DNA from: Bradyrhizobiaceae bacterium PARB1
GTDB lineage: Bacteria > Pseudomonadota > Alphaproteobacteria > Rhizobiales > Xanthobacteraceae
DNA length: 64,000 bases
Assembly (NCBI GenBank): GCA_002256345.1
Contig: NKIY01000002.1
Location: 248,001 to 312,000, forward strand
Direction of reading: 5' to 3'
Both the position numbers and the translations under genes were made by a program. Positions 1 to 64,000 of this stretch are shown here, one piece after another. Below the pieces are notes generated by a model, which saw nothing but the letters and a program-made list of their open reading frames with translations, ran no database searches and was not told the DNA's origin. Positions within the stretch are counted from its first letter, which is position 1, and the number at the start of each line of letters is the position of its first letter.

Positions 1-547
1 GAACCTCGCCGACTTCTTCAAGGGCAACAATATGAAATATGAGGTGGTCGCGTTCTCGACCGCCGACGAAGTGGTGAAAGCGTATGAATCCGGGCGTTGC
101 GATGCATTCACAGCCGATATCTCACAGCTTTACGCCGAACGTCTCAAACTGACGACGCCCGCAGACCACGAAGTGCTGCCGCAGGTGATTTCCAAGGAGC
201 CGCTGGGTCCGCTGGTGCGCCACGGCGACGACCAGTGGCTCGATGTCGTGCGCTGGACGCTGTTCGCGCAGGTCAATGCGGAAGAGCTTGGGATCACGCA
301 GAAGAACGTCGACGAGCAGGCGAAATCCGACAAGCCGGAGCTGAAGCGTATTTTCGGCACCGATGGCAGCCTCGGCGAACAGCTCGGCCTCACCAAGGAT
401 TGGTTTCATCGCATCATCAAGGCCACCGGCAATTACGGGGAAAGCTTTGACCGTAATGTCGGCTCAGGCTCGAAGCTTGGCATTTCGCGCGGCCTGAATC
501 AGCTCTGGAACAAGGGCGGCATCATGTTCGCGCCGCCGATCCGCTAA
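1..547 (+). CDS. aapJ: General L-amino-acid ABC transporter, periplasmic binding protein (C-terminal part)
   Basis: The reading frame is open from base 2, so the gene begins before the window and only about 181 C-terminal residues are seen. The sequence has the family-3 solute-binding protein style (an AFTADIS segment, then KEPLGPLVRHGDDQWLDVV) and the end typical of AapJ/BztA proteins (ISRGLNQLWNKGG then APPIR). It should bind polar and acidic L-amino acids in the periplasm and deliver them to the two permeases that follow. The next gene starts 20 bases after its stop, so it is the first known member of the aapJQMP operon. Confidence 0.9.
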   Translation, partial: NLADFFKGNNMKYEVVAFSTADEVVKAYESGRCDAFTADISQLYAERLKLTTPADHEVLPQVISKEPLGPLVRHGDDQWLDVVRWTLFAQVNAEELGITQKNVDEQAKSDKPELKRIFGTDGSLGEQLGLTKDWFHRIIKATGNYGESFDRNVGSGSKLGISRGLNQLWNKGGIMFAPPIR

Positions 548-567
548 GTGCGACGCATCGGGGTTCG

Positions 568-1773
568 ATGACAGGCGAAGCCAGACGACCGCCGCTGCAA
601 CTCGGCGCCCGCTTGCGCCATGCGCTGGGCGGGCAGGCGGGATGGCGCGGATTTGCACTGCAGGTCGTGCTGGTCGTCGCGCTGGCATGGATGGCGCATG
701 AGATCGTGGGCAATGCGCGCGACAATCTGGCGACGCAGAAGATCGCCTCCGGATTCGGCTTTCTCTGGAGTACTGCGGGTTTTGGTGTCAGCCAGACGCT
801 GATCCCGTATTCGGAGACGGACACCTATCTGCGCGTGCTGTTCGTCGGCCTGACCAATACACTCGCGGTCTCGCTGTTGGGAATCGTCTGTGCGACAATC
901 ATCGGCTTCATCGTCGGGCTCGGGCGGCTGTCGCCGAACTGGCTGCTGGCGCGGATCGCGGGGGCCTATGTAGAGCTCATCCGTAATCTGCCGCTGCTGT
1001 TCCAGATCCTGTTCTGGTATCTCGCCGTGCTGGCGGCGCTGCCCAATCCGCGCCAGAGCATCAACCTGTTCGACAGCGTGTTTCTCAGCAATCGAGGCTT
1101 CGGCATGCCGAAGCCGGTTGGCACCGAAGCGTTGGTGCCATTCGTGATCGCGATCGTCTTGGCCGTGGTCATCGCCATCGCACTGCGCGCTGTTGCCCGG
1201 CGGCGATTGTTCGCAACCGGCCAGCAGATGACCATCTGGCCGATCGCGGTTGCGGCTGTGATCGGACTGCCGCTGCTGGCCGCTGTCGTTTTCGGCGCTC
1301 CGCTGACATTCGAATATCCTGTGCTGCGCGGCTTCAATTTCTCTGGCGGCCTTCGCATCGTGCCGGAATTTGTCGCGCTCGCCGTCGCACTATCGACTTA
1401 TTCGGCCGCCTTCATTGCCGAGATCGTCCGCGCTGGCGTGCAGTCTGTCCATAAAGGGCAGACTGAAGCGGGGGCGTCGTTGGGCCTGACGCGCGGCGAA
1501 GTCTTACGGCTGATCGTAGTGCCGCAGGCGATGCGCGTGATCCTGCCGCCGCTCACCAACCAGTATCTCAACCTCACCAAGAACTCGTCGCTTGCTGTCG
1601 CCATTGGCTATCCCGATCTCGTCTCGGTCTTTGCCGGCACCACGCTGAGCCAGACAGGGCAGGCGATCGAGATCATCGCCATCACCATGGCAATTTATCT
1701 GATCATCTCGCTGCTCACGAGCGCGCTGATGAGCATCTATGGCTGGCGCATGTCGCGGAGCGTGGGCACATGA
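568..1773 (+). CDS. aapQ: General L-amino-acid ABC transporter permease AapQ
   Basis: A 401-residue polytopic inner-membrane protein of the HisM/GlnP permease class, with the extra internal insertion that makes AapQ/BztB longer than ordinary permeases (about 220 residues). The EAA loop that contacts the ATPase is visible near the end (EAGASLGLTRGEVLRLIVVP, then a TKNSSLAVAIGYPDL segment). It forms the membrane channel with the next gene product. Its stop codon overlaps the ATG of the next gene by 4 bases (ATGA), which points to translational coupling. Confidence 0.93.
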   Translation: MTGEARRPPLQLGARLRHALGGQAGWRGFALQVVLVVALAWMAHEIVGNARDNLATQKIASGFGFLWSTAGFGVSQTLIPYSETDTYLRVLFVGLTNTLAVSLLGIVCATIIGFIVGLGRLSPNWLLARIAGAYVELIRNLPLLFQILFWYLAVLAALPNPRQSINLFDSVFLSNRGFGMPKPVGTEALVPFVIAIVLAVVIAIALRAVARRRLFATGQQMTIWPIAVAAVIGLPLLAAVVFGAPLTFEYPVLRGFNFSGGLRIVPEFVALAVALSTYSAAFIAEIVRAGVQSVHKGQTEAGASLGLTRGEVLRLIVVPQAMRVILPPLTNQYLNLTKNSSLAVAIGYPDLVSVFAGTTLSQTGQAIEIIAITMAIYLIISLLTSALMSIYGWRMSRSVGT

Positions 1774-2906
1774 GCGAGACGGCTTATGTCGCGAAAACCA
1801 TGGTCGCACCGCGTACCGCGCCGGTGCCTACGACCGGCATCTTCGGCTTCGTCCGCACGCGACTGCTCAATTCGCCCACTAACATCCTGCTCACCATTGC
1901 CTGCATTCTGCTGCTCTGGTTCACAATTATTCCGACCGTCCGCTTTTTGCTGATCGATGCGGTGTGGCAGGGCAGCGATCGCAATGCCTGTTTGCCGGAG
2001 ACGGTCGGCCGGCCCGTCGGTGCATGCTGGCCATTTATCCAGGCCAAGCTCTCCCAATTCGTCTATGGCTTCTATCCCGAGGCGGAGCGTTGGCGCGTCG
2101 ATCTGACATTCTTGATCGGCGCCTTGCTGCTGTTGCCGCTGCTGATCCCGCGGCTGCCAGCGAAAACGATCAATGCGGCGCTGTTCTTCCTCGCATTTCC
2201 GAGCCTCGCATTCTTCCTGCTGCATGGCGGCTATGGTGGACTGATCGTCGTGCCGACGCATTTGTGGGGCGGCATGCTGGTGACGCTGGTCGTGGCGATC
2301 ACGGGCATCGTCGCATCCATGCCGATCGGCATTGCGCTGGCGCTCGGGCGGAGGTCGAGCATTCCGTTGATCCGCATCGCGTCCATTGCCTTCATCGAAT
2401 TCTGGCGCGGCGTGCCGCTGATCACCGTATTGTTCTTCGCGACCTACATGCTGCCGCTGTTCCTGCCCGGCAATTTCAATGTCGATGGCCTCGTGCGTGT
2501 GCTGATCGGCGTCGCACTGTTTGCAGGAGCCTATAATGCGGAGGTGATCCGCGGCGGTCTGCAGGCGATCCCGCGCGGGCAGGCGGAGGCGGCGAGCGCG
2601 CTCGGCCTGTCGTGGTGGAAGACGATGCGCCTCGTGGTGCTACCGCAGGCGCTGCGCCACGTCATTCCGGGCCTCGTCAACAGCTTCATCGCGCTGCTGA
2701 AGGACACGTCACTGGTGTCCATCGTCGCGCTGTTCGATCTGCTGGGGCAGCTGCGTGCGGCCTTTGCCGATCCCGCCTGGTCGTCGCCGACCACGCTGTT
2801 CACCGGCTTTGCCTTCACCGGCATCATTTATTTCGTGCTGTGCTTCGGCATGTCGCGCTATTCGCTGTTCGTCGAGCATCGACTCAACGCACATCGACGG
2901 AGTTGA
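1770..2906 (+). CDS. aapM: General L-amino-acid ABC transporter permease AapM
   Basis: A 378-residue second permease subunit of the Aap system, polytopic, with the EAA loop [20 protein letters not shown] followed by [19 protein letters not shown]. It pairs with AapQ as a heterodimeric channel. It starts inside the end of aapQ and stops 5 bases before the ATPase gene, so the genes form a tight operon. An overlapping frame (from 2612) joins the ATPase frame upstream, but that extension is a shadow inside this gene. Confidence 0.93.
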
Positions 2907-2911
2907 GATCA

Positions 2912-3658
2912 ATGGGCACGAGCGCAAATCCGATCGTCGGCATCAAGGGCCTCAACAAATGGTTCGGCGAGTTTCACGTCCTGCGTGACATCGATCTCAC
3001 CGTCGGCACCGGCGAGCGCATCGTGATCTGTGGACCATCTGGCTCGGGTAAATCGACGCTGATCCGCTGCATCAATGCCCTGGAAGAGTTTCAGGAAGGC
3101 CGCGTCACTGTCGATGGGATCGAACTCGGCCCCAATCTGCGCCGTGTCGATGACATCCGCCGTGAGGTCGGCATGGTGTTCCAGAGCTTCAATCTCTTTC
3201 CGCATCTCACGGTGCTGGAGAACTGCACGCTGGCACCGATCTTCGTGCGGCATATGCCGAAGAAAGACGCAGAGGCTGCGGCGATGAAATATCTCGAACG
3301 CGTGCGCATTCCCGACAAGGCGCGTGCTTATCCCGGCCAGCTCTCCGGCGGTCAGCAGCAGCGCGTTGCGATCGCGCGGGCGCTGACAATGAATCCGAAG
3401 GTGATGCTGTTCGACGAACCGACCTCGGCGCTCGATCCCGAAATGGTGAAAGAGGTGCTCGACACCATGGTCGATCTCGCCGACGAAGGCATGACCATGC
3501 TGGTGGTGACTCACGAGATGGGCTTTGCGCGTCAGGTCGCTGATCGAGTCGTGTTCATGGATTCCGGACAGATCATCGAGGTGAACAGGCCTGAAGCGTT
3601 CTTCGATCACCCGCAGCACGAGCGGACGAAGCTCTTCCTGGGCCAGATTTTGCGGTGA
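2912..3658 (+). CDS. aapP: General L-amino-acid ABC transporter ATPase AapP
   Basis: A 248-residue cytoplasmic ATPase that powers the Aap importer. Walker A GPSGSGKS lies at residues 41-48, the ABC signature LSGGQQQR at 144-151, Walker B with D-loop DEPTSALD at 168-175, and the switch histidine at 201. The start at 2912 gives the usual family length; the same frame is open further upstream, but that part lies inside aapM. It is the last gene of the operon and faces cysK across a 135-base gap. Confidence 0.95.
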
Positions 3659-3685
3659 CACTCTGCCTCTTATGGTGAGGAGGCC

Positions 3686-3707
3686 CAGCGGCACAATTGT
3701 GCCGCTG
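3686..3707. terminator. Perfect palindrome between aapP and cysK
   Basis: A perfect 11+11-base inverted repeat (half site CAGCGGCACAA) lies 27 bases after the aapP stop and in the gap between convergent genes. It could form a hairpin and act as a bidirectional transcription stop. There is no run of T after it, so a classic intrinsic terminator is not shown; it could also be a protein-binding site. Confidence 0.45.
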
Positions 3708-3793
3708 AAAGCGCCGTCTCGAACCGTGAGCTGGTCGGGCTCCAGGGTATGCAGCTATTCCCAGAATGAAGGCGGAGTGGGCGTGAACACGCC

Positions 3794-4840
3794 TCACACC
3801 TTCTCGAACGGCACCTGGATGTCGCTCTTCCTTTCCAGCCATTCCGGCACCGGCAGATTTTTGCTGCGCATGAAGGCGGGGTTGAAGAGTTTCGACTGAT
3901 AACGCCCGCCGGAGTCGCACAGGATCGTCACGATGGTCTTGCCGGGACCGAGCTGTTTAGCCAGGCGGATGGCGCCGGCGATGTTGATGCCGCTGGAGCC
4001 GCCAAGGCAGAGGCCTTCATGTTCAGCCAGATCGTAGATGACCGCTACGGCCTCTTCGTCGGAGATCAGGAAAGCTTCATCGACGGTGCGCTTGGCCTGC
4101 TGTGCGATCGGCGTGATCCGACCAAGGCCGATGCCCTCGGTGATCGATCCGCCGGGCGAGGCAATGGCTTCGCCGGTTTTGAAATACTCATACATGGCCG
4201 CGCCATGCGGATCGGCGCAGCCGATCACAACGCCCTTGTTCTTTTCCTTCAGATAAGTGCTGGTCCCGGCGAGAGTGCCGCCGCTACCCACCGCACAGAT
4301 GAAGCCATCGATCTTGCCGTCGGTCTGTTGCCAAATCTCGGGTCCGGTCGACTCGTAATGCGCTTTGGCGTTGTCGAGATTGTTCCACTGGTCGCCGAAC
4401 AGCACGCCATTCGGTTCGGTCTTGCGGAGCTGCTCGGCGAGCCGCTTGCCGACGTGCTGGAATTGGTTCGGATTGGAAAAAGGCACGACCGGCACTTCGA
4501 TCAACTCGGCGCCGGCAAGCTTCAGCATGTCCTTCTTTTCCTGGCTCTGGGAGTCAGGGATCACGATGATGGTCCGATACCCACGCGCACTCGCCACGAC
4601 AGCAAGGCCGATTCCGGTGTTGCCGGCAGTGGATTCGACGACTAATCCACCGGGCTTCAACTCACCACGCTTCTCGGCTTCGAGGATCATCCATTTGCCG
4701 GCGCGGTCTTTCACCGACTGGCCCGGATTCATGAATTCTGCCTTGCCGAGAATGGTGCAACCGGTGAGTTCGGAGGCGCGCTTCAGCTTGATCAGGGGCG
4801 TGTTGCCTATGGCCTCGACGACGTCTTTGTTGAAAATCAT
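3794..4840 (-). CDS. cysK: Cysteine synthase A (O-acetylserine sulfhydrylase)
   Basis: A 348-residue PLP enzyme that makes L-cysteine from O-acetylserine and sulfide. The PLP-binding lysine is K44 in NPGQSVKDRAG; the substrate loop is STAGNTG at about 70-76; the phosphate-binding glycine loop is VGSGGT at about 184-189; the serine that contacts the PLP ring nitrogen is S310 in LCDSGG. It is a little longer than enterobacterial CysK (about 320), as in other alphaproteobacteria. It stands alone, convergent with the aap operon. A CBS-type enzyme is possible but there is no C-terminal regulatory domain. Confidence 0.92.
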   Translation of the reverse strand: MIFNKDVVEAIGNTPLIKLKRASELTGCTILGKAEFMNPGQSVKDRAGKWMILEAEKRGELKPGGLVVESTAGNTGIGLAVVASARGYRTIIVIPDSQSQEKKDMLKLAGAELIEVPVVPFSNPNQFQHVGKRLAEQLRKTEPNGVLFGDQWNNLDNAKAHYESTGPEIWQQTDGKIDGFICAVGSGGTLAGTSTYLKEKNKGVVIGCADPHGAAMYEYFKTGEAIASPGGSITEGIGLGRITPIAQQAKRTVDEAFLISDEEAVAVIYDLAEHEGLCLGGSSGINIAGAIRLAKQLGPGKTIVTILCDSGGRYQSKLFNPAFMRSKNLPVPEWLERKSDIQVPFEKV

Positions 4841-4948
4841 GAGCCTGCAATTCTCGGAACGGTTGACGATGCTGCGCTCAACCTAGTGAAGGCGGAGAGG
4901 TCATACAAGGGAAGCGCGGGCGGCGCAGGGCGGTCCCATAAAGGCGCT

Positions 4949-6193
4949 TCATTTCGCTTTTGCGAAAACCACTTGCCGAACGTCGATATTCCCTGACATG
5001 AAACCGGCCTCGCAATAGGCCAGGTAGTATTCCCACAAGCGGCGGAAGCGGTCGTCGAAACCGAGCGGTGTCAGGCTCGGCCATGCGGCGCGGAAATTAT
5101 CTCTCCACAGTGCCAGCGTCCTGGCATAATCGAGCCCGAAAATGCGCTCCCGTATGACAGGCACACTGAAGCGCTCGCCAAGCGATTTCAGGATCTCCGG
5201 CGATGGCAGCATGCCGCCCGGAAATACGTAGCGCTGGATGAAATCGACCTCGCTGCGATAAGTCTGGAAGAATTTATCTTGGATGGTAATGGCCTGAACG
5301 CCGGCGAGGCCGCCGGGCAGCAGGCGATCGCGGATCTGGGTGAAATAGCGCGGCCAGAACTGCTCGCCGACGGCCTCGATCATTTCGATCGATACGATGC
5401 GATCATAGAGGCCGCGTTCGTCCCGATAATCCTGGAAGCGGATCTCGACCTTGTCACTCAGCCCGGCATCCGCCATGCGCTTGCGCGCAAAGTCGCGCTG
5501 TTCCGTGCTGATGGTGAGGCCGACCACATGGGCGTCGTAATGCCTGGCCGCATATTCGGCAAATCCGCCCCAGCCGCAGCCGATCTCCAGCACTTTCTGG
5601 CCGGGCTTGAGATCGATGGCTTCCGCTAGCCTGCGATACTTGTTGTGCTGGGCGGCGGTGAGGTCCTGCGTACCATCTTCGAAGATCGCCGACGAATAGG
5701 TCATGCTCGGATCGAGCCATGCCGAATAGAACGCGTTGCCGATATCGTAATGCGCGTAGATGTTCTTGCGGGCCTGCCGCTTGGTGTTGCGGTTGAACCA
5801 GTGTCTGACGACCTGAACCAGCCGCATCACCGGATTGTTGCCGAGCATGGACTGGATCAGGTCATGGTTGACGCAAAACAGATAGAGGAATTGCGTGAGG
5901 TCGGGCGTGTCCCAGTCGCCATGCAGATAGGCCTCGGCGATACCGATATCGCCGCCATTGATCAGGCGAGACGCGAAGGCGTAACTGTGCACCGTCATTT
6001 CGGCAGCAGGGCCGGGCTCGCGGCCCCCGAGGCGATAGCGGCGCCCATTTGGCAGTGTCACATCCAGCGTGCCGCGGGTCAGATGCGCGCCAAAGCCGAG
6101 CGCCATCCGGACGATCCTCGGCAGGCCTGCCAGTATGCGAGCCGCATTTTCCGGCGTGACGCTTTCAGGAACGGTCAAGGTAAATTCAGACAT
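4949..6193 (-). CDS. cfa: Cyclopropane-fatty-acyl-phospholipid synthase family methyltransferase
   Basis: A 414-residue SAM-dependent enzyme that transfers a methyl group to double bonds of phospholipid acyl chains. The N-terminal lipid-binding part is followed by the family signature HYDIGNAFYSAWLDPSMTYS (about 148-167) and the SAM-binding motif VLEIGCGWGG at 201-210. It is the last gene of a leftward operon after the FAD protein and the DUF1365 protein. The same trio is common in proteobacteria, often under control of sigma-E-type singlet-oxygen responses, and some Cfa homologues in such clusters make methylated or furan fatty acids rather than cyclopropanes. The exact product cannot be read from sequence. 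Confidence 0.88.
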   Translation of the reverse strand: MSEFTLTVPESVTPENAARILAGLPRIVRMALGFGAHLTRGTLDVTLPNGRRYRLGGREPGPAAEMTVHSYAFASRLINGGDIGIAEAYLHGDWDTPDLTQFLYLFCVNHDLIQSMLGNNPVMRLVQVVRHWFNRNTKRQARKNIYAHYDIGNAFYSAWLDPSMTYSSAIFEDGTQDLTAAQHNKYRRLAEAIDLKPGQKVLEIGCGWGGFAEYAARHYDAHVVGLTISTEQRDFARKRMADAGLSDKVEIRFQDYRDERGLYDRIVSIEMIEAVGEQFWPRYFTQIRDRLLPGGLAGVQAITIQDKFFQTYRSEVDFIQRYVFPGGMLPSPEILKSLGERFSVPVIRERIFGLDYARTLALWRDNFRAAWPSLTPLGFDDRFRRLWEYYLAYCEAGFMSGNIDVRQVVFAKAK

Positions 6194-6236
6194 GCGTATC
6201 CGCCGTCGAAGTTTGCGTTGTGCGTTGCGAGAACGC

Positions 6237-7058
6237 TCAGCGTGCCGATGACTTTGCGGAAATATAAGCGTTGCTTTGTTCAGTCGCCAAGCCGGTATTT
6301 CCGGCAGGGCGCGACGGCCTCGGGACGAGACGCGCGCCTTTGAGCCAAAGCCGCAGCGCTTCCCAATGGATCGCGGCCACGATCTTGAAGGTCACGAGCG
6401 GCAGGGCGAAGAACGAACGCAACAGCGCGCGCGACGTCAGCGCACTGCGATGCCCATGGAAAGTCGCCGCAAGCAGCGGGCCTTCGGGATCGGTCTCGAG
6501 GATGCGCAGCTTCACCTCATTGGCTGGCGGCGAGACGCGGAAATGATAACGCATCGCCGTCTCGATGAACGGGGAGACGTGAAAGAGCTTGTCCTGTATC
6601 TGCCGGATGCCGGCGTCGGTCTGTTGGCCGGCTGCGATCGGCAGCACGTAGGAATGGATGTCACCAAAGGTGTTGCGCACTTCGTAGATCATCAGTGCGA
6701 GCGTGCCATCCGCGCGATAGCAGAAGTACACCGACAGCGGATTGAAGGTGTAACCGAGCAGCCGCGGATAGCAGAGCAACTCGACCCGGCCGCCGGTGAG
6801 ATCGACGCCATGTGCTGCCGCGCCGTGTTGCACATAGTCACGCAGGGATGAGCCATCGCGCTCGCCGTGGTCTTTCTCGTGGAAACTGTAGAGCGCGGCA
6901 CGATTGACACCGAACAGTCGCGAGGTTCGGTCGGCCTCATCCAAGCGGTCGAGATCGATCAGCAGGCTCATGACGCGATAGGTGAAGCGATGGCCCATCG
7001 GTTTGAGGCGTGCGTGCATGACGTCGCCAAAATAGAGCGTTGCCGGTGCCTTCGTCAT
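6237..7058 (-). CDS. DUF1365 family protein
   Basis: A 273-residue protein of the DUF1365 family, function unknown but tied by neighbourhood to membrane-lipid modification. The conserved segments ATLYFGDVMHARLKPMGHRF at the start and CYPRLLGYTFNPLSVYFC in the middle are visible. The start at ATG 7058 matches the usual family N-terminus; a GTG at 7073 or an ATG at 7121 would add 5 or 21 residues, the latter overlapping the upstream gene. It sits between the FAD oxidoreductase and the Cfa-like enzyme, so the three products probably act on the same lipid substrate. Confidence 0.88.
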   Translation of the reverse strand: MTKAPATLYFGDVMHARLKPMGHRFTYRVMSLLIDLDRLDEADRTSRLFGVNRAALYSFHEKDHGERDGSSLRDYVQHGAAAHGVDLTGGRVELLCYPRLLGYTFNPLSVYFCYRADGTLALMIYEVRNTFGDIHSYVLPIAAGQQTDAGIRQIQDKLFHVSPFIETAMRYHFRVSPPANEVKLRILETDPEGPLLAATFHGHRSALTSRALLRSFFALPLVTFKIVAAIHWEALRLWLKGARLVPRPSRPAGNTGLATEQSNAYISAKSSAR

Positions 7059-7078
7059 AGAAGCGTCTGTCACGATCG

Positions 7079-8392
7079 CTACTCCGCAGCTTCCGCCAGT
7101 TCCGCCGGTGCCGTTCGCCACGGCACGGTGGCGCCGAGTGCTTCAGCGACGGCAAGTCCTGAACGCAAGCCGTCCTCATGAAATCCATATCCGGTCCAGG
7201 CGCCGCAGAACCAGGTGTGGCGCCTGCCCTGGATGTCGCTAAGTCGTTTCTGGGCCGCAAAAGCCTTCGCGTCATATTGCGGATGTTCGCACATATAGCG
7301 CCCGAAAGTGAGGTCGGGGTCCGGCGCGAAGGGCGGATTGAGGCTGACGAAAAGCGGTTTGTCGTCCGGCATACCCTGAAGCTGGTTCATCCAGTAAGTG
7401 ATCGCGACGTCGTTGACATGCGCGCCCTCGCGCTTCCAACGCAGAAAGTTCCACGATGCCCATGCCTTGCGACGCTTCGGCATCAGCTTGGTGTCGCGGT
7501 GCAGATAGACGATGTTTGGCGCATAGCCGATATCGCCAAGGACGGCTGCTTCTTCTGTGCTTGGATCGGACAAGAGTGACAGTGCCTGATCGCTATGGGT
7601 GGCGACGACGACGTGATCATAGAGCTCGTGACGACCGTGGCTGTCATGCACCGTGACGCCATGGGCGGTGCGCTCGATGGCCGTGACCGCGCAGCCGAGC
7701 CGGAGGTGATCGCCGAACGCCGCAGTCAGCTTTTCCACATAGCGCTGACTGCCGCCTTTGACAGTGCGCCAGATCGGGCGATCATATTGCAGCAGGCGAT
7801 GATTGCTGAAGAAGGCGACGAAATTTTCGGCCGGAAAATCGAGCATGCGTTCTGCCGGCGCCGACCAGATAGCGGCGCCCATCGGTGCCAGGTAGTCGGT
7901 GAGGAGGCGCGGCGCGAATTTCCGCCAGCGGAAGTAGTCGCCAAGGGACATCCCGGCGAGCAGGCCCGCGGCGCGGTCCTTCACGCTCTGCTCGTTGAAA
8001 GAGAGGATGTCGCGCAGCATCCGCAGATAGGAGGGCGACAGGAGGTTCCGCTTCTGTGCGAACAGGCCGCGCGCGGTCTCCGCCCAGGTGCTGCCGCCGC
8101 CCTTCCATTCGAACCGGCCGGCATCGGCGCTGACGGCAAAGCTCATGCAGCTATCGACGGTCTCGATACCGAGATGGGCAAACAGGGCGGTGAGATCTGG
8201 ATAATTCAGTTCGTTATAGACGATGAAGCCGATATCCACCGCGATCGCCGTACCGTCATAATCGACCGTCACGGTATGGCTGTGGCCGCCGGAGCGCAAT
8301 TCGCGGTCATAGACCGTGACGGGATAGCGCTGCGACAATGCCCAGGCCGCGGCATTGCCGGCTATTCCCGTTCCGATCACTGCGATGCGCAT
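7079..8392 (-). CDS. NAD/FAD-binding amine-oxidase-like protein
   Basis: A 437-residue flavoprotein with an N-terminal Rossmann motif (AVIGTGIAGNAAAWALS, residues 4-20) and the YDRELRSGGHSHTV segment typical of the COG2907 group. It probably oxidises or desaturates acyl chains together with the following DUF1365 and Cfa-like proteins; the substrate is not shown by the sequence. It is the first gene of the leftward operon and is separated from the divergent efflux operon by 378 bases, where the promoters of both must lie. Confidence 0.88.
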   Translation of the reverse strand: MRIAVIGTGIAGNAAAWALSQRYPVTVYDRELRSGGHSHTVTVDYDGTAIAVDIGFIVYNELNYPDLTALFAHLGIETVDSCMSFAVSADAGRFEWKGGGSTWAETARGLFAQKRNLLSPSYLRMLRDILSFNEQSVKDRAAGLLAGMSLGDYFRWRKFAPRLLTDYLAPMGAAIWSAPAERMLDFPAENFVAFFSNHRLLQYDRPIWRTVKGGSQRYVEKLTAAFGDHLRLGCAVTAIERTAHGVTVHDSHGRHELYDHVVVATHSDQALSLLSDPSTEEAAVLGDIGYAPNIVYLHRDTKLMPKRRKAWASWNFLRWKREGAHVNDVAITYWMNQLQGMPDDKPLFVSLNPPFAPDPDLTFGRYMCEHPQYDAKAFAAQKRLSDIQGRRHTWFCGAWTGYGFHEDGLRSGLAVAEALGATVPWRTAPAELAEAAE

Positions 8393-8770
8393 TCCGAGAT
8401 TTCCTCAGGCGGTAATGAAATGACAACCGAGCTACGGTGGGGATCGGCTTGGGTTTCACCGGCGGAACTGAGGACAAGGTGGAGGATTTGCGGCAGCAAT
8501 ATCTGGACACATGAAATATTTGTAAGCCGGGCGAGGGCCTATGACCGGTCGCAGGCAGGATAGCGCAGTGAAATAAGGGAAACTGTGCAAATGGGATCGT
8601 TTCGAACGGTCCGGTGCCTGGGGCGGTTTGCACGTTTCGATACCGAAGAACACTGTCCGCGGCATCCGCAGACGGCTAGAATGGATGCTCGTTTCATTGT
8701 TTTTGCATCACCCGGTGAACGTGTCGAAGTCTGCCTTCATCAATGCCCGGATTCCCTGCATTTTGCGGGA
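8393..8770. promoter_or_regulatory. Divergent intergenic region, lipid operon / efflux operon
   Basis: This 378-base gap lies between two divergent operons and must carry promoters for both. The efflux lipoprotein frame is open upstream to 8585, but residues before 8771 look like untranslated leader because the signal peptide starts only after that point. I see no convincing operator palindrome. Confidence 0.4.
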
Positions 8771-10246
8771 ATGCCGGCCCGAGACGTGCGGGTCGCGACC
8801 GTGACCTGTGCGCTATCGCGAATCATCGGCCGCGTACTCCTGGTGTTTGCAATCGCCTCGACCTCCGCTGGCTGCATGCTGACGTCCGATCTGCCGAATC
8901 CGGCTCTGGACATCCCGCCAGCCTATCGGGAGGCCGGACCCGCGAAGCCCGGCGCTGCCACGCCGTCGCTGGACTGGTGGCGCGGCTTCCGTTCGAACGA
9001 ACTGACCCAGCTGATGGAAGAGGCGCAGACCGTCAATCTCGATATCGCTGCTGCGGTAGCGCGGATCCAGCAGGCGGATGCGCAGGCACGAATCACCGGC
9101 GCTGCCTTGCTCCCGACCCTGAGCGCAGGCGGCCAGGAGAACTACTCCCGAACCTCGGGATCGAGCGCCAGCGGCCTCTCGATCGGCGGCCGTGAAGTGA
9201 CAAATTACTCGGCGTCGCTGTCGGCGAGCTATCAGCTGGATTTCTGGGGCAAGAACCGCGATGCGGCGCTCGCTGCTGAGGAAACGGCGAATGCCAGCCG
9301 GTTCGATCGCGAGACCGTCGCGCTCACGACGTTGGCCGCTGTCGCGAATGCCTATTTCCAGGTGCTGACCTCGCAGGACCGTATCCGCACAGCCGAGCGT
9401 AATATCGCCAGCGCGCAGCGCATCCTCGACGCCATCAGGCAGCGTTTCCGCGCAGGGACGGGGACTGAGCTCGATGTCGCCCAGCAGGAGAGCGTCCTTG
9501 CCAATCAGCGTGCCGCGGTGCCGCCGCTGCGAACCACATTGGCGCAAAACGTCAATGCGCTGGCCACGCTGGTATCGCGCCCGCCGGAGAGCGTCCGCGT
9601 TGCCGGCGGATCGCTTAACACGATCGCTGCGCCGCGGGTGACGCCGGGTATTCCATCGGAGTTGCTCACCCAGCGGCCGGACATCCGCCGCCAGGAATCG
9701 CGGCTCGCCTCGGCGACCGCCAATGTAGGGAGCGCCCGCGCGCAATTCTTCCCGACCATCTCGTTGACCGGATCGGGCGGCTATCAGAGCTCGGCGCTCG
9801 TGGCGCTGTTCAACCCCAACGCGGCCTTTTTCAGCCTGGTCGGCGGCCTGACCCAGCCGATCTTCGATGGCGGCGTCATCAAAGGCAATTTCGAGCTGAC
9901 CCAGGCGCAGCAGGACGAGCTGCTGCAGACCTATCGCAAGACGGTCGTCTCGGCCTTCGCTGATGTCGATAATGCCCTGGTGGCGATCCGCCAGACCACG
10001 GAGCGGTTGCGGCTGCAACGCGAGGTCCTCCGTGCCTCGCGGCGGGCATTTGAACTGTCGGAACAGCAGCTGCGGGCTGGAACCGCTGACATCGTGGTTG
10101 TGCTAAACACCCAGCTCACGCTGTTCCAGGCTGAGGACACTTTGTCCCAGGCCCAGCTGGCGCGGCTGCAGGCTATTGTCAGCCTGTATCAGGCACTGGG
10201 CGGTGGCTGGGAGCCGAAAATGGAAAGACCGCTCAATGCTCTTTAA
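8771..10246 (+). CDS. RND efflux outer-membrane lipoprotein (OprM/NodT family)
   Basis: A 491-residue TolC-like channel. The start at ATG 8771 leaves a normal lipoprotein signal peptide with lipobox STSAGC (Cys35), so the mature protein is lipid-anchored in the outer membrane. The two repeats of the outer-membrane-factor fold are visible, for example SYQLDFWGKNRDAALAAEE in the first and GGLTQPIFDGGVIKGNFELT in the second. It is the first gene of a four-gene pump operon; the next gene starts 11 bases before its stop. Transcription is probably from the 378-base gap upstream. Confidence 0.9.
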   Translation: MPARDVRVATVTCALSRIIGRVLLVFAIASTSAGCMLTSDLPNPALDIPPAYREAGPAKPGAATPSLDWWRGFRSNELTQLMEEAQTVNLDIAAAVARIQQADAQARITGAALLPTLSAGGQENYSRTSGSSASGLSIGGREVTNYSASLSASYQLDFWGKNRDAALAAEETANASRFDRETVALTTLAAVANAYFQVLTSQDRIRTAERNIASAQRILDAIRQRFRAGTGTELDVAQQESVLANQRAAVPPLRTTLAQNVNALATLVSRPPESVRVAGGSLNTIAAPRVTPGIPSELLTQRPDIRRQESRLASATANVGSARAQFFPTISLTGSGGYQSSALVALFNPNAAFFSLVGGLTQPIFDGGVIKGNFELTQAQQDELLQTYRKTVVSAFADVDNALVAIRQTTERLRLQREVLRASRRAFELSEQQLRAGTADIVVVLNTQLTLFQAEDTLSQAQLARLQAIVSLYQALGGGWEPKMERPLNAL

Positions 10247-11621
10247 GCCGGACATGAAAACCGCCGGTGACGGCGTGATCAAGGTGGCTGGCAAAGCGCG
10301 GCGCCGCGTGGTCTCCATCACCGTGCTGCTGCTGATCCTTGGCGGTCTCGGCTATATCGGCTGGCGGGCGATGCAGCCGCAGCAGGGCGGCGGCGATTCA
10401 CGTCGTGGCGGCTTTCGGCCGGACATGACCGTGCCGGTGCTGGCGGCGACGCCAAAGATCGAGGATGTGCCGGTCTATCTCGATGGCGTCGGCGCGGTCC
10501 GCGCGCTCAACAATGTGACGGTGCGCGCGCAGGTCGATGGCAAGCTGATCAAGGTCAATTTCAAGGAAGGTCAGGACGTCAAGGCTGGCGACATCCTCGC
10601 CGAGATCGACCCCGTACTCTACAAGGCGCTGTACGATCAGGCCGTCGCCAAGAAGGCGCAGGATGAAGCGACTCTGGCCAACAGCAAGCTGGACCTGATC
10701 CGCTATGAGCAACTGGCCCAATCGAATGCGGGCTCCAAGCAACAGGCCGATACCCAGCGCGCCCTTGTCGCCCAGCAGGAAGCGCTGGTGAAGGCCGACC
10801 AGGCCGCCATCGATAACGCCGCTGCCACTCTGAGCTATACAAATATCGTCGCGCCGCTGTCCGGCCGCGCAGGTTTGCGTCAGGTCGACCAGGGCAATAT
10901 CATCCATGCTTCGGACACCACGGGTCTCGTGGTGATCACGCAGCTTCAGCCGATCGCCGTGCTGTTCAGCCTGCCACAGCAGCAGATCACGCGCGCCAAT
11001 GCCGCTGCGGCCAAAGGCACCTTGTCGGTGGATGTGTTCGGCCATGACGGCGTCACCGTGATCGACACGGGCACGCTGACCGGCATCGACAATCAGGTCG
11101 ATCAGACCACCGGCACGGTGAAACTGAAGGCCGAATTCCCGAATCCGAGTTACCAGCTTTGGCCAGGCCAGTTCGTCAATGTCCGCCTCAAGGTCGACAC
11201 GTTGAAGGACGCGACAGTGGTGCCGACCTCCGCGGTGCAACGCGGTCCGGCCGGAACGTTCAGCTATGTGATCGGCGAAGGCGATATCGTGAAAGCGGTG
11301 CCCGTGACGGTAACCCAGCAGAATGAACTGTCGGCGGTGATCGCCAAGGGCCTCTCCGCGAGCGACCGCGTGGTTACCACCGGCTTTGCCAATCTGTCCG
11401 ACGGCGCCAAGGTCAGCGTTGGCACCAACACGGGCGAACCCACGGCCGATCTTGCTCCGCGCAAACGCGGCGGCAGCAAGGGCAGCGATGCCGGCGAACG
11501 TCGAAGCAAGCGCGGGCAGGGCCAGCAACATGGCGGCGAGGGCAATCCGTCGGCGCCGATGGGGCAGACGGCCCCCGCTGCCGGTCCGAGCAACGCGCCC
11601 CAGGGAGCGAAACAGCCATGA
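10236..11621 (+). CDS. mdtA: RND efflux periplasmic adaptor, MdtA-like
   Basis: A 461-residue membrane-fusion protein that links the inner-membrane pumps to the outer-membrane channel. A hydrophobic anchor (VVSITVLLLILGGLGYIGW) lies near residues 25-45, followed by lipoyl halves (VRAQVDGKLIKVNFKEGQDV and VAPLSGRAGLRQVDQGNII) and a beta-barrel part. The last 55 or so residues are a Lys/Arg/Gly/Pro/Ala-rich tail that looks disordered. The start at 10236 overlaps the end of the channel gene; ATG 10254 is an alternative. Confidence 0.9.
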   Translation: MLFKPDMKTAGDGVIKVAGKARRRVVSITVLLLILGGLGYIGWRAMQPQQGGGDSRRGGFRPDMTVPVLAATPKIEDVPVYLDGVGAVRALNNVTVRAQVDGKLIKVNFKEGQDVKAGDILAEIDPVLYKALYDQAVAKKAQDEATLANSKLDLIRYEQLAQSNAGSKQQADTQRALVAQQEALVKADQAAIDNAAATLSYTNIVAPLSGRAGLRQVDQGNIIHASDTTGLVVITQLQPIAVLFSLPQQQITRANAAAAKGTLSVDVFGHDGVTVIDTGTLTGIDNQVDQTTGTVKLKAEFPNPSYQLWPGQFVNVRLKVDTLKDATVVPTSAVQRGPAGTFSYVIGEGDIVKAVPVTVTQQNELSAVIAKGLSASDRVVTTGFANLSDGAKVSVGTNTGEPTADLAPRKRGGSKGSDAGERRSKRGQGQQHGGEGNPSAPMGQTAPAAGPSNAPQGAKQP

Positions 11622-11677
11622 TTCCTCGCAAGATTGGTCGCCGCGCCTGACGGCGCGGCAGTGAAGAGCGCACCAAT

Positions 11678-14600
11678 ATGAGCGTCTCCGACCCCTTCAT
11701 CCGCCGGCCCATCGCGACCTCCCTGATCGGGGTGGCGCTGTTGATCGGCGGCCTGCTCGGCTATTTTGCACTGCCGGTGTCTGCGCTGCCGCAGGTCGAC
11801 TTTCCGACCGTTCAGGTCTCGACGCAGCTGCCGGGCGCGAGCCCGGAGGTGACGGCCTCGCTGATCACCGCGCCGCTGGAGCGCCAGCTCGGGCAGATCC
11901 CCTCGCTGGTGTCGATGACATCGACCAGCTCCTATGGCGTCAGCCAGATCTCGCTGCAATTCGACCTCAACCGCGACATCGACGGCGCCACGCAGGACGT
12001 GCAGGCGGCGATAAATGCGGCGGCCGGCGTGTTGCCGCGCAATCTGCCTTATCCGCCGGTCTATGCGAAGGTGAATCCTGCCGACGCGCCGGTGATGACC
12101 TTGGCGCTGACCTCCGAGACCGTCTCGCTGCGCGCCATGAGCGACTTATCGGACACGCTGCTCGGCCAGCGCCTCAGCCAGATTTCCGGTGTCGGCAAGG
12201 TCGGCGTGCTTGGCGGGCTCAAGCCGGCGATCCGCGTACAGGCCGATCTGGCAAGGCTCGCGGCCTATGGCATTGCGATGGAAGACCTGCGCACGGCCAT
12301 CGCCGGCGCCAATGTTTCCGGCCCGAAGGGCTCGCTCGACGGGCCGCAGCAAGCCTATACGATCGCCGCCAATGACCAGATCGTCGTGGCCGACGCCTAC
12401 AGGCCGATCATCATCGCCTATCGCAACGGCTCTCCGGTCACCATTGGCGATGTCGCGCAGATTGTGGATGGCCTTGAGAACGACCGCACCGGCGGCTGGT
12501 ACCAGGGAACGCCGGCTGTGATCATCGAGATCCAGCGCCAGCCCGGCGCCAATGTGATCGAGGTGGTCAGGCAGATCCGCGAGGAAATCCCCAAGGTCCA
12601 GCGGCTGATGCCGGCCGGCGTCAAACTGACTATCGTCAGCGACCGCACGGTGACGATCCGTGCCTCAGTGCACGATGTGCAATTCACGCTGGTGCTTGCA
12701 GTCATCCTGGTCACGCTGGTGGTTCTGCTGTTCCTGCGCTCGCTGCGCGCCACTCTGATCGCTGGCGTGGCGCTGCCGCTATCGCTGATTACCTCCTTCG
12801 GCGTGATGTATTTCGCCGGCTTCAGCCTCGACAATCTTTCGCTGATGGCGCTGACCATCGGCACCGGCTTCGTTGTCGACGATGCCATTGTGATGATCGA
12901 GAACATCGTCCGCCACATGGAAGAGGGCGAGAGCCCAATGCAAGCTGCGTTGAAAGGCGCCAGTGAAATCGGCTTCACGGTCATCTCGCTCACGGTCTCG
13001 CTGATCGCCGTGTTCATTCCGCTGCTATTCATGTCGGGCCTTGTTGGTCGCATGTTCCGCGAATTCGCGCTGACATTGACCATCGCCGTGGTGATGTCTG
13101 CCGTCGTGTCGCTGACGCTGACGCCGATGATGTGCTCGCGGCTGCTGAAGAATGTGCATGACGAATGGCAGGTGCCGGGCCTTGCGACGATCAGCGCTGG
13201 CATCGATCGCATGGTGGCGTTCTATCACCGCACGCTGCTCTGGGTGATGAAGCATCAGCCGGCGACCCTGGTGGTGACGTTCGTCACCATCGCGGCCACG
13301 CTCGGGCTTTATGTGATTGCCCCGAAGGGGTTTCTGCCGCTGCAGGATACGGCATCGATCACCGCCGTGACCGAAGCCGGGCCGGATGTGTCCTTTGCGG
13401 AGATGCAAAGCCGGCAGAACGCCGTTGCCGCGATCATCCAGGTCGATCCGGACGTGGTCGGCGTGGTGTCGGTGATCGGCGGCGGTTCGGTCAATCCGAC
13501 CACCAATGTCGGCCGTCTCGTGATGACCCTGAAGCCGCTAGGCGAGCGCAAGGACAATATCGTCAAGGTCGTCGAGCGGCTGAAACAGCGCGTCGCCACC
13601 ATTCCCGGCATGACCGTCTATTTCCAGCCGGTGCAGGACATCCAGATCAGCACGTCCTCCAGCCGGTCGCAGTACCAATATACCCTGACTGGAACGGATG
13701 CGGCGGAGGTCACCGAGTGGTCGCAGCGCCTCGTCAAGGAACTGCGCGGCGACCCGATGTTCCGCGACGTGTCATCGGAAGCGGCCGTGGGTGGCCTGCG
13801 CGCTTCGCTCGATATCGATCGGCAGCGCGCAGGGCAGCTTGGCGTCAATCTGCAGGCCATCAACGACACCCTGAACGACGCCTTTGCCCAGCGGCAGATA
13901 TCGACGATCTATGGACAGTCGAACCAGTATCGCGTGGTGCTCGAGGCGCTGCCATCGCAGCAGCGTGATCCCAGCGTCCTGTCGAAACTGTATCTGCCCG
14001 GTGCCAGCAACGGGACCACCAATGCGCAGGTCCCGCTCTCGGCCGTTGCCACGCTGACCCGAACGACGGCGCCACTCGCCATCTCGCATCAGGCGCAATT
14101 CCCGGCGGTTTCGCTCAGCTTCAATCTGGCGCCGGGTGAATCCCTCGGCAATGCCGTCGAGGAAGTGAAGAAGATCGAGACGCAGATCGGCATGCCCACG
14201 AGCATCGTCGGTATGTTCTCGGGCGATGCCGCCGAATTTTCGAAATCGCTGGCGGGACAACCGTGGCTGATCCTCGCTGCCATCGTTACGATCTATATCG
14301 TGCTCGGCGTGCTCTATGAGAGCTACATCCATCCGATCACCATTCTCTCGACACTGCCATCTGCAGGCGTCGGCGCCATTCTCGCGCTGATGCTGTGCGG
14401 CCAGGACCTCTCGGTGATCGGCCTGATCGGCATCATTCTCCTGATGGGTATCGTCAAGAAGAACGCCATCATGATGATCGACTTCGCCCTCGATGCCGAA
14501 CGCGAGCGCGGCATGGCACCGGAGGCGGCCATCGTCGAGGCCTGCCTGCTGCGCTTCCGCCCGATCATGATGACGACATTGGCTGCTCTGTTCGGTGCCT

Positions 14601-14812
14601 TGCCGCTGGCCATCGAAAGCGGCACGGGCTCCGAACTGCGCTTCCCGCTCGGCGTCTCCATCATTGGCGGCCTGTTGCTCAGTCAGTTGTTGACGCTCTA
14701 CACCACGCCGGTGATCTATCTTGCGCTTGACCGCATCAGCCTGCGGTTCCGGCGCCCGACGCCGCCCGTCGCGAGCGCACCGGGAACCGCCGGGGCAGGA
14801 GGGCCGCCCTAG
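11678..14812 (+). CDS. mdtB: RND efflux inner-membrane pump, MdtB-like
   Basis: A 1,044-residue proton-driven pump of the HAE1/AcrB superfamily. It opens with the family start SDPFIRRPIATSLIGVALL, and the paired acidic residues of the proton relay are in VVDDAIVMIEN in transmembrane helix 4. It resembles MdtB, one of two non-identical pump subunits that work together in MdtABC systems (novobiocin, bile salts, some metals). Its stop overlaps the GTG of the next gene (TAGTG). Confidence 0.9.
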   Translation: MSVSDPFIRRPIATSLIGVALLIGGLLGYFALPVSALPQVDFPTVQVSTQLPGASPEVTASLITAPLERQLGQIPSLVSMTSTSSYGVSQISLQFDLNRDIDGATQDVQAAINAAAGVLPRNLPYPPVYAKVNPADAPVMTLALTSETVSLRAMSDLSDTLLGQRLSQISGVGKVGVLGGLKPAIRVQADLARLAAYGIAMEDLRTAIAGANVSGPKGSLDGPQQAYTIAANDQIVVADAYRPIIIAYRNGSPVTIGDVAQIVDGLENDRTGGWYQGTPAVIIEIQRQPGANVIEVVRQIREEIPKVQRLMPAGVKLTIVSDRTVTIRASVHDVQFTLVLAVILVTLVVLLFLRSLRATLIAGVALPLSLITSFGVMYFAGFSLDNLSLMALTIGTGFVVDDAIVMIENIVRHMEEGESPMQAALKGASEIGFTVISLTVSLIAVFIPLLFMSGLVGRMFREFALTLTIAVVMSAVVSLTLTPMMCSRLLKNVHDEWQVPGLATISAGIDRMVAFYHRTLLWVMKHQPATLVVTFVTIAATLGLYVIAPKGFLPLQDTASITAVTEAGPDVSFAEMQSRQNAVAAIIQVDPDVVGVVSVIGGGSVNPTTNVGRLVMTLKPLGERKDNIVKVVERLKQRVATIPGMTVYFQPVQDIQISTSSSRSQYQYTLTGTDAAEVTEWSQRLVKELRGDPMFRDVSSEAAVGGLRASLDIDRQRAGQLGVNLQAINDTLNDAFAQRQISTIYGQSNQYRVVLEALPSQQRDPSVLSKLYLPGASNGTTNAQVPLSAVATLTRTTAPLAISHQAQFPAVSLSFNLAPGESLGNAVEEVKKIETQIGMPTSIVGMFSGDAAEFSKSLAGQPWLILAAIVTIYIVLGVLYESYIHPITILSTLPSAGVGAILALMLCGQDLSVIGLIGIILLMGIVKKNAIMMIDFALDAERERGMAPEAAIVEACLLRFRPIMMTTLAALFGALPLAIESGTGSELRFPLGVSIIGGLLLSQLLTLYTTPVIYLALDRISLRFRRPTPPVASAPGTAGAGGPP

Positions 14813-17800
14813 TGGCGATCTCAATCTCCGAGCCGTTCATTCGCAGGCCGGTCGGCACCACGCTGCTGGCAATCGGCCTGTTCCTGCTCGGGCTGGTTGC
14901 CTATGGCGTGCTGCCGGTGGCGGCGACGCCGAATGTCGATTTCCCGATGATCTTCCTGCAGGCCAGCCGCCCCGGCGCCGATCCGGCGATCATGGCATCG
15001 ACCGTCGCGGCGCCGCTGGAGCGACGGCTCGGTATCATTGCGGGTCTCGATCAGATCACCTCGACGAGCTCGCTCGGCTCGACGCGCATTCAGCTCCAAT
15101 TCGCCATCGGCCGCGATGTCGATCGCGCCGCGCGCGACGTGCAGGCCGCGATCAATGCGTCCATGGCTGATCTGCCAACCGATCTGCCGGCCATGCCCAC
15201 ATTCCGCAAGGCCAATCCCTCGGCCGCGCCGGTCTTCATCCTCGCGCTGACGTCGAAGACCATGTCGGCAGCGGCGATGTATGACGTCGCCGACACCGTG
15301 ATCGTGCAGCGTATCGCGCAGGTGCCGGGGGTGGGCGAGGTGACGGCGAGCGGCGCTGACCAGCCTGCGGTGCGCATCCAGCTCAATCCCGTTGCGCTGT
15401 CCAATGCGGGCATTTCCACGGACGATGTGCGCACCGCCATCGTCAATGCCAATCCACTCGGCCCCCTCGGCATCTTCCAGGGTGCCCGGCAGAGCGAAAC
15501 GATCTCGATGAATCCGCAGATGCGGACCGCGGAGGAATTCCGCGAGATCATGATCAAGAGCGTGAACGGCAACTTCCTGCGTCTCTCCGATGTCGCCGAC
15601 GTGCGGGATGCCACGCGCAACAGTCGCTCGGTGGCATGGTTCAACAAGCAGCCGGCGGTGCTGATCCAGATCACCAAGCAGGGCAACGCCAATGTCATCG
15701 ACACCGTCGATCGTGTGAAGGCGTTGATCCCCGATCTCAAGCAGTGGATTCCCGCCGGCATCGAGGTCTCGGTGCTCACGGATCGCACTGGAACGATCCG
15801 CGCCAGCGTCGAGGATATGGAATGGACGCTGTTCGCCACTGCGATCCTGGTGATGGCGGTAGTGTTCCTCTTCGTCCGCCGCGGCGTACCGACAATTGCT
15901 GCCGGCATCTCCGTTCCGCTGTCGCTGGCCGGCACGCTGGCCGGCATGTGGCTGGCCGGCTTCTCGATCAACAATCTGTCTTTGATGGCTCTCGCGATCT
16001 CCGTCGGCTTTGTTGTCGACGACGCCATCGTCATGATCGAGAACATGTACCGGAATCTCGAAGAAGGCATGGCGCCGATGCAGGCGGCGCTGGAAGGTGC
16101 CAGGCAGATCGGCTTTACCGTCGTCTCGATCAGCCTGTCGTTGATCGCCGCCTTCATTCCTTTGCTGTTCATGGATGGTCTGGTTGGTCGCCTGCTGCGT
16201 GAATTCTCACTCACGCTGACCTTCTCGATTATAGTCTCGACGTTGGTATCGCTCACGGTCACGCCGATGATCTGCGCGCAATATATTCGCGTGAAGACTT
16301 CGTCCTCCGAAACCCGCTTCGATCGCATCGTCGAAGGCGTGCTATCGCGCGTCATCGCGTTTTACGAGCGCACGCTTCATATCGTGCTCGAATTTCCATT
16401 CATGACGCTGCTCGTATTTTTCGCCACCATCGCGCTGACAGTGACGCTCTATATCAAGACGCCGAAGGGGTTCTTCCCGGAAGACGATAGCGGGTTTGTC
16501 ATCGGCGCCACGCGTGCGTCGGCGGATGTCTCTTTTCAGGCCATGCTCGGCCTGCAGCAGGAGGTGGCCGATATTGTGCTGTCCGATCCCGACGTCGCCA
16601 GCATCGGCTCGTCACTGGGCGGCACCGGCGGCCCGGGCGGAGGCGGTGCCAATCGCGGCACCATGTTCATCGCGCTGAAACCGCCAGAAGAGCGGATCAA
16701 CAACGCCTCGACTAACGATGTCATCAACCGTTTGCGGCCCAAGCTGAGTGCGCTGCCCGGCATTCGCCTGTTCATGTTCGCCGCGCAGGATCTGCGCGCA
16801 GGCGGGCGCCAGAGTGACTCCAACTATCAATACACGCTGACATCCAGCAATCTCGATCTCCTGAACAAGTGGGCACCGCTGGTCGGCAAGCGGCTGGAGA
16901 GCGTGGAGGGCGTCACTGACGTGTCGAGCGATCGCGATCCCGGCGGCCTGCAATTGACCTTGCAGATCGACCGCAAGCTCGCATCGAGTCTGGGTGTCGA
17001 TGTCTCGGACATCGACAACGCGCTCAACAACGCGTTCTCGCAGCGGCAGATCTCGACGGTCTACACGCAACGCAACCAATACAAGGTGATCCTGGAGATC
17101 GACGGCAAGTTCCAGAACGATCCGTCCAATCTCGATCGCATTTATGTGGCCGGCGCCAATGGCGCGCAGGTGCCGCTTTCGGCGATCGTGAAAATGACGC
17201 GCACGCTGACGCCGTTGGCCGTCTACCATTCGCAATCGATGCCTTCGACCACGGTGTCGTTCAATACCTTGCCGGGCGTGCAGCTTGATTCCGTGACCGG
17301 GGCCATTCAACGCGCCGTCGATGAACTGCATATGCCAGAGGGCATCCGTGGTGGTTTTGACGGCAGTGCCGGTGATTTCAGCAAGACCACCGGTCGTCAG
17401 CCGATGCTGATCCTTGGTGCGCTGATTGCCATGTATATCGTGCTCGGGGTGCTCTATGAGAGTCTGATGCATCCGCTGACGATCATCTCAACGCTGCCGT
17501 CGGCGGGGCTGGGAGCATTGCTGGCGCTGCAACTGACCAACACGCCGCTGACGGTGATCGCCTTTGTGGGCATCATTCTCCTGATCGGTATCGTGAAGAA
17601 GAACGGTATCATGCTGGTGGATTTCGCGCTCGAAGCCGAGCGCCACCGCAACCTGTCTCCGGCGGATGCGATTTTCGAAGCCTGCCGCGCGCGCTTCCGG
17701 CCGATCCTGATGACCTCGCTGGCGGCAGCCTTCGCAGCCATCCCGCTGGTGGTCGCGACGGGGCCGGGCACCGAACTGCGTCGACCGTTGGGGATCACCA

Positions 17801-17922
17801 TCATCGGCGGCCTGTTCGTCTCGCAGATCCTGACGCTGTACACGACACCGGTGATCTATCTGCTGATCGATCGGCTACGGAACAGATACCGGCCACAGCC
17901 GCACCCCGTGCCGGCAGAATAG
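14812..17922 (+). CDS. mdtC: RND efflux inner-membrane pump, MdtC-like
   Basis: A 1,036-residue second pump subunit, starting at GTG 14812, which overlaps the stop of the preceding gene. It begins ISISEPFIRRPVGTTLLAIG and carries the proton-relay motif VVDDAIVMIEN. It is a clear paralogue of the upstream pump, and the pair probably forms a heterotrimer as in MdtBC. It is the last gene of the operon; a separate gene follows after 45 bases. Confidence 0.9.
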   Translation: MAISISEPFIRRPVGTTLLAIGLFLLGLVAYGVLPVAATPNVDFPMIFLQASRPGADPAIMASTVAAPLERRLGIIAGLDQITSTSSLGSTRIQLQFAIGRDVDRAARDVQAAINASMADLPTDLPAMPTFRKANPSAAPVFILALTSKTMSAAAMYDVADTVIVQRIAQVPGVGEVTASGADQPAVRIQLNPVALSNAGISTDDVRTAIVNANPLGPLGIFQGARQSETISMNPQMRTAEEFREIMIKSVNGNFLRLSDVADVRDATRNSRSVAWFNKQPAVLIQITKQGNANVIDTVDRVKALIPDLKQWIPAGIEVSVLTDRTGTIRASVEDMEWTLFATAILVMAVVFLFVRRGVPTIAAGISVPLSLAGTLAGMWLAGFSINNLSLMALAISVGFVVDDAIVMIENMYRNLEEGMAPMQAALEGARQIGFTVVSISLSLIAAFIPLLFMDGLVGRLLREFSLTLTFSIIVSTLVSLTVTPMICAQYIRVKTSSSETRFDRIVEGVLSRVIAFYERTLHIVLEFPFMTLLVFFATIALTVTLYIKTPKGFFPEDDSGFVIGATRASADVSFQAMLGLQQEVADIVLSDPDVASIGSSLGGTGGPGGGGANRGTMFIALKPPEERINNASTNDVINRLRPKLSALPGIRLFMFAAQDLRAGGRQSDSNYQYTLTSSNLDLLNKWAPLVGKRLESVEGVTDVSSDRDPGGLQLTLQIDRKLASSLGVDVSDIDNALNNAFSQRQISTVYTQRNQYKVILEIDGKFQNDPSNLDRIYVAGANGAQVPLSAIVKMTRTLTPLAVYHSQSMPSTTVSFNTLPGVQLDSVTGAIQRAVDELHMPEGIRGGFDGSAGDFSKTTGRQPMLILGALIAMYIVLGVLYESLMHPLTIISTLPSAGLGALLALQLTNTPLTVIAFVGIILLIGIVKKNGIMLVDFALEAERHRNLSPADAIFEACRARFRPILMTSLAAAFAAIPLVVATGPGTELRRPLGITIIGGLFVSQILTLYTTPVIYLLIDRLRNRYRPQPHPVPAE

Positions 17923-17967
17923 CGCGGCGGCTGTTGAAGCCGGCACGCCCGCGGCGTATAGCGGGCA

Positions 17968-18699
17968 ATGTCCAGCACCCAAGAAGTCCCGAGCGGCGAT
18001 CTCGTCGAGATCCCGGAATGCCCGCATTGCCAGAAGCCGATGCCGCTGTGCATCTGCGACAGCATTGAGCCTATCGACAGCAAGGTCGAACTGCTGATCC
18101 TGCAGCATCCACAGGAGCAGGACAGAGCGCTTGGCACCGCCCGCGTCGCCGCCCAGCATTTCGAGAACGCGCAGGTGCGGGTCGGTCTGTCCTGGCCCAG
18201 CCTGTCAAAAATCCTCGGCCGCACCGTCGATCCCGCGCGCTGGGCGATCCTCTATCTCGGCTCGGCCAAGGTTGCGGATTACGATACCGACCTCGACATC
18301 CTCGCCATCGACCGCAAGGGCGAGGCCGAGATGAACCAAAAGTCGCTGCTGCGCGATATCGAGGGCGTTATTCTGCTCGACGGGACCTGGAGCCAGGCCA
18401 AGGCGCTGTGGTGGCGCAATGCCTGGATGCTCAAGTGCCAGCGCGTGATCCTCGGCCCCGCCGCGCCATCGCTCTATGGCAAGCTGCGCAAGGAACCACG
18501 CAAGGACGGTCTGTCCACCATCGAGGCTGCCGGCATGGTGCTGTCGGCGCTGCAAAAGAAGCCGAAGATCGCCGAGACGCTGAATGCCAGTTTCGAGCGT
18601 ATGCTGGCCCGTTATCGCGAGGTGCAGGCCGAGATCCCGGAACTCGCCCCGAAGGCGAAAAAGCGTGACTGGCGTCGTCGCGGCAACAAGAAGAAATGA
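17968..18699 (+). CDS. DTW-domain tRNA-uridine aminocarboxypropyltransferase family protein
   Basis: A 243-residue protein with the DTW-domain pattern: a cysteine cluster at the start (CPHCQKPMPLCIC, residues 18-30), the central LLILQHPQE segment, and the DTW-like motif DGTWSQAK that names the family. Characterised members transfer the aminocarboxypropyl group of SAM to a uridine in tRNA (acp3U). The C-terminus is strongly basic (KAKKRDWRRRGNKKK), fitting RNA binding. It follows the efflux operon by 45 bases but is probably functionally unrelated. A hairpin follows its stop at 18700-18724. Confidence 0.85.
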   Translation: MSSTQEVPSGDLVEIPECPHCQKPMPLCICDSIEPIDSKVELLILQHPQEQDRALGTARVAAQHFENAQVRVGLSWPSLSKILGRTVDPARWAILYLGSAKVADYDTDLDILAIDRKGEAEMNQKSLLRDIEGVILLDGTWSQAKALWWRNAWMLKCQRVILGPAAPSLYGKLRKEPRKDGLSTIEAAGMVLSALQKKPKIAETLNASFERMLARYREVQAEIPELAPKAKKRDWRRRGNKKK

Positions 18700-18724
18700 C
18701 CGGGCAGGGCGAAAGCCTGTCCGG
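18700..18724 (+). terminator. Hairpin after the DTW gene
   Basis: Directly after the stop codon, CCGGGCAGG and CCTGTCCGG can pair (one G-T pair) around a GCGAAAG loop. There is no T run, so it may be a weak or Rho-assisted stop. Confidence 0.4.
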
Positions 18725-18762
18725 ATGCCGTTAATTCTGATCTAAGTGATTGATTGGATTGA

Positions 18763-18836
18763 TGGAGGCCACGTCGGGAATCGAACCCGAATAAACGGTT
18801 TTGCAGACCGGCGCGTAACCATTCCGCCACATGGCC
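18763..18836 (-). tRNA. tRNA-Cys (anticodon GCA)
   Basis: Read on the minus strand, the acceptor stem GGCCATG pairs with CGTGGCC, the anticodon loop reads CTGCAAA (GCA), the T arm contains GGTTCGATTCC, and the discriminator base is U as expected for tRNA-Cys. The CCA end is encoded (18763-18765). It lies in the left core segment. Confidence 0.95.
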
Positions 18837-18926
18837 CCATAACGGGTTAGTTACAGACCGTTCGCCGTTAAGGCAATGCCCGGTTCGTATCTTTCACGGG
18901 TTCCCACAACCCGTCTTGGCGACACC

Positions 18927-19106
18927 TCAGCAGGAGGCGTGCCAGCCGTCCGGGAATGGAATATGCGGCCACGGACCGTCATTGTCGTTGGCAGCGGTCG
19001 GAATCGGCGCGAGAAACATCATCTGGCTGCGGAAATCGTCTTCGATTTCGGCTTCGATCTCGGTCCGGACCGCTTCCAGAATGTAATCGAACTCGGCTTC
19101 GCTCAT
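18927..19106 (-). CDS. Small hypothetical protein (59 aa)
   Basis: The open frame extends upstream to 19301, but the start at ATG 19106 has a strong ribosome-binding site (AGGGAG about 7 bases upstream), so the short form is preferred. The product is acidic in its first half (EAEFDYILEAVRTEIEAEIE) and ends in a proline- and tryptophan-containing tail. I recognise no family; a helical small cytoplasmic protein is likely. Confidence 0.5.
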   Translation of the reverse strand: MSEAEFDYILEAVRTEIEAEIEDDFRSQMMFLAPIPTAANDNDGPWPHIPFPDGWHASC

Positions 19107-19373
19107 CGTCAAACTCCCTGTCTTGCGGGCAATTTGACGAAAAGCCTTTGTGGTCACGTTGAACGGATCGCTCAAATTGTACCGATCCGGCGCGCGAGAC
19201 CGCGATGGTTGCCGGAGTGTTACGACGACAGACGCAATTTGCAGAAGATCATCGGCAGTGAAGGCAGGATGGAATCGACGGGTGCTTGAACGCATACGCA
19301 AATTTCGATGACGAATCGTGCCACTCCGGCCTCCTGCCGGCAGAGGATCCGATGGTGTTGCGACGGGCGGCGA

Positions 19374-19562
19374 TTAGATCTCGATCGGAACCGCGAGTCG
19401 GCCGATCAGGAGCGCCACTTCGTCGAGATGGTCGTCATCGTCGAGATCGCGGTCATGGGTTTTTACAGCGGCGGCAAGTCGCGAGACACACTCGTCGTCG
19501 CTGATCAGGGGCAGGGAGTTGATGTCGGTCGGAAGCGCGCGGTCGGTGTGCGTGGCGGGCAT
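19374..19562 (-). CDS. Small acidic hypothetical protein (62 aa)
   Basis: The ATG at 19562 is preceded by GAGGTGA at a good distance. The product contains a run of aspartates (RDLDDDDHLDEVALLIGRL) and is mostly helical in prediction by eye. No family recognised. The second small leftward frame in this core interval; the two are 267 bases apart. Confidence 0.4.
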   Translation of the reverse strand: MPATHTDRALPTDINSLPLISDDECVSRLAAAVKTHDRDLDDDDHLDEVALLIGRLAVPIEI

Positions 19563-19841
19563 GAATCACCTCGTTTCGATTCTGGACTTGAAGACGACGT
19601 CAGGACTTCAAACTTTGCGATGCAATAAGTCTAAAAGGCGACGGACAAGCCCCAAATCGGGGACATATTCGCTCCGAAACATCAAGCAAGAACAGCGCCA
19701 GTGCCTGAAAATGCTGCTGTTTTCCGGTGTTGTCGGGAGTTTTCCTCAGCGGTGACGATGAGATGAAACTTTCCGCATTTCCTGCTTTCCAAGCCGGGAT
19801 CGCTTTGTTATACGCTGCCGCACGCGACACGGTTCGCGTTT

Positions 19842-19916
19842 TCCCTGGTAGCTCAGCGGTAGAGCATTCGACTGTTAATCGAATGGTCGCTGGTTCGAAT
19901 CCAGCCCGGGGAGCCA
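19842..19916 (+). tRNA. tRNA-Asn (anticodon GTT)
   Basis: The acceptor stem TCCCTGG pairs with CCGGGGA, the anticodon loop is CTGTTAA (GTT), the T arm is GCTGG-TTCGAAT-CCAGC, and CCA is encoded at 19914-19916. Its last 47 bases (19874-19920) recur imperfectly at 63766-63811, which makes this gene the probable integration target of the island that follows. Confidence 0.96.
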
Positions 19917-19920
19917 TTCA
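19874..19920 (+). repeat. Probable attL: 3' end of tRNA-Asn
   Basis: This 47-base segment matches 63766-63811 with three substitutions and one deleted base. The identical core runs through the T arm (TTCGAATCCAGCCCGGGGA). Direct repeats of a tRNA 3' end flanking accessory genes and an integrase remnant are the usual mark of tyrosine-recombinase integration. Confidence 0.75.
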
Positions 19921-19947
19921 ATTTCAATGGCTTAGCTGATTTTCTCC

Positions 19948-19967
19948 AAGCGCCTTCGGGCGCTTTT
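19948..19967 (+). terminator. UUCG-loop terminator of tRNA-Asn
   Basis: AAGCGCC and GGCGCTT pair around a TTCG tetraloop and are followed by TT, 32 bases after the tRNA CCA end. This is a typical intrinsic terminator. Confidence 0.8.
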
Positions 19968-19976
19968 GTCGTCTCC

Positions 19977-19995
19977 GGGCCACTTTAAGGGCCAC
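19977..19995 (+). repeat. Left pair of GGGCCAC direct repeats (possible integrase arm sites)
   Basis: GGGCCAC occurs at 19977-19983 and 19989-19995, a 12-base period just inside the probable left attachment site. The same heptamer occurs in tandem inside the right attachment site (63618, 63629). The arrangement fits arm-type binding sites for the tyrosine integrase whose start survives at the right end. Confidence 0.45.
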
Positions 19996-20199
19996 ATCAG
20001 GTTACGTCAGAAAATCATGAGCACGCCGAACCGCCGTAAGGCCTACCCTTCGCTCAGATCTACCCGCGTCAACCCGCTTTACTCTGACAGCAAGAGGATC
20101 CGCCGCAGGCTAGGCAGGCTCTTCTGGTTCAGTTCCCAATTTCACCAAATCGATCGACATGTTTTTCGGCAAGTCGAGGTTTGACTAACGCAAAGCCAG

Positions 20200-20438
20200 A
20201 GCGGCGCTGGCATCCTGCCCACCGATCCCTCCTCGCCGCCGGCGGCAGCGTGTTGGGCGGCATCGTGCTGACGTTGGGCGACAGCGTCGCCAATATCGAC
20301 ACTGCGGCACGCTCATTCTCGGCGGCACCAGCCGATTCTCGCTATGGATGGACCGCACCGCCGTGGCGGCCGCCTTGTGTCGGCGAGAGGCGGTGCGTCC
20401 AACGCACCGGTCGCGGCAAATATGAGTGTCGCTAAAGG
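20200..20438 (+). pseudogene. Decayed fragment resembling the giant TpsA-type exoprotein
   Basis: Across two reading frames the translation gives glycine-rich beta-helix-like text: GGSVLGGIVLTLGDSVANID in one frame and, after a frame change, GTLILGGTSRFSLWMDRTAV in another (about 20307-20366). The second piece resembles the WFTLWTDRTAIDLFAAGG segment of the giant exoprotein (DNA 61046-61099), and the underlying DNA shares GACCGCACCGC and neighbouring bases. This looks like a frameshifted remnant of a related gene at the opposite end of the island. The match is short, so the call is tentative. Confidence 0.35.
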
Positions 20439-20443
20439 TCGGG

Positions 20444-20471
20444 TGTCCGCTTCTGGCGCAAAGCGGTCATG
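20444..20471. repeat. Dispersed palindromic repeat, copy 1
   Basis: TGTCCGCTT and AAGCGGTCA form an imperfect inverted repeat around CTGGCGCA. Similar elements occur at 32929-32955, 47930-47957 and, more diverged, 63224-63261, each in an intergenic gap between gene modules. Confidence 0.6.
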
Positions 20472-20618
20472 TATATTGACGGAGATGGCTGATCATTTTT
20501 CGAGTCCCTGCAAGACAAAATGAAATTCTCTGTTCCAGTGTGCGGGAAATGTGTGAACTGGGCTGAAAACCAGCGGGAATAGCCGCATCTCGCTTGCTGT
20601 TTTAAAATGGAATGTCGC

Positions 20619-20642
20619 GTTTTCCCTGTTCGCAGGGAAAAC
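20619..20642. repeat. Perfect hairpin GTTTTCCCTG / CAGGGAAAAC
   Basis: A 10-base perfect inverted repeat around TTCG. There is no following T run and no gene directly upstream, so a terminator role is not shown. A related sequence (GTTCCAGTGTGCGGGAAA) lies about 90 bases to the left. Confidence 0.5.
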
Positions 20643-20885
20643 CACTGGAGCTGGGCGCGAATGGCACTCCCGCCCAGCTAGACAATCCCGATATTTGGCG
20701 GGTTTTCTTGCATTTAGGGAGGATCCGGCACGGCTGCGCGGCCGGTGAAGCCGCCAATTTCCTGAAAGTCTCCAACTGATAGGTACGAACTTTTCGTTTT
20801 AGAGACCTTGCCGGAGAGACCGGTGCGATCGCGACTGCTGCCGACCATTCTCTTCCAATGATCCGAAATCGACTTGATTTGCGCG

Positions 20886-21797
20886 TCAGTGCCCTACGGC
20901 GCTCGCAATGAGGTCGCGCAACCAGGCATGAGCCGACTGATTGTCGAACCGCCTAAGCCAGCGCATCGACGACTGGATCGGCTTCGGAGACCGCGACATC
21001 GGACGCATGCACAACTGATGAGATTTCACCAAGATGTCGGCAACGGCTCGCGGCAGCACCGTCACGAAGTCGGAGTTTCGAACAATCTCCGCCGCTGAGA
21101 GAAACGGTGCACGGACGTCTGGCTCGCGTTTCCCCAAGCGAGGCCCATCGCTCCCGTCGGCATTACCGAATTTGGCTGAAGACACTTCCAGCAGAGGGAG
21201 GGATGACAACTTGTCTGTCGAAATTTCCTTAATGCGCGAAGCCGCGTGGTCTTTGCGGAGGATTACGACGAAATCATCCTGTGCCAGCAGCTTTCGAGAG
21301 AAGCGCTCGCCAGGCATCTCCGTCGATCCGATGGCGAGTTGCAACTCGCTCCTGTCGAGCTGATCTGCAAGGTCGAGAGTGCCGCTCGGCCTGAAATCCA
21401 GCCTGACCTTGGGAGCAGCCGCCGCCACCGCCTTCACAATCTTCGAGACCATCACCACTGCGGCATAGTTATCTACGGCGATCCGGAAGGTCGTTCTCGC
21501 GACGGATGGATCAAACTGATCCGGTTCAAGTGCTTGCTGGAGCCCTTCAAGCGCGAAGCGGATGGGGGCGGCGAGCTGTTCAGCATGTGGTGTCGGGATC
21601 ATGCCGGCCGGTGCCCGCACGAAAAGATCGTCTTTGAGAGTATGACGCAGGCGGGAAAGAGCATGGCTCATCGCAGGCTGGCTGAGATTAAGTCTACGGC
21701 CCGCTTTCGTGACCGAACGCTCGCGCATGATTGCGTCAAAAACAATCAACAGATTCAGATCAATGGCCGATAGCTTTGGCGCCAGCGTCTTCGGCAC
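20886..21797 (-). CDS. LysR-family transcriptional regulator
   Basis: A 303-residue regulator starting at GTG 21797. The N-terminal winged helix-turn-helix is clear: LNLLIVFDAIMRERSVTKAG then LNLSQPAMSHALSRLRHTL (residues about 14-53), followed by a substrate-sensing domain resembling NodD/SyrM-type LysR proteins. It is divergent from the RND pump gene across 198 bases, so it most likely controls that operon and itself. The inducer is unknown. A TGTTC-N6-GAACA palindrome in the gap (21826-21841) is a possible operator. Confidence 0.88.
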   Translation of the reverse strand: MPKTLAPKLSAIDLNLLIVFDAIMRERSVTKAGRRLNLSQPAMSHALSRLRHTLKDDLFVRAPAGMIPTPHAEQLAAPIRFALEGLQQALEPDQFDPSVARTTFRIAVDNYAAVVMVSKIVKAVAAAAPKVRLDFRPSGTLDLADQLDRSELQLAIGSTEMPGERFSRKLLAQDDFVVILRKDHAASRIKEISTDKLSSLPLLEVSSAKFGNADGSDGPRLGKREPDVRAPFLSAAEIVRNSDFVTVLPRAVADILVKSHQLCMRPMSRSPKPIQSSMRWLRRFDNQSAHAWLRDLIASAVGH

Positions 21798-21825
21798 TCT
21801 TCCGCTCCATTATTCGTAATCCACA

Positions 21826-21841
21826 TGTTCCCATGAGAACA
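21826..21841. promoter_or_regulatory. Possible operator TGTTC-N6-GAACA
   Basis: A perfect 5+5 inverted repeat lies 29 bases upstream of the LysR start codon and about 155 bases upstream of the pump gene. Its position in the divergent gap suggests a regulator-binding site. It does not have the exact T-N11-A LysR form, so the assignment is tentative. Confidence 0.35.
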
Positions 21842-21995
21842 ATAGATTTTGTGCATGGCAATATCAAAACTAAATTGATCTGGAGAGCTTCGGCCCCAAT
21901 GGCGGTCAGCAGGCGAGACGCCGCTAAGGACCAGCTAAGTAAGGGTGAGCAGTGAGTGAAATGAAAATTCAACTGTGCTCCCGTCGAGAGGATCA

Positions 21996-24900
21996 ATGAT
22001 CGGAATTGTGCGCCTGGCCCTGAAGAGGCCTTACACGTTCGTCGTGATGGCAATTCTCATCATGATCTTCGGCGTCACGTCGGCATTGCGAACCCCGACC
22101 GACGTGTTTCCGAACATCAACATCCCGGTCATCAGCGTGGTGTTCAGCTATACCGGACTGCCTGCCGACGACATGGCGGGCCGCATCGTGACCTTTTACG
22201 AGAGGTCGTTGCCGAACAGCGTGAACGATATCGAGCACATCGAATCCCAGTCGATCGTCAATTACGGCATCATCAAAATCTTCTTCCAGCCGACCGTGAA
22301 CATCAACGCCGCCCTGGCGCAGGTGAACGGCATGTCCCAGACGGTTCTGAAGCAGATGCCAGCGGGCATTACCCCGCCGCTGATCATCAGCTTCAACGCT
22401 TCGAGCGTGCCAATCCTGCAGCTGGCGCTCTCAAGCCCGGCGATGTCGGACACCCAGATCTACGATTCCGCCCTCAACTTCATCCGACCGGCCCTGGCAC
22501 CCGTGCCGGGTGCGGCATTGCCGTTGCCGTTCGGCGGTAAAGTCAGGCAGGTCCAGGCGGACCTGAACCAGCAGGCTTTGCATCAATACGGCATCTCGGC
22601 CAACGACGTGATCAATGCGCTGTCGCTACAGAACCTGATCACGCCGGTGGGCACCGAAAAGATCGGGACGAACGAATACACGGTCAATCTGAACGGCTCG
22701 CCCGCCACGATCGACGCGTTCAACAATCTCCCGGTGAAGACCGTCAATGGCACGGTCATCTATATGCGCGACGTCGCATTCGTCCATGACGGGAGTCCGC
22801 CACAGATCAATTCGGTCCACGTCAACGGCGCGAGCGCCGTGCTGCTGACCATCATGAAATCCGGCACGGCATCCACGCTGAACATCATCAACGGGATCAA
22901 GGCGCTTCTGCCTCACGTGTCGCAAACCCTGCCATCCAGCCTGAAACTGACGGCCGTCGGCGATCAATCGGTGTTCGTCACCGATGCCGTGTCCAGCGTC
23001 GTCCACGAAGGCGTCATCGCAGCGGTCCTGACCGGCATGATGATCCTTCTCTTTCTCGGCAGTTGGCGCTCCACGCTCATCATCACATTGTCGATCCCGC
23101 TGGCCATCCTGGCGGCGCTGACCGGGCTGTCGCTGCTCGGGGAGACCATCAATGTCATGACCCTTGGCGGTCTGGCATTGGCCGTCGGCATCCTCGTGGA
23201 CGACGCAACGGTCACCATCGAAAATATCAACTGGCATCTGGAGCAGGGGAAGGAAATCGAGCCCGCCATCATGGACGGAGCGAAACAGATCGTGGTGCCT
23301 GCGACGGTGTCCTTGCTCTGCATTTGTATCGCGTTCGTGCCGATGTTCGGTCTCTCAGGCGTGGCCGGTTATCTTTTCCGTCCGCTGGCCGAGGCCGTCA
23401 TTCTGGCGTTAGCGGCGTCTTACGTTCTATCGCGGACGCTGGTGCCGACGCTCGCGAATTATCTCTTGCACAAGCACGTGGCGCATGACGAAGGGAAGGC
23501 GCCTTCCAGGAATCCGCTGGTGCGCGCGCAACGCGCCTTCGAGCGGGGCTTTGAGCGCGTCCGAAGCGCCTATGAAGGATTGATTCGCGCGTGTCTGGCT
23601 CACCGCGTCGCTGTCATTGCCGGCTTCCTGATCTTCAGCATCGGGTCGTTTGGTCTCGCGCCGTTCCTCGGTCAGGACTTCTTCCCGTCGGTCGATAGCG
23701 GTCAGATCAAGATGCATATCCGCGCGCCGACGGGCATGCGGCTTGAGCAAACGACGACGCTGACCGATCGCATCTCGGCGGCCATTCAAGGCAAGATCAT
23801 TCCGGCCGATCAGATCGGTGGCATCGTCAGCAATATCGGTCTGTCGGTCAGCGGCATCAACATGGCCTACAACAACTCCGGCACGATCGGGCCGGGCGAT
23901 GCCGATATCCTGATCAGTCTCAAGCCAAATCACGGACCGACCGACGACTACATCAAGACGATGCGCGAGAAGCTGCCGCGCCAGTTTCCCGGAACGACGT
24001 TTGCGTTCCTGCCGGCGGACATGGTCAGTCAGGTCCTCAATTTTGGCGTTCCCGCGCCGATCGACATCCAGATTGCGGGCAAGGACCTGGAAGCGAACCG
24101 GACCTATGCCAATACTTTGCTGGCCAAGGTCCGTGGCATCCCCGGCGTGGCCGACGCTCGGATCCAGCAGGCCTTCCAGCAACCGACCCTCAACGTCAAT
24201 GTTGACCGGTCCATGAGTTCGCTGGTCGGTCTGACGGAGAAGGACGTCGCGACCGCCATGCTGACGACCCTGTCCGGAAGCACGCAATCGGCGCCGACCT
24301 ACTGGCTGAATCCGGCGAACGGCGTGAACTACCCGGTCTCGATCCAGACGCCGCAGCGTGACATCGACACGATGGCTGGCCTGAAGAACCTTCCGGTCTC
24401 ATCAACGGCCTCTTCGAATGCGCAGTTGCTTGGCGGTCTCGCGGACATCCAGCGCGGCCGGAGCAATGCGGTCGTCACGCACTACAACGTGCAGCCGACC
24501 ATCGACATCTACGCGACGCCGCAGGGCCGCGATCTCGGAGGCGTGGCGGCGGACATCCAGAAGGTGCTGGATGCGACGTCCAAGGACATGTCGAAGGGGG
24601 CAACGGCGTCTCTGCGGGGGCAGATCAGCACCATGACCAGTGCCTATAGCGAGCTCTATATCGGTCTCGCCGCCGCAATCGTCCTCATCTATCTGCTGAT
24701 CGTCGTCAACTTCCAGTCCTGGATCGATCCATTCGTAATCGTCATGGCGCTGCCGACGGCGCTAGCGGGCATCGTGTGGATGCTGTTCGTGTCCGGAACG
24801 ACGCTATCGGTGCCAGCTCTGACCGGTGCGATCATGTGCATGGGCGTGGCAACGGCGAACAGTATCCTTGTCATCAGCTTCGCCCGCGAAAAGATGGCCG

Positions 24901-25169
24901 AGGGCGCCCGTGCCTTCGAGGCTGCGTTCCAGGCAGGCACCTCACGCTTCCGGCCGGTCATGATGACGGCACTGGCGATGGTGATCGGCATGCTGCCGAT
25001 GGCCATCGAGCCGGGCCAGAACATGCCGCTCGGTCGCGCCGTCATCGGCGGATTGATCTTCGCGACCTGCGCCACGCTGTTCCTCGTGCCGACCATTTTC
25101 GATCTGGTCCACGGCCATCACCGCACATCCAACCAATCACCCGAGGCGGTCGCCTCGCCATCGCATTAA
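21996..25169 (+). CDS. HAE1-type RND efflux pump
   Basis: A 1,057-residue inner-membrane pump beginning IGIVRLALKRPYTFVVMAI; the ATG at 21996 is preceded by GAGAGGA. The proton-relay acidic pair is in VGILVDDATVTIENINWHLE, and the family porter domains follow in normal order. It is only distantly like the MdtBC pair in the left core and resembles RND pumps from soil bacteria that act with a separately encoded adaptor. The adaptor gene follows at once, but no outer-membrane channel gene is nearby, so it may borrow one such as the OprM-type protein. Confidence 0.9.
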   Translation: MIGIVRLALKRPYTFVVMAILIMIFGVTSALRTPTDVFPNINIPVISVVFSYTGLPADDMAGRIVTFYERSLPNSVNDIEHIESQSIVNYGIIKIFFQPTVNINAALAQVNGMSQTVLKQMPAGITPPLIISFNASSVPILQLALSSPAMSDTQIYDSALNFIRPALAPVPGAALPLPFGGKVRQVQADLNQQALHQYGISANDVINALSLQNLITPVGTEKIGTNEYTVNLNGSPATIDAFNNLPVKTVNGTVIYMRDVAFVHDGSPPQINSVHVNGASAVLLTIMKSGTASTLNIINGIKALLPHVSQTLPSSLKLTAVGDQSVFVTDAVSSVVHEGVIAAVLTGMMILLFLGSWRSTLIITLSIPLAILAALTGLSLLGETINVMTLGGLALAVGILVDDATVTIENINWHLEQGKEIEPAIMDGAKQIVVPATVSLLCICIAFVPMFGLSGVAGYLFRPLAEAVILALAASYVLSRTLVPTLANYLLHKHVAHDEGKAPSRNPLVRAQRAFERGFERVRSAYEGLIRACLAHRVAVIAGFLIFSIGSFGLAPFLGQDFFPSVDSGQIKMHIRAPTGMRLEQTTTLTDRISAAIQGKIIPADQIGGIVSNIGLSVSGINMAYNNSGTIGPGDADILISLKPNHGPTDDYIKTMREKLPRQFPGTTFAFLPADMVSQVLNFGVPAPIDIQIAGKDLEANRTYANTLLAKVRGIPGVADARIQQAFQQPTLNVNVDRSMSSLVGLTEKDVATAMLTTLSGSTQSAPTYWLNPANGVNYPVSIQTPQRDIDTMAGLKNLPVSSTASSNAQLLGGLADIQRGRSNAVVTHYNVQPTIDIYATPQGRDLGGVAADIQKVLDATSKDMSKGATASLRGQISTMTSAYSELYIGLAAAIVLIYLLIVVNFQSWIDPFVIVMALPTALAGIVWMLFVSGTTLSVPALTGAIMCMGVATANSILVISFAREKMAEGARAFEAAFQAGTSRFRPVMMTALAMVIGMLPMAIEPGQNMPLGRAVIGGLIFATCATLFLVPTIFDLVHGHHRTSNQSPEAVASPSH

Positions 25170-25184
25170 GCGGAGCCTCGAAAA

Positions 25185-26390
25185 ATGTCTTCGAACAAAA
25201 CGGCCTTGATCGGTCGACGTCGGTTCCTGACAACGGCAAGCGCCGTGGTTCTGCTCGGATGGGCTGTGGTCGGCTATGGCCTGATGACCCGCGCGCAAAG
25301 CAAGCAGGAGGTCGCGACCTGGACCGATCAACAGTCGGTTCCGACAGTCTCGATCGCAGACAAGATCGCGGTGAAGCCGACCCAGCCGCTCAGTCTTCCC
25401 GGCAATATTCAGCCTCTGAACAAGGCAGCGATATTCGCGCGTGTGAACGGGTATGTTCGCAGTTGGGATCACGATATCGGTACGAAAGTGAAGGCGGGGG
25501 AGGTGCTGGCCGCGATCGACGCGCCCGATCTTGACCAGCAACTGAGCCAGGCGAAGGCAAACCTCGCCAGCGTGAAAGCCAGTCTTCAGATCGCCACGTT
25601 GACCGCCAACCGCAACAATGTGCTGGTCGAGAAGCAGGTCGTGGCACAACAGATGGCCGATCAGACCAATGCCGACGCAAAGGCCAAGGCGGCCGTTGTC
25701 GAGGCGAACGAAGCCAATGTGAGGCAGCTCGAGGCGACCCAATCCTTCAAGTCTCTGACGGCTCCTTTCGACGGAGTGATCACGGCCCGTAACGTCGAGC
25801 TGGGCATGCTGATCAATTCAGGCGGCTCCGGACAGCCATTGTTCGAGGTCTCGGACCTTCACCGCGTCCGCATCTATGTGCAGGTGCCGCAGGCTTTCTC
25901 TGCGAGCCTGAAACCGGGTGTTTCGGCAACCTTCGATCTGCCTCAGTATCCCGGTCAGCAATTCCACGCGCAATTGAAACACATCTCGCAGTCCTTCACC
26001 TCCTCATCGCATACGATGCAGGTGGAACTACAGGCGGACAATGCGAATGGGGAGCTGTTCGGCGGCAGTTACGCCACCGTTCACTTTGAAATTCCCGTGC
26101 CACCCTCGCTGGTTCAGGTCCCGGCGACCGCACTGATGGTGACCAACAAGGGCACGAACGTCGCGACGGTCGATGCTGGTGGCAAGGTCTCGATCAAGAA
26201 AGTGAAGCTCGGCCGCGACTTCGGCGACAGCGTTGAAATCCTGTCCGGCTTGACGCCATCGGATCAGGTGATCGACAGCCCCCCGGAAACCATTGTGGAT
26301 GGAGAGCAGGTCCAAATCGCCCAGAAGCAGAACCAGGCCACAGATTCACATTCGGCGGATGCTTCCCAGAGCGGCAGACGCGTGAATTGA
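25185..26390 (+). CDS. RND efflux periplasmic adaptor
   Basis: A 401-residue membrane-fusion protein with an N-terminal anchor (FLTTASAVVLLGWAVVGYGL), first lipoyl half FARVNGYVRSWDHDIGTKVK, a helical hairpin, and second half SLTAPFDGVITARNVELGML. A GGAG site precedes the ATG. It starts 15 bases after the pump gene and ends one base before the OpgC-type gene, so the three are one transcription unit. The pump-before-adaptor order is the reverse of the left-core system. Confidence 0.9.
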   Translation: MSSNKTALIGRRRFLTTASAVVLLGWAVVGYGLMTRAQSKQEVATWTDQQSVPTVSIADKIAVKPTQPLSLPGNIQPLNKAAIFARVNGYVRSWDHDIGTKVKAGEVLAAIDAPDLDQQLSQAKANLASVKASLQIATLTANRNNVLVEKQVVAQQMADQTNADAKAKAAVVEANEANVRQLEATQSFKSLTAPFDGVITARNVELGMLINSGGSGQPLFEVSDLHRVRIYVQVPQAFSASLKPGVSATFDLPQYPGQQFHAQLKHISQSFTSSSHTMQVELQADNANGELFGGSYATVHFEIPVPPSLVQVPATALMVTNKGTNVATVDAGGKVSIKKVKLGRDFGDSVEILSGLTPSDQVIDSPPETIVDGEQVQIAQKQNQATDSHSADASQSGRRVN

Positions 26391-26391
26391 G

Positions 26392-27537
26392 ATGACAGGT
26401 CCAACGGCCTTCGTTCGATTGCCACGCGACCCGCGCCTTGACCTTTTTCGGGGATTGGCAAACTGGGCAATCTTCCTCGATCACGTGCCACACGAAGTGC
26501 TGTCGTGGGCAACGCTGAAGCATTACGGCTTCAGCGACGCCGCCGACACATTCGTTTTTATTGCGGGATACACGGCCGCGGCAGCATTCGGCAGGCTCGT
26601 TCTGGAAGAAGGCTACGGTGCAGCCTTTGCACGGGCGCTCAAGCGGGCCTTCCGCATCTACAGCGCCCATATCCTCACACTCTTGCTGTTCGTCAGTCTC
26701 GTCGCCTTGGTGGCGCATGGCCTGAACGACATCGACGACCTCCATCAGTACAATGTCGACGTCTTCACGGATGCGCCTGTCACCGGGGCATTCCAGATGC
26801 TCATTATGCAGTACAAACCGGTCAATCTCGACGTGTTGCCGCTCTACGTCCTGCTGATCGGCGCCTTCGCGCCAGGCATCTTCCTGCTCGGTCGCTGTCC
26901 GAACCTGACCTTAGCACTGTCGTTCCTGATCTACTGTGCGGCTCGCCATTGGCACTTGAACGTCCCCGCCTATCCCCGGGGAGAGTGGTACTTCAATCCC
27001 CTGACCTGGCAGTTCCTGTTCGTCATCGGCGCATGGTCTGCCATCGTGGGCCGACGGACATTAGGTGCGGTGATCGGAAGCAACAGAGTTCTGATTGTCG
27101 CCTTGGCCTATCTTGCGTTTGCGTTGCTGCTCTCGCTTCCCGTTACACGCGATTATCTGCCTAGCGCTCTGACAGCGTGGTTCGCGCCGAACGATAAAAC
27201 GAACCTGGCTCCGTACAGGATCGTCCACCTGCTTGCGTTGGCGTTGCTGGCTATCCGAATGATCCCTGCTGGAGCGTCTCCGCTCGGTTGGAGGATCGCC
27301 GAGCCAGCGATCCTATGCGGCAAGCATTCGCTTCCCGTTTTCTGTACCGGCGTCCTCGTAGCTTTCCTTGCGCATGTGACGATTGAGCTTGGCGGCAATG
27401 TCATTGCGGCTCAACTGCTGGCGGGGAGTGGCGGACTAGGAGCGATGTGTGTGGTTGCCTATTGGAGTGCAGGGCGCCTGCAAATCCCAACGATCAGGTT
27501 TCAAGGTGCGAGTTTCGATGACAACAGAAGGAGATGA
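26392..27537 (+). CDS. OpgC-domain membrane acyltransferase
   Basis: A 381-residue polytopic protein of the OpgC family (related to acyltransferase family 3). It starts RDPRLDLFRGLANWAIFLDH and continues with several hydrophobic segments; the DHVPHE and FVFIAGYTAA segments are typical. Known OpgC proteins add succinyl or acetyl groups to osmoregulated periplasmic glucans. Here it lies inside an efflux operon, one base after the adaptor gene and overlapping the MarR gene, with no opgGH nearby, so its substrate here is unknown. Confidence 0.85.
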   Translation: MTGPTAFVRLPRDPRLDLFRGLANWAIFLDHVPHEVLSWATLKHYGFSDAADTFVFIAGYTAAAAFGRLVLEEGYGAAFARALKRAFRIYSAHILTLLLFVSLVALVAHGLNDIDDLHQYNVDVFTDAPVTGAFQMLIMQYKPVNLDVLPLYVLLIGAFAPGIFLLGRCPNLTLALSFLIYCAARHWHLNVPAYPRGEWYFNPLTWQFLFVIGAWSAIVGRRTLGAVIGSNRVLIVALAYLAFALLLSLPVTRDYLPSALTAWFAPNDKTNLAPYRIVHLLALALLAIRMIPAGASPLGWRIAEPAILCGKHSLPVFCTGVLVAFLAHVTIELGGNVIAAQLLAGSGGLGAMCVVAYWSAGRLQIPTIRFQGASFDDNRRR

Positions 27538-28096
27538 AATCACCTCTCATGACCTCCAAGCGTCCTCCGGACATGCCCGTCCGGAGGATGCCGGCCTTGA
27601 TTCCTGCGATGAGAGCGAAGCCTGTGCCGTCAGGCCAACGGACGAGGCAATAGATGCCGTCATTTGGGCCACCGTTTCGATCCACGCTCAGATCGAACGG
27701 ATGTTCGAGGCCTATGGCGAGGCTCTTGGCGTAAGTCGACCGCAGGCGATGATCCTCGCGATCCTGAGTGTTCAGTCGGGTGGGACCGGGCTCGCAGTGA
27801 AAAATGTGGCCGCCCTGATGCAGGTCAATGGCTCGTTCGTGACCCACCAAACCAGACTTCTCGAGCAACGCGGCTTAACGCGCCGCCTGCCGTCCAGCAC
27901 TGACGCCCGCGTAGTTCTTCTTGCCCTTACGGACCACGGGCGGGAGCGAATGGGCGCGTTGGACGCTCGTCGCAGGCCAGCCTGCGACGCCGCATTCAAA
28001 GGATCCGACGACGGCCAGTTCGAGCGGTTGCGGACACAGCTCGTGGCGATAGAACAAAGGCTGCGCGTGGCGTCTCACATGGTTCCGACGGAATGA
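27518..28096 (+). CDS. MarR-family transcriptional regulator
   Basis: A 192-residue winged-helix regulator. The DNA-binding region is visible as LAVKNVAALMQVNGSFVTHQ with the wing LTRRLPSSTDARVVLLALTD. The first 40 residues are an acidic extension. The start at ATG 27518 lies within the end of the OpgC-type gene, so it is co-transcribed with the pump operon and probably regulates it in response to a small toxic ligand. Its last 22 bases overlap the end of the convergent histidine-kinase gene. Confidence 0.82.
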   Translation: MTTEGDEITSHDLQASSGHARPEDAGLDSCDESEACAVRPTDEAIDAVIWATVSIHAQIERMFEAYGEALGVSRPQAMILAILSVQSGGTGLAVKNVAALMQVNGSFVTHQTRLLEQRGLTRRLPSSTDARVVLLALTDHGRERMGALDARRRPACDAAFKGSDDGQFERLRTQLVAIEQRLRVASHMVPTE

Positions 28097-29394
28097 ACTC
28101 GCGGGAGACGGACGGTCACGAACAATCCGGTCGTCTCACCGCCAGATCGGTTCTGTAACGTGATACTCCCGCCCAAATTATCGACGATGCGCTTGACGAT
28201 CGCGAGGCCAAGCCCGGTACCGTCTTCGACCGGACCGACGCCACGATAGAAGGGTTCGAGCAGGCGATCCAATTCTTGGGGCGCCACACCAGGTCCGGTA
28301 TCGGCCAATTGGAAGATGACCGTGTCTCCAGCGGGATGGACGTCGAGGTCGATGCTTCCGCCGGAAGGCGTAAACCGGATGGCGTTATCGACGAGGTTTC
28401 GGATAAGCGTCGCGAGCTCGAAAGGATCTGCCTGCACGATCGAGGTCTCGAGGAGCGCGAAGCCGAGGTCCACGTTCTTTCGCGATGCGGCCGGAAGGAA
28501 ATCGGCGATGTTCTTCCTTGCCACCTCTGCAAGATCGACGCGTCCGGTGGACGCAGGGGAGACAGTATCCTGGCGGGCCAGCGAGAGAAGTTGATCGAGC
28601 AGATGTCGGACCCGGCGGACGCCCGTTTCAAGGACTGTGAGCCGCTCGCGAGCGATGGCGGGAAGCTCGAGCTTTGCGACGTTTTCGACCTGGAGGCTGA
28701 TCGCCGTGATCGGGCTTCGAAGTTCGTGCGCTGCTTCGGCAATGAAACGGCGCTCCCGGACCATCATTCCCTTCATGCGCTCGAAAAGACCGTTGATGGC
28801 CAACATGAACGGAGCCACCTCGCTGGGAACGCCATCGGTCGGCAACGGGGTGAGATCATCCGCCCGTCTTCGGTTAAGTTCCTGCGACATGCCGACGACG
28901 CGACGGAGCGATCGGGCAATGACAAGCGCAGTGACCAGCATCAGACAGGGGATGAGTAGAGCGATCGGAAAGAGTGACCGGACGGCAAAGTCGGTGCCAA
29001 TCTCGTCGCGCAACGCGGTCTTCTGCGTTACCGCGAAGCGCCGATTGTCAGGTGCGGTCGTCAGAAATGCGCGCACCGCATCGCCGTTGACTGTGCCGAG
29101 GCTCAAGCCGTCCGGCAGTTTTGCCATCTTGCAAAGGTCCGAAGCCTCGCAAGCTGTTCCCGGCAGTTCGAAGACGGTCACCTCGGCATCATCATCGACG
29201 CCGCGGATCGTTCCGGTTCCGGCTACGCTGCCGGATTTGACGAAACTTCCGATCTGCATGAGGACGGAGTCCTGCATCTCGATCGTCTCGTTATAGGCCC
29301 AGCGGTAGGCGAGAGAGCCGCCAATGACGGCCGTGATGACGATGATCATGGTTATCCCGACGAACAGCCGGGATCTCAGAGAGAGCATGTTCAT
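28075..29394 (-). CDS. Sensor histidine kinase (QseC/PmrB type)
   Basis: A 439-residue membrane kinase. Two membrane segments (about 10-30 and 141-161) enclose a periplasmic sensor with two cysteines (C82, C88) that could form a disulfide. HAMP-like linker, then the phospho-accepting H223 in EAAHELRSPITAI, N box NLVDNAIRF, and G boxes DTGPGVAP and GTGLGLAIVKRI. The ATG at 29394 overlaps the stop of the response-regulator gene (ATGA). The pair probably controls the divergent COG4705 genes. Confidence 0.88.
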   Translation of the reverse strand: MNMLSLRSRLFVGITMIIVITAVIGGSLAYRWAYNETIEMQDSVLMQIGSFVKSGSVAGTGTIRGVDDDAEVTVFELPGTACEASDLCKMAKLPDGLSLGTVNGDAVRAFLTTAPDNRRFAVTQKTALRDEIGTDFAVRSLFPIALLIPCLMLVTALVIARSLRRVVGMSQELNRRRADDLTPLPTDGVPSEVAPFMLAINGLFERMKGMMVRERRFIAEAAHELRSPITAISLQVENVAKLELPAIARERLTVLETGVRRVRHLLDQLLSLARQDTVSPASTGRVDLAEVARKNIADFLPAASRKNVDLGFALLETSIVQADPFELATLIRNLVDNAIRFTPSGGSIDLDVHPAGDTVIFQLADTGPGVAPQELDRLLEPFYRGVGPVEDGTGLGLAIVKRIVDNLGGSITLQNRSGGETTGLFVTVRLPRVHSVGTM

Positions 29395-30050
29395 CCTCGG
29401 TCTACCATCCAGCCGACACCCCGCACATTGCGTATGGCGGCGGTCCCGAGCTTCTTGCGCACGGAGTGGATCAGGAATTCGATCGCGTTGCTCTCGACCT
29501 CTTCGTTCCATCCATAGATGTGGCTTTCCAGATCGCCCCGAGACAGGATGGCTCCCGGACGCAGCAGGAGGGCCTGCAGAAGGGAAAACTCGCGGGCCGT
29601 GAGCTGGGCTTCACTTCCGTCAAAGACGGCTTGTCTCGTGAGGGGATCGAGGCTGAGGGCGCCATTGGTGAGGACGGCTGTAGAACCGCTGCCTTCACGA
29701 CGCAAAACGGCCCGCATGCGGGCGAGCAACTCTCTGATCTCGAAGGGCTTCACCAGATAGTCATCGGCACCGAGATCGAGGCCTGCAACGCGGTCATCGA
29801 TACCGTCGCGTGCAGTAACGATGATGACGGGTGTCTTGCGGGGGAGCATCCGGATGTGGCGAAGAACCGCGTAGCCGTCGGCTAGCGGCAAACCAAGATC
29901 GAGCAACACGGCGTCGTAGGTGTCGCTCTCGGCGGCCGCGATGCCGGTACGGCCATCCCTGACCCAATCCACGGCATACGCCTCGTCGCGAAGCGCCTGT
30001 TCAACGGCTGTGCCGATCATCTTGTCGTCCTCGATAAGAAGGACTCTCAC
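29391..30050 (-). CDS. OmpR-family response regulator (QseB/PmrA type)
   Basis: A 219-residue regulator starting at GTG 30050 (VRVLLIEDD); an upstream ATG at 30083 would add 11 atypical residues. The receiver domain has the acidic pocket EDD at 7-9, phospho-accepting D51 in LLDLGLP, and the KPFE lysine. The C-terminal winged helix has the usual TAREFSLLQALLLRPGAILS start. It is divergent from the first COG4705 gene across about 170 bases. Confidence 0.9.
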   Translation of the reverse strand: MRVLLIEDDKMIGTAVEQALRDEAYAVDWVRDGRTGIAAAESDTYDAVLLDLGLPLADGYAVLRHIRMLPRKTPVIIVTARDGIDDRVAGLDLGADDYLVKPFEIRELLARMRAVLRREGSGSTAVLTNGALSLDPLTRQAVFDGSEAQLTAREFSLLQALLLRPGAILSRGDLESHIYGWNEEVESNAIEFLIHSVRKKLGTAAIRNVRGVGWMVDRG

Positions 30051-30222
30051 CGTTTCAACTCCTGCCCCGAAAATTCGCGACAATTTTGCCGCCCGATATG
30101 AGGTGCGACTTAGCCCAGACTTAGAGGCGCTTCCTGCGGGGGAGGGCGTCCCTTCGATCGCACTAAGTCCGTCCTAAGTCTGGTTCGAAAGGATCCGCGA
30201 AACGCAATCATGGAGCCTTGTC

Positions 30223-31005
30223 GTGACCCCCGCATTTTCCGCCGATGAGCGAGCCATAATCAACAAGGTTCCTCAGGTAACCATACTGTTCTGGATAATT
30301 AAGATCCTATCGACCACGGTAGGCGAGACTGCGGCGGATTACATCGCGAAGAATATCGGTCTGGGCGCGACGACGACGACGCTGATCATGTCGACCTTGT
30401 TGGTCGTCGCTTTAACCTTTCAATTCCGGAGCAGACGATACGAGCCATGGGTTTATTGGCTCACCGTTGTTCTCGTCAGCGTCGTTGGAACGCAGATCAC
30501 GGATTTCCTGACAGATAAGATGGATGTCAGCCTCTATGCCAGCACGGCTGCGTTCGGTTCGGCATTGGCCGCGACATTCGCCGTTTGGTATGCGGTCGAA
30601 CGGACGCTCTCGATCCACACCATCACGACTGTCAGGCGAGAGGCTTTCTATTGGCTCGCGATCCTGGTCACTTTTGCGCTGGGCACCGCGGCGGGCGATC
30701 TGACGACGGAGGCCTTGGGTCTGGGTTTCCAGCTCGGCTTGATCGCCTTTGGCTTCGCTATCGCGTTGGTGGGCGTCTTTTACGTATTCGGCGCCAACGC
30801 GGTTCTTGCCTTCTGGGCCGCTTACATCCTTACGCGGCCGCTGGGCGCATCACTTGGTGACCTTCTCTCCCAATCGCGAGAGTACGGTGGCCTCGGTCTT
30901 GGCACTGTCTACACGAGTATCGGCTTCCTCACCGTGATCGTCGCGCTTGTAGTCTGGCTGACTTTCGAGGGCGAGCGTCCGTCAGCTCCGCATACGGCAA
31001 ATTGA
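30223..31005 (+). CDS. COG4705-type integral membrane protein, first copy
   Basis: A 260-residue polytopic protein of unknown function starting at GTG 30223. It contains a fourfold internal repeat whose mark is a G-x-x-x-x-D hexad near the start of a loop between membrane helices: GETAAD (34-39), GTQITD (89-94), GTAAGD (154-159) and GASLGD (208-213), spaced 54-65 residues. Each unit looks like two membrane helices. It is paralogous to the gene at 31470 and divergent from a two-component system, so it is probably a regulated envelope component. Transport is possible but not shown. Confidence 0.8.
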   Translation: MTPAFSADERAIINKVPQVTILFWIIKILSTTVGETAADYIAKNIGLGATTTTLIMSTLLVVALTFQFRSRRYEPWVYWLTVVLVSVVGTQITDFLTDKMDVSLYASTAAFGSALAATFAVWYAVERTLSIHTITTVRREAFYWLAILVTFALGTAAGDLTTEALGLGFQLGLIAFGFAIALVGVFYVFGANAVLAFWAAYILTRPLGASLGDLLSQSREYGGLGLGTVYTSIGFLTVIVALVVWLTFEGERPSAPHTAN

Positions 31006-31041
31006 TAAACCTTCCTTCCGAAGAACTCACAGGAGACAAGT

Positions 31042-31437
31042 ATGAAGACACGTTCGATGATCGCGGTTGCATTGGTTGCAATGAGCCTAGCCGGTTCGAC
31101 GCCGACGTCGCTGGCTAACATGTCCCTCGTTCCGAAGGCTGAAGCGGCATCGAAGCTCGGGGATCTTTCCCAGTTCCGAGCGATCGTGGTCGATGTCCAG
31201 AGGCTCGTCGAGAAAGGCGATCTGGCGGGCGGCAAGGCGCGCATCAAGGACCTCGAGACGAAGTGGGACGAAGCCGAGGCCGGTCTGAAACCGAGAGCGG
31301 CCGCGGATTGGCACAAGATCGACAAAGCGATCGACCGAGCTCTCGACGCATTTCGCGCAGCGACTCCCAATGCCGCCGCTTGCAAGTCGGCATTGGCGGA
31401 TGTGTTCTCCATGATGGACGGCACTTCGGCCGGGTAG
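31042..31437 (+). CDS. Small secreted helical protein
   Basis: A 131-residue protein with a strong ribosome-binding site (AGGAGA) and an N-terminal signal peptide (ending near residue 36, at KAEAA). The mature part is about 95 residues, charged and helical, with KTKWDEAEA-like spacing ([20 protein letters not shown]) and a [18 protein letters not shown] helix, plus one cysteine. It lies between two paralogous COG4705 genes on the same strand, with 36 and 32 bases on either side, so it probably works with them in the periplasm. No family with a known function is recognised. Confidence 0.7.
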
Positions 31438-31469
31438 CGGGGCGACCTCGCGCGAAGGGAGAGATCGAA

Positions 31470-32267
31470 ATGGTTAGGTTGAACGACACGGGAAGAGTGG
31501 AGGGAGGCACGGAGCCAAGCCAGCATGGGAAGGTTCCCGCGGTCACTCTCGGGTTCTGGATCATCAAGATACTGGCCACGACGCTGGGCGAGACTGGCGG
31601 CGATGCCGTCACGATGTCGATGAATCTCGGATATCTCGTGGGGACGTTGATCTTCAGCGCGATTTTCGTCGTGGCGATCGTGCTTCAAATGAGTGCCAAG
31701 CGGTTTCATCCTTTTCTCTACTGGTTTGTCATTGTTGCCACGACGACCGTCGGCACCACGCTGGCGGACTTCGCGGACCGATCTCTCGGCATCGGCTATC
31801 CCGGTGGATCGTTGTTGCTGATGTCGCTACTCGCGGCGTCGTTTGGCCTTTGGTATCGAACGCTGGGTACCGTCTCGGTCGTCTCCGTCGCATCTCCGGC
31901 CGCCGAGGCTTTCTACTGGATCACGATCATGTTCTCGCAAACGCTCGGAACGGCGCTTGGGGACTGGGTCGCCGATTCCGGTCTGGGATACGGTGGCGGC
32001 GCGATCGTCTTCGGCGCGGCCATCGCCGCGAGTGCTGCTGTGTATTACTGGACCGGTCTGTCGAGGACAGCGCTGTTCTGGACTGTCTTCGTCCTGACGC
32101 GGCCCCTGGGAGCCACGGTTGGCGACTATCTGGATAAGCCGATCGATCAGGGCGGGTTGGCTCTGAGCCGCTATACGGCGTCCATCGGTCTGGCAGTCGT
32201 GATCCTCCTCCTCCTCATCGTGCTCCCGCAGCAGCCCACCTCCAACGCAGGGCAGGCGGGGCACTAG
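31470..32267 (+). CDS. COG4705-type integral membrane protein, second copy
   Basis: A 265-residue paralogue of the protein at 30223. The ATG at 31470 follows GGGAGAG; the frame is open further upstream but that part lies inside the preceding gene. The four marks are GETGGD (40-45), GTTLAD (95-100), GTALGD (160-165) and GATVGD (214-219). The first 25 residues are a soluble polar tail longer than in the first copy. The two copies share KVPxVTxxFWIIKILxTTxGET near the start and TRPLGAxxGDxL near the end. Function unknown; a two-subunit membrane complex is possible. Confidence 0.8.
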   Translation: MVRLNDTGRVEGGTEPSQHGKVPAVTLGFWIIKILATTLGETGGDAVTMSMNLGYLVGTLIFSAIFVVAIVLQMSAKRFHPFLYWFVIVATTTVGTTLADFADRSLGIGYPGGSLLLMSLLAASFGLWYRTLGTVSVVSVASPAAEAFYWITIMFSQTLGTALGDWVADSGLGYGGGAIVFGAAIAASAAVYYWTGLSRTALFWTVFVLTRPLGATVGDYLDKPIDQGGLALSRYTASIGLAVVILLLLIVLPQQPTSNAGQAGH

Positions 32268-32486
32268 CTAACTCAAAAGAGGCCGACGGTTTCCTATCAT
32301 GGCATTCCTGGCATCGTTCGTGGTCGTGCCATATCGAGGGTAGGCATCTCGGCGTCCTCGCTCTTATGGCGATGGAAATCCGCGTGCATTCCGATCCCGT
32401 CCGAAATCATTCATGCCGTTCGCCGGATATCTCGCTTCGACCGTCCGCTTCGGATTGGTCGCCGTTGCGGTGACGGGAGTCTTTGG

Positions 32487-32828
32487 ATGCAATTCAGCTC
32501 TACGCCGGCCTACGCCGTCGGTGCCTATGGCGGTCGAACGGCGATCGAGTGGTGGGGGCGGTACATCCTCATGGATCCGCACGACCTAAGTGTCGGCCAA
32601 GTCGGAACGCCTATCCGGCTATCGAAACGCGCGGCAAAGGACCGTGAGCCGATGGATCGGATGATGCAAATGTTCGACGACCTTTCGATTGCGCAGGAAA
32701 CGCTTGAGTTCTTGCTGTTGTATTGGAGGATCAATGAGCCGAACAGAAGGCAAGAGCTATTTGAGCTTGCGATTCGCAAATCACCGGATATTAGGCATAA
32801 GGAGGCTAACGACAATCCGCACGATTGA
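32487..32828 (+). CDS. Possible small hypothetical protein (113 aa)
   Basis: An ATG preceded by GGGAG at a fair distance opens a 113-codon frame; ATG 32571 is an alternative. The C-terminal half (IAQETLEFLLLYWRINEPNR onward) looks like a real amphipathic helix and the end KEANDNPHD resembles the tails of small rhizobial proteins. No family recognised; it may be a chance frame. Confidence 0.3.
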   Translation: MQFSSTPAYAVGAYGGRTAIEWWGRYILMDPHDLSVGQVGTPIRLSKRAAKDREPMDRMMQMFDDLSIAQETLEFLLLYWRINEPNRRQELFELAIRKSPDIRHKEANDNPHD

Positions 32829-32928
32829 GATTTCCGCTTAAGGCAGGTCTGATCGCTCGCTCTTACCGCTCGGTACTGAACGCGCAAATCTCCGTGCGAC
32901 TTTTCGATGCTGGCAGAATAATCGAGAA

Positions 32929-32955
32929 TGACCGTTCCTGGCGCAAAGCGGACAT
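32929..32955. repeat. Dispersed palindromic repeat, copy 2
   Basis: TGACCGTTCCTGGCGCAAAG followed by CGGACATC. The right half is nearly identical to copies 1 and 3; the left half is less perfect here. Confidence 0.55.
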
Positions 32956-33057
32956 CTGGCTCGTGTCCACGAAAGACAGTGGTCGGTTGTGGCGTGTGAT
33001 GCAAACTATCGTGCTTGATGAAGACTTATTCTCGAGAAGCGACGATGGTCGCCTTCT

Positions 33058-34128
33058 TTAACGGCTGTAAGTCAAGACTTTGAACGTGTCCTTGAAGAAC
33101 GTGTTTGCATAGAATGGGGCGACACTCGTCGTGATCTTCTTCGCAAAATCGGCGCTGCCTTCCGCCACGACCGAATAGAGCTCCTCGGTTTTCGGATTGT
33201 AGGCCAGTGTTCGCGCGCCGGCCTGAGTGCCGAGTGCTTCGATGGGGCGATATGAGTCCGCAGACACTTGCTCGAAGATATTGATCACCGCATTCACGCC
33301 GCAGGACAGAAAGATCCGCTTGGTGCGGGGATCATAGGCGATGCCGTCCACGCCGCCGCCGATCTCGCTCGTATGGACGATGTTGCCAGTCTCGGCATTC
33401 ATGACGGCAAGACTGGGCTTCGTGGTTTCGCTGCCGCGGCAGCCGAGCAGGATGCGCTTGTTGGCGTGATCATACACCATGCTGTTCGTCTTCGCGCAGC
33501 CGGGGGTCGGCCATGTCGCGGTCAGTTTCATGCTCCGGGTGTCGATGCGGTAAACGGCGTCGGTGTCGCGGCCAGCGAGAAACATGGTGCCCGCGCCGTC
33601 GACATCGGCATGCTCAGGTTTGACCGTGGGGACCTTGATCGTTCCGGCGATCTTGAACGACGGCACATCGAGGACGACGAGATCCGTCCCGTCCTTTCCT
33701 GCGGCCACATTGACGATCAGGCGCTTGGTTGCGGGATCGTAGTGGCTGTTGTCGAGCTCGTGGGATAGTTTGATCGGTGTGGAGGCTTCCAGTGTCGAAA
33801 GACGAAAGGGCGTGATCGTTCCGTCCTCGTTGTTTGATATGCCAAGGTCCAGATCCGAGGCGAAAGTGACACCGTTAGAGCTATTTCGATCTGTTCCTTC
33901 GATCACCTTCACCACGGCCTTCGATTTCAGATCGTAGACCCTCAAGCCTTCCTTGCGATGGCCGATGAACAAGCGCGGCTGATCGGGATCGAGATGCAGG
34001 TAGTCCCACGATGAGCCGTTGCTGGGCAGCATTTGCGTGTCGCGAAGCCGCCAGCCGTCGAATGCGGAAGCCGGCTGCATGGCGATCACGGATAGGGATG
34101 TGATGAGAGCGATGGTCGCGATACGCAT
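33058..34128 (-). CDS. Secreted YncE-like beta-propeller protein, first
   Basis: A 356-residue exported protein. The ATG at 34128 has a strong GGAGGA site; the signal peptide is MRIATIALITSLSVIAMQPA followed by SA and cleavage. The rest is a series of beta-propeller blades with the usual D-P-x-T-K-R-L/I pattern (YDPATKRLIVNVAAG, YDPRTKRIFLSCG, YNPKTEELYSVVA). YncE-type propellers sit in the periplasm and are often encoded with TonB-dependent receptors. It is divergent from the receptor gene across about 300 bases; a second propeller gene lies on the other side of that receptor. Confidence 0.8.
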   Translation of the reverse strand: MRIATIALITSLSVIAMQPASAFDGWRLRDTQMLPSNGSSWDYLHLDPDQPRLFIGHRKEGLRVYDLKSKAVVKVIEGTDRNSSNGVTFASDLDLGISNNEDGTITPFRLSTLEASTPIKLSHELDNSHYDPATKRLIVNVAAGKDGTDLVVLDVPSFKIAGTIKVPTVKPEHADVDGAGTMFLAGRDTDAVYRIDTRSMKLTATWPTPGCAKTNSMVYDHANKRILLGCRGSETTKPSLAVMNAETGNIVHTSEIGGGVDGIAYDPRTKRIFLSCGVNAVINIFEQVSADSYRPIEALGTQAGARTLAYNPKTEELYSVVAEGSADFAKKITTSVAPFYANTFFKDTFKVLTYSR

Positions 34129-34434
34129 GTTGCGTTTCCTCCGAATGGTTTTTGTTGATCGTATTCGTTCTTGGTGCGTGCACTGCGAATAAGACTGCGC
34201 CGCGCTGTATGTGACGATCGTCATCTCTCAACGGGCGAATTGCTTGTCAACGGCGCGCGCTTGATTTTACGCGTATCGAAGAATCTTTCTTCGGAAGGCC
34301 GTTTGCTTCAGCTTCGTGACAGGTGCCTTGTCTTATCCTGCCGGGAATGCCGTGGCACCTTGGTGGGTGACCATACGGCTGCGTCAAGAAAATAGCGCGG
34401 ACCGCACAGGAGTGGTCGCGAGGGGGAAATGGGA
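34129..34434. promoter_or_regulatory. Divergent gap, propeller / TonB receptor
   Basis: This 306-base gap must hold promoters for both genes. It contains AGGTGCC and, 27 bases on, GGCACCTT, which could pair around CCGGGAATGCCGT. The blocks recall the first part of a cobalamin riboswitch, but the conserved CCCCCGCAACTG and B12-box blocks are missing, so no riboswitch is called. Confidence 0.35.
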
Positions 34435-36636
34435 ATGAGGACGGTTGTCGGATCGACAGCGCTGACTTTTATGTTGGCTGCGCCAGCGCTGGTGGTCGCA
34501 GGTTTTTCAGTGGATGCGCAGGAAGCTGTCGAACAGGTCGAGCGCCAGCGCGGCGCCGGTCAGAAAGCGCGTAAGCGGAGCGCGAAGCCCTCTCAGCAGC
34601 CGGCGCAGGTGGCTATTGCGGAGAACGCGAAGCCGTCACAAGGAGCTGTTCGCATACCGCGCACGCCGGAAGCCGAGGCGGCCCGTCCGAAGCTGGAAGA
34701 GGATCGCGGTGTTGCGGTCACCCGCACGACCATCACCAGCGATGCGTTGCAATCGTCGAATGCACAAAACACCTTCGACGCGATCCGCAATGTCCCCGGC
34801 GTGGCGCTTGCCGACGCGCGTGGTGGCGGCACCGCGGACTCGCTGCAGATACGCGGCATCAAACTCAGCAGCACCACCAGCTATCGCATGGATGGCGGGC
34901 TTCCGATCGTCAACAACATCAATTTGCCGATCGAGAGTAAGCAGCGCGTGGAGGCGCTGAAAGGCGCCGGTGCATTGCAGTTCGGTCTCGCGAGTCCAGC
35001 GGGCATCGTCAATTATGTGATGAAGCGCGCGACAGACAAGCCCGTTACATCGCTGTCCGTTTCGGGCAGCGAGCATGGGCAGTTGATTGGCGCCGTCGAT
35101 GTCGGCCGCCGTTTCGGTGAAGACAATCAGTTCGGCGTTCGAGTCAATCTGGCCGGCGGCGAACTGGGATCGTTCGTGCGCGGCATCGATGGTACCCGCT
35201 ATGTTGCGGCGGTCGGTGCCGATTGGCGGCCCGCGGATAATCTGAACTTCATCTTCGACTATGAGCGGTTCGGAGTCGATGTCATCGAGCAGGCTGCGAT
35301 CCTGCAGAATCCGGCGGTCAATGGCCGGATCACTTTGCCCAATGTCCCGAACCCTGCGAATCTTCTGTCCGGCACGTGGGCCCGTTCGATCGGCGAGGGC
35401 GAAAACATCTTCGGACGCGGTACCTGGGATGTGGGATCTGGACTTTCGATCATTGCAGAAGCGGGCCGTTCGATTGGTTTTCGCCCACAGCGCGCGGTCA
35501 CGCAGATCGGCAATTATAACGTGGTCACCGGCGCCGGCCGTTTGTCTGCGACGCTCATCGAAAACCAGCTGACCGAAAACATCTACGCAAATCTGGCTGC
35601 GCGACATCGCTCCGAATGGGACTTCATCAAGAACGAAACCACCATCGGCATGACCGAAAGCATCCGCATGTTTAACAATCCGCAGAACCCGACCGCGTCC
35701 TGGGCGCAGAATCTGTACGACCCCGTCTATATCCCGCCGCCCGTCGCGGCGAGCGGACGCCAGTTTCTGCCCAACAACAGCGAGAACTTCGATCTGTATA
35801 TTCAGAACCAGATCGATTTCTTCGATCGGCTGCATGTTCTGGGCGGCGTGCGTCAGATCAACTACACGTCGGAAAATGCGCGGCAGGATGGCAATGGCTT
35901 CAACTCGCGATCGAGCACCGCATATGCGCCGGCGGCGGGTATCATCTTCGACATTACGAAGCAAATCTCGATCTATGCCAGCTATGTGAGTTCGCTGGAG
36001 GAAAACGGGCAGGCACCCGCGCAGGCGGCGAACGCGTTTTCCGTACTGCCGCCCGCACCGGCGACCCAGAAGGAAATCGGTGTTCGTGGTAACTTCTTCG
36101 GCGCGCAGGCGACGCTCGGTGCCTTCAGCATTCTTCGTAGTAACGCCACGCTCGATCCGGTCACCAACATCTTCGGGCTCAACGGAAACATCGAATATAA
36201 CGGTGTGGAGTTTACGGTTGCGCGTCCGATCACCGCAGAGCTGAGTTTCAATGCGGGCGGGCAGTTCATGAAGGCGAAGCAGATCGCCCCGGACGATGCG
36301 AGCATCGACGGCATGACGCCTGAGAATACGCCGTTCTTCAGCGGCAATGCCGGGCTCGTTTATCGGCCGGATTGGTTCAAGGGATTCAGAATCAATGGCG
36401 GCGTGTCCTATACGGGCGAACGACAGATCAATCCGCAGAACCAGGCAGTGATCCCGGAGACCTATATCTGGAATATGGGGGCGAGCTACGCGACCAAGAT
36501 CGGGGATCAGCGGGTCAATTTCAATCTCAACGTCCGTAACATCACGGACAAGCGATATTTCAGCTCGGCGGTGAACGGTGCGCTCGGCGTCGGTGCCCCG
36601 CGAACGATCACGCTCAGCGCGAATGTGGCGTTTTGA
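34435..36636 (+). CDS. TonB-dependent siderophore-type receptor
   Basis: A 733-residue outer-membrane receptor. ATG 34435 is preferred because AGGGGG lies 8 bases upstream; ATG 34429 would sit too close. After the signal peptide and a basic low-complexity stretch, the plug starts VTRTTITSDALQSSNAQNTF and has the DAIRNVPGVALAD and RGIKLSSTTSYRMDGG segments; the 22-strand barrel ends with a typical C-terminal VAF. It has no N-terminal STN signalling domain, so it is a transporter, not a signalling receptor. Its neighbours are two secreted propellers. The ligand (siderophore or other metal complex) is not shown. Confidence 0.88.
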   Translation: MRTVVGSTALTFMLAAPALVVAGFSVDAQEAVEQVERQRGAGQKARKRSAKPSQQPAQVAIAENAKPSQGAVRIPRTPEAEAARPKLEEDRGVAVTRTTITSDALQSSNAQNTFDAIRNVPGVALADARGGGTADSLQIRGIKLSSTTSYRMDGGLPIVNNINLPIESKQRVEALKGAGALQFGLASPAGIVNYVMKRATDKPVTSLSVSGSEHGQLIGAVDVGRRFGEDNQFGVRVNLAGGELGSFVRGIDGTRYVAAVGADWRPADNLNFIFDYERFGVDVIEQAAILQNPAVNGRITLPNVPNPANLLSGTWARSIGEGENIFGRGTWDVGSGLSIIAEAGRSIGFRPQRAVTQIGNYNVVTGAGRLSATLIENQLTENIYANLAARHRSEWDFIKNETTIGMTESIRMFNNPQNPTASWAQNLYDPVYIPPPVAASGRQFLPNNSENFDLYIQNQIDFFDRLHVLGGVRQINYTSENARQDGNGFNSRSSTAYAPAAGIIFDITKQISIYASYVSSLEENGQAPAQAANAFSVLPPAPATQKEIGVRGNFFGAQATLGAFSILRSNATLDPVTNIFGLNGNIEYNGVEFTVARPITAELSFNAGGQFMKAKQIAPDDASIDGMTPENTPFFSGNAGLVYRPDWFKGFRINGGVSYTGERQINPQNQAVIPETYIWNMGASYATKIGDQRVNFNLNVRNITDKRYFSSAVNGALGVGAPRTITLSANVAF

Positions 36637-36964
36637 ACGATGCGCATGGCCATGCGTCGCATCTGGGCCTGACATTCGTTGTAGATCCGATTTTGACCGG
36701 AGACGCGTGTCAGGCCTGCGACAGCTAGGCGATGCTAGTCAAATTAGACGATGAAAATCCGGCCAAGACCGGAGGTCACGGGAAGGAAAGTCAGAATGGT
36801 GCAAGACCAATCAGGCTGAGTGTGGAGTGGTCGTAGCGATCATGCGGATCGCCGCTCCATTCATATCAATCACAACTCCGACGCGACGACAGTTGCGCCA
36901 TTCCGGCGCTGTGAGGTCGCTTGCGCCTGCGTAACCCAGTTTTCAACCAGCAACAGGATCTATC
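36637..36964. promoter_or_regulatory. Gap between TonB receptor and second propeller gene
   Basis: A 328-base gap without a gene. Short blocks in it resemble parts of cobalamin riboswitches: GACCGGAGACGCG near 36693, and GGGAAGG followed by GGTGCAAGACC and GGCTGAG at about 36780-36820. The order and the missing blocks make a working riboswitch doubtful. Confidence 0.3.
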
Positions 36965-37948
36965 ATGCGCCTCGCGCCTCTCTCCTTCCGTCTCGCAGTG
37001 GCTGCTCTTGCCATGGCGTCTCTCTCGTATGTCACTCCGGCGAGCTCTGCCGATGCAAGCCACAATCTGCTCAAGGGCATCAAGCTCGATAGCCGCGGTC
37101 CCGTCGATGTGTTCCGGATCGATCCGGCATCCCGGCGCCTGTTTGTCGCCCGGTCTGGCGGGATCGAGGTGATCGACATCGACGCTGGCAAGAAGGTCGG
37201 CCAGCTCGATCTCAAGGGCACCGTCTCAGCGATCACGTTGTCAGCTGATCTCGGCCGCGGCTATGCGAGCCAAGCTGGCGAGAATGCTGTCACGACGTTT
37301 GATCCCGCCTCGCTCAAGATCATCAGTACCGAGAAGCTGTCCGGTGAGCCGGGCAGCATGGTGTTCGATCCCGACACCAAGCAGGTCTATGTGTCTGGTA
37401 TGAAAGACGGCCAGCTCACCGCTATCAACGGCGTCACCGGAAAGACCGCAGGAATGGTCGCCCTCGGTGGAAATCTGAAGCAGGCAGTGGTCGATACGCG
37501 TGGTGGCCTGTTCGTCGCAGATGCTGCGAACAATGTCATACACGTGGTCGATACCAAGGCGATGAAGTCGCTCGGCAAGATCCCGACCTGGCCAGCCGAG
37601 AAGCCTGCCGGCCTTGTGCTCGACAATGCCGAACGACGTATCTATGTCGCCGCCGAGAACAACCGCATGGTGATCATCGATCCCGATGCCGGTCAGATGA
37701 TCGGCCAAGTGGAAACTAAGGCGAAGGGAAGTACCGGCATCACGATCCAATATGCGCCGGCGCGGCTTGCCTGGCTGGTGATGCCGGCGGCGGACGGCAA
37801 TGTCAGCATCATCAAGAATGCGAAGCTCACCGCAACGCTGGATGCGACCATTGCTGCCAATGTGAAATCGACATCGGTGGATTTCGATCCGAAGGACAAG
37901 CGCTTCTATCTGGGCGGTGACTCCGAATTACTGGTGATCGGCAAGTGA
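36965..37948 (+). CDS. Secreted YncE-like beta-propeller protein, second
   Basis: A 327-residue protein with a signal peptide (cleaved near the SSADAS segment, residue about 30) and repeated propeller strands: VFRIDPASRRLFVARSGGIE, VFDPDTKQVYVSGMKDGQL, VLDNAERRIYVAAENNRMV, VDFDPKDKRFYLGGDSE. It is a different subtype from the propeller at 33058. It lies downstream of the TonB receptor on the same strand, so it may be co-transcribed and may handle the same ligand in the periplasm. Confidence 0.8.
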   Translation: MRLAPLSFRLAVAALAMASLSYVTPASSADASHNLLKGIKLDSRGPVDVFRIDPASRRLFVARSGGIEVIDIDAGKKVGQLDLKGTVSAITLSADLGRGYASQAGENAVTTFDPASLKIISTEKLSGEPGSMVFDPDTKQVYVSGMKDGQLTAINGVTGKTAGMVALGGNLKQAVVDTRGGLFVADAANNVIHVVDTKAMKSLGKIPTWPAEKPAGLVLDNAERRIYVAAENNRMVIIDPDAGQMIGQVETKAKGSTGITIQYAPARLAWLVMPAADGNVSIIKNAKLTATLDATIAANVKSTSVDFDPKDKRFYLGGDSELLVIGK

Positions 37949-38037
37949 CGCCGAACCAGCGACATCTCCGAAACTCGATCTGATTTTGCTCGGGCGGTCG
38001 GTTGCACTGCTCTCAAGTAACCCAAAGGACGACGACT

Positions 38038-39555
38038 ATGCGCAAGACATTCACGCGGGCAGCGGCTCTTGGAGCGGCTCTCCTTGGCACAACGGCCATC
38101 GCCTCTGCGGCGCCGGTCAGTTCCGACGCGCTCAAGGGCAAGAAGGTGCTCTTTGTGGTCGGTGAAACCAAGAAGGGGGGCGAGAACGACGATCCCCTGA
38201 TCAAGAGCTATCTGGAATTGAAGGGCGCCGAGGTCACTTTCGTCAAGGCCGATGCCGATGCGTCGGCGGCCAATGGCAAGGACCTGGTGTTGATCTCCTC
38301 CACGGTCAATGCCCGCGAACTGCGCAGCAAATATCGCGACGTGCCGGTCCCGGTGGCGACCTGGAATGCCTATACATTCGCCGATATGGACATGACCGGA
38401 CGCATGCTTCATCGCGATTTCTCGGTAGTTCGCGAGAAGCCGTTTCATAACGAAAATCATGCCGACTACTATGCGCATGCGACCAGCAGCACGAACGAGA
38501 TCCTGACGGCGGCCAAGCTGCCGCATGGCATGTTCAGCACCATCCTGTTCAGCGCTGGCGAAACCAATCCGAGCTGGGGCAAGCCCGCGCTCTCCGCCGA
38601 TGTGGCGGTGACATTCGCTGACGATCGCAACCAGGCGGCCGTGTTCGGCTATGAGAAGGGCGCGTTGATGGCCGCCGAGAACGCCGCGCCGGCGCGTCGC
38701 GTTGGCCTGTTCCTTGGCGACAATACCTTCTCCAAACTGTCGGACGCGCAGGGGCCGACGGTGAACGACCCGCAGGAATATGCCTGGTTCTCTGGCCGCC
38801 GCGTTATCGATGCGGCGATCCGCTGGGCCGTCACGCCACCGGAGCAAGCTGTATCCGCCACGCCGGCGCAACAGCTCGACAATCTCAAGAAGGCTGCGGC
38901 TGGCAAGAAAGTGCTGTTCGTCCGCCGCTTCAATCTGCCGTGGCCGGAAAACGAGGCGTCCGATCTGGCGCAGATCGCATTCTACAAATCGCTTGGTTGC
39001 GAGCTGACGGTGGTCGATCAGATGGAGCCCGACAGCCACGCCCAGGGCAAGGACCTGGTGGTGATCTCGGCCAGCACCAACAAATACAAGCTCGGCACCA
39101 AATATTCCGACGCCTCAGTCCCCGTGATCCTGCAAGAAGCCAAAGCGGTTGACGCGTTGCATATGGTCTCGCGCCGCCGCAACACGGATTACGGCGTGAA
39201 CGATCACAAGGAAAGCCTGTATCCGCCGGAGAACTACGTGAATCTCATCCGGCCGACGCATCCGATCGCGGCGGGATTCCCGGCTGGGCAGTTCAAGCTG
39301 TTCAAGACGCCGGGCGTCCTTGCCTGGTCGCGTCCACCTGCTGGCGCGCAGATCGTCGCCTCGATTCCGAACCAACCGGAGCACGCCACGCTGTTCGCCT
39401 ATGAGAAGGGCGCGACCATGGCAAATGACGCGGTCGCTCCGGCACGGCGCGTGCTGTTCCCGATGGACGCGCCGCGCTTCCCGGACCTGACCGAGCAAGG
39501 CCTCACGGTCTATGGCGCGGTCATCAACTGGGCGCTGTCGAAGCCCGGCGTCTGA
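38038..39555 (+). CDS. Secreted protein with two tandem copies of an alpha/beta domain
   Basis: A 505-residue exported protein; the ATG at 38038 follows AAAGGA and a signal peptide ends at SAA (about residue 25). Residues about 34-272 and 293-505 are two copies of one domain: KKVLFVVGETKKGGENDD with KDLVLISSTVNARELRSKY in the first and KKVLFVRRFNLPWPENEASD with KDLVVISASTNKYKLGTKYS in the second; both end in an APARRV segment and a V(I)xWAL/V helix. The fold looks like a ThuA/class-I-amidotransferase-like alpha/beta domain, but no catalytic triad is evident. Function unknown; by position it belongs with the receptor and propellers. Confidence 0.65.
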   Translation: MRKTFTRAAALGAALLGTTAIASAAPVSSDALKGKKVLFVVGETKKGGENDDPLIKSYLELKGAEVTFVKADADASAANGKDLVLISSTVNARELRSKYRDVPVPVATWNAYTFADMDMTGRMLHRDFSVVREKPFHNENHADYYAHATSSTNEILTAAKLPHGMFSTILFSAGETNPSWGKPALSADVAVTFADDRNQAAVFGYEKGALMAAENAAPARRVGLFLGDNTFSKLSDAQGPTVNDPQEYAWFSGRRVIDAAIRWAVTPPEQAVSATPAQQLDNLKKAAAGKKVLFVRRFNLPWPENEASDLAQIAFYKSLGCELTVVDQMEPDSHAQGKDLVVISASTNKYKLGTKYSDASVPVILQEAKAVDALHMVSRRRNTDYGVNDHKESLYPPENYVNLIRPTHPIAAGFPAGQFKLFKTPGVLAWSRPPAGAQIVASIPNQPEHATLFAYEKGATMANDAVAPARRVLFPMDAPRFPDLTEQGLTVYGAVINWALSKPGV

Positions 39556-39619
39556 CCGATGCGCATTCGTTGGCTTCACTTCTCGGTCGACGCGATCCGG
39601 TGTTCCCCACGCCGGTCCA

Positions 39620-39650
39620 GGGAGGCAGATCTTGGTCGGATCTGCCTCCC
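39620..39650. terminator. Strong hairpin after the tandem-domain gene
   Basis: GGGAGGCAGATC (39620-39631) and GATCTGCCTCCC (39639-39650) are perfect 12-base inverted arms around TTGGTCG. No T run follows, so it may act as a pause or processing hairpin rather than a full terminator. Confidence 0.55.
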
Positions 39651-39755
39651 GCCCTTCAATCGGTCCAAGCAGGAAGCCGCAGCGGACCGTGAATTGATCT
39701 CACGCGGCGCCGTGACCCTGCGCCAATTCTACCAACATCTTTCACGAGGAACGTC

Positions 39756-40286
39756 ATGAAGATCGCTACTGCTATTCTCGCCGCCGCCATCGCAATGCCG
39801 GCGCTGACTTCAACCATCGCCTGGAGCGCTTCCGAAGCGGTGGTCAAGGTATGGACGCCGCCGAGCCAAAAGACCCAGGCGCAGGCCTTGGTCGATGGGC
39901 TGATGAAGGACAATCCTGGCCTGCTTAGCGTGACCTTCCATGGCGTGCCGGTCGGCTCCGCCAACGAGGCTTATGCGATGTTCGCTGGCTCGTTCCCCGA
40001 CCGTGTCGGCAAGGCATCCGCCGATGACGACATCATGGTAGCGGCCAAGGGCTTCACCATCATCGATCCGCGCTATGGCAAGAACGATCCGGAGCCGAAA
40101 TTCCTCGTCCTGGTGCCGCTGCGTGATGCGAAGTCGAAGAATGTCGGCTGCATCGTGTTTGCCTTCAAGAATCCCAAGGACAGTGGCAAGACTGAAGCGC
40201 AGTTCCTGGCATCGGCCAACACAATGCGCGACGGCATCCAGTCGAAGATCGCCGACCATGCCGCTTTGTTCGCGGCGGCGAAGTAA
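39756..40286 (+). CDS. Small secreted protein of unknown function
   Basis: A 176-residue exported protein with a good GAGGAA site and a signal peptide cleaved near SAWSAS (about residue 25). The mature part is a compact alpha/beta sequence (VDGLMKDNPGLLSVTFHGVP, KFLVLVPLRDAKSKNVGCIV) with one cysteine, and is followed by a clear terminator. It ends the set of exported proteins after the TonB receptor. No family recognised. Confidence 0.7.
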   Translation: MKIATAILAAAIAMPALTSTIAWSASEAVVKVWTPPSQKTQAQALVDGLMKDNPGLLSVTFHGVPVGSANEAYAMFAGSFPDRVGKASADDDIMVAAKGFTIIDPRYGKNDPEPKFLVLVPLRDAKSKNVGCIVFAFKNPKDSGKTEAQFLASANTMRDGIQSKIADHAALFAAAK

Positions 40287-40303
40287 AGCGATTTGAGACA
40301 GCC

Positions 40304-40340
40304 AAGCCGGCGAAGACCATGTGGCCTTCGCCGGCTTTTT
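40304..40340 (+). terminator. Intrinsic terminator
   Basis: AAGCCGGCGAAG and CTTCGCCGGCTT form a perfect 12-base stem with a 10-base loop, ending in a run of five T. It closes the rightward exported-protein genes, 17 bases after the last stop and just before the convergent kinase gene ends. Confidence 0.9.
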
Positions 40341-40343
40341 GCG

Positions 40344-41798
40344 TCAGGCGTTTACCGCAGGCGCTATGGTATCTGAGCCCGAACGCGTGCGGTCCGGAGA
40401 TGCGATCGCCAGCGTAATTTCGACCCGAAGGCCCTGTCCGCCAGGACGCGACAGCAACGAGACGGTGCCATTGGCGCGTGCAATAAAGGCGCGCACGATT
40501 GCAAGCCCGAGGCCGCTGCCGCTGGGATCGCCCGCGCGTTCGATCCGGTGGAAGCGTTCAAATGCCAATTCGCGCTGGCCTTCCGGAATACCCGGTCCAT
40601 CATCCTCAACGTAAAGCTTCGCTGTTTTGCTCCCGGTCGCGGCAGCTTCGATCTGTACGCCGACATGAACATGACCGCCGGATCGATTATAGCGAACGGC
40701 ATTGTCCAGTAGGTTGCGCAGCGCCTGATCAAGCAGAAAGGGTTCCGCTGCGACGATAATTGGTGATTCCGGCGCGTCGAAAGACAGCTCGATGTTTTGA
40801 CGCCGGGCGATCACCGCGAAGTCGAGCGCGACATCGCGGGCGATGTCCCTGAGATTGAATTCGGCCGTCAGTGTGCGCGATGATGACTCGTCTTCGATCG
40901 AAGCCAAAGCGAGCAATTGCGATATGAGCCGGTCGAGCCGCTTGACGGCGGTATCGATATCGGCGCGAGACGATCGCCATGACGAACCGCCGGGCTGATG
41001 GCGATCGAGCAGGTCGAGATGTGTTTTCAGTATCGCGACCGGGGTCCGGAGTTGATGCGATGCATCCGCCGTGAACTGACGCAACACCTGCATGGAGCGG
41101 TTGAGTTGTGCGAGGAGGTCGTTCCAGGCGCTCACCAGCGGCAGTGCTTCCGACGGCACACCGGCGAGCGGGAAGGGCGCAATCGGTTTGTGCGCGGCAC
41201 CGCGACGAATCTCGATTTCAGTCCGGAGCTTGTCTAGCGGATTGAGCCCGATCCGCACTGCGAGCCAGACCAGGAGGCTACCGATGCTCGCAAGCGCAAC
41301 GCCGAGTGCGGTCAGTGCCGTCAACATGCGGCTGGCGAGACGGTTACGTCCATTTGTCGTTTCTGCGACCTGAACCAGCGCCATATGTTGCGTGACATAG
41401 ATCGGCTTAAGCATCATACCGATGCGCACCGGCTGGCCACGATAAACCGTATCGCGATAGACGAGTGTGTTGGGGTGGGGGAGTTGCTTGGGTTGCGGCA
41501 GATCTTCGTAACCGGTGATGAAGAGATTTTCCGCCGTAACGCTATAGAAGATGCTGTCGCGCTCGGAATTCGAAAGCATGCCAAAGGCTGCCGCAGGAAT
41601 ACTCACCGTGATCTGACCATCGAGTATGGTCAACCGCTCGGCGATCGAGAGAACGGAACCGCCAAGGGTGCGATCGAAGGTGTTCGTCACGAATGTATCG
41701 ACGAACCAGGAGCCGCCTACGCCCAAGGCTCCTGCAACAGCCGCCATCGGGATCAGCAGGAAGGTTGCGACACGTACGCGGAGCGAGCGATTGATCAA
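40344..41798 (-). CDS. Sensor histidine kinase (TctE-like)
   Basis: A 484-residue kinase. The periplasmic domain between membrane segments (about 10-30 and 160-182) resembles the TctE-type sensor (VDTFVTNTFDRTLGGSVLSI). The phospho-accepting histidine is H248 in FTADASHQLRTPVAILK; N box NLLDNAVRYNR and G boxes EDDGPGIPEG and GSGLGLAIV follow. It overlaps the response-regulator gene by 4 bases. The pair is divergent from an iron-type ABC importer and probably controls it, as TctDE pairs control uptake of citrate-like compounds. Confidence 0.88.
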   Translation of the reverse strand: MINRSLRVRVATFLLIPMAAVAGALGVGGSWFVDTFVTNTFDRTLGGSVLSIAERLTILDGQITVSIPAAAFGMLSNSERDSIFYSVTAENLFITGYEDLPQPKQLPHPNTLVYRDTVYRGQPVRIGMMLKPIYVTQHMALVQVAETTNGRNRLASRMLTALTALGVALASIGSLLVWLAVRIGLNPLDKLRTEIEIRRGAAHKPIAPFPLAGVPSEALPLVSAWNDLLAQLNRSMQVLRQFTADASHQLRTPVAILKTHLDLLDRHQPGGSSWRSSRADIDTAVKRLDRLISQLLALASIEDESSSRTLTAEFNLRDIARDVALDFAVIARRQNIELSFDAPESPIIVAAEPFLLDQALRNLLDNAVRYNRSGGHVHVGVQIEAAATGSKTAKLYVEDDGPGIPEGQRELAFERFHRIERAGDPSGSGLGLAIVRAFIARANGTVSLLSRPGGQGLRVEITLAIASPDRTRSGSDTIAPAVNA

Positions 41799-42478
41799 TG
41801 GCCGGACTCGCTGGCCACTGGCTCCATCAAATAACCGAGGCCGCGCATGGTTACGATGCGAGGACCGGACGGTCCAAAGTGGCGTCGCAGGCGGCCGATA
41901 TAGACTTCGACTGCATTCGGCGACGTGTCGTCATCGAAGCCGAATACTTCAGCGATCAGGCGCTCTTTAGAGACGACCTTGCCAGCACGTGTGATCAGCG
42001 ACTCCAAAATCGCGAGTTCTCGCTTGCGGAGCGGCAATACCTCTCCGCGCAATGTAGCGATTTTGGAAGACCGATCATATTGAAGGTCGGCGCAGGAAAC
42101 GATCGGGTCTGGTTGACCGCTGCCGCGCCGCACAAGCGCACGCACACGAGCTTCCAGTTCGGCAGGGTCGAAAGGCTTGATGAGATAGTCGTCAGCCCCG
42201 AGGTCGAGGCCGCGCACGCGGTCGGCGATGCTCGACCGGGCGGTTAGAATCAAGACCGGGGTGACGTCGCCGGCGCGGCGGATTTCGCGCAGGACATCGA
42301 ATCCGGACCGGTCGGGAAGGCCGAGATCGAGAACGATGAGGGCAAATTGCTCTTGCTTCAGCAGGAGAACGACGTCGGCGCCGCCTGTTTCGTGATCGAC
42401 CGCATAACCGCTCAGGCGCAGTGATGACACGATCCCTCTCGCCAGTGCCGCATCGTCTTCAACCAGCAGAACCCGCAT
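41795..42478 (-). CDS. OmpR-family response regulator (TctD-like)
   Basis: A 227-residue regulator with acidic pocket EDD at 7-9, phospho-accepting D51 in VLDLGLPDRSGFD, the KPFD lysine, and a C-terminal winged helix (LRKRELAILESLITRAGKVV, then NAVEVYIGRLRRHF). It is divergent from the first substrate-binding protein gene across 255 bases, which must hold its target site. Confidence 0.9.
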   Translation of the reverse strand: MRVLLVEDDAALARGIVSSLRLSGYAVDHETGGADVVLLLKQEQFALIVLDLGLPDRSGFDVLREIRRAGDVTPVLILTARSSIADRVRGLDLGADDYLIKPFDPAELEARVRALVRRGSGQPDPIVSCADLQYDRSSKIATLRGEVLPLRKRELAILESLITRAGKVVSKERLIAEVFGFDDDTSPNAVEVYIGRLRRHFGPSGPRIVTMRGLGYLMEPVASESGH

Positions 42479-42733
42479 TGTGCTGCTTCCTCTCCAATTC
42501 TGCCCGCCGCGTCTTTTGCTGCGCGATGGTTCGTCGTATTTAGGATAGTCCTTGAAAATTAGCCCAGTATTTCACATCGACAGAGGGCGCAATAGAGTGT
42601 GCCATGGGATCTGATGCAGGAGAATCCTCCTGAATCCGGCAACCAGCGTGTTAATATATGCATTGAATCGCTGCAGCAGGGCTGATCGGCGGGATCGGCA
42701 AAGGCGACGAAGTGCGCCTGCGGGAGGAAGCAG

Positions 42734-43828
42734 ATGAAACGGTACTTGCCTTTGGTGGTTGGCGCATGGTTCGTCGGGATTTCGGCCACAGGCTGGGCTC
42801 AGACAACGGTGCCCGCGGGCTACCCGAGCAGCTATTCCGAAATCGTAGCTGTGGCTGAGCGGGAAGGGGCGTTGTCCATCTACTCGACGCTCGATCTGTC
42901 GGAGGTGTCGGATCTGCTCGAGAGCTTCAAGGCGCTCTATCCGCAGATCAAGATCGAATATGTCGATGAGAATTCCACGGTTCTCTACGATCGCGTTATC
43001 CGCGAGACCGCTGCAGGACACACGGCGGACCTGATCTGGTCGTCGGCGATGGACCTGCAGATCAAGCTGGTCAATGACGGCTATGCGATGACTTATTCGT
43101 CGCCGGAGAAGGACAATTTGCTCGAATGGGCCAGGTGGAAGGATCAGGCCTACGGAACGACGGCGGAGCCGATCGTCTTTGCCTATAACACCCGGCTGAT
43201 CCGACCGGACGAGGTCCCGCGCAGTCACGCAGCGTTCGCCAAGCTGATCTCGGAGCGACAGGACCTGAAGGGCAAAGTCGCGTCATATGATCACAGGCAC
43301 TCGGGTGTTGGTTTTCTCTATGCAACCCAGGATGTCCAGGTCAGCATTCCCGTGACCTGGGATACTGTAAAAGCGATGGGGCAAGCCGAAGCCAAGTTCT
43401 ATACGTCCACGCGCAGGATGCTGGATCGCGTGAAGTCGGGCGAGCACGCCATCGCGTATAATGCGATCGGGTCCTACGTCATCAGGCGATTTCGGGATGA
43501 TCAGAGCGTTGGCTTCGTTATGCCTTCGGATTACACGCTGGTGATGTCGCGCATCGCGTTCGTATCGGCAAAAGCCAAACATCCGGCTGCCGCGAAGCTG
43601 TTTCTCGATTTCGTCCTCTCCAAAAACGGACAGACCGAGCTTGCCAAGCGGGCCATGGCTTCGGTGCGCAAAGATCTCGAAAAGACCCACGGAATTGCCA
43701 GTCTCCCGGGCGCGAGCGATGTGACGCTCCATCCCATCCGGGTCGGGCCAGAATTGCTGACCTATCTCGATCAACTCAAGCGCCGCCGGTTCCTGCAACT
43801 GTGGCAGCGCGCTTTCGACCCATCATAG
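42734..43828 (+). CDS. Iron-type ABC transporter substrate-binding protein, first
   Basis: A 364-residue periplasmic binding protein with a strong GGGAGGAAG site and a signal peptide cleaved at GWAQ (residue 22/23). The mature sequence matches the Fe(III)/AfuA-type binding proteins (LSIYSTLDLSEVSDLLESFK near the start, DLIWSSAMDLQIKLVNDGYA in the middle). It lacks an obvious double tyrosine iron site, so the ligand could be a metal chelate or an organic anion. It is followed by a paralogue; the two seem to share one permease and ATPase. Confidence 0.82.
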   Translation: MKRYLPLVVGAWFVGISATGWAQTTVPAGYPSSYSEIVAVAEREGALSIYSTLDLSEVSDLLESFKALYPQIKIEYVDENSTVLYDRVIRETAAGHTADLIWSSAMDLQIKLVNDGYAMTYSSPEKDNLLEWARWKDQAYGTTAEPIVFAYNTRLIRPDEVPRSHAAFAKLISERQDLKGKVASYDHRHSGVGFLYATQDVQVSIPVTWDTVKAMGQAEAKFYTSTRRMLDRVKSGEHAIAYNAIGSYVIRRFRDDQSVGFVMPSDYTLVMSRIAFVSAKAKHPAAAKLFLDFVLSKNGQTELAKRAMASVRKDLEKTHGIASLPGASDVTLHPIRVGPELLTYLDQLKRRRFLQLWQRAFDPS

Positions 43829-43844
43829 GAGCGAGGTATTAGGA

Positions 43845-43884
43845 AACAGGGAGTGTGTCAGGCTGACGACAGCTTTTCCCTGTT
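43845..43884. promoter_or_regulatory. Inverted repeat between the two binding-protein genes
   Basis: AACAGGGA (43845-43852) and TCCCTGTT (43877-43884) form an 8-base perfect inverted repeat with a 24-base loop between the two paralogous genes. It may attenuate transcription so that the two binding proteins are made in different amounts. Confidence 0.3.
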
Positions 43885-43940
43885 AGTCGAACATTGAAGC
43901 ACAAGGCATTCAACGCCGCTCGACAGGGGGAACGAACCAG

Positions 43941-45044
43941 ATGAAGTACCGTCCGCACAAGCTTTGTCTTGCTCTGTCCGTGGCTTTTGCGCTCGGCGCA
44001 GCCATTCCGGCCAAGGCCCAGGTCCCTCAGGGCTATCCTGCTGATTATCAGACCATCATCGATGCGGCGAAGAAGGAAGGCAAAGTCGTCGTCTATTCGA
44101 CGACCGACGGCGCAACCGCGGGTCATCTCGTCAAGGATTTCGAGGCGGCTTATGGCATCAAGGTGGAGTTCAACGATCTGAATTCCACGGAGCTCTATAA
44201 CCGGTTCATCGCGGAAGTCGCTGCGGGCCAGGGCACGGGCGACGTCACCTGGTCGTCTGCCGCGGATCTTCAGGTAAAGCTCACCAATGATGGCTATGCC
44301 CGCGGATACAAGTCGCCAGAGGCCGCTCACATTCCGAAATGGGCCAACTACAAGGACATGGCTTACGGCGTGACCTATGAGCCCGTCGCGATCGTCTACA
44401 ACAAGCGCCTTGTCCCGGAAGCAGACGTTCCCAAGACGCATGCCGACCTCCTGGCTTTGCTGCAGGCGAAGTCGGCCGACTACAAGGGTAAGGTCACAGC
44501 CTACGATCCGGAGCGATCCGGTGTCGGCTTCCTGTTTTTCACCCAGGACGATATGGCTTGGAAGAATGCATGGGATCTGTTCCGCGCGTTCGGTAAAAGC
44601 GAGATCAAGCTCTACACCAGCGTCGGTGCGATGATGGAGCGCATTACGTCCGGTGAACATCTCCTCGGCTATGGCGTGTTCGGATCCTACGCGTTGTCGC
44701 GTTCGAAGAAGGATCCTAATCTCGGTGTCGTCCTTCCGACCGATTATTCTCTGATCGCGTCGCGTGTCGCCTTCCTGTCCGACAAGGCCAAGAATCCGAA
44801 TGCCGGCAAGTTGTTCCTGGACTATCTGCTCTCGAAGCGCGGGCAGGGCATCATCGCCAACCAGGCCGAGCTGTATTCGCTTCGTTCGGATGTAGAGGGT
44901 GAAGCAACCGTCGAGAAGGTGAAAGCACAGATTGGCGAGGCCGCGCGCCCGATCGTGATCGATGGTGACCTCGCCAGCAATCTCGACCGCACCAAGCGGC
45001 TTCGCTTCCTCAAGCAGTGGCAGGCTGCTTTGCAGGGCAAGTAA
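43941..45044 (+). CDS. Iron-type ABC transporter substrate-binding protein, second
   Basis: A 367-residue paralogue of the preceding protein, with AGGGGGAA upstream and signal cleavage at AKAQ (about residue 27/28). Alignment by eye gives about half identical positions across the N-terminal half (YSTTDGATAGHLVKDFEAAY, DVTWSSAADLQVKLTNDGYA, VTYEPVAIVYNKRLVPEADV). The permease gene follows after about 100 bases, so this copy is probably the main partner of the transporter. Confidence 0.85.
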   Translation: MKYRPHKLCLALSVAFALGAAIPAKAQVPQGYPADYQTIIDAAKKEGKVVVYSTTDGATAGHLVKDFEAAYGIKVEFNDLNSTELYNRFIAEVAAGQGTGDVTWSSAADLQVKLTNDGYARGYKSPEAAHIPKWANYKDMAYGVTYEPVAIVYNKRLVPEADVPKTHADLLALLQAKSADYKGKVTAYDPERSGVGFLFFTQDDMAWKNAWDLFRAFGKSEIKLYTSVGAMMERITSGEHLLGYGVFGSYALSRSKKDPNLGVVLPTDYSLIASRVAFLSDKAKNPNAGKLFLDYLLSKRGQGIIANQAELYSLRSDVEGEATVEKVKAQIGEAARPIVIDGDLASNLDRTKRLRFLKQWQAALQGK

Positions 45045-45145
45045 CGCACCCATCGTCGTGACCGCGCTTCATAGCGTCGGTCGGTGTATCCATCAAAACA
45101 GCATCCAGTGCTCGCCGGGCGCGGCCTGGGTGCAGGACCCTTCCG

Positions 45146-46816
45146 ATGTCGTTTACCGTTTTTCGTGTCGCCGTGCTGGCGATCACTGCATCAGCCGTGC
45201 TCGCGCCGATCGGTCTGATCGTCTATCAGAGTTTTCTATCGGAACCGTTCTTCCAGCCGAACGCTGAGTTCTCCGTTGAAGCGTTTCAGTTCATCTTCGA
45301 GGACGAAGATTTCTGGACCGCGCTCGGAACGTCCATCATCGTGGCCAGCGGCATGACGGCGATCGCCGTGCCGCTCGGTGTTGTGCTCGCCTTCCTATTG
45401 GCGCGGACCGACATTCCCGGCAAGAAGTTGCTGGAGCCGCTGGCGCTGGTGCCGATCTTCATGTCTGCGGTTGTTCTCGCATTCGGTTACGTGGTCGCGC
45501 TGGGACCGGTCGGGATCTTCTCGACCCTGATCAAAAGCGCGATCGGCTTCGTGCCGTGGAACATTTATACAGTGACAGCGATCACCGTGATCGCTGGTTT
45601 GACCCACGTTCCGCATGTCTATCTCTACACATCGGCGGCGCTGCGCAATCTCGGCGGCGATCTCGAAGAAGCGGCACGAACCACCGGCGCCTCTCCCTGG
45701 CGCGTCGCGGTCACGGTGAGCATGCCTATGGTGATGCCCGCGGTTCTCTACGCCGCAGTGCTGATCTTCTTTCTGGGTTTTGAACTGTTCGGTCTGCCGC
45801 TGGTGCTCGGCGATCCCAAAGGCATTCTGGTTCTCGCGACCTATCTCTACAAGCTGACCAACAAGCTCGGCGTGCCGTCCTATCAGTTGATGGCCGTGGT
45901 CGTGGTGGTTATCATCCTCATCGCACTGCCGCTGGTCTATCTGCAGCGCCGTCTGCTGTCGTCTGCCAACAAATATGTCTCGATCCGCGGCAAGGCGGCC
46001 AAGAAATCCCCGCTCAAGCTCGGACCAATGCGCTGGCCTGCTTTTGCGCTGGTGCTGCTCTGGTTCTTCGTCAGTGTCGGCATTCCGGTGATCGGTATTG
46101 CGATGCGATCGGTGGTGACCACGTGGGGCGAGGGCGTGCGGTTGCTCGACGTATTGTCGTTCTCCCACTATCTCGAACTCGCAAATTACCCGAACGCGAT
46201 TCACGCGATCGTCAATACCGTGCTGATCGGGACGATCGGTGGCGCGGCTGCGGTGGGGTGCTATTCGGCGATCGCCATCGCCACGCATCGCTGGCAGTCG
46301 GGCTGGGTCCGGTTGACCGATTATCTGGTCATGATCCCGCGCGCCATGCCCGGCCTTGTTGCAGGCCTGGCAATGCTCTGGCTATTCCTTTTTCTCAAGC
46401 CACTGCAGCCTTTCCGCGCCACCCTCGTATCGATCTGGCTGGCCTACACTATCGTGTGGCTGGCCTATGGCACACGCATGATCTCGGGAACGCTGCTTCA
46501 GATCGGCCCCGAGCTGGAAGAGGCCGCGCGTAGCGTCGGCGCCAGCCAGGGGCGCCTGACGCGCGACGTCACGCTGCCGCTCATCCGCTCCGGCATGACG
46601 GCAGCCTGGCTTCTGATTTTCCTGATTTTCGTCCGTGAATATTCGACGGGCATCTACCTCCTGGGTCCTGGCACCGAAATCATCGGCTCGCTCATGGTCT
46701 CGCTGTGGGGCACCGGTGCCGTCGATCTCGTTTCGGCGCTCGCCGTGGTCAATATGCTGATCATCTCGGCCGGGCTCGCTATCGCTATTCGCCTTGGAGT
46801 TCGGCTACATGACTGA
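45146..46816 (+). CDS. Iron-type ABC transporter permease (fused FbpB type)
   Basis: A 556-residue permease made of two fused halves, each with about six membrane segments and an EAA loop: DLEEAARTTGASPWRVAVTV in the first half and ELEEAARSVGASQGRLTRDV in the second. This fused form is typical of Fe(III) importers of the FbpB/AfuB class. The start at ATG 45146 has only a weak ribosome-binding site. It overlaps the ATPase gene. Confidence 0.9.
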   Translation: MSFTVFRVAVLAITASAVLAPIGLIVYQSFLSEPFFQPNAEFSVEAFQFIFEDEDFWTALGTSIIVASGMTAIAVPLGVVLAFLLARTDIPGKKLLEPLALVPIFMSAVVLAFGYVVALGPVGIFSTLIKSAIGFVPWNIYTVTAITVIAGLTHVPHVYLYTSAALRNLGGDLEEAARTTGASPWRVAVTVSMPMVMPAVLYAAVLIFFLGFELFGLPLVLGDPKGILVLATYLYKLTNKLGVPSYQLMAVVVVVIILIALPLVYLQRRLLSSANKYVSIRGKAAKKSPLKLGPMRWPAFALVLLWFFVSVGIPVIGIAMRSVVTTWGEGVRLLDVLSFSHYLELANYPNAIHAIVNTVLIGTIGGAAAVGCYSAIAIATHRWQSGWVRLTDYLVMIPRAMPGLVAGLAMLWLFLFLKPLQPFRATLVSIWLAYTIVWLAYGTRMISGTLLQIGPELEEAARSVGASQGRLTRDVTLPLIRSGMTAAWLLIFLIFVREYSTGIYLLGPGTEIIGSLMVSLWGTGAVDLVSALAVVNMLIISAGLAIAIRLGVRLHD

Positions 46817-47870
46817 TCTGATCGTTGACAATCTGAAGCTCCGCTATGGCAGCAACGACATTCTGCGCGGAGTCTCCCTGTCGGTCGAGAAAGGCCAGAT
46901 CGTCGCTCTGCTCGGGCCGTCTGGATCTGGCAAGACCACATTGCTGCGCGCCGTCGCAGGTCTGGAGACGCCGTTCGAGGGACGGATCGCCATTGCCGGC
47001 AAGGCGTTGTTCGACGGGGCGGCACGCACAAATCTGCCGCCGGAACAGCGTGGTCTTGGACTTGTGTTCCAATCCTATGCGCTGTGGCCGCATAAGACCG
47101 TCTTCGACAACGTGGCCTATCCTTTGCGTTTGCGCGGCGTGTCGGGAAGCGAGGTCGAGAAGCGGGTTGCAAAGGCGCTGGACAGCATCGGTATCGGTCA
47201 TCTCGGCGCGCGGTTTCCGCATGAGCTGTCCGGCGGTCAGCAGCAGCGCGTCGCGCTTGCCCGCGCGCTTGTCTATGAGCCGCCGGTGATCCTGCTCGAT
47301 GAGCCGCTCTCCAATCTCGATGCCAAGCTGCGCGAAGAAGCACGCGTTTGGCTGCGTCGATTGATCACGGAACTGGGCTTATCTGCGCTCTGCGTTACCC
47401 ACGATCAGGTTGAGGCCATGGCGCTTGCGGATCGCATCTTGCTATTGAACGGCGGCGTGGTGGAGCAGCAGGGCACGCCAGAGGATCTATATGATCGCCC
47501 GAAGTCGACCTTCGTTGCCGAGTTCATGGGAACGAACAACCGCCTGCTAGGCGTTGCCACGCAGGTCGCTGCAGATCGAGCCGTCTTGTCGATCGGCGAA
47601 GAGCGCCTCGAAGGGCTGTCTTGCGGCCCGGTCTCAGAAGGGCGAGAAGCGTGCGGCATCATTCGATTGGAGAAGATCCGATTGGCGCCAGGCCCCGGAC
47701 ACAATCGGCTGGCGATGACCCGGCTCGCGGAGATGTATCTCGGCGATCGCTATGAGGTCGTCTTTCAGCGCGGCCCGCTCACGGTGCGCACATTCTCACC
47801 GACACGTCTCGAAGGCGGCGAGCATTGGGTCGAGTTTCCGCCGGAAGCGTTCTGGATCGGATCACGCTGA
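46809..47870 (+). CDS. Iron-type ABC transporter ATPase
   Basis: A 353-residue ATPase with Walker A GPSGSGKT (36-43), signature LSGGQQQR, and DEPLSNLD. The C-terminal third is a TOBE-type regulatory domain, as in FbpC/PotA ATPases. The ATG at 46809 overlaps the end of the permease gene by 8 bases; an ATG at 46794 in the same frame would lie deeper in it. It ends the TctDE-linked uptake operon. The next gene, after 182 bases, belongs to a separate signalling system. Confidence 0.92.
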   Translation: MTDLIVDNLKLRYGSNDILRGVSLSVEKGQIVALLGPSGSGKTTLLRAVAGLETPFEGRIAIAGKALFDGAARTNLPPEQRGLGLVFQSYALWPHKTVFDNVAYPLRLRGVSGSEVEKRVAKALDSIGIGHLGARFPHELSGGQQQRVALARALVYEPPVILLDEPLSNLDAKLREEARVWLRRLITELGLSALCVTHDQVEAMALADRILLLNGGVVEQQGTPEDLYDRPKSTFVAEFMGTNNRLLGVATQVAADRAVLSIGEERLEGLSCGPVSEGREACGIIRLEKIRLAPGPGHNRLAMTRLAEMYLGDRYEVVFQRGPLTVRTFSPTRLEGGEHWVEFPPEAFWIGSR

Positions 47871-47929
47871 AGCTATCGAGATTTAGTGGTTCTATAGCCT
47901 GGTATTGGCTGCAGCATATCTACATCCGG

Positions 47930-47957
47930 CGTCCGCTCCTGGCGGAAAGCGGACATC
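47930..47957. repeat. Dispersed palindromic repeat, copy 3
   Basis: GTCCGCTCCTGGCGGAAAGC followed by GGACATC. GTCCGCT and AGCGGAC are perfect arms. It lies between the ABC importer and the VreA-like signalling genes. Confidence 0.6.
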
Positions 47958-48052
47958 ATGATCGTTCCAGAGCCTCGGTGATGTGCTGACATGTAACTGT
48001 AATATCGCGAGACTATAGGTCCGAGGAGAGGGCGTTTTCGCAAGGACGGGTT

Positions 48053-48745
48053 GTGGTATTTGCGCCGAATTGGCGTGCAGGATTGATCGAACGAACGAAT
48101 TCAACGTTCGGTCTCTCGTTGGCCCTGATGCTGATCGCTGGCAGTGCGTTTGCGCAGGACGAACGCGTTGTCTTCGACATCCCGGCACAACCTCTGGCGT
48201 CCGCTCTGGAGCGCTATAGTGCCCTTACTGGCAATGACTTGCTTTACAACAGCAACCTGACATCGGGGCGTATCTCAAACCGCATCCAGGGAGCTATGGA
48301 GGCTGATGCCGCACTTGTTGCGCTTCTCGCCGATTCCGGTCTTTCGACGCGACGCCTTGCGAATGGATCGATCCTTCTGTCTCCAGCGCCAACAGAACTC
48401 GAAGCACGTACGTCGCCAGCAACCGCCCACTATTACGGACAGATGCAGGCAGGGCTTCGCAGAGCGCTTTGTCGGGACAGTCTCTCTCGGCCTGGGCATT
48501 ATCGGATCGTGCTGCGGATGTCGGTCGATGCGCATGGCCGCTTGACAAGATACGAACAGTTTGGTTCTGGCGGGAGCGTGGAGGCGGATGCGTCCATTCG
48601 GCGGGCACTCAGCCAGTTGAATTTCGGCGCATCACCTCCTGCGGAACTGAGGCAACCGATCGTAATGGCTATTGTGCCGAAAGGGCCGGGTGTCACCATG
48701 GGATGCGACGATGTCGCAGACAGTTCGACGCGAAGCGCGCAATGA
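48053..48745 (+). CDS. VreA-like signalling protein (STN domain plus TonB-C-like domain)
   Basis: A 230-residue exported protein starting at GTG 48053. A signal peptide is cleaved at AFAQ (34/35). Residues about 38-112 form an STN domain like the N-terminus of FecA-type receptors (VFDIPAQPLASALERYSALT, then ALLADSGLSTRRLANGSILL). Residues about 130-208 look like a TonB C-terminal domain (GHYRIVLRMSVDAHGRLTRY, ASIRRALSQLNF). There is no receptor barrel. This two-domain form is that of Pseudomonas VreA, which signals to a sigma factor without importing iron. The sigma gene follows with a 4-base overlap. Confidence 0.8.
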   Translation: MVFAPNWRAGLIERTNSTFGLSLALMLIAGSAFAQDERVVFDIPAQPLASALERYSALTGNDLLYNSNLTSGRISNRIQGAMEADAALVALLADSGLSTRRLANGSILLSPAPTELEARTSPATAHYYGQMQAGLRRALCRDSLSRPGHYRIVLRMSVDAHGRLTRYEQFGSGGSVEADASIRRALSQLNFGASPPAELRQPIVMAIVPKGPGVTMGCDDVADSSTRSAQ

Positions 48746-49257
48746 GTGACGTATCCCTTGCGGTTGTCAGACGGCATCTGATCGATCGTTATGATGAACT
48801 GAAACAACGTCTTTCGCGCCGCTTGGGATCGCCGGATCTTGCTTCCGACGCGTTGCAGGATGCGTGGCTGAGGATCGATCGCGTGGATGCGATCGGTGAC
48901 GTGCGCAATCCCGGCAACTACATATTCGGCATCGCCATGAATGCGGCGCGCGATCGCATGCGTGAGGCCAACACGCGCTATCTGAGCGCAGCCGAGGTGG
49001 ACAGCCTGCTGCAGATTCCGGACGAGGCACCGGCCCCGTCCAACATTGTCGAGATGCGCTCCGATCTGAAGCAACTGGAGGCGATCCTGCTAGAATTGCC
49101 TGCGAGGCAACGAGAGATCCTTTTAGCCGCGCGGATCGACCAGATGCCCCGCGCAGAAATCGCGGAGCGTTTCGGAATTTCCGTGAGCCTCGTCGAAAAA
49201 GAATTGCAGCGCGCTCAGGAATATTGCCTGGCGAGACGCGAAAAATCTGGCAAATGA
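48742..49257 (+). CDS. ECF-family sigma factor (FecI/VreI-like)
   Basis: A 171-residue sigma-70-family factor of the iron-starvation type. Region 2 is visible as LGSPDLASDALQDAWLRIDR, region 4 as LPARQREILLAARIDQMPRA followed by an HTH (EIAERFGISVSLVEKELQRA). It starts within the end of the VreA-like gene (ATGA) and is followed after 112 bases by a FecR-type anti-sigma gene. It probably transcribes the giant exoprotein gene once released by its FecR partner. Confidence 0.9.
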   Translation: MSDVSLAVVRRHLIDRYDELKQRLSRRLGSPDLASDALQDAWLRIDRVDAIGDVRNPGNYIFGIAMNAARDRMREANTRYLSAAEVDSLLQIPDEAPAPSNIVEMRSDLKQLEAILLELPARQREILLAARIDQMPRAEIAERFGISVSLVEKELQRAQEYCLARREKSGK

Positions 49258-49369
49258 CCATGCGGAATCACGTTCCTGGAAACGTCATACAGGTGAGAGA
49301 GGCTGCTCGGCTTCAGCGTCGCTCCACGTTTCAGGTGGGAGATATTGCCGCCGGATCGGGGAGTTCGGC

Positions 49370-50371
49370 ATGACCGGCAGACTCGATGATCTGGAGCTCG
49401 ATTCGTTGAAACAAGAAGCGATCGGCTGGGTTCGTCGTTTGACATCCGGTGCAGTGACAGCTGCGGAAGCTGAACAGTTCAAGCGCTGGCGCGGCAAAAG
49501 TCCAGAACATGCCGCCGCTTTTGCCGCGGCAAGCAACTTGTGGCGCGATCTTGGCGTTGCCGGCGAGAATGTGCGGAAGCGGCAGCGTAGCGTCGGATCA
49601 CATTCACGGAACGCTGGAGTCGGGTTGCTTCATCGCCGGGCTTTCCTCGGAGGCGGTCTGGCTGCGGCTACCATCGCCGCGGGCGCCTATGTCGCTGCGC
49701 GTCCGCCGCTCGATCTTTGGCCTTCCATTGCCGAACTCAGTGCCGATTATCGGACCAGAACAGGCGAGCAGCGTGACGTCTCCTTCGCGGACATCGCTAT
49801 CCGGATGAATACACGGACCAGCATCGCGCGCGAGCCCTCTTCGAGCGACATGGACCGGGTGCGGTTGATTACGGGCGAGGCGTCATTTGCAACTGCGGGG
49901 CAGGGGCGGACATTGTCCGTGATCGCCGCCGATAGCGAGATCGCCGCAACGGCTGCCCGTTTCGATGTCAGCTATCTGCAGGACGCAGATGGTACAGCAT
50001 CAGTCTGTGCGACCTGCCTGCAGGGTGAGTTGCGTGTCGCGCGGGGGGCAGAGGCAACGACCGTGGTCGCGGGCCAGAAGATTCGTTATGCCGCGAACGG
50101 TGCCAAAGATCTTCATCAAGTCGATGTGGATGTGGTTTCTGCATGGCAGGAAGGCGTTCTGGTGTTCCGGAACACTGCGTTGAAGGACGTCGTCAACGAG
50201 GTCAATCGCTATCGTCGCGGGAGGATCATCGTGACCAACGCACAGATCGGAGGTGTGCCGGTCAGTGGCCGTTTCCGCATTAGCCGGATCGACGACATTC
50301 TCACGCAGATGGAACAGGCCTTCGGTGCGAAGATGCGCCAATTGCCGGGTGGGATCGTCCTCCTGAGCTGA
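49370..50371 (+). CDS. FecR-family anti-sigma factor / sigma regulator
   Basis: A 333-residue inner-membrane regulator. The cytoplasmic anti-sigma part (residues about 10-60, EAIGWVRRLTSGAVTAAEAE) binds the sigma factor; one membrane segment follows at about 93-110, preceded by RRAFLGGG. The periplasmic FecR domain (AELSADYRTRTGEQRDVSFA to VSAWQEGVLVFRNTALKDVV) ends with an STN-like region (GGVPVSGRFRISRIDDILTQ) that should contact the VreA-like protein. It completes the signalling chain and lies 296 bases before the exoprotein gene. Confidence 0.9.
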   Translation: MTGRLDDLELDSLKQEAIGWVRRLTSGAVTAAEAEQFKRWRGKSPEHAAAFAAASNLWRDLGVAGENVRKRQRSVGSHSRNAGVGLLHRRAFLGGGLAAATIAAGAYVAARPPLDLWPSIAELSADYRTRTGEQRDVSFADIAIRMNTRTSIAREPSSSDMDRVRLITGEASFATAGQGRTLSVIAADSEIAATAARFDVSYLQDADGTASVCATCLQGELRVARGAEATTVVAGQKIRYAANGAKDLHQVDVDVVSAWQEGVLVFRNTALKDVVNEVNRYRRGRIIVTNAQIGGVPVSGRFRISRIDDILTQMEQAFGAKMRQLPGGIVLLS

Positions 50372-50667
50372 CACGAAAGTTTCACAAAAATCTCGTGGGG
50401 TTTTGCCCTGCCAACCCCGTCACCCAAGTATGAACGTTTCGTTTCCAGTTAGCCGATCGCATCATTGCGGCCGGTTGCTGGCGCTTGGGGCATGTTTGGT
50501 GGCTACATCTCGATCCGCGTTGTACTGGACAGATCGATCGCTGCCGCCTGAATGCCAGCATGCTGGCGAGCCAGACCGCGATGCTCAGGCGGTCGCTGTG
50601 GCGATGCGTTATCCGAACCTTCGATCCCATCACCACCGTCTCGTTGCGCCTGCGCCAAGGAACTTCC
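50372..50667. promoter_or_regulatory. Leader of the giant exoprotein gene
   Basis: A 296-base gap between the anti-sigma and exoprotein genes. GGGGTT and AACCCC (50397-50402 and 50413-50418) can form a small hairpin. A FecI-type promoter is expected here because the sigma gene is upstream, but I cannot point to one with confidence. Confidence 0.35.
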
Positions 50668-53600
50668 ATGTCTGATCAGATGGTCATCCGCGCTTCTCGT
50701 AGCCCGGTGCGTTATGGATTGCTGGCGGGCACGAGCCTGCTTGCGATGCTCGTCGCGGGTGATAGTGCATTTGGGCGCGCTTTGAATGGCGGCAGTGGTG
50801 GAGCTGTGTCTGCGCCGAACATTGCGACCGATGCCGCAACGCAGGCGGCAGCCAGGGCCGCAGCCGCTGCGCGACAGACGCAGGATTCACTCGCGCGCGC
50901 TGCACGCGCCGTGCAGGAGATGCAAAATGTGCAGGCTGCAGCGCGAGCGGCGGCGGCTAGAGCACAAGTCTCAGCGACCGCGCCGATTGCTATTCCCAAC
51001 GGTCTCGGTGCCGGCGGTCTGCTGCCCTACATGCCGGCCGGATGGACAGGTGCCGATGCACCGACGCAGAATGTGGACGCGACAGGCCAGACCCAGGTTG
51101 GCATCCGACAGACCACGCAGCAGGCGATCCTGAACTGGCAGTCGTTCAACGTCGGCGCGCGCACCACGCTGACCTTCGACCAGCAGGGCGGCCGCGACTG
51201 GGTCGCGCTCAACCGCGTCACCAATGCCACTGCGCCGAGCCAGATCCTCGGCAACGTCCGAGCCGACGGCCATGTCTACCTGATCAACCGCAGTGGCATC
51301 ATTTTCGGTGGCAACAGCCAGGTCAATGTCGGATCGCTGATCGCCTCGACCGCGGACATCTCCGACACGCAATTCGCGAATAACGGCATTTTCAGCACCA
51401 AGAACGGCAATATTGATGTGCCGAGCTTCACCGCCGCGGGCGGCAAGGTTGTGGTCGAGGCGGGAGCTGCGATCAATACGCATGCTCCGACATCGGTGAC
51501 AACGGGCGGCGGCTATGTGCTGATGATCGGCTCTGAAGTCAGCAATGCCGGCTCGATCGGCACGCCTCGCGGCCAGGCGCTGCTGGCATCCGGCGATGAT
51601 TTCATTTTGCGCGCTGGTTTCAGCACCGACAGCGCTCCCAGCTCGACCACGCGTGGCATCGAGATCGCGCCAGTCATCCAGGCGGGCAGCTTGGCAGGTC
51701 GCGTCGCCAACAGTGGCCTGATCCTCGCCCAGCAAGGCGATATCACGCTGGCCGGCCGCATCATCGCGCAGGACGGCGCGCTGGTCGCTACCACTTCAGT
51801 CAACACCCGCGGCACTATCCACCTCTTAAATTCCGCGGCCGACTCGGCGGGGAGCATTACACTCGGCAAAAGCGGGCTCACCGCTATCCTGCCAGAACTC
51901 GACAGCCAGGAGACCGCGCTGGATAGCCAGCGTGATGCTCTGATTGCGGCTTCGGCCGTGGCCAACGGCGCACGCGCTCAGGCCGCATCTGGCAAGTTCG
52001 ATAATCTCTCGCCTCTGGCCGACCGGCAGGATCAATCGCGTATCGAGATCGTCACGGGCGGTACAGTCCTGTTCAAGGGTGGGTCCTATACGGCAGCGCA
52101 AGGGGGGCAGATTGCCGTCTCGGCGAGCAAGCGTATTTTCACTGAAGATGGCGCGACGCTCGACGTCTCTGGCGTACGCAATGTCGCGCTGGCGATGGCG
52201 TCGAACAACATTAAGGTCAACGTGCAGGGCAACGAACTGCGCGACAGCCCGAGCAATCGCGATTCCGCCGTGCTCAAGAGCAACGACGTCTGGATCGACG
52301 TCCGCACGCTCACGCTGGTGCCGAAGGGCACTGGCGGCTACAGCTCCGATCGATACTATACGGCGGGCGGCTTGCTGGAGGTCGGCGGCTATCTCAACAC
52401 CACGGCGCATGGGATCGGCGAATGGGCTGCCATGGGCGGCACGATCACGTTGTCGGCACCAGAAGTGATCGCGCAGAAGGGCGCGACCTTCGACATCTCT
52501 GGCGGTTCGCTGGACTACGCCGGCGGATGGCTGCGCTCGACAAATCTGATCGGAAGCGACGGCCGCCGCTATTCGGTCGATCAGGCGCCTGGCGATCTGA
52601 CCTATTCCGGTTTTGCCGGAGGCTTCTCGCGCACGCATAGTATCCAGGGCAAGACGGACGACCGCCTGACTGAAACCTGGACCTCGATCTTCGATCGCGG
52701 CCGCACCTCGTTGCGCTGGGAGGATGGCTATTCGGTCGGCCGCGATGCCGGACGGTTGATCCTTTCGGCGCCGACCGGAATCTTCGAGGCCAACATCGTC
52801 GCCGATACAATCACCGGCGAAATGCAGGTGCAGAAGCGGGCATCGGGCGTCACTGACGGCTACAAGGTAACCCAGACCACGGTCGCGCAGAATGGCACGC
52901 TTGCGATCGGGCAATATTCGGCATTTGGCCGCGTCGGAGCCTATGCGACCGACATCAAGATCGGTGATGTCGCGAGCATCAGCTCGGGTCTGGCTGCCAA
53001 CACGGCGCTCGCACCGACGCGCGTCAATACGTTGTGGCTGGATGCCGGCGCTCTTAACGCGCAGCAGCTGGGCGGCATCGATATCGCAACGCGCGGCAGC
53101 GTGACGATCGACAGCGCGCTGGCGTTGGCCGATGGCGGCGCGCTCGCTTTGCTCGCCCCTGTTATCGACATTCGCGCTGACGTTACCGCGCGCAGCGGCA
53201 GCGTGGCGACCGGCAATATCCTCGTCGCCACCGATACAACAGCGGGCAATCTCGTTCTGCTGAAAAACGGCGGATCGAGCGTAACGCTCCGTGACGGCGC
53301 GACCATCGACGTGCGCGGCCGCTGGATCAATGCGGATGGTGACGTGAATGCGTTGCGCAAACGCGCTTATGTCAATGGCGGCAGTGTTAGCCTTCGCTCG
53401 ACAGGAGATGTCGTTATCGAACGTGGCAGCAGCATCGACGTCTCGTCGGGTGCAGGCATTCTGATTGGCGGCAAGACCTTGAGCGGAAAGGGCGGCGATG
53501 TGGCGCTCTTGGCCGATCAGCCTGCGGCCGGCGTCAGTTCCGGCGGCCGTCTGAAACTTGATGGCAGCATCAACGCCTATGGCGTGGCCGGTGGCGGCGC

Positions 53601-56600
53601 TTTGTCGATCGAGTCAGGGCCGCAAATCATTATCGGTAATACGGCGGACGATAGCAGCGGGGCGCTGCGGCTTGATACCGCGCTGTTCCAGTCCGGCTTC
53701 GCATCCTATCAGATCGACGGCCATCAGGGCCTCACGGTGGCCGAGAATACCAAGCTCGATGTGTTCGCGCCGGTCTATCGTTTCACCGCCGACGCCTTTG
53801 CAAGCGCTGATGGTGAAACGGCGCTGGAGCGCTGGATAAAGCCGCTCTTCTTGGAGGATTTGCGCGCGGGCCTGTTGACCCAGCGCGCGGGCGCCAGCCT
53901 GTCGCTGCAGGCCGGTCAGGCCGCATCCACCGCGTCCGACATGGCGCGCGCGGGTCTCGTCATCGGCCGTGGCGCAGTTGTGACGGTCGATCCGGGGCAG
54001 ACTATCGACATTTCCGGGGTCGGACAGATCACCATCGACGGCACATTGAACGCCTGGGGTGGGAAAATCCAGGTCGGTGCCATCGCGCCGACACTGAACG
54101 CGGTTGCGGTCTACACGCCGGGCGACGGACGATCGATCTGGATAGGCGAGCATGCGGTGCTCGACGTCGCCGGGCGTGCGTATACGGCAGTCGATGCACG
54201 CGGCCGGCGCTATGGCAAAGTACAGGGCGGCGGGTCGATCATCATCGGCGGCGAATTGGACACGGCGACTGGCGTCGCCACCGCCCCGAATCTGTTCGTG
54301 GTGGTGCGCGACGGCGCCATGCTTGATGCGTCGGGCACAGCGGCCACGCTCGATTTGCTGAATGGCGGCACGACCAATGTCGCCAGCAGTGGCGGCGCCA
54401 TTTCGTTCGCATCCGCGGACGGCTTCGATCTCGGTGGCACCTGGCTTGCCAGAGCCGGTGGAGCAGGGGCGGCCGGAGGAACGCTGTCGGTTGCACTCGA
54501 AGCGCCGGTCTATCCCGACACCATTGCTACGCGCTATCTGAAGTCGCGCGATCTGACCGTGACGCAGATGCGCACCACCAGCGCGCTGGCAGCGAATGCC
54601 ACGCCGGAAAGCGCCGCGGCATCGCTCGTCTATGGCCGCGCCGCCATCAGTGCCGCGCAGGCCACCGGCGGCGGGTTCAACAATCTCAATCTGCTCAGCC
54701 ATGGCATCATTGCCTTCGACGGCGATGTGTCGCTGGCGATGCCGCAGACCCTCCAGCTATTCGCCACGTCTTATGCGCTCGCTGATGCGGCAAGAAACGA
54801 TATTCGCGTCGCACTTGCTGCGCCCTATCTCCGGCTTGCCGGCATCACCCAGCATGCCACCGGCGATGGAAGGATCGTGCCAGCCAACTATCTCGTCCGC
54901 GCATCGACGCGAACCAGCGCGGCGCAGTTCACGGCCACAGCCGATCTGCTCGATATCCAGCGCAACGTGCTGTTCGGAACATCGACCTCAAACGTCAAAT
55001 TCTCCGTCGATCGTCGCGGTTTCGGCGATGTGTCGCTGATCAGCAATGGTGATCTGCGTTTCCTGGCTGGCGGTGCCAGCCTGGTCAACGCACCCGGCAA
55101 TGTGCTGCTGGCAGCACGGCAGATCTACCCGACCATTGGCGCATCGGCGACCGTGCGCGCAGGCTGGACCATCGACAGCACGTACCAGAACACGGACCCG
55201 AACTTCGCGCTCACCGTCGCAAGTACGGGCACGGCTCCCGACGCTCAGCCTTATTCCGCCTTCGGCAGCCTCAGCCTGATTGCCGGAACGATCAATCAGG
55301 GCGGCACTATCCGCGCGCCGCTCGGCTATATCACCCTCGGCGACGACTACGGCACTCGCACCGTCAATCTATTGCCAGGTAGCATCACCTCAACCAGTTC
55401 GAACGGACTGATGCTGCCTTATGGCGGCACTGTCGACGGCATCGACTGGCTACGCAATGACAGCAAGATCACGCTTCAAGGCGTGGCGATCCAGGCGCGG
55501 GGTGTATTCCTGAATGCTCCGCGCGTCGATGTGCAGCAAGGCGCGGTGATCGATCTCAGCGGCGGCGGCGAGTTGACCGGCGCGGGATTCGTGTCCGGCC
55601 GCGGCGGCTCGATCAATGTGCTGCGCTATCCGTTAGTGGCGGCAAACCCGAGCTACAAAGCGAGCGCCAGCGGCAATACGGTCTATGCGATCGTGCCCGG
55701 CTATGGATCGAACTACGCGCCGGCCGGAACCGAGACCGGATTTGCCGATCCCCTGATCGGCCGGCAGATCACGCTCGACGGCACCGTGCCTGGCTTGCCG
55801 GCAGGCACCTATACGCTGCTGCCAGCAAATTACGCGCTGCAGCCCGGCGCGTTCCGCATCGAGGTGGCCGCCAAGGCCGATCCGCGAGGCGCAGTCGGCA
55901 GCGCCGCGCTCGCGAACGGCTCCTATCTCGCCAGCGGCCAGCTCGGCTTTGCCAGTGGGCAGGTCCGCGACAGCCTTGCCAGGCAGGTCATTGTGACCCC
56001 GGGCAAGGCGGTGCGCACGCTGTCGCAATATAACGAGATGAGCTATTCGCAATATGTGGTCGCCGATGCTGCGCGGCTCGGCGTGCCGCGGGCGATGTTG
56101 CCGGCCGACGGCAAGAGCCTCACGCTATCGATCCGCACCGGCGCCGGCACCGATGCGTTGCGCTTTGACGGCGATATCGATTTCAGCGCGGCATCCGGCG
56201 GCTTTGCCGGATCGGCCAGTCTGTATAGCAGCTTCGGCACCGAGTTCGAGATTCTGCCCACCGGCGCTGCGGCCACCGCCGGCTTCGCGGGCGTATCGCT
56301 CTATGCCGATGATCTCAATGCGCTGGCGGCGAGCCGGCTGGTCATCGGCGCGATCCCGACGGTCAAATATGGCCAGCAGGGCCGCTACTTCACATTCGTG
56401 GACAGCACCCTGAAGAGTTCGCGCAGCATCACACTGCGCGAAGGCGCTGTGCTACGTGCGGCGGAAGTGATCCTGGTCAGCGGCTGGCAAGATCTCGGGA
56501 CCGGCGCCACCGGCGCCATTACCATCGAAGCCGGCGCCGGCATCAACACGCTCGGCATGGGCGCCACGCCATTCGATTCCCGCGACGGCTATATCTATAC

Positions 56601-59600
56601 GCCGCAACCGGGCCCCACGACCGGCGCCGCCATGCTGGCCGTCTCCAATGGCTGGCTCGACGTGCTACCGGCAACATCAAGCGTAACGTCCCAAGCATCG
56701 ATCCTGATCGGCGCCTGCGGGGCCAGCGGGAATTGCGGCGCGCCGACAACATTGTATTCGGACGGCACGATTGCTTTCGCGACCACCAACCGGTTCGAAC
56801 TCGGCAACAATGTCCGTTACGGCACCCGTAATCTGTCCTTCGGCGTCGGTGCGGTCAATATTGGCACTGCCGCAGCTCTGGCAGATGCCAGCGCGGCCGG
56901 CTTGCTGCCATCGGGCCTGATGATCAATCAGGACGTGCTCGACCGGCTGCTGCGCGGCGACACATCGACCGGCGCTCCCGCGCTGGAAAGCCTTGTTCTC
57001 AAGGCCAGCGAGGCGGTCAATGTGTTTGGTACGGTGACGCTCGATACATACGGCGCCGACGGCACCTCGAAGATCGCCAATCTCGTGTTCGGCACGCCGG
57101 CTTTCTACGGTTACGGTACGTCGGCAGATGCGGCCGTGATCCGCACCCAAAACTTTGTCTGGGCCGGTACCACTGGCGCACCAGGATCGCTGATCACCGG
57201 CGGCGCGGGCTCCGGCAACGGCGCGTTCACCATCGATGCCGAACGCATCACCCTCGGCTATGGCCCGAAGACGCAGATCAGCGGTACCGACAGCGTGGCG
57301 CGCTTTGTGCTCGGCTTTGCAGGCGTCACGTTGAGCGCGAGCGATCGCATCACTGCCAATCAGGCCGGCAGCCTTGCGGTGTATCAGAGCCAAGGCGCTT
57401 ACGTGGCGGGCAGCGGCTACAGTTATGCCGGCGGCAATCTAACGCTGGCGACGCCATTGCTGACCGGCGAAGCCGGATCGGTCATCGCCATCAAGGCAGG
57501 CGGATCGCTGGCCGCCGTGGCGTCCAACGGCGCGACGCCGCATCTCTTGTCAAGCGGCGAGGGCCTTGGCGCCGACCTGTCGCTGCAGGGCCAGACTGTT
57601 TCCATCGCGACCACCGTGGCGTTGCCTAGCGGCCGTTTGGCCGTCAGCGCCGATGGCGACATCGTGCTGACCGATACAGCGAGGCTCGATCTCGCCGGCC
57701 GCACCATCGGCATCCTCGGTGCCACCAAATATAGCTGGGGCGGCGATGTGATCCTGGAAAGCCGCGCCGGCAATATCAGGCAGTCGGCAGGATCGACCAT
57801 CGACGTGTCGGCCAAAAACAACAATGCCGGCAGTGTTTCCGCTGCAGCGCTCAGTGCGAGCGCGGGCGTGGTCGATCTGCAGGGCGCCATCATCGGCACC
57901 ACCAGCGGGCAATATGACGCCGGCGGCACCGTGATGCCATATCGCGCAGGCAGCGTCGATCTGCGGGCGCAGAGATTGGGCGATGCCGGCACGCTCACCG
58001 ATCAATTCGCGGCGCTGAATACGCGGCTGAATGCCGGCGGCATTTTCGGTGGCCGCAGCTTCCAGCTCAAGCAGGGTGATCTCGTCATCGGTGACGGCCT
58101 GCGCGCCGGCGAGATTTCGGTGTCGGTCGACAATGGCCATCTGACGGTGACCGGCACGGTGGATGCGAGCGGCGCTGCCGTCGGATCGATCCGGCTCGCC
58201 GCCAAACATGGGCTGACGATTGCCGGCACCGCGCTGCTCGATGCCCATAGCCGCCGACTGCGCGTCGATAGCTACGGCAAGATCATCGACAGCCCGAACC
58301 GCGCCAGCGTCGAACTCAATTCCGGCGACGGTCTGTTGACCCTCGCATCCGGCGCGCGGATCGACCTGCGGCACGGCACCGGCATTCCCGTCGGCAGCGC
58401 CGCGTGGATGAATGACGGCGCCGCGCGCGGCACGCTCGACCTCTATGCGCTGCGCCTGGGCGGCGCCACCGGCGGCGATATCGCCATCGACGCGTCGGGC
58501 GGCATCACCGTCACCGGCGCGCGCTCGATAGCGGTCAATGCCGTGCAGCGTTATGACGACGCGGCCTATGGCACTGATCCCGCGGCCAGCGGCCGGCCCT
58601 ATCAGGAGATCACCCAGGCCTATCTGGATGGCAAGAATGTCGAGAGCGGGCAGTTCATCACTGCGGCGCTCGCCAACACTGCGCTGATGAACGGCAAGCT
58701 CGCCGGTCTGCGCGGCTATGCCGACGCGTTCCATCTGCGCCCGGGCGTGGAGATCGTCAGCGCCACGCCGGATGGCGATCTGGTGGTGAAGGGCGATCTC
58801 GATCTGTCGGCCTATCGCTATGCCGGCGTGAATCCGAACTTCCAGCGCACCGGCGTTTACGGCTCAGGTGAAGTCGGATCGCTGGTGATCCGCGCCGGCG
58901 GCAATCTCGATATCTATGGCAGCATCAATGACGGCTTCGCGCCGCCGCCTGCCACCGCGGATGACGATGGCTGGATCTTGCGGCCGGGCACGCTGTCCTA
59001 TGGCGGCGATGTCATCGTGCCGAACGGCAATGTGGTGCTTGCCGATGGCACGACCTATCCGTCCGGCCGCGCGCTCAACTACAATCTTCCGGTCAAGGCG
59101 ATGACGGTGCCGACCGGTACGCGGCTTCCGGCCGCCGCCGTTCTCGGCGCCGCCATCACGCTGCCGGCCAATACCATTCTCGCCGGTGACGTTCGCGCCG
59201 CCGATGGCACGTTGCTTTATGCGGCGGGCACGCGACTGGCCGGTGCCGTGACGCTGCCGGCCGATACGCGACTTGGCATCGGCTTCGTCGCGCCGACCGG
59301 CCTGTCGCTGCGCGCCATGATATGGCCGAAGGGCGTCGCGCTGCCGGTCACTGCAACGATCGACGGCGATTTGGCGCTGACGATGGGCAGCCTCATACCG
59401 GCCAAGGCGGTACTCAAGCTGCCGAACAATGCCATCGATGTCTCGTTGCGTCCGGTAGATGGCAACGGCCGGCAGGGCACCAACTGGGCCGTGGCATCAA
59501 TGCTGCCAGCCGGCTCGCAGAGCTGGTCGATGCGTCTTGTCGCTGGCGCGGATCTCACGGCGGCTGATACCCGCGCGCTGCGACCGCGCGATGCCAATGG

Positions 59601-62600
59601 CAATCTGACGCTCGCCGATACGCATTTCTCGGTGTTCGACCAGCACCAGATCACGGTCATTCCGGGCACGCCGGCCCAGCCGGGCTACATTTGGTACTGG
59701 TCCGACGAAGGTGCGGGTCTGTTCGGCGAAAATCCGGGCACGGAGATCTCCGCCGACTGGGGACCTGAAAGCCTCTGTTCCGATGCACCGAGCTTCTGCA
59801 ACAAGGTGCAATATCTCTGGAGCGACCTGGCGCCGATCTTCGATCCCTCCTTTGTCCCAGGCAAAGCCGTGCTCGGCGACAATCTCGCTTGGTGTCCAAG
59901 CGACGCCTGTGTTCCGGCTCGCGATCCGATCCCGGGCACGCCCGACCAGACGATCATCGGCGCGGTGATCGACCGCAATCCGGCCAATCCGATCTTCAGC
60001 GTGGTGCGCACCGGCACTGGCGATCTCGATCTGGTGTCCGGCGGCAATCTGGCGATGCGCTCGTCCTATGGTGTCTACACGGCGGGCACGCAGTCGCCCG
60101 GCGTGGCGGCGCTGTATAATCAGAGCCGCACGGCGTCAGGCGGCAGCGTGCTCGGCAGCGGCGGCGCCGATTACGCGCCGCTGGTGAGCGGCACCGGCAA
60201 TCTCTATCAGGCTTGGTATCCGACGCTCGGCGGCAATCTGCTGCTGCGCGCCGGCGGCAATCTCACGGGCGACGCCTGGACCCGCGGCAGCGCTCTCGGT
60301 GCCGAGGGCAATCGCGTCAGCCAGAAGACCAGCACCGATCCGGCCAACTGGCTGTGGCGCCAGGGTGATGTGGCGGGAGCCGACAATGGTGCCGCCTGGT
60401 GGATCAATTTCGGCACCTATGTGGCGGGCGATGCACCGAACGCGGCCAATACGCTCGACAGCATGCCCTATCTGGTCGGCTTCACCGGCTACGGCACGCT
60501 CGGCGGTGGCAATCTGCGGGTCGATGTCGGTGGCAATGCCGGCACCGTCGACGCGCTCAGCCCGGGATCGTGGAGCGGCGGCCTTTTCCCGCGCAGCCAG
60601 GCGCTGACGCTGGCGGTGGCCTCGACGGGGCGGGTCAATGGCGACGGCAGCCTGACGCTGACCGGCGGCGGCGACATGGATGTCCGCATCGGTGGCGCGC
60701 TCAATGCGCTGCGCAGCGCCTATATGATCGGAACTGGCGACAACCAGACACAGAATGTCGGCTTGAATGGCGTGGCCGCCAATCTGCGCGGCCATACAGA
60801 GATTGCAGCCGGCAGCCAGGGCAGCATTCAATTGCGATACGGCCCGTTCGCGTCGCTGCAGGATGCCAAGGAGGTGCGCGCTTACGATGCCTTCACAGCG
60901 ACCGCGTCGCTGGCCGGCGGCGGTCTTATGGTGATGCCGGGTGACGCGACCTTCAGCCTCACCTCGCGCGACGATCTCGTGCTCAGCGGCGTGCGCGATG
61001 GCGGCCGCACGGTCGGGATCGACAGCAATACTTCGCAGACCAATGCCTGGTTCACATTGTGGACCGACCGCACCGCGATCGATCTGTTCGCGGCCGGCGG
61101 CAACCTGACGCCGAGCACGCAACTCGGCCAGATCGGCGGTACCAACTCGCCCGATCCGGACACCGGCCTGACCGGCCTCCGCTTCGTCTATCCTGCCACC
61201 CTGCGCGCGGCGGCACCGTCGGGCAGCATCTATATGGGCGGGTCGGCAGTTCTCACGACCAATCTGGATATCGTCTATTCGCTGATGCTGGCGCCGTCGC
61301 CGTCCGGCGAGTTGGAGCTGCTCGCCGGCCAATCGATCTATGCCGGCAATTACGCGATCAGCCGGTCCGGCGCCGCGCCGTCGGTGCTGGCAACACCACT
61401 CAATCCGGCCACGCCATCGAATCTCAGCCCGGTGAGTTTCGGGCAACAAAACGATCTGTTTGCCTTCGGCTCGAACACGGCATCTGGCCTTTACGACCTC
61501 GCACCGGCACGGCTCTATGCGGCGTCGGGGGATATCGTCGGCTTGCGCACCGGCGAAATCCTGGACACCTTCTTTGCAAGCAATGCGCTGTTCGGTCGCA
61601 CTCTCTATGAGGGCAGCGGGGCGGTGTGGATGAAGGCGGGACGCGACATCGTCAATAGCGGCACCAATGTCGGCGCCTTCAGCTTCCTGTCGCCGAGCTT
61701 CATCGGCGGCCATGCCACTGGCAATCTGTTCGTGCACAATTCGGACACGGATGTTTCCATCGTCTCGGCCGGCCGCGACATCATCTACAGTTCGTTCAAT
61801 GTGGCAGGGCCGGGCACGCTGGCGATCAGCGCCGGCCGCAATATCCTGATGGAAGATCGCGCCAGCATAACCTCGCTCGGCGCCGTCGTGCCGGCCGACC
61901 ACAGGCCGGGCGCCAGTATCAGCCTGCAGGCCGGGATTGGCGCCAGCGGGCCGGACTACGCGGCGCTGGCGGCGCGCTATCTCGATCCTGCCAATCTCGC
62001 AGCCACCGACATTCCGCTTACCGAACAGGCTGGCAAGGTAGTCAAGACATATGAACAGGAGCTCGCGGCTTGGCTGAAGGATCGTTATGGTTTTGACGGC
62101 ACGATCGCCGATGCTCGCGCTTATTTCGGCGGCCTCGCGCAAGAGCAGCGAAACATCTTCCTGCGCGAGGTCTATTTCTCGGAGCTGCGCGCCGGCGGCC
62201 GCGAATACAATGATCCGACCAGCAAGCGTTACCATTCTTATCTGCGCGGCCGCGACGCCATCGCCACGCTGTTCCCGACAGCTAACGGTTCGGGCGATAT
62301 CACGATGTTCGGCGGCGCCGGCGTGCGCTCCAATTTCGGCGGCGCGATCCAGTTGATGGCGCCGGCGGGCCGCGTCGTGATTGGAGTCGAGGGCACGGCA
62401 CCGCCGGCGACGGCGGGTCTGGTCACCCAAGGTAGTGGCGACATCCAGGTTTATGCGAATGGCAGTGTGCTGCTCGGCCTGTCACGGATCATGACCACGT
62501 TCGGTGGTGACATTCTCGCCTGGTCCGCCAATGGCGATATCAACGCGGGCCGGGGCGCCAAGACGACGGTGCTCTACACCCCGCCGAAGCGCGTCACAGA

Positions 62601-63147
62601 CAACTACGGCAATGTCGTGCTGTCACCGCAGGTACCATCCTCGGGCGCCGGCATCGCCACGCTCAACCCGATTCCCGAAGTGCCGGCCGGCAATATCGAC
62701 CTGATCGCGCCGCTCGGCACCATCGATGCAGGCGAGGCGGGCATCCGTGTGTCGGGCAATATCAACCTTGCGGCTTTGCAGGTACTGAACGCTGCGAATA
62801 TTCAGGTGCAAGGTACCTCATCGGGCATCCCAACGGTGCAGGTGCCGAGCATTTCAGCGGCGCTGTCGAGCTCGAATGCAACGGCGGCAACGCAACAGAC
62901 CGCGACGCCGACGCAAAGCGCCAGCGCCCAGCCGTCGGTGATCATCGTCGAAGTGCTTGGCTATGGCGGAGGCGAGCCGCAGAGGCCCGGCCAGCCCGAT
63001 GAAGACGACGCGCAGAAGCGCCGATCCGGTGAGCGGTCGAGCTACGATCCGAATAGCATGTTCCAGGTGGTCGGTGGTGGAGAGCTCAACAACGACCAGA
63101 AAAACAAGCTGACCCAACAAGAACGGGCGGCCATGTCGATTAGGTAG
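50668..63147 (+). CDS. Giant filamentous-haemagglutinin-type exoprotein (TpsA, DUF3739-like)
   Basis: A 4,159-residue predicted secreted protein. ATG 50668 follows AAGGAA; the 61 extra codons open upstream lack a signal. A signal peptide ends near residue 36, then an alanine-rich helical stretch (49-110), then the TPS secretion domain (about 132-250; LNWQSFNVGARTTLTFDQQG, with NRSGIIFGG at 207-215 where NPNGI is usual). The body is a long glycine-rich beta-helix. A helical insert (about residues 3760-3870, EQELAAWLKDRYGFDGTIAD) and a charged C-terminal tail resemble DUF3739-family exoproteins. Only six cysteines are present, in three pairs. It should need a TpsB channel, but none is encoded in the window. 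Adhesion or contact-dependent roles are possible. Confidence 0.85.
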   Translation: MSDQMVIRASRSPVRYGLLAGTSLLAMLVAGDSAFGRALNGGSGGAVSAPNIATDAATQAAARAAAAARQTQDSLARAARAVQEMQNVQAAARAAAARAQVSATAPIAIPNGLGAGGLLPYMPAGWTGADAPTQNVDATGQTQVGIRQTTQQAILNWQSFNVGARTTLTFDQQGGRDWVALNRVTNATAPSQILGNVRADGHVYLINRSGIIFGGNSQVNVGSLIASTADISDTQFANNGIFSTKNGNIDVPSFTAAGGKVVVEAGAAINTHAPTSVTTGGGYVLMIGSEVSNAGSIGTPRGQALLASGDDFILRAGFSTDSAPSSTTRGIEIAPVIQAGSLAGRVANSGLILAQQGDITLAGRIIAQDGALVATTSVNTRGTIHLLNSAADSAGSITLGKSGLTAILPELDSQETALDSQRDALIAASAVANGARAQAASGKFDNLSPLADRQDQSRIEIVTGGTVLFKGGSYTAAQGGQIAVSASKRIFTEDGATLDVSGVRNVALAMASNNIKVNVQGNELRDSPSNRDSAVLKSNDVWIDVRTLTLVPKGTGGYSSDRYYTAGGLLEVGGYLNTTAHGIGEWAAMGGTITLSAPEVIAQKGATFDISGGSLDYAGGWLRSTNLIGSDGRRYSVDQAPGDLTYSGFAGGFSRTHSIQGKTDDRLTETWTSIFDRGRTSLRWEDGYSVGRDAGRLILSAPTGIFEANIVADTITGEMQVQKRASGVTDGYKVTQTTVAQNGTLAIGQYSAFGRVGAYATDIKIGDVASISSGLAANTALAPTRVNTLWLDAGALNAQQLGGIDIATRGSVTIDSALALADGGALALLAPVIDIRADVTARSGSVATGNILVATDTTAGNLVLLKNGGSSVTLRDGATIDVRGRWINADGDVNALRKRAYVNGGSVSLRSTGDVVIERGSSIDVSSGAGILIGGKTLSGKGGDVALLADQPAAGVSSGGRLKLDGSINAYGVAGGGALSIESGPQIIIGNTADDSSGALRLDTALFQSGFASYQIDGHQGLTVAENTKLDVFAPVYRFTADAFASADGETALERWIKPLFLEDLRAGLLTQRAGASLSLQAGQAASTASDMARAGLVIGRGAVVTVDPGQTIDISGVGQITIDGTLNAWGGKIQVGAIAPTLNAVAVYTPGDGRSIWIGEHAVLDVAGRAYTAVDARGRRYGKVQGGGSIIIGGELDTATGVATAPNLFVVVRDGAMLDASGTAATLDLLNGGTTNVASSGGAISFASADGFDLGGTWLARAGGAGAAGGTLSVALEAPVYPDTIATRYLKSRDLTVTQMRTTSALAANATPESAAASLVYGRAAISAAQATGGGFNNLNLLSHGIIAFDGDVSLAMPQTLQLFATSYALADAARNDIRVALAAPYLRLAGITQHATGDGRIVPANYLVRASTRTSAAQFTATADLLDIQRNVLFGTSTSNVKFSVDRRGFGDVSLISNGDLRFLAGGASLVNAPGNVLLAARQIYPTIGASATVRAGWTIDSTYQNTDPNFALTVASTGTAPDAQPYSAFGSLSLIAGTINQGGTIRAPLGYITLGDDYGTRTVNLLPGSITSTSSNGLMLPYGGTVDGIDWLRNDSKITLQGVAIQARGVFLNAPRVDVQQGAVIDLSGGGELTGAGFVSGRGGSINVLRYPLVAANPSYKASASGNTVYAIVPGYGSNYAPAGTETGFADPLIGRQITLDGTVPGLPAGTYTLLPANYALQPGAFRIEVAAKADPRGAVGSAALANGSYLASGQLGFASGQVRDSLARQVIVTPGKAVRTLSQYNEMSYSQYVVADAARLGVPRAMLPADGKSLTLSIRTGAGTDALRFDGDIDFSAASGGFAGSASLYSSFGTEFEILPTGAAATAGFAGVSLYADDLNALAASRLVIGAIPTVKYGQQGRYFTFVDSTLKSSRSITLREGAVLRAAEVILVSGWQDLGTGATGAITIEAGAGINTLGMGATPFDSRDGYIYTPQPGPTTGAAMLAVSNGWLDVLPATSSVTSQASILIGACGASGNCGAPTTLYSDGTIAFATTNRFELGNNVRYGTRNLSFGVGAVNIGTAAALADASAAGLLPSGLMINQDVLDRLLRGDTSTGAPALESLVLKASEAVNVFGTVTLDTYGADGTSKIANLVFGTPAFYGYGTSADAAVIRTQNFVWAGTTGAPGSLITGGAGSGNGAFTIDAERITLGYGPKTQISGTDSVARFVLGFAGVTLSASDRITANQAGSLAVYQSQGAYVAGSGYSYAGGNLTLATPLLTGEAGSVIAIKAGGSLAAVASNGATPHLLSSGEGLGADLSLQGQTVSIATTVALPSGRLAVSADGDIVLTDTARLDLAGRTIGILGATKYSWGGDVILESRAGNIRQSAGSTIDVSAKNNNAGSVSAAALSASAGVVDLQGAIIGTTSGQYDAGGTVMPYRAGSVDLRAQRLGDAGTLTDQFAALNTRLNAGGIFGGRSFQLKQGDLVIGDGLRAGEISVSVDNGHLTVTGTVDASGAAVGSIRLAAKHGLTIAGTALLDAHSRRLRVDSYGKIIDSPNRASVELNSGDGLLTLASGARIDLRHGTGIPVGSAAWMNDGAARGTLDLYALRLGGATGGDIAIDASGGITVTGARSIAVNAVQRYDDAAYGTDPAASGRPYQEITQAYLDGKNVESGQFITAALANTALMNGKLAGLRGYADAFHLRPGVEIVSATPDGDLVVKGDLDLSAYRYAGVNPNFQRTGVYGSGEVGSLVIRAGGNLDIYGSINDGFAPPPATADDDGWILRPGTLSYGGDVIVPNGNVVLADGTTYPSGRALNYNLPVKAMTVPTGTRLPAAAVLGAAITLPANTILAGDVRAADGTLLYAAGTRLAGAVTLPADTRLGIGFVAPTGLSLRAMIWPKGVALPVTATIDGDLALTMGSLIPAKAVLKLPNNAIDVSLRPVDGNGRQGTNWAVASMLPAGSQSWSMRLVAGADLTAADTRALRPRDANGNLTLADTHFSVFDQHQITVIPGTPAQPGYIWYWSDEGAGLFGENPGTEISADWGPESLCSDAPSFCNKVQYLWSDLAPIFDPSFVPGKAVLGDNLAWCPSDACVPARDPIPGTPDQTIIGAVIDRNPANPIFSVVRTGTGDLDLVSGGNLAMRSSYGVYTAGTQSPGVAALYNQSRTASGGSVLGSGGADYAPLVSGTGNLYQAWYPTLGGNLLLRAGGNLTGDAWTRGSALGAEGNRVSQKTSTDPANWLWRQGDVAGADNGAAWWINFGTYVAGDAPNAANTLDSMPYLVGFTGYGTLGGGNLRVDVGGNAGTVDALSPGSWSGGLFPRSQALTLAVASTGRVNGDGSLTLTGGGDMDVRIGGALNALRSAYMIGTGDNQTQNVGLNGVAANLRGHTEIAAGSQGSIQLRYGPFASLQDAKEVRAYDAFTATASLAGGGLMVMPGDATFSLTSRDDLVLSGVRDGGRTVGIDSNTSQTNAWFTLWTDRTAIDLFAAGGNLTPSTQLGQIGGTNSPDPDTGLTGLRFVYPATLRAAAPSGSIYMGGSAVLTTNLDIVYSLMLAPSPSGELELLAGQSIYAGNYAISRSGAAPSVLATPLNPATPSNLSPVSFGQQNDLFAFGSNTASGLYDLAPARLYAASGDIVGLRTGEILDTFFASNALFGRTLYEGSGAVWMKAGRDIVNSGTNVGAFSFLSPSFIGGHATGNLFVHNSDTDVSIVSAGRDIIYSSFNVAGPGTLAISAGRNILMEDRASITSLGAVVPADHRPGASISLQAGIGASGPDYAALAARYLDPANLAATDIPLTEQAGKVVKTYEQELAAWLKDRYGFDGTIADARAYFGGLAQEQRNIFLREVYFSELRAGGREYNDPTSKRYHSYLRGRDAIATLFPTANGSGDITMFGGAGVRSNFGGAIQLMAPAGRVVIGVEGTAPPATAGLVTQGSGDIQVYANGSVLLGLSRIMTTFGGDILAWSANGDINAGRGAKTTVLYTPPKRVTDNYGNVVLSPQVPSSGAGIATLNPIPEVPAGNIDLIAPLGTIDAGEAGIRVSGNINLAALQVLNAANIQVQGTSSGIPTVQVPSISAALSSSNATAATQQTATPTQSASAQPSVIIVEVLGYGGGEPQRPGQPDEDDAQKRRSGERSSYDPNSMFQVVGGGELNNDQKNKLTQQERAAMSIR

Positions 63148-63297
63148 TAACCGCGCGTGGGGCTTCAGACTTAAGCTCTGGTACTGACGAGATTGATGGT
63201 ACTGCGACGGCCGTGGACTGCCGTGACCGCCTGATGCCCGGTCATTGCGCAAAGCGGTCGTTCTAGATTAGTTGGTCGGGTCGGCTAACCGTAAAAC
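63148..63297. other. Gap after the exoprotein gene
   Basis: 150 bases without a gene. It contains a diverged copy of the dispersed palindromic repeat at 63224-63261. No TpsB gene and no clear terminator. Confidence 0.5.
63224..63261. repeat. Dispersed palindromic repeat, copy 4 (diverged)
   Basis: TGACCGC (63224-63230) and GCGGTCG (63254-63260), with GCGCAAAGCGGTCG identical to part of copy 1. The loop is longer than in the other copies. Confidence 0.45.
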
Positions 63298-63484
63298 TCA
63301 CGCGTATGCGGTTGCTACGGCATCTGAATGACTCACGGCAATGATGGCGGTGTTCGGCAATTTTGCACGAGCCAAACGATGCATTGAGACCTCAAGTGCC
63401 CTTGCGATGGATAGGCGCTGTTTCTCTCCCTCGGACAGTCGCACATCTCAATGGATCACCTGATCGAGTTCCGGAATAAGCGTA
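63298..63484 (-). pseudogene. 3' fragment of an ABC-transporter ATPase gene
   Basis: On the minus strand, IPELDQVIH, a stop where tryptophan is expected, then DVRLSEGEKQRLSIARALE carries the ABC signature. The frame continues with MHRLARAKLPNTAIIAVSHS, which matches the part around the switch histidine, and stops. The Walker B and D-loop residues between them (about 20) are missing. It therefore has an internal deletion and a nonsense codon. It resembles the end of SbmA/BacA-like ABC proteins (COG4178). It continues directly, in the same frame, from the integrase fragment. Confidence 0.6.
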
Positions 63485-63603
63485 TCGATACCGAAGCCGG
63501 GGACTAGGGCGTCCATAATTTGGTAACGCTGTCCTGGCGGAGCAGGTTTCAGGCGTGCAACCTTGGTTGGGGTCAGGTTCACACAATGGTTAGTCTTTGG
63601 CAT
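63485..63603 (-). pseudogene. 5' fragment of a tyrosine-integrase gene
   Basis: The frame starts at ATG 63603 with MPKTNHCVNLTPTKVARLKP and APPGQRYQIMDALVPGFGI. This is the start of the DUF4102 arm-binding domain of island-type tyrosine recombinases. The similarity ends after about 38 residues and runs into the ABC-transporter fragment. The catalytic domain is lost, so the island cannot excise by itself. Its start lies 163 bases inside the right attachment repeat, the usual place for such an integrase. Confidence 0.7.
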
Positions 63604-63606
63604 TTG

Positions 63607-63635
63607 GGGCCTCTTTAGGGCCACATTAGGGCCAC
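63607..63635 (+). repeat. Right set of GGGCCAC repeats (possible integrase arm sites)
   Basis: GGGCCTC at 63607, GGGCCAC at 63618 and 63629, an 11-base period, upstream of the integrase fragment. Similar repeats occur inside the left attachment site at 19977 and 19989. Confidence 0.45.
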
Positions 63636-63765
63636 AAAAACGAGTAATGCGAAGTGGCCGAATAAGACCGCATGATGCGCGCCGTTCCGCTAAGGTCCAG
63701 AATTGGTTAGCATTTTGGCTCAATGCAACGCTTTAATATTGAAAGAAACGCTGTGACAGCCAGCG

Positions 63766-63811
63766 GTTGATCGATGGTCGCTAGTTCGAATCCAGCCCGG
63801 GGATCCATTCA
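63766..63811 (+). repeat. Probable attR: diverged copy of tRNA-Asn 3' end
   Basis: It matches 19874-19920 with three substitutions and a one-base deletion. The T-arm core TTCGAATCCAGCCCGGGGA is intact. The 5' half of the tRNA is absent, so it is not a gene. It marks the right border of the island; core sequence resumes after it. Confidence 0.75.
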
Positions 63812-63956
63812 TCTTTTTCCTGACATCGATGCTTCCTGGACCGCTCGCGAGCCAACGCTTGCGCGCGATCTGTGCTTTCCCGCACCTTGCCCGCGGCATC
63901 GCGTTGCCGTAATTCGTCAGTTTCGAGACCTTCCAGACTCACGCCAAGGGATTGCC

Positions 63957-64000
63957 ATGTCCGACTTCTCCGCCGCCCGCCAGAAAATGGTCGATGGTCA
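63957..64000 (+). CDS. pcm: Protein-L-isoaspartate O-methyltransferase (N-terminal part)
   Basis: Only the first 14 codons are in the window (MSDFSAARQKMVDG). They match the conserved start of the rhizobial protein-L-isoaspartate methyltransferase, which repairs damaged aspartyl residues in proteins using SAM. AAGGGA lies upstream. It shows that core chromosome resumes right after the island. Confidence 0.6.
   Translation, partial: MSDFSAARQKMVDG

Follow-up and report, generated by a model that had tools for sequence, protein, structure and literature searches.

The cassette and its genes

The window, a stretch of 64,000 nucleotides from Bradyrhizobiaceae bacterium PARB1, carries at positions 48053 to 63147 the gene order vreA-sigma-fecR-tpsA on one strand (Table 1), all four genes of the earlier note being present as reading frames with domain matches. 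The sigma factor exceeds the Pfam cut-offs for Sigma70_r2 and Sigma70_r4_2, and its gene likely starts at the ATG at 48742, overlapping the vreA stop codon, the listed 262-residue reading frame beginning too far upstream. The anti-sigma protein exceeds cut-offs for DUF4880, FecR and FecR_C and matches PupR; the NCBIfam FecI and FecR equivalog models give matches below their cut-offs. The exoprotein is recognized by TPS (E 1.4e-25) and DUF3739 (E 3.6e-41) profiles, and consists of a signal region, a helical-looking lead of about 100 residues, the TPS domain, a long middle and the C-terminal DUF3739. Judged by eye, its start is likely the ATG at 50668, following AAGGAAC, rather than the TTG at 50485. 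The exoprotein gene does lie directly behind the anti-sigma gene, as had been proposed, across a gap of 296 bases in which tpsA's own promoter appears to sit. No TpsB is encoded near the cassette: all four of the genome's POTRA_2 matches lie elsewhere, the closest one on the same contig about 184 kb away. The genes at 42734-47870, considered as a source of TpsB, are ABC transporter genes by Pfam and NCBIfam.

Table 1. Features of the cassette and of its upstream region, in positions of the window
Feature	Position	Strand	Remarks and basis
PHO box CTGACAT-GTAA-CTGTAAT	47986..48003	+	Upstream of vreA; by eye, motif search, consensus 12/14
-10-like element TATAGG	48014..48019	+	10 bases past PHO box
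VreA-like gene	48053..48745	+	GTG start, 230 aa, probably periplasmic; ORF list, Pfam, family profile, AlphaFold2
FecI-type ECF sigma factor gene	48742..49257	+	171 aa; ORF list, Pfam, NCBIfam, likely start
FecR-type anti-sigma factor gene	49370..50371	+	DUF4880, FecR, FecR_C domains; RR motif N-terminal to membrane segment
Putative sigma-dependent tpsA promoter CACAAAAATC, -35-like GTGGGGTTTTG, -10-like CCGTCACCC	50383..50425	+	Motif search, similarity between cassettes
tpsA-type giant exoprotein gene	50668..63147	+	4159 aa; profile matches, start picked by eye

The unusual form claimed for the first protein, a signal peptide with STN and TonB-C-like domains and no barrel, is borne out by profiles and by an AlphaFold2 model (mean pLDDT 86.6), and Pfam and the model gave no plug or outer-membrane barrel in its 230 residues. 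The signal peptide was called by eye and from a predicted helix at 17-29, and is followed by the STN domain (about 38-111) and a C-terminal domain of TolA/TonB fold (about 122-207). Single-sequence matches are faint for both domains: STN reaches E 2.8e-5 and 24.2 bits, under the curated cut-off of 28.4 bits, and the C-terminal half reaches E 0.16 with TonB_2 (Pfam) and E 0.01 with tonB_Cterm (NCBIfam). A profile of the family matches the signalling domains of FpvA, PupA, PupB and FecA at E 3e-17 to 2e-13, and HasB/TonB more weakly (E 0.004 to 0.6). In structure searches the model aligns with 6ovk_B, the signalling domain of PupB (TM 0.91 by target); its C-terminal half scores higher against TolA (2x9a_B; TM 0.75 by target, E 0.004) than against TonB (2gsk_B; TM 0.57, E 0.04); the modelled half therefore belongs to the TolA/TonB superfamily, with TolA the nearer relative by fold. 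In a direct profile comparison this domain also aligns with the TonB of the export hub described below (hhalign 99.2%, E 3e-19), pointing to a homology that appears to be new here. Cysteines at 140 and 218 are kept as a pair in 52 of 53 exoprotein-linked VreAs, near-identical cassettes included, which argues that VreA has retained a function; the pair occurs in none of the five hub VreAs, a contrast that is likewise new here. Counted on the same 53 cassettes, the self-cleavage dipeptide GT is absent from every FecR at the presumed aligned place, but PupR (6ovk_R) lacks it there as well, so that no conclusion is drawn from its absence.

A repertoire of cassettes and a single candidate export hub

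This Nitrobacteraceae genome, probably that of a Tardiphaga, has at least 18 paralogous cassettes of PUMA3 (VreA-VreI-VreR) type, the present locus among them; 15 are complete in one gene order, with 17 DUF3739 matches and 18 cassette VreA-like genes in addition to a hub copy. The description of the locus as an island does not hold: cassettes or cassette heads occur on eight contigs of the assembly, widely spaced on contig C26, and the regulatory genes have a G+C content of about 0.59, equal to their surroundings, with tpsA itself higher (0.63-0.66). Nor is the system self-contained, since TpsB, ExbB, ExbD and TonB are encoded together in one hub operon on a different contig, ordered vreA-sigma-fecR, tpsB, exbB (with DUF2341-LamG), exbD, tonB and porin. 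The hub TpsB carries POTRA_2 and ShlB domains, and accounts for one of the genome's four POTRA_2 matches; the porin is of the Porin_5 type. Across three samples of genomes, DUF3739 and the hub ExbB were found in exactly the same members (14 of 150, 14 of 398 and 5 of 357), a co-occurrence that is new here.

The same gene order was recovered in other alphaproteobacteria, STN, sigma, FecR and TPS following one another in 34 of 37 loci collected by the TPS domain alone; the remaining three begin at a contig end, without upstream sequence, so that VreA adjoins sigma and FecR in all 34 loci where upstream sequence exists. Another genome of the genus (G009) holds 20 DUF3739 matches. Among 16 cassettes of the present genome, mean identity is 0.29 for VreA, 0.41 for sigma, 0.40 for FecR and 0.71 for the TPS domain, the most alike sigma factors reaching 73%; this contrast between regulators and TPS domain is new here. 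For covariation, 47 of 53 cassettes, those whose TPS domain is complete, were retained, and redundancy cuts brought them down to 39 and then 34. In the set of 39, the parts of VreA, sigma and FecR covary (r 0.35-0.64), and the TPS domain tracks the regulators poorly (r 0.01-0.19). Since TPS distances nevertheless correlate with those of STN (r 0.19, p 0.04), and DUF3739 distances with those of VreA (r 0.34, p 0.001), sigma (r 0.29, p 0.016) and FecR (r 0.30, p 0.02), the exoprotein is not wholly uncoupled from its regulators.

Upstream sequences and a possible phosphate gate

A collection of 57 cassettes, 54 of them distinct, was used for upstream analysis. Scored on all 54, near-identical ones kept, the PHO consensus reached at least 11/14 in 20 cassettes, compared with 2.2% of shuffles. 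Motif searches and a held-out test used 47, seven near-identical Bradyrhizobium cassettes being left out; 31 of the 47 vreA upstream regions exceeded the 99% null and 16 fell under it, the motif being missed in one of six folds. A C-TA element at -10-like spacing forms part of the motif found across cassettes, the hub vreA has a PHO-like site of its own (13/14), and at both pstS loci the top-scoring PHO sites sit upstream of the pstS match. The PHO boxes predicted ahead of vreA in these cassettes are new here, and suggest a common phosphate-starvation gate. The earlier note's remark that the inducing signal is unknown stands for the private step of each cassette, and gives way to this suggested gate for the step they share.

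The region between fecR and tpsA differs. No PHO box stands out there, the consensus reaching 7-11/14, the same as in a second control; a CTGACAC-GAAA-GTTTCAC-AAAA stretch noticed by eye in the gap of the present cassette looks like a PHO box, but the consensus score lends it no support, such regions scoring like the control. What motif search did recover across cassettes is an A-rich element with a loose CG core (score 256.7, compared with 76.1 for a shuffled control; a set taken inside tpsA, at 744.9, is no control because it lies within the conserved TPS domain). The candidate promoter region of the present cassette has very similar counterparts in its close relatives L055 and L056. In 34 cassettes, similarity of the region falls with sigma/FecR distance (r -0.45 to -0.57, p 0.0002), compared with r -0.05 (p 0.11) for TPS distance. 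This link is confounded by neighbourhood: once other regulator distances are removed, the correlation for sigma region 4 shrinks to a partial r of -0.065, and direct covariation with the promoter beyond shared neighbourhood is not supported.

Signalling, export and alternative readings

The kind of system is already known, and a regulatory cassette with tpsA is not novel in itself. The accessible part of one report (PMC2729926) has the arrangement in Rhodopseudomonas palustris and Janthinobacterium sp. on the plan seen here, several clusters standing before tpsA and one before tpsB with exbBD; R. palustris has four according to Llamas 2009, three of them before tpsA, compared with at least 18 here. 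The P. aeruginosa system, as portions of three papers describe it (PMC2729926, PMC4971064, PMC7035377), shares the VreA form (signal peptide, STN and TolA/TonB-like domain), the order vreA-vreI-vreR and a PHO box before vreA, and its partners are PdtA/PdtB and ExbB2-ExbD2-TonB4; both systems are tied to TpsA, TpsB, ExbB, ExbD, TonB, a putative porin and a PpiC isomerase. In those portions, P. aeruginosa has a single vreAIR that also governs the Hxc type II system, and a PHO box in the pdtA promoter, whereas here at least 18 cassettes have their own exoproteins, no PHO box was recovered before tpsA, and the hub has a separate regulator set, made up of a VreA lacking the cysteines, a sigma factor and a FecR. 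With FecA-FecI-FecR and PupB-PupI-PupR the cassettes share the STN fold, a FecI-type sigma and a FecR/PupR-type anti-sigma; unlike them, they have no barrel or plug, place the receptor-like gene first in the operon, and appear to be gated by phosphate rather than iron.

We consider it probable that PhoB provides for production of the cassettes, that every sigma factor switches on the exoprotein of its cassette, and that one TonB-linked hub TpsB exports them all. In phosphate starvation PhoB would bind the PHO box and vreA-vreI-vreR would be transcribed, by analogy with P. aeruginosa, where the available part of one study has vreAIR requiring PhoB (PMC4971064). The FecR-like protein would hold the sigma factor, and the STN domain of VreA, whose fold the model recovers, would touch the periplasmic C-terminus of that protein in the manner of FecA/PupB-type receptors; the sigma factor, once freed, would read a promoter in the fecR-tpsA gap of the same cassette, a private recognition consistent with the way similarity of that region tracks the regulators. 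Exit of the DUF3739 exoproteins through the single hub TpsB with ExbB-ExbD-TonB is suggested by their co-occurrence and conserved TPS domains. The bacterium would thereby command a set of giant surface proteins with a common starvation gate and a private second switch for each.

VreA may not be the switch, however, since its deletion in P. aeruginosa left low-phosphate expression of the regulon (PMC4971064) and virulence (PMC7035377) unchanged, as far as the accessible parts of these studies report. Phosphate starvation alone might switch the cassettes, PhoB causing sigma and anti-sigma to be produced jointly and enough free sigma escaping the anti-sigma to transcribe tpsA without any private signal, with VreA a bystander or mere brake. 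PHO boxes precede many cassettes; the FoxA/FoxR signalling domain protects its anti-sigma factor (2024, PMC11637429, seen in part), so that an STN protein standing alone could act purely as a brake; and no full VreA was seen among the best 18 candidates per genome in the hub-bearing genomes G044, G060 and G089, so VreA seems unnecessary for the exoprotein-hub pair. Its unbroken adjacency to sigma and FecR, its covariation with both and the conserved cysteine pair speak against this reading, which we hold to be rather unlikely. Several sigma factors might instead recognize the same promoters, making the cassettes one redundantly controlled regulon; the motif common to the fecR-tpsA regions and the closest sigma pairs would allow it, but low mean sigma identity and the drop in region similarity with sigma/FecR distance make such cross-talk improbable. 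For PUMA3-type signalling the genome amounts to a natural experiment, in which a single soil bacterium carries many sensor-sigma-promoter sets that have diverged and apparently feed one export hub under one starvation gate.

That the hub ExbB-ExbD-TonB serves uptake rather than secretion, the exoprotein capturing a phosphorus-bearing or other ligand for import by the hub porin or another receptor, is a reading we take seriously while leaning against it. The encoded porin and the PHO-like site of the hub suit it, and HxuA working with TonB-dependent HxuC is a precedent (PMC5422565, seen in part); on the other side, the Pfam scan of the genome's own hub genes brought out no plug-and-barrel receptor of the TonB-dependent kind. 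Inspection by eye of the hub TpsB and porin N-termini brought out no TonB-box-like motif. The strict DUF3739-ExbB pairing fits secretion and uptake alike. Use of the three further POTRA_2 proteins of the genome in place of the hub TpsB is highly improbable, these being distant from it (E 3e-13 and 9e-11 for two of them, with the third absent among the matches listed), and the co-occurrence across genomes being with the hub ExbB.

TonB-linked export is the boldest point of the preferred secretion reading, because two-partner secretion (type V export) is held to need no external energy. A stronger version, speculative and doubtful in our estimation, would make the DUF3739 exoproteins a powered branch of it, their TpsB tied firmly to a dedicated ExbB (with DUF2341-LamG head), ExbD and TonB, and proton motive force driving or gating export. 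VreA, with a C-terminal domain related to that of the hub TonB, would read occupancy of the TonB docking site and so couple transcription of each exoprotein to the state of the exporter; a possible source of the VreA signal is thereby suggested, the exporter's own TonB docking partner. The pairing of DUF3739 with ExbB-ExbD-TonB in three genome samples makes the driver of two-partner secretion addressable by gene deletion. The parts themselves resemble type Vb FhaB/FhaC in the TPS domain with its filamentous haemagglutinin N-terminal motif and in the POTRA_2 and ShlB domains of the hub TpsB; unlike FhaB/FhaC, TpsA and TpsB are unlinked here, many TpsA proteins facing one hub TpsB, exbB, exbD and tonB lie inside the tpsB operon, and the exoproteins have a lead ahead of their TPS domain and end in DUF3739.

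Repeated cassettes and their genomic setting

The giant exoprotein gene of the window closes a unit in which genes for a VreA-like protein, an ECF sigma factor and a FecR-type anti-sigma factor come before it, and we hold with high confidence that this unit is of the same kind as PUMA3, the VreA-VreI-VreR system of P. aeruginosa, as the earlier note had proposed. The own genome (6.95 Mb, 32 contigs) contains 17 matches to DUF3739, the tail domain of the exoprotein, with VreA-like genes upstream, and 15 complete cassettes, all in the same gene order. Three further cassette heads (L023, L024 and L025) end at contig ends, and two tails, at the starts of contigs C23 and C9, may partly pair with them; counted by heads, the genome holds at least 18 cassettes. 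Such a plan of repeated clusters is itself already published, to judge from excerpts of PMC2729926.

Coordinates of the four-gene unit in the window and of the ExbB gene in the separate hub operon
Feature	Coordinates	Strand	Remark
VreA-like protein gene	48053-48745	+	first of four-gene unit
ECF sigma factor gene	48742-49257	+	second of unit
FecR-type anti-sigma factor gene	49370-50371	+	third of unit
Giant TpsA gene	50668-63147	+	fourth of unit
Hub ExbB-type proton channel with large N-terminal DUF2341 and LamG lectin-like region	L044:4254-6245 (G000:C1)	minus	

DUF3739 matches occurred in 14 of 150 relatives, at 1 to 20 a genome, and in 5 of the 17 other listed genomes of the same genus, with none in 12. 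A public genome set searched by the TPS domain alone yielded 37 loci in Tardiphaga, Bradyrhizobium, Rhodopseudomonas and Rhodoblastus; in 34 of these, genes for an STN domain (the signalling domain of FecA/PupB-type receptors), sigma factor, FecR and TPS domain follow one another, the other 3 being without upstream sequence, and the gene order sought by the earlier note in other alphaproteobacteria is thus present there. The VreA-like protein also matches 12 plasmid records, of which 4 were examined. On plasmids of Methylosinus trichosporium OB3b and Cupriavidus basilensis the gene order is complete and includes a protein of the filamentous haemagglutinin family (annotated in Methylosinus as two overlapping genes), a Variovorax plasmid has VreA-like and sigma genes after a type II secretion cluster, at the start or end of the record, and a Klebsiella pneumoniae plasmid has the regulatory trio, followed by 9.4 kb without a listed gene in an incomplete gene table.

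Among 16 own cassettes the regulators have mean identities of 0.29 (VreA), 0.41 (sigma) and 0.40 (FecR), and the TPS domain one of 0.71; DUF3739 averages 0.66 (15 own cassettes with the tail), and the exoprotein middle lies at about 0.35-0.56 (200-residue blocks, 801 to 3800). When 39 of the 47 cassettes are compared, the parts of the regulators vary together (Mantel r 0.35-0.64) and the TPS domain tracks them poorly (r 0.01-0.19; STN against TPS 0.19, p 0.04). DUF3739 tracks the regulators somewhat in the own genome (r 0.29-0.34, p 0.001-0.02), and therefore the exoprotein is not wholly uncoupled from them. These sequence patterns may reflect one exporter that is fed by many separate sets of regulators and would constrain or homogenise the TPS domain; the fit is no proof.

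Elsewhere in the window, ABC transporter genes lie immediately upstream of the cassette (42734-47870: two solute-binding proteins, a fused permease and an ATPase), with a weak match to 2-aminoethylphosphonate uptake models, below curated cut-offs, and are preceded by a two-component pair (40344-42478). RND efflux genes (8585-17922 and 20886-26390) encode three pumps: two adjoining ones of AcrB type, accompanied by an outer-membrane efflux protein, and one that has a LysR regulator and a HlyD-type partner; two adjacent proteins at 30223-32267 have four DUF347 repeats in each.

A candidate export hub

One of four POTRA_2 matches in the own genome, on contig C1, occupies the exoprotein's position behind a VreA-sigma-FecR trio. 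It belongs to a separate operon, here called the hub, which runs VreA-like protein, sigma factor, FecR, TpsB, ExbB, ExbD, TonB and Porin_5, then a coiled coil, a PpiC isomerase, a transglycosylase, a 127-aa protein and a trypsin-like protease, and last a small protein whose C-terminal domain is related. The order TpsB, ExbB, TonB, Porin_5 and coil is constant in 10 of 10 hub loci (own and nine other genomes). The trio lies upstream in the own genome, G001, G006, G009 and G059; the G069 contig starts at the sigma gene. In G089 and G060 a DUF3739 gene stands immediately upstream of TpsB, with no trio in the stretch examined; G119 has no trio upstream and a full cassette adjoins, and in G044 sigma and FecR matches diverge from TpsB, with no VreA in the stretch examined.

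In each of three samples DUF3739 and the hub ExbB were present in one and the same set of genomes, namely 14 of 150 relatives, 14 of 398 genomes of the phylum and 5 of 357 of the class, these searches scoring only the best candidates of a first-pass screen, with some genomes recurring across samples. Both are present in 31 distinct genomes, a number that follows because the own genome belongs to all three samples, and in 12 families by assigned labels. No genome with only one of the two was found in the three samples at cut-offs of E 1e-3 for DUF3739 and, for ExbB, E 1e-40 among relatives and 1e-30 in the phylum and class samples, a count weakened as statistics by shared ancestry. Genomes with many DUF3739 matches (17 in the own genome, 20 in G009, 9 each in G069 and G853) have one hub ExbB, and G296 has two places of each. 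A single hub likely serves the DUF3739 exoproteins, a putative role.

The hub gene kinds agree with those of P. aeruginosa PA0692-PA0699 in excerpts of PMC2729926 and PMC7035377, the latter terming exbB2-exbD2-tonB4 a still uncharacterised putative TonB system. Type V export is powered by no hydrolysable energy source or gradient according to passages of a review (PMC5422565), and the portions available of the literature searched on two-partner secretion, ExbB, TpsB and TonB held no mention of powered two-partner export. DUF2341 on ExbB-type channels is mentioned as of unknown function in part of a 2025 paper (PMC12505986), and the word DUF3739 was not found in the literature searched.

In G006 the DUF3739 matches, and in G011 three of the four, are in frames of less than about 3100 aa, some split, most others having roughly 4000 aa; the hub FecR of G006 (L122) comprises two overlapping frames. 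Either decay or sequencing errors may account for these short and split frames.

Predicted phosphate control and promoter pairing

A motif search upstream of the VreA genes returned CTGTC(A/G)T-N4-(C/T)TGTAAT-N9/10-C-TA, obtained from a random seed; a second run was best from a consensus seed and similar from random sites. Its spacing is that of the PHO box, two 7-base repeats 4 bases apart as described in excerpts of PMC4971064, followed by a -10-like element. A simple consensus is matched at a minimum of 11 of its 14 positions in 20 of the 54 cassettes, the hub counted among them, and in 2.2% of shuffled sequences; the trained motif scores at least 9 in 39 of 47 upstream regions, and at 60 of the 2,014,250 positions on the two strands of the collected loci. 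Held-out testing in six folds placed 31 of 47 above the 99% null, the motif being missed in one fold. In each of the two pstS loci of the own genome the best-scoring PHO-like site is about 150-180 bases upstream of the pstS match; these sites score 8.0 and 7.8, below 9, with the trained motif. P. aeruginosa vreAIR depends on PhoB, by direct binding, in the portion of PMC4971064 available. Judged from the predicted PHO boxes, a phosphate gate on the cassettes is very likely.

Between fecR and tpsA lies an A-rich element followed by a loose CG core. Across 34 cassettes, this region becomes less similar as the distances of sigma (r -0.45) and FecR (r -0.57) grow (p 0.0002), against r -0.05 (p 0.11) for TPS distance, and partial correlations did not single out sigma region 4. 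Region similarity thus tracks sigma and FecR, with partial correlations indecisive, and putative private recognition of each promoter by its own sigma factor is therefore rather probable.

The VreA-like protein

The VreA-like protein is small; its STN domain is clear in profile comparison (FpvA, E 3e-17), its match in a single-sequence Pfam search being under the curated cut-off. The C-terminal half is barely detectable in sequence (TonB_2, E 0.16 in Pfam), and its predicted fold (pLDDT 86.6 for the protein) is closer to the TolA C-terminal domain, with a TM score of 0.75 (by target), than to TonB, with 0.57; the TonB-C-like character claimed for this half therefore stands in the wide sense of the TolA/TonB superfamily. 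Compared as two profiles with hhalign, the C-terminal domains of VreA and hub TonB match at 99.2% probability (E 3e-19), and a profile of the own VreAs matches the hub TonB of G119, G060 and G089 (E about 1e-20), with no other match in G089. Solved TonB/HasB chains gave E 0.004 or worse; all these values come from differing methods and database sizes and do not share one scale. We regard it as doubtful that VreA acts as a sensor which docks on the hub, an estimate lowered by the absence of a vreA phenotype in P. aeruginosa in excerpts of PMC4971064 and PMC7035377.

Of 53 exoprotein-linked VreAs, 52 carry one cysteine in the first helix together with another in the tail, a count that keeps near-identical proteins and accepts the tail cysteine anywhere in the last 40 residues. 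The sole exception, L067 of Tardiphaga BWSM_99, lacks both, as do 5 of 5 hub VreAs examined; 4 of 4 plasmid-borne VreAs examined have both. The pair may form a disulphide.

Small proteins near hubs or cassettes (L124:8009-8476 in the own genome, L115:3317-3802, L120:11391-12056, L121:3912-4463 and L046:5969-6814) have no Pfam match. Four of them were tested and match the VreA profile in its C-terminal part; the own one is similar by eye. Outside the known cassettes, an STN-only match was seen in a 171-aa frame at G000:C24:14274-14567.
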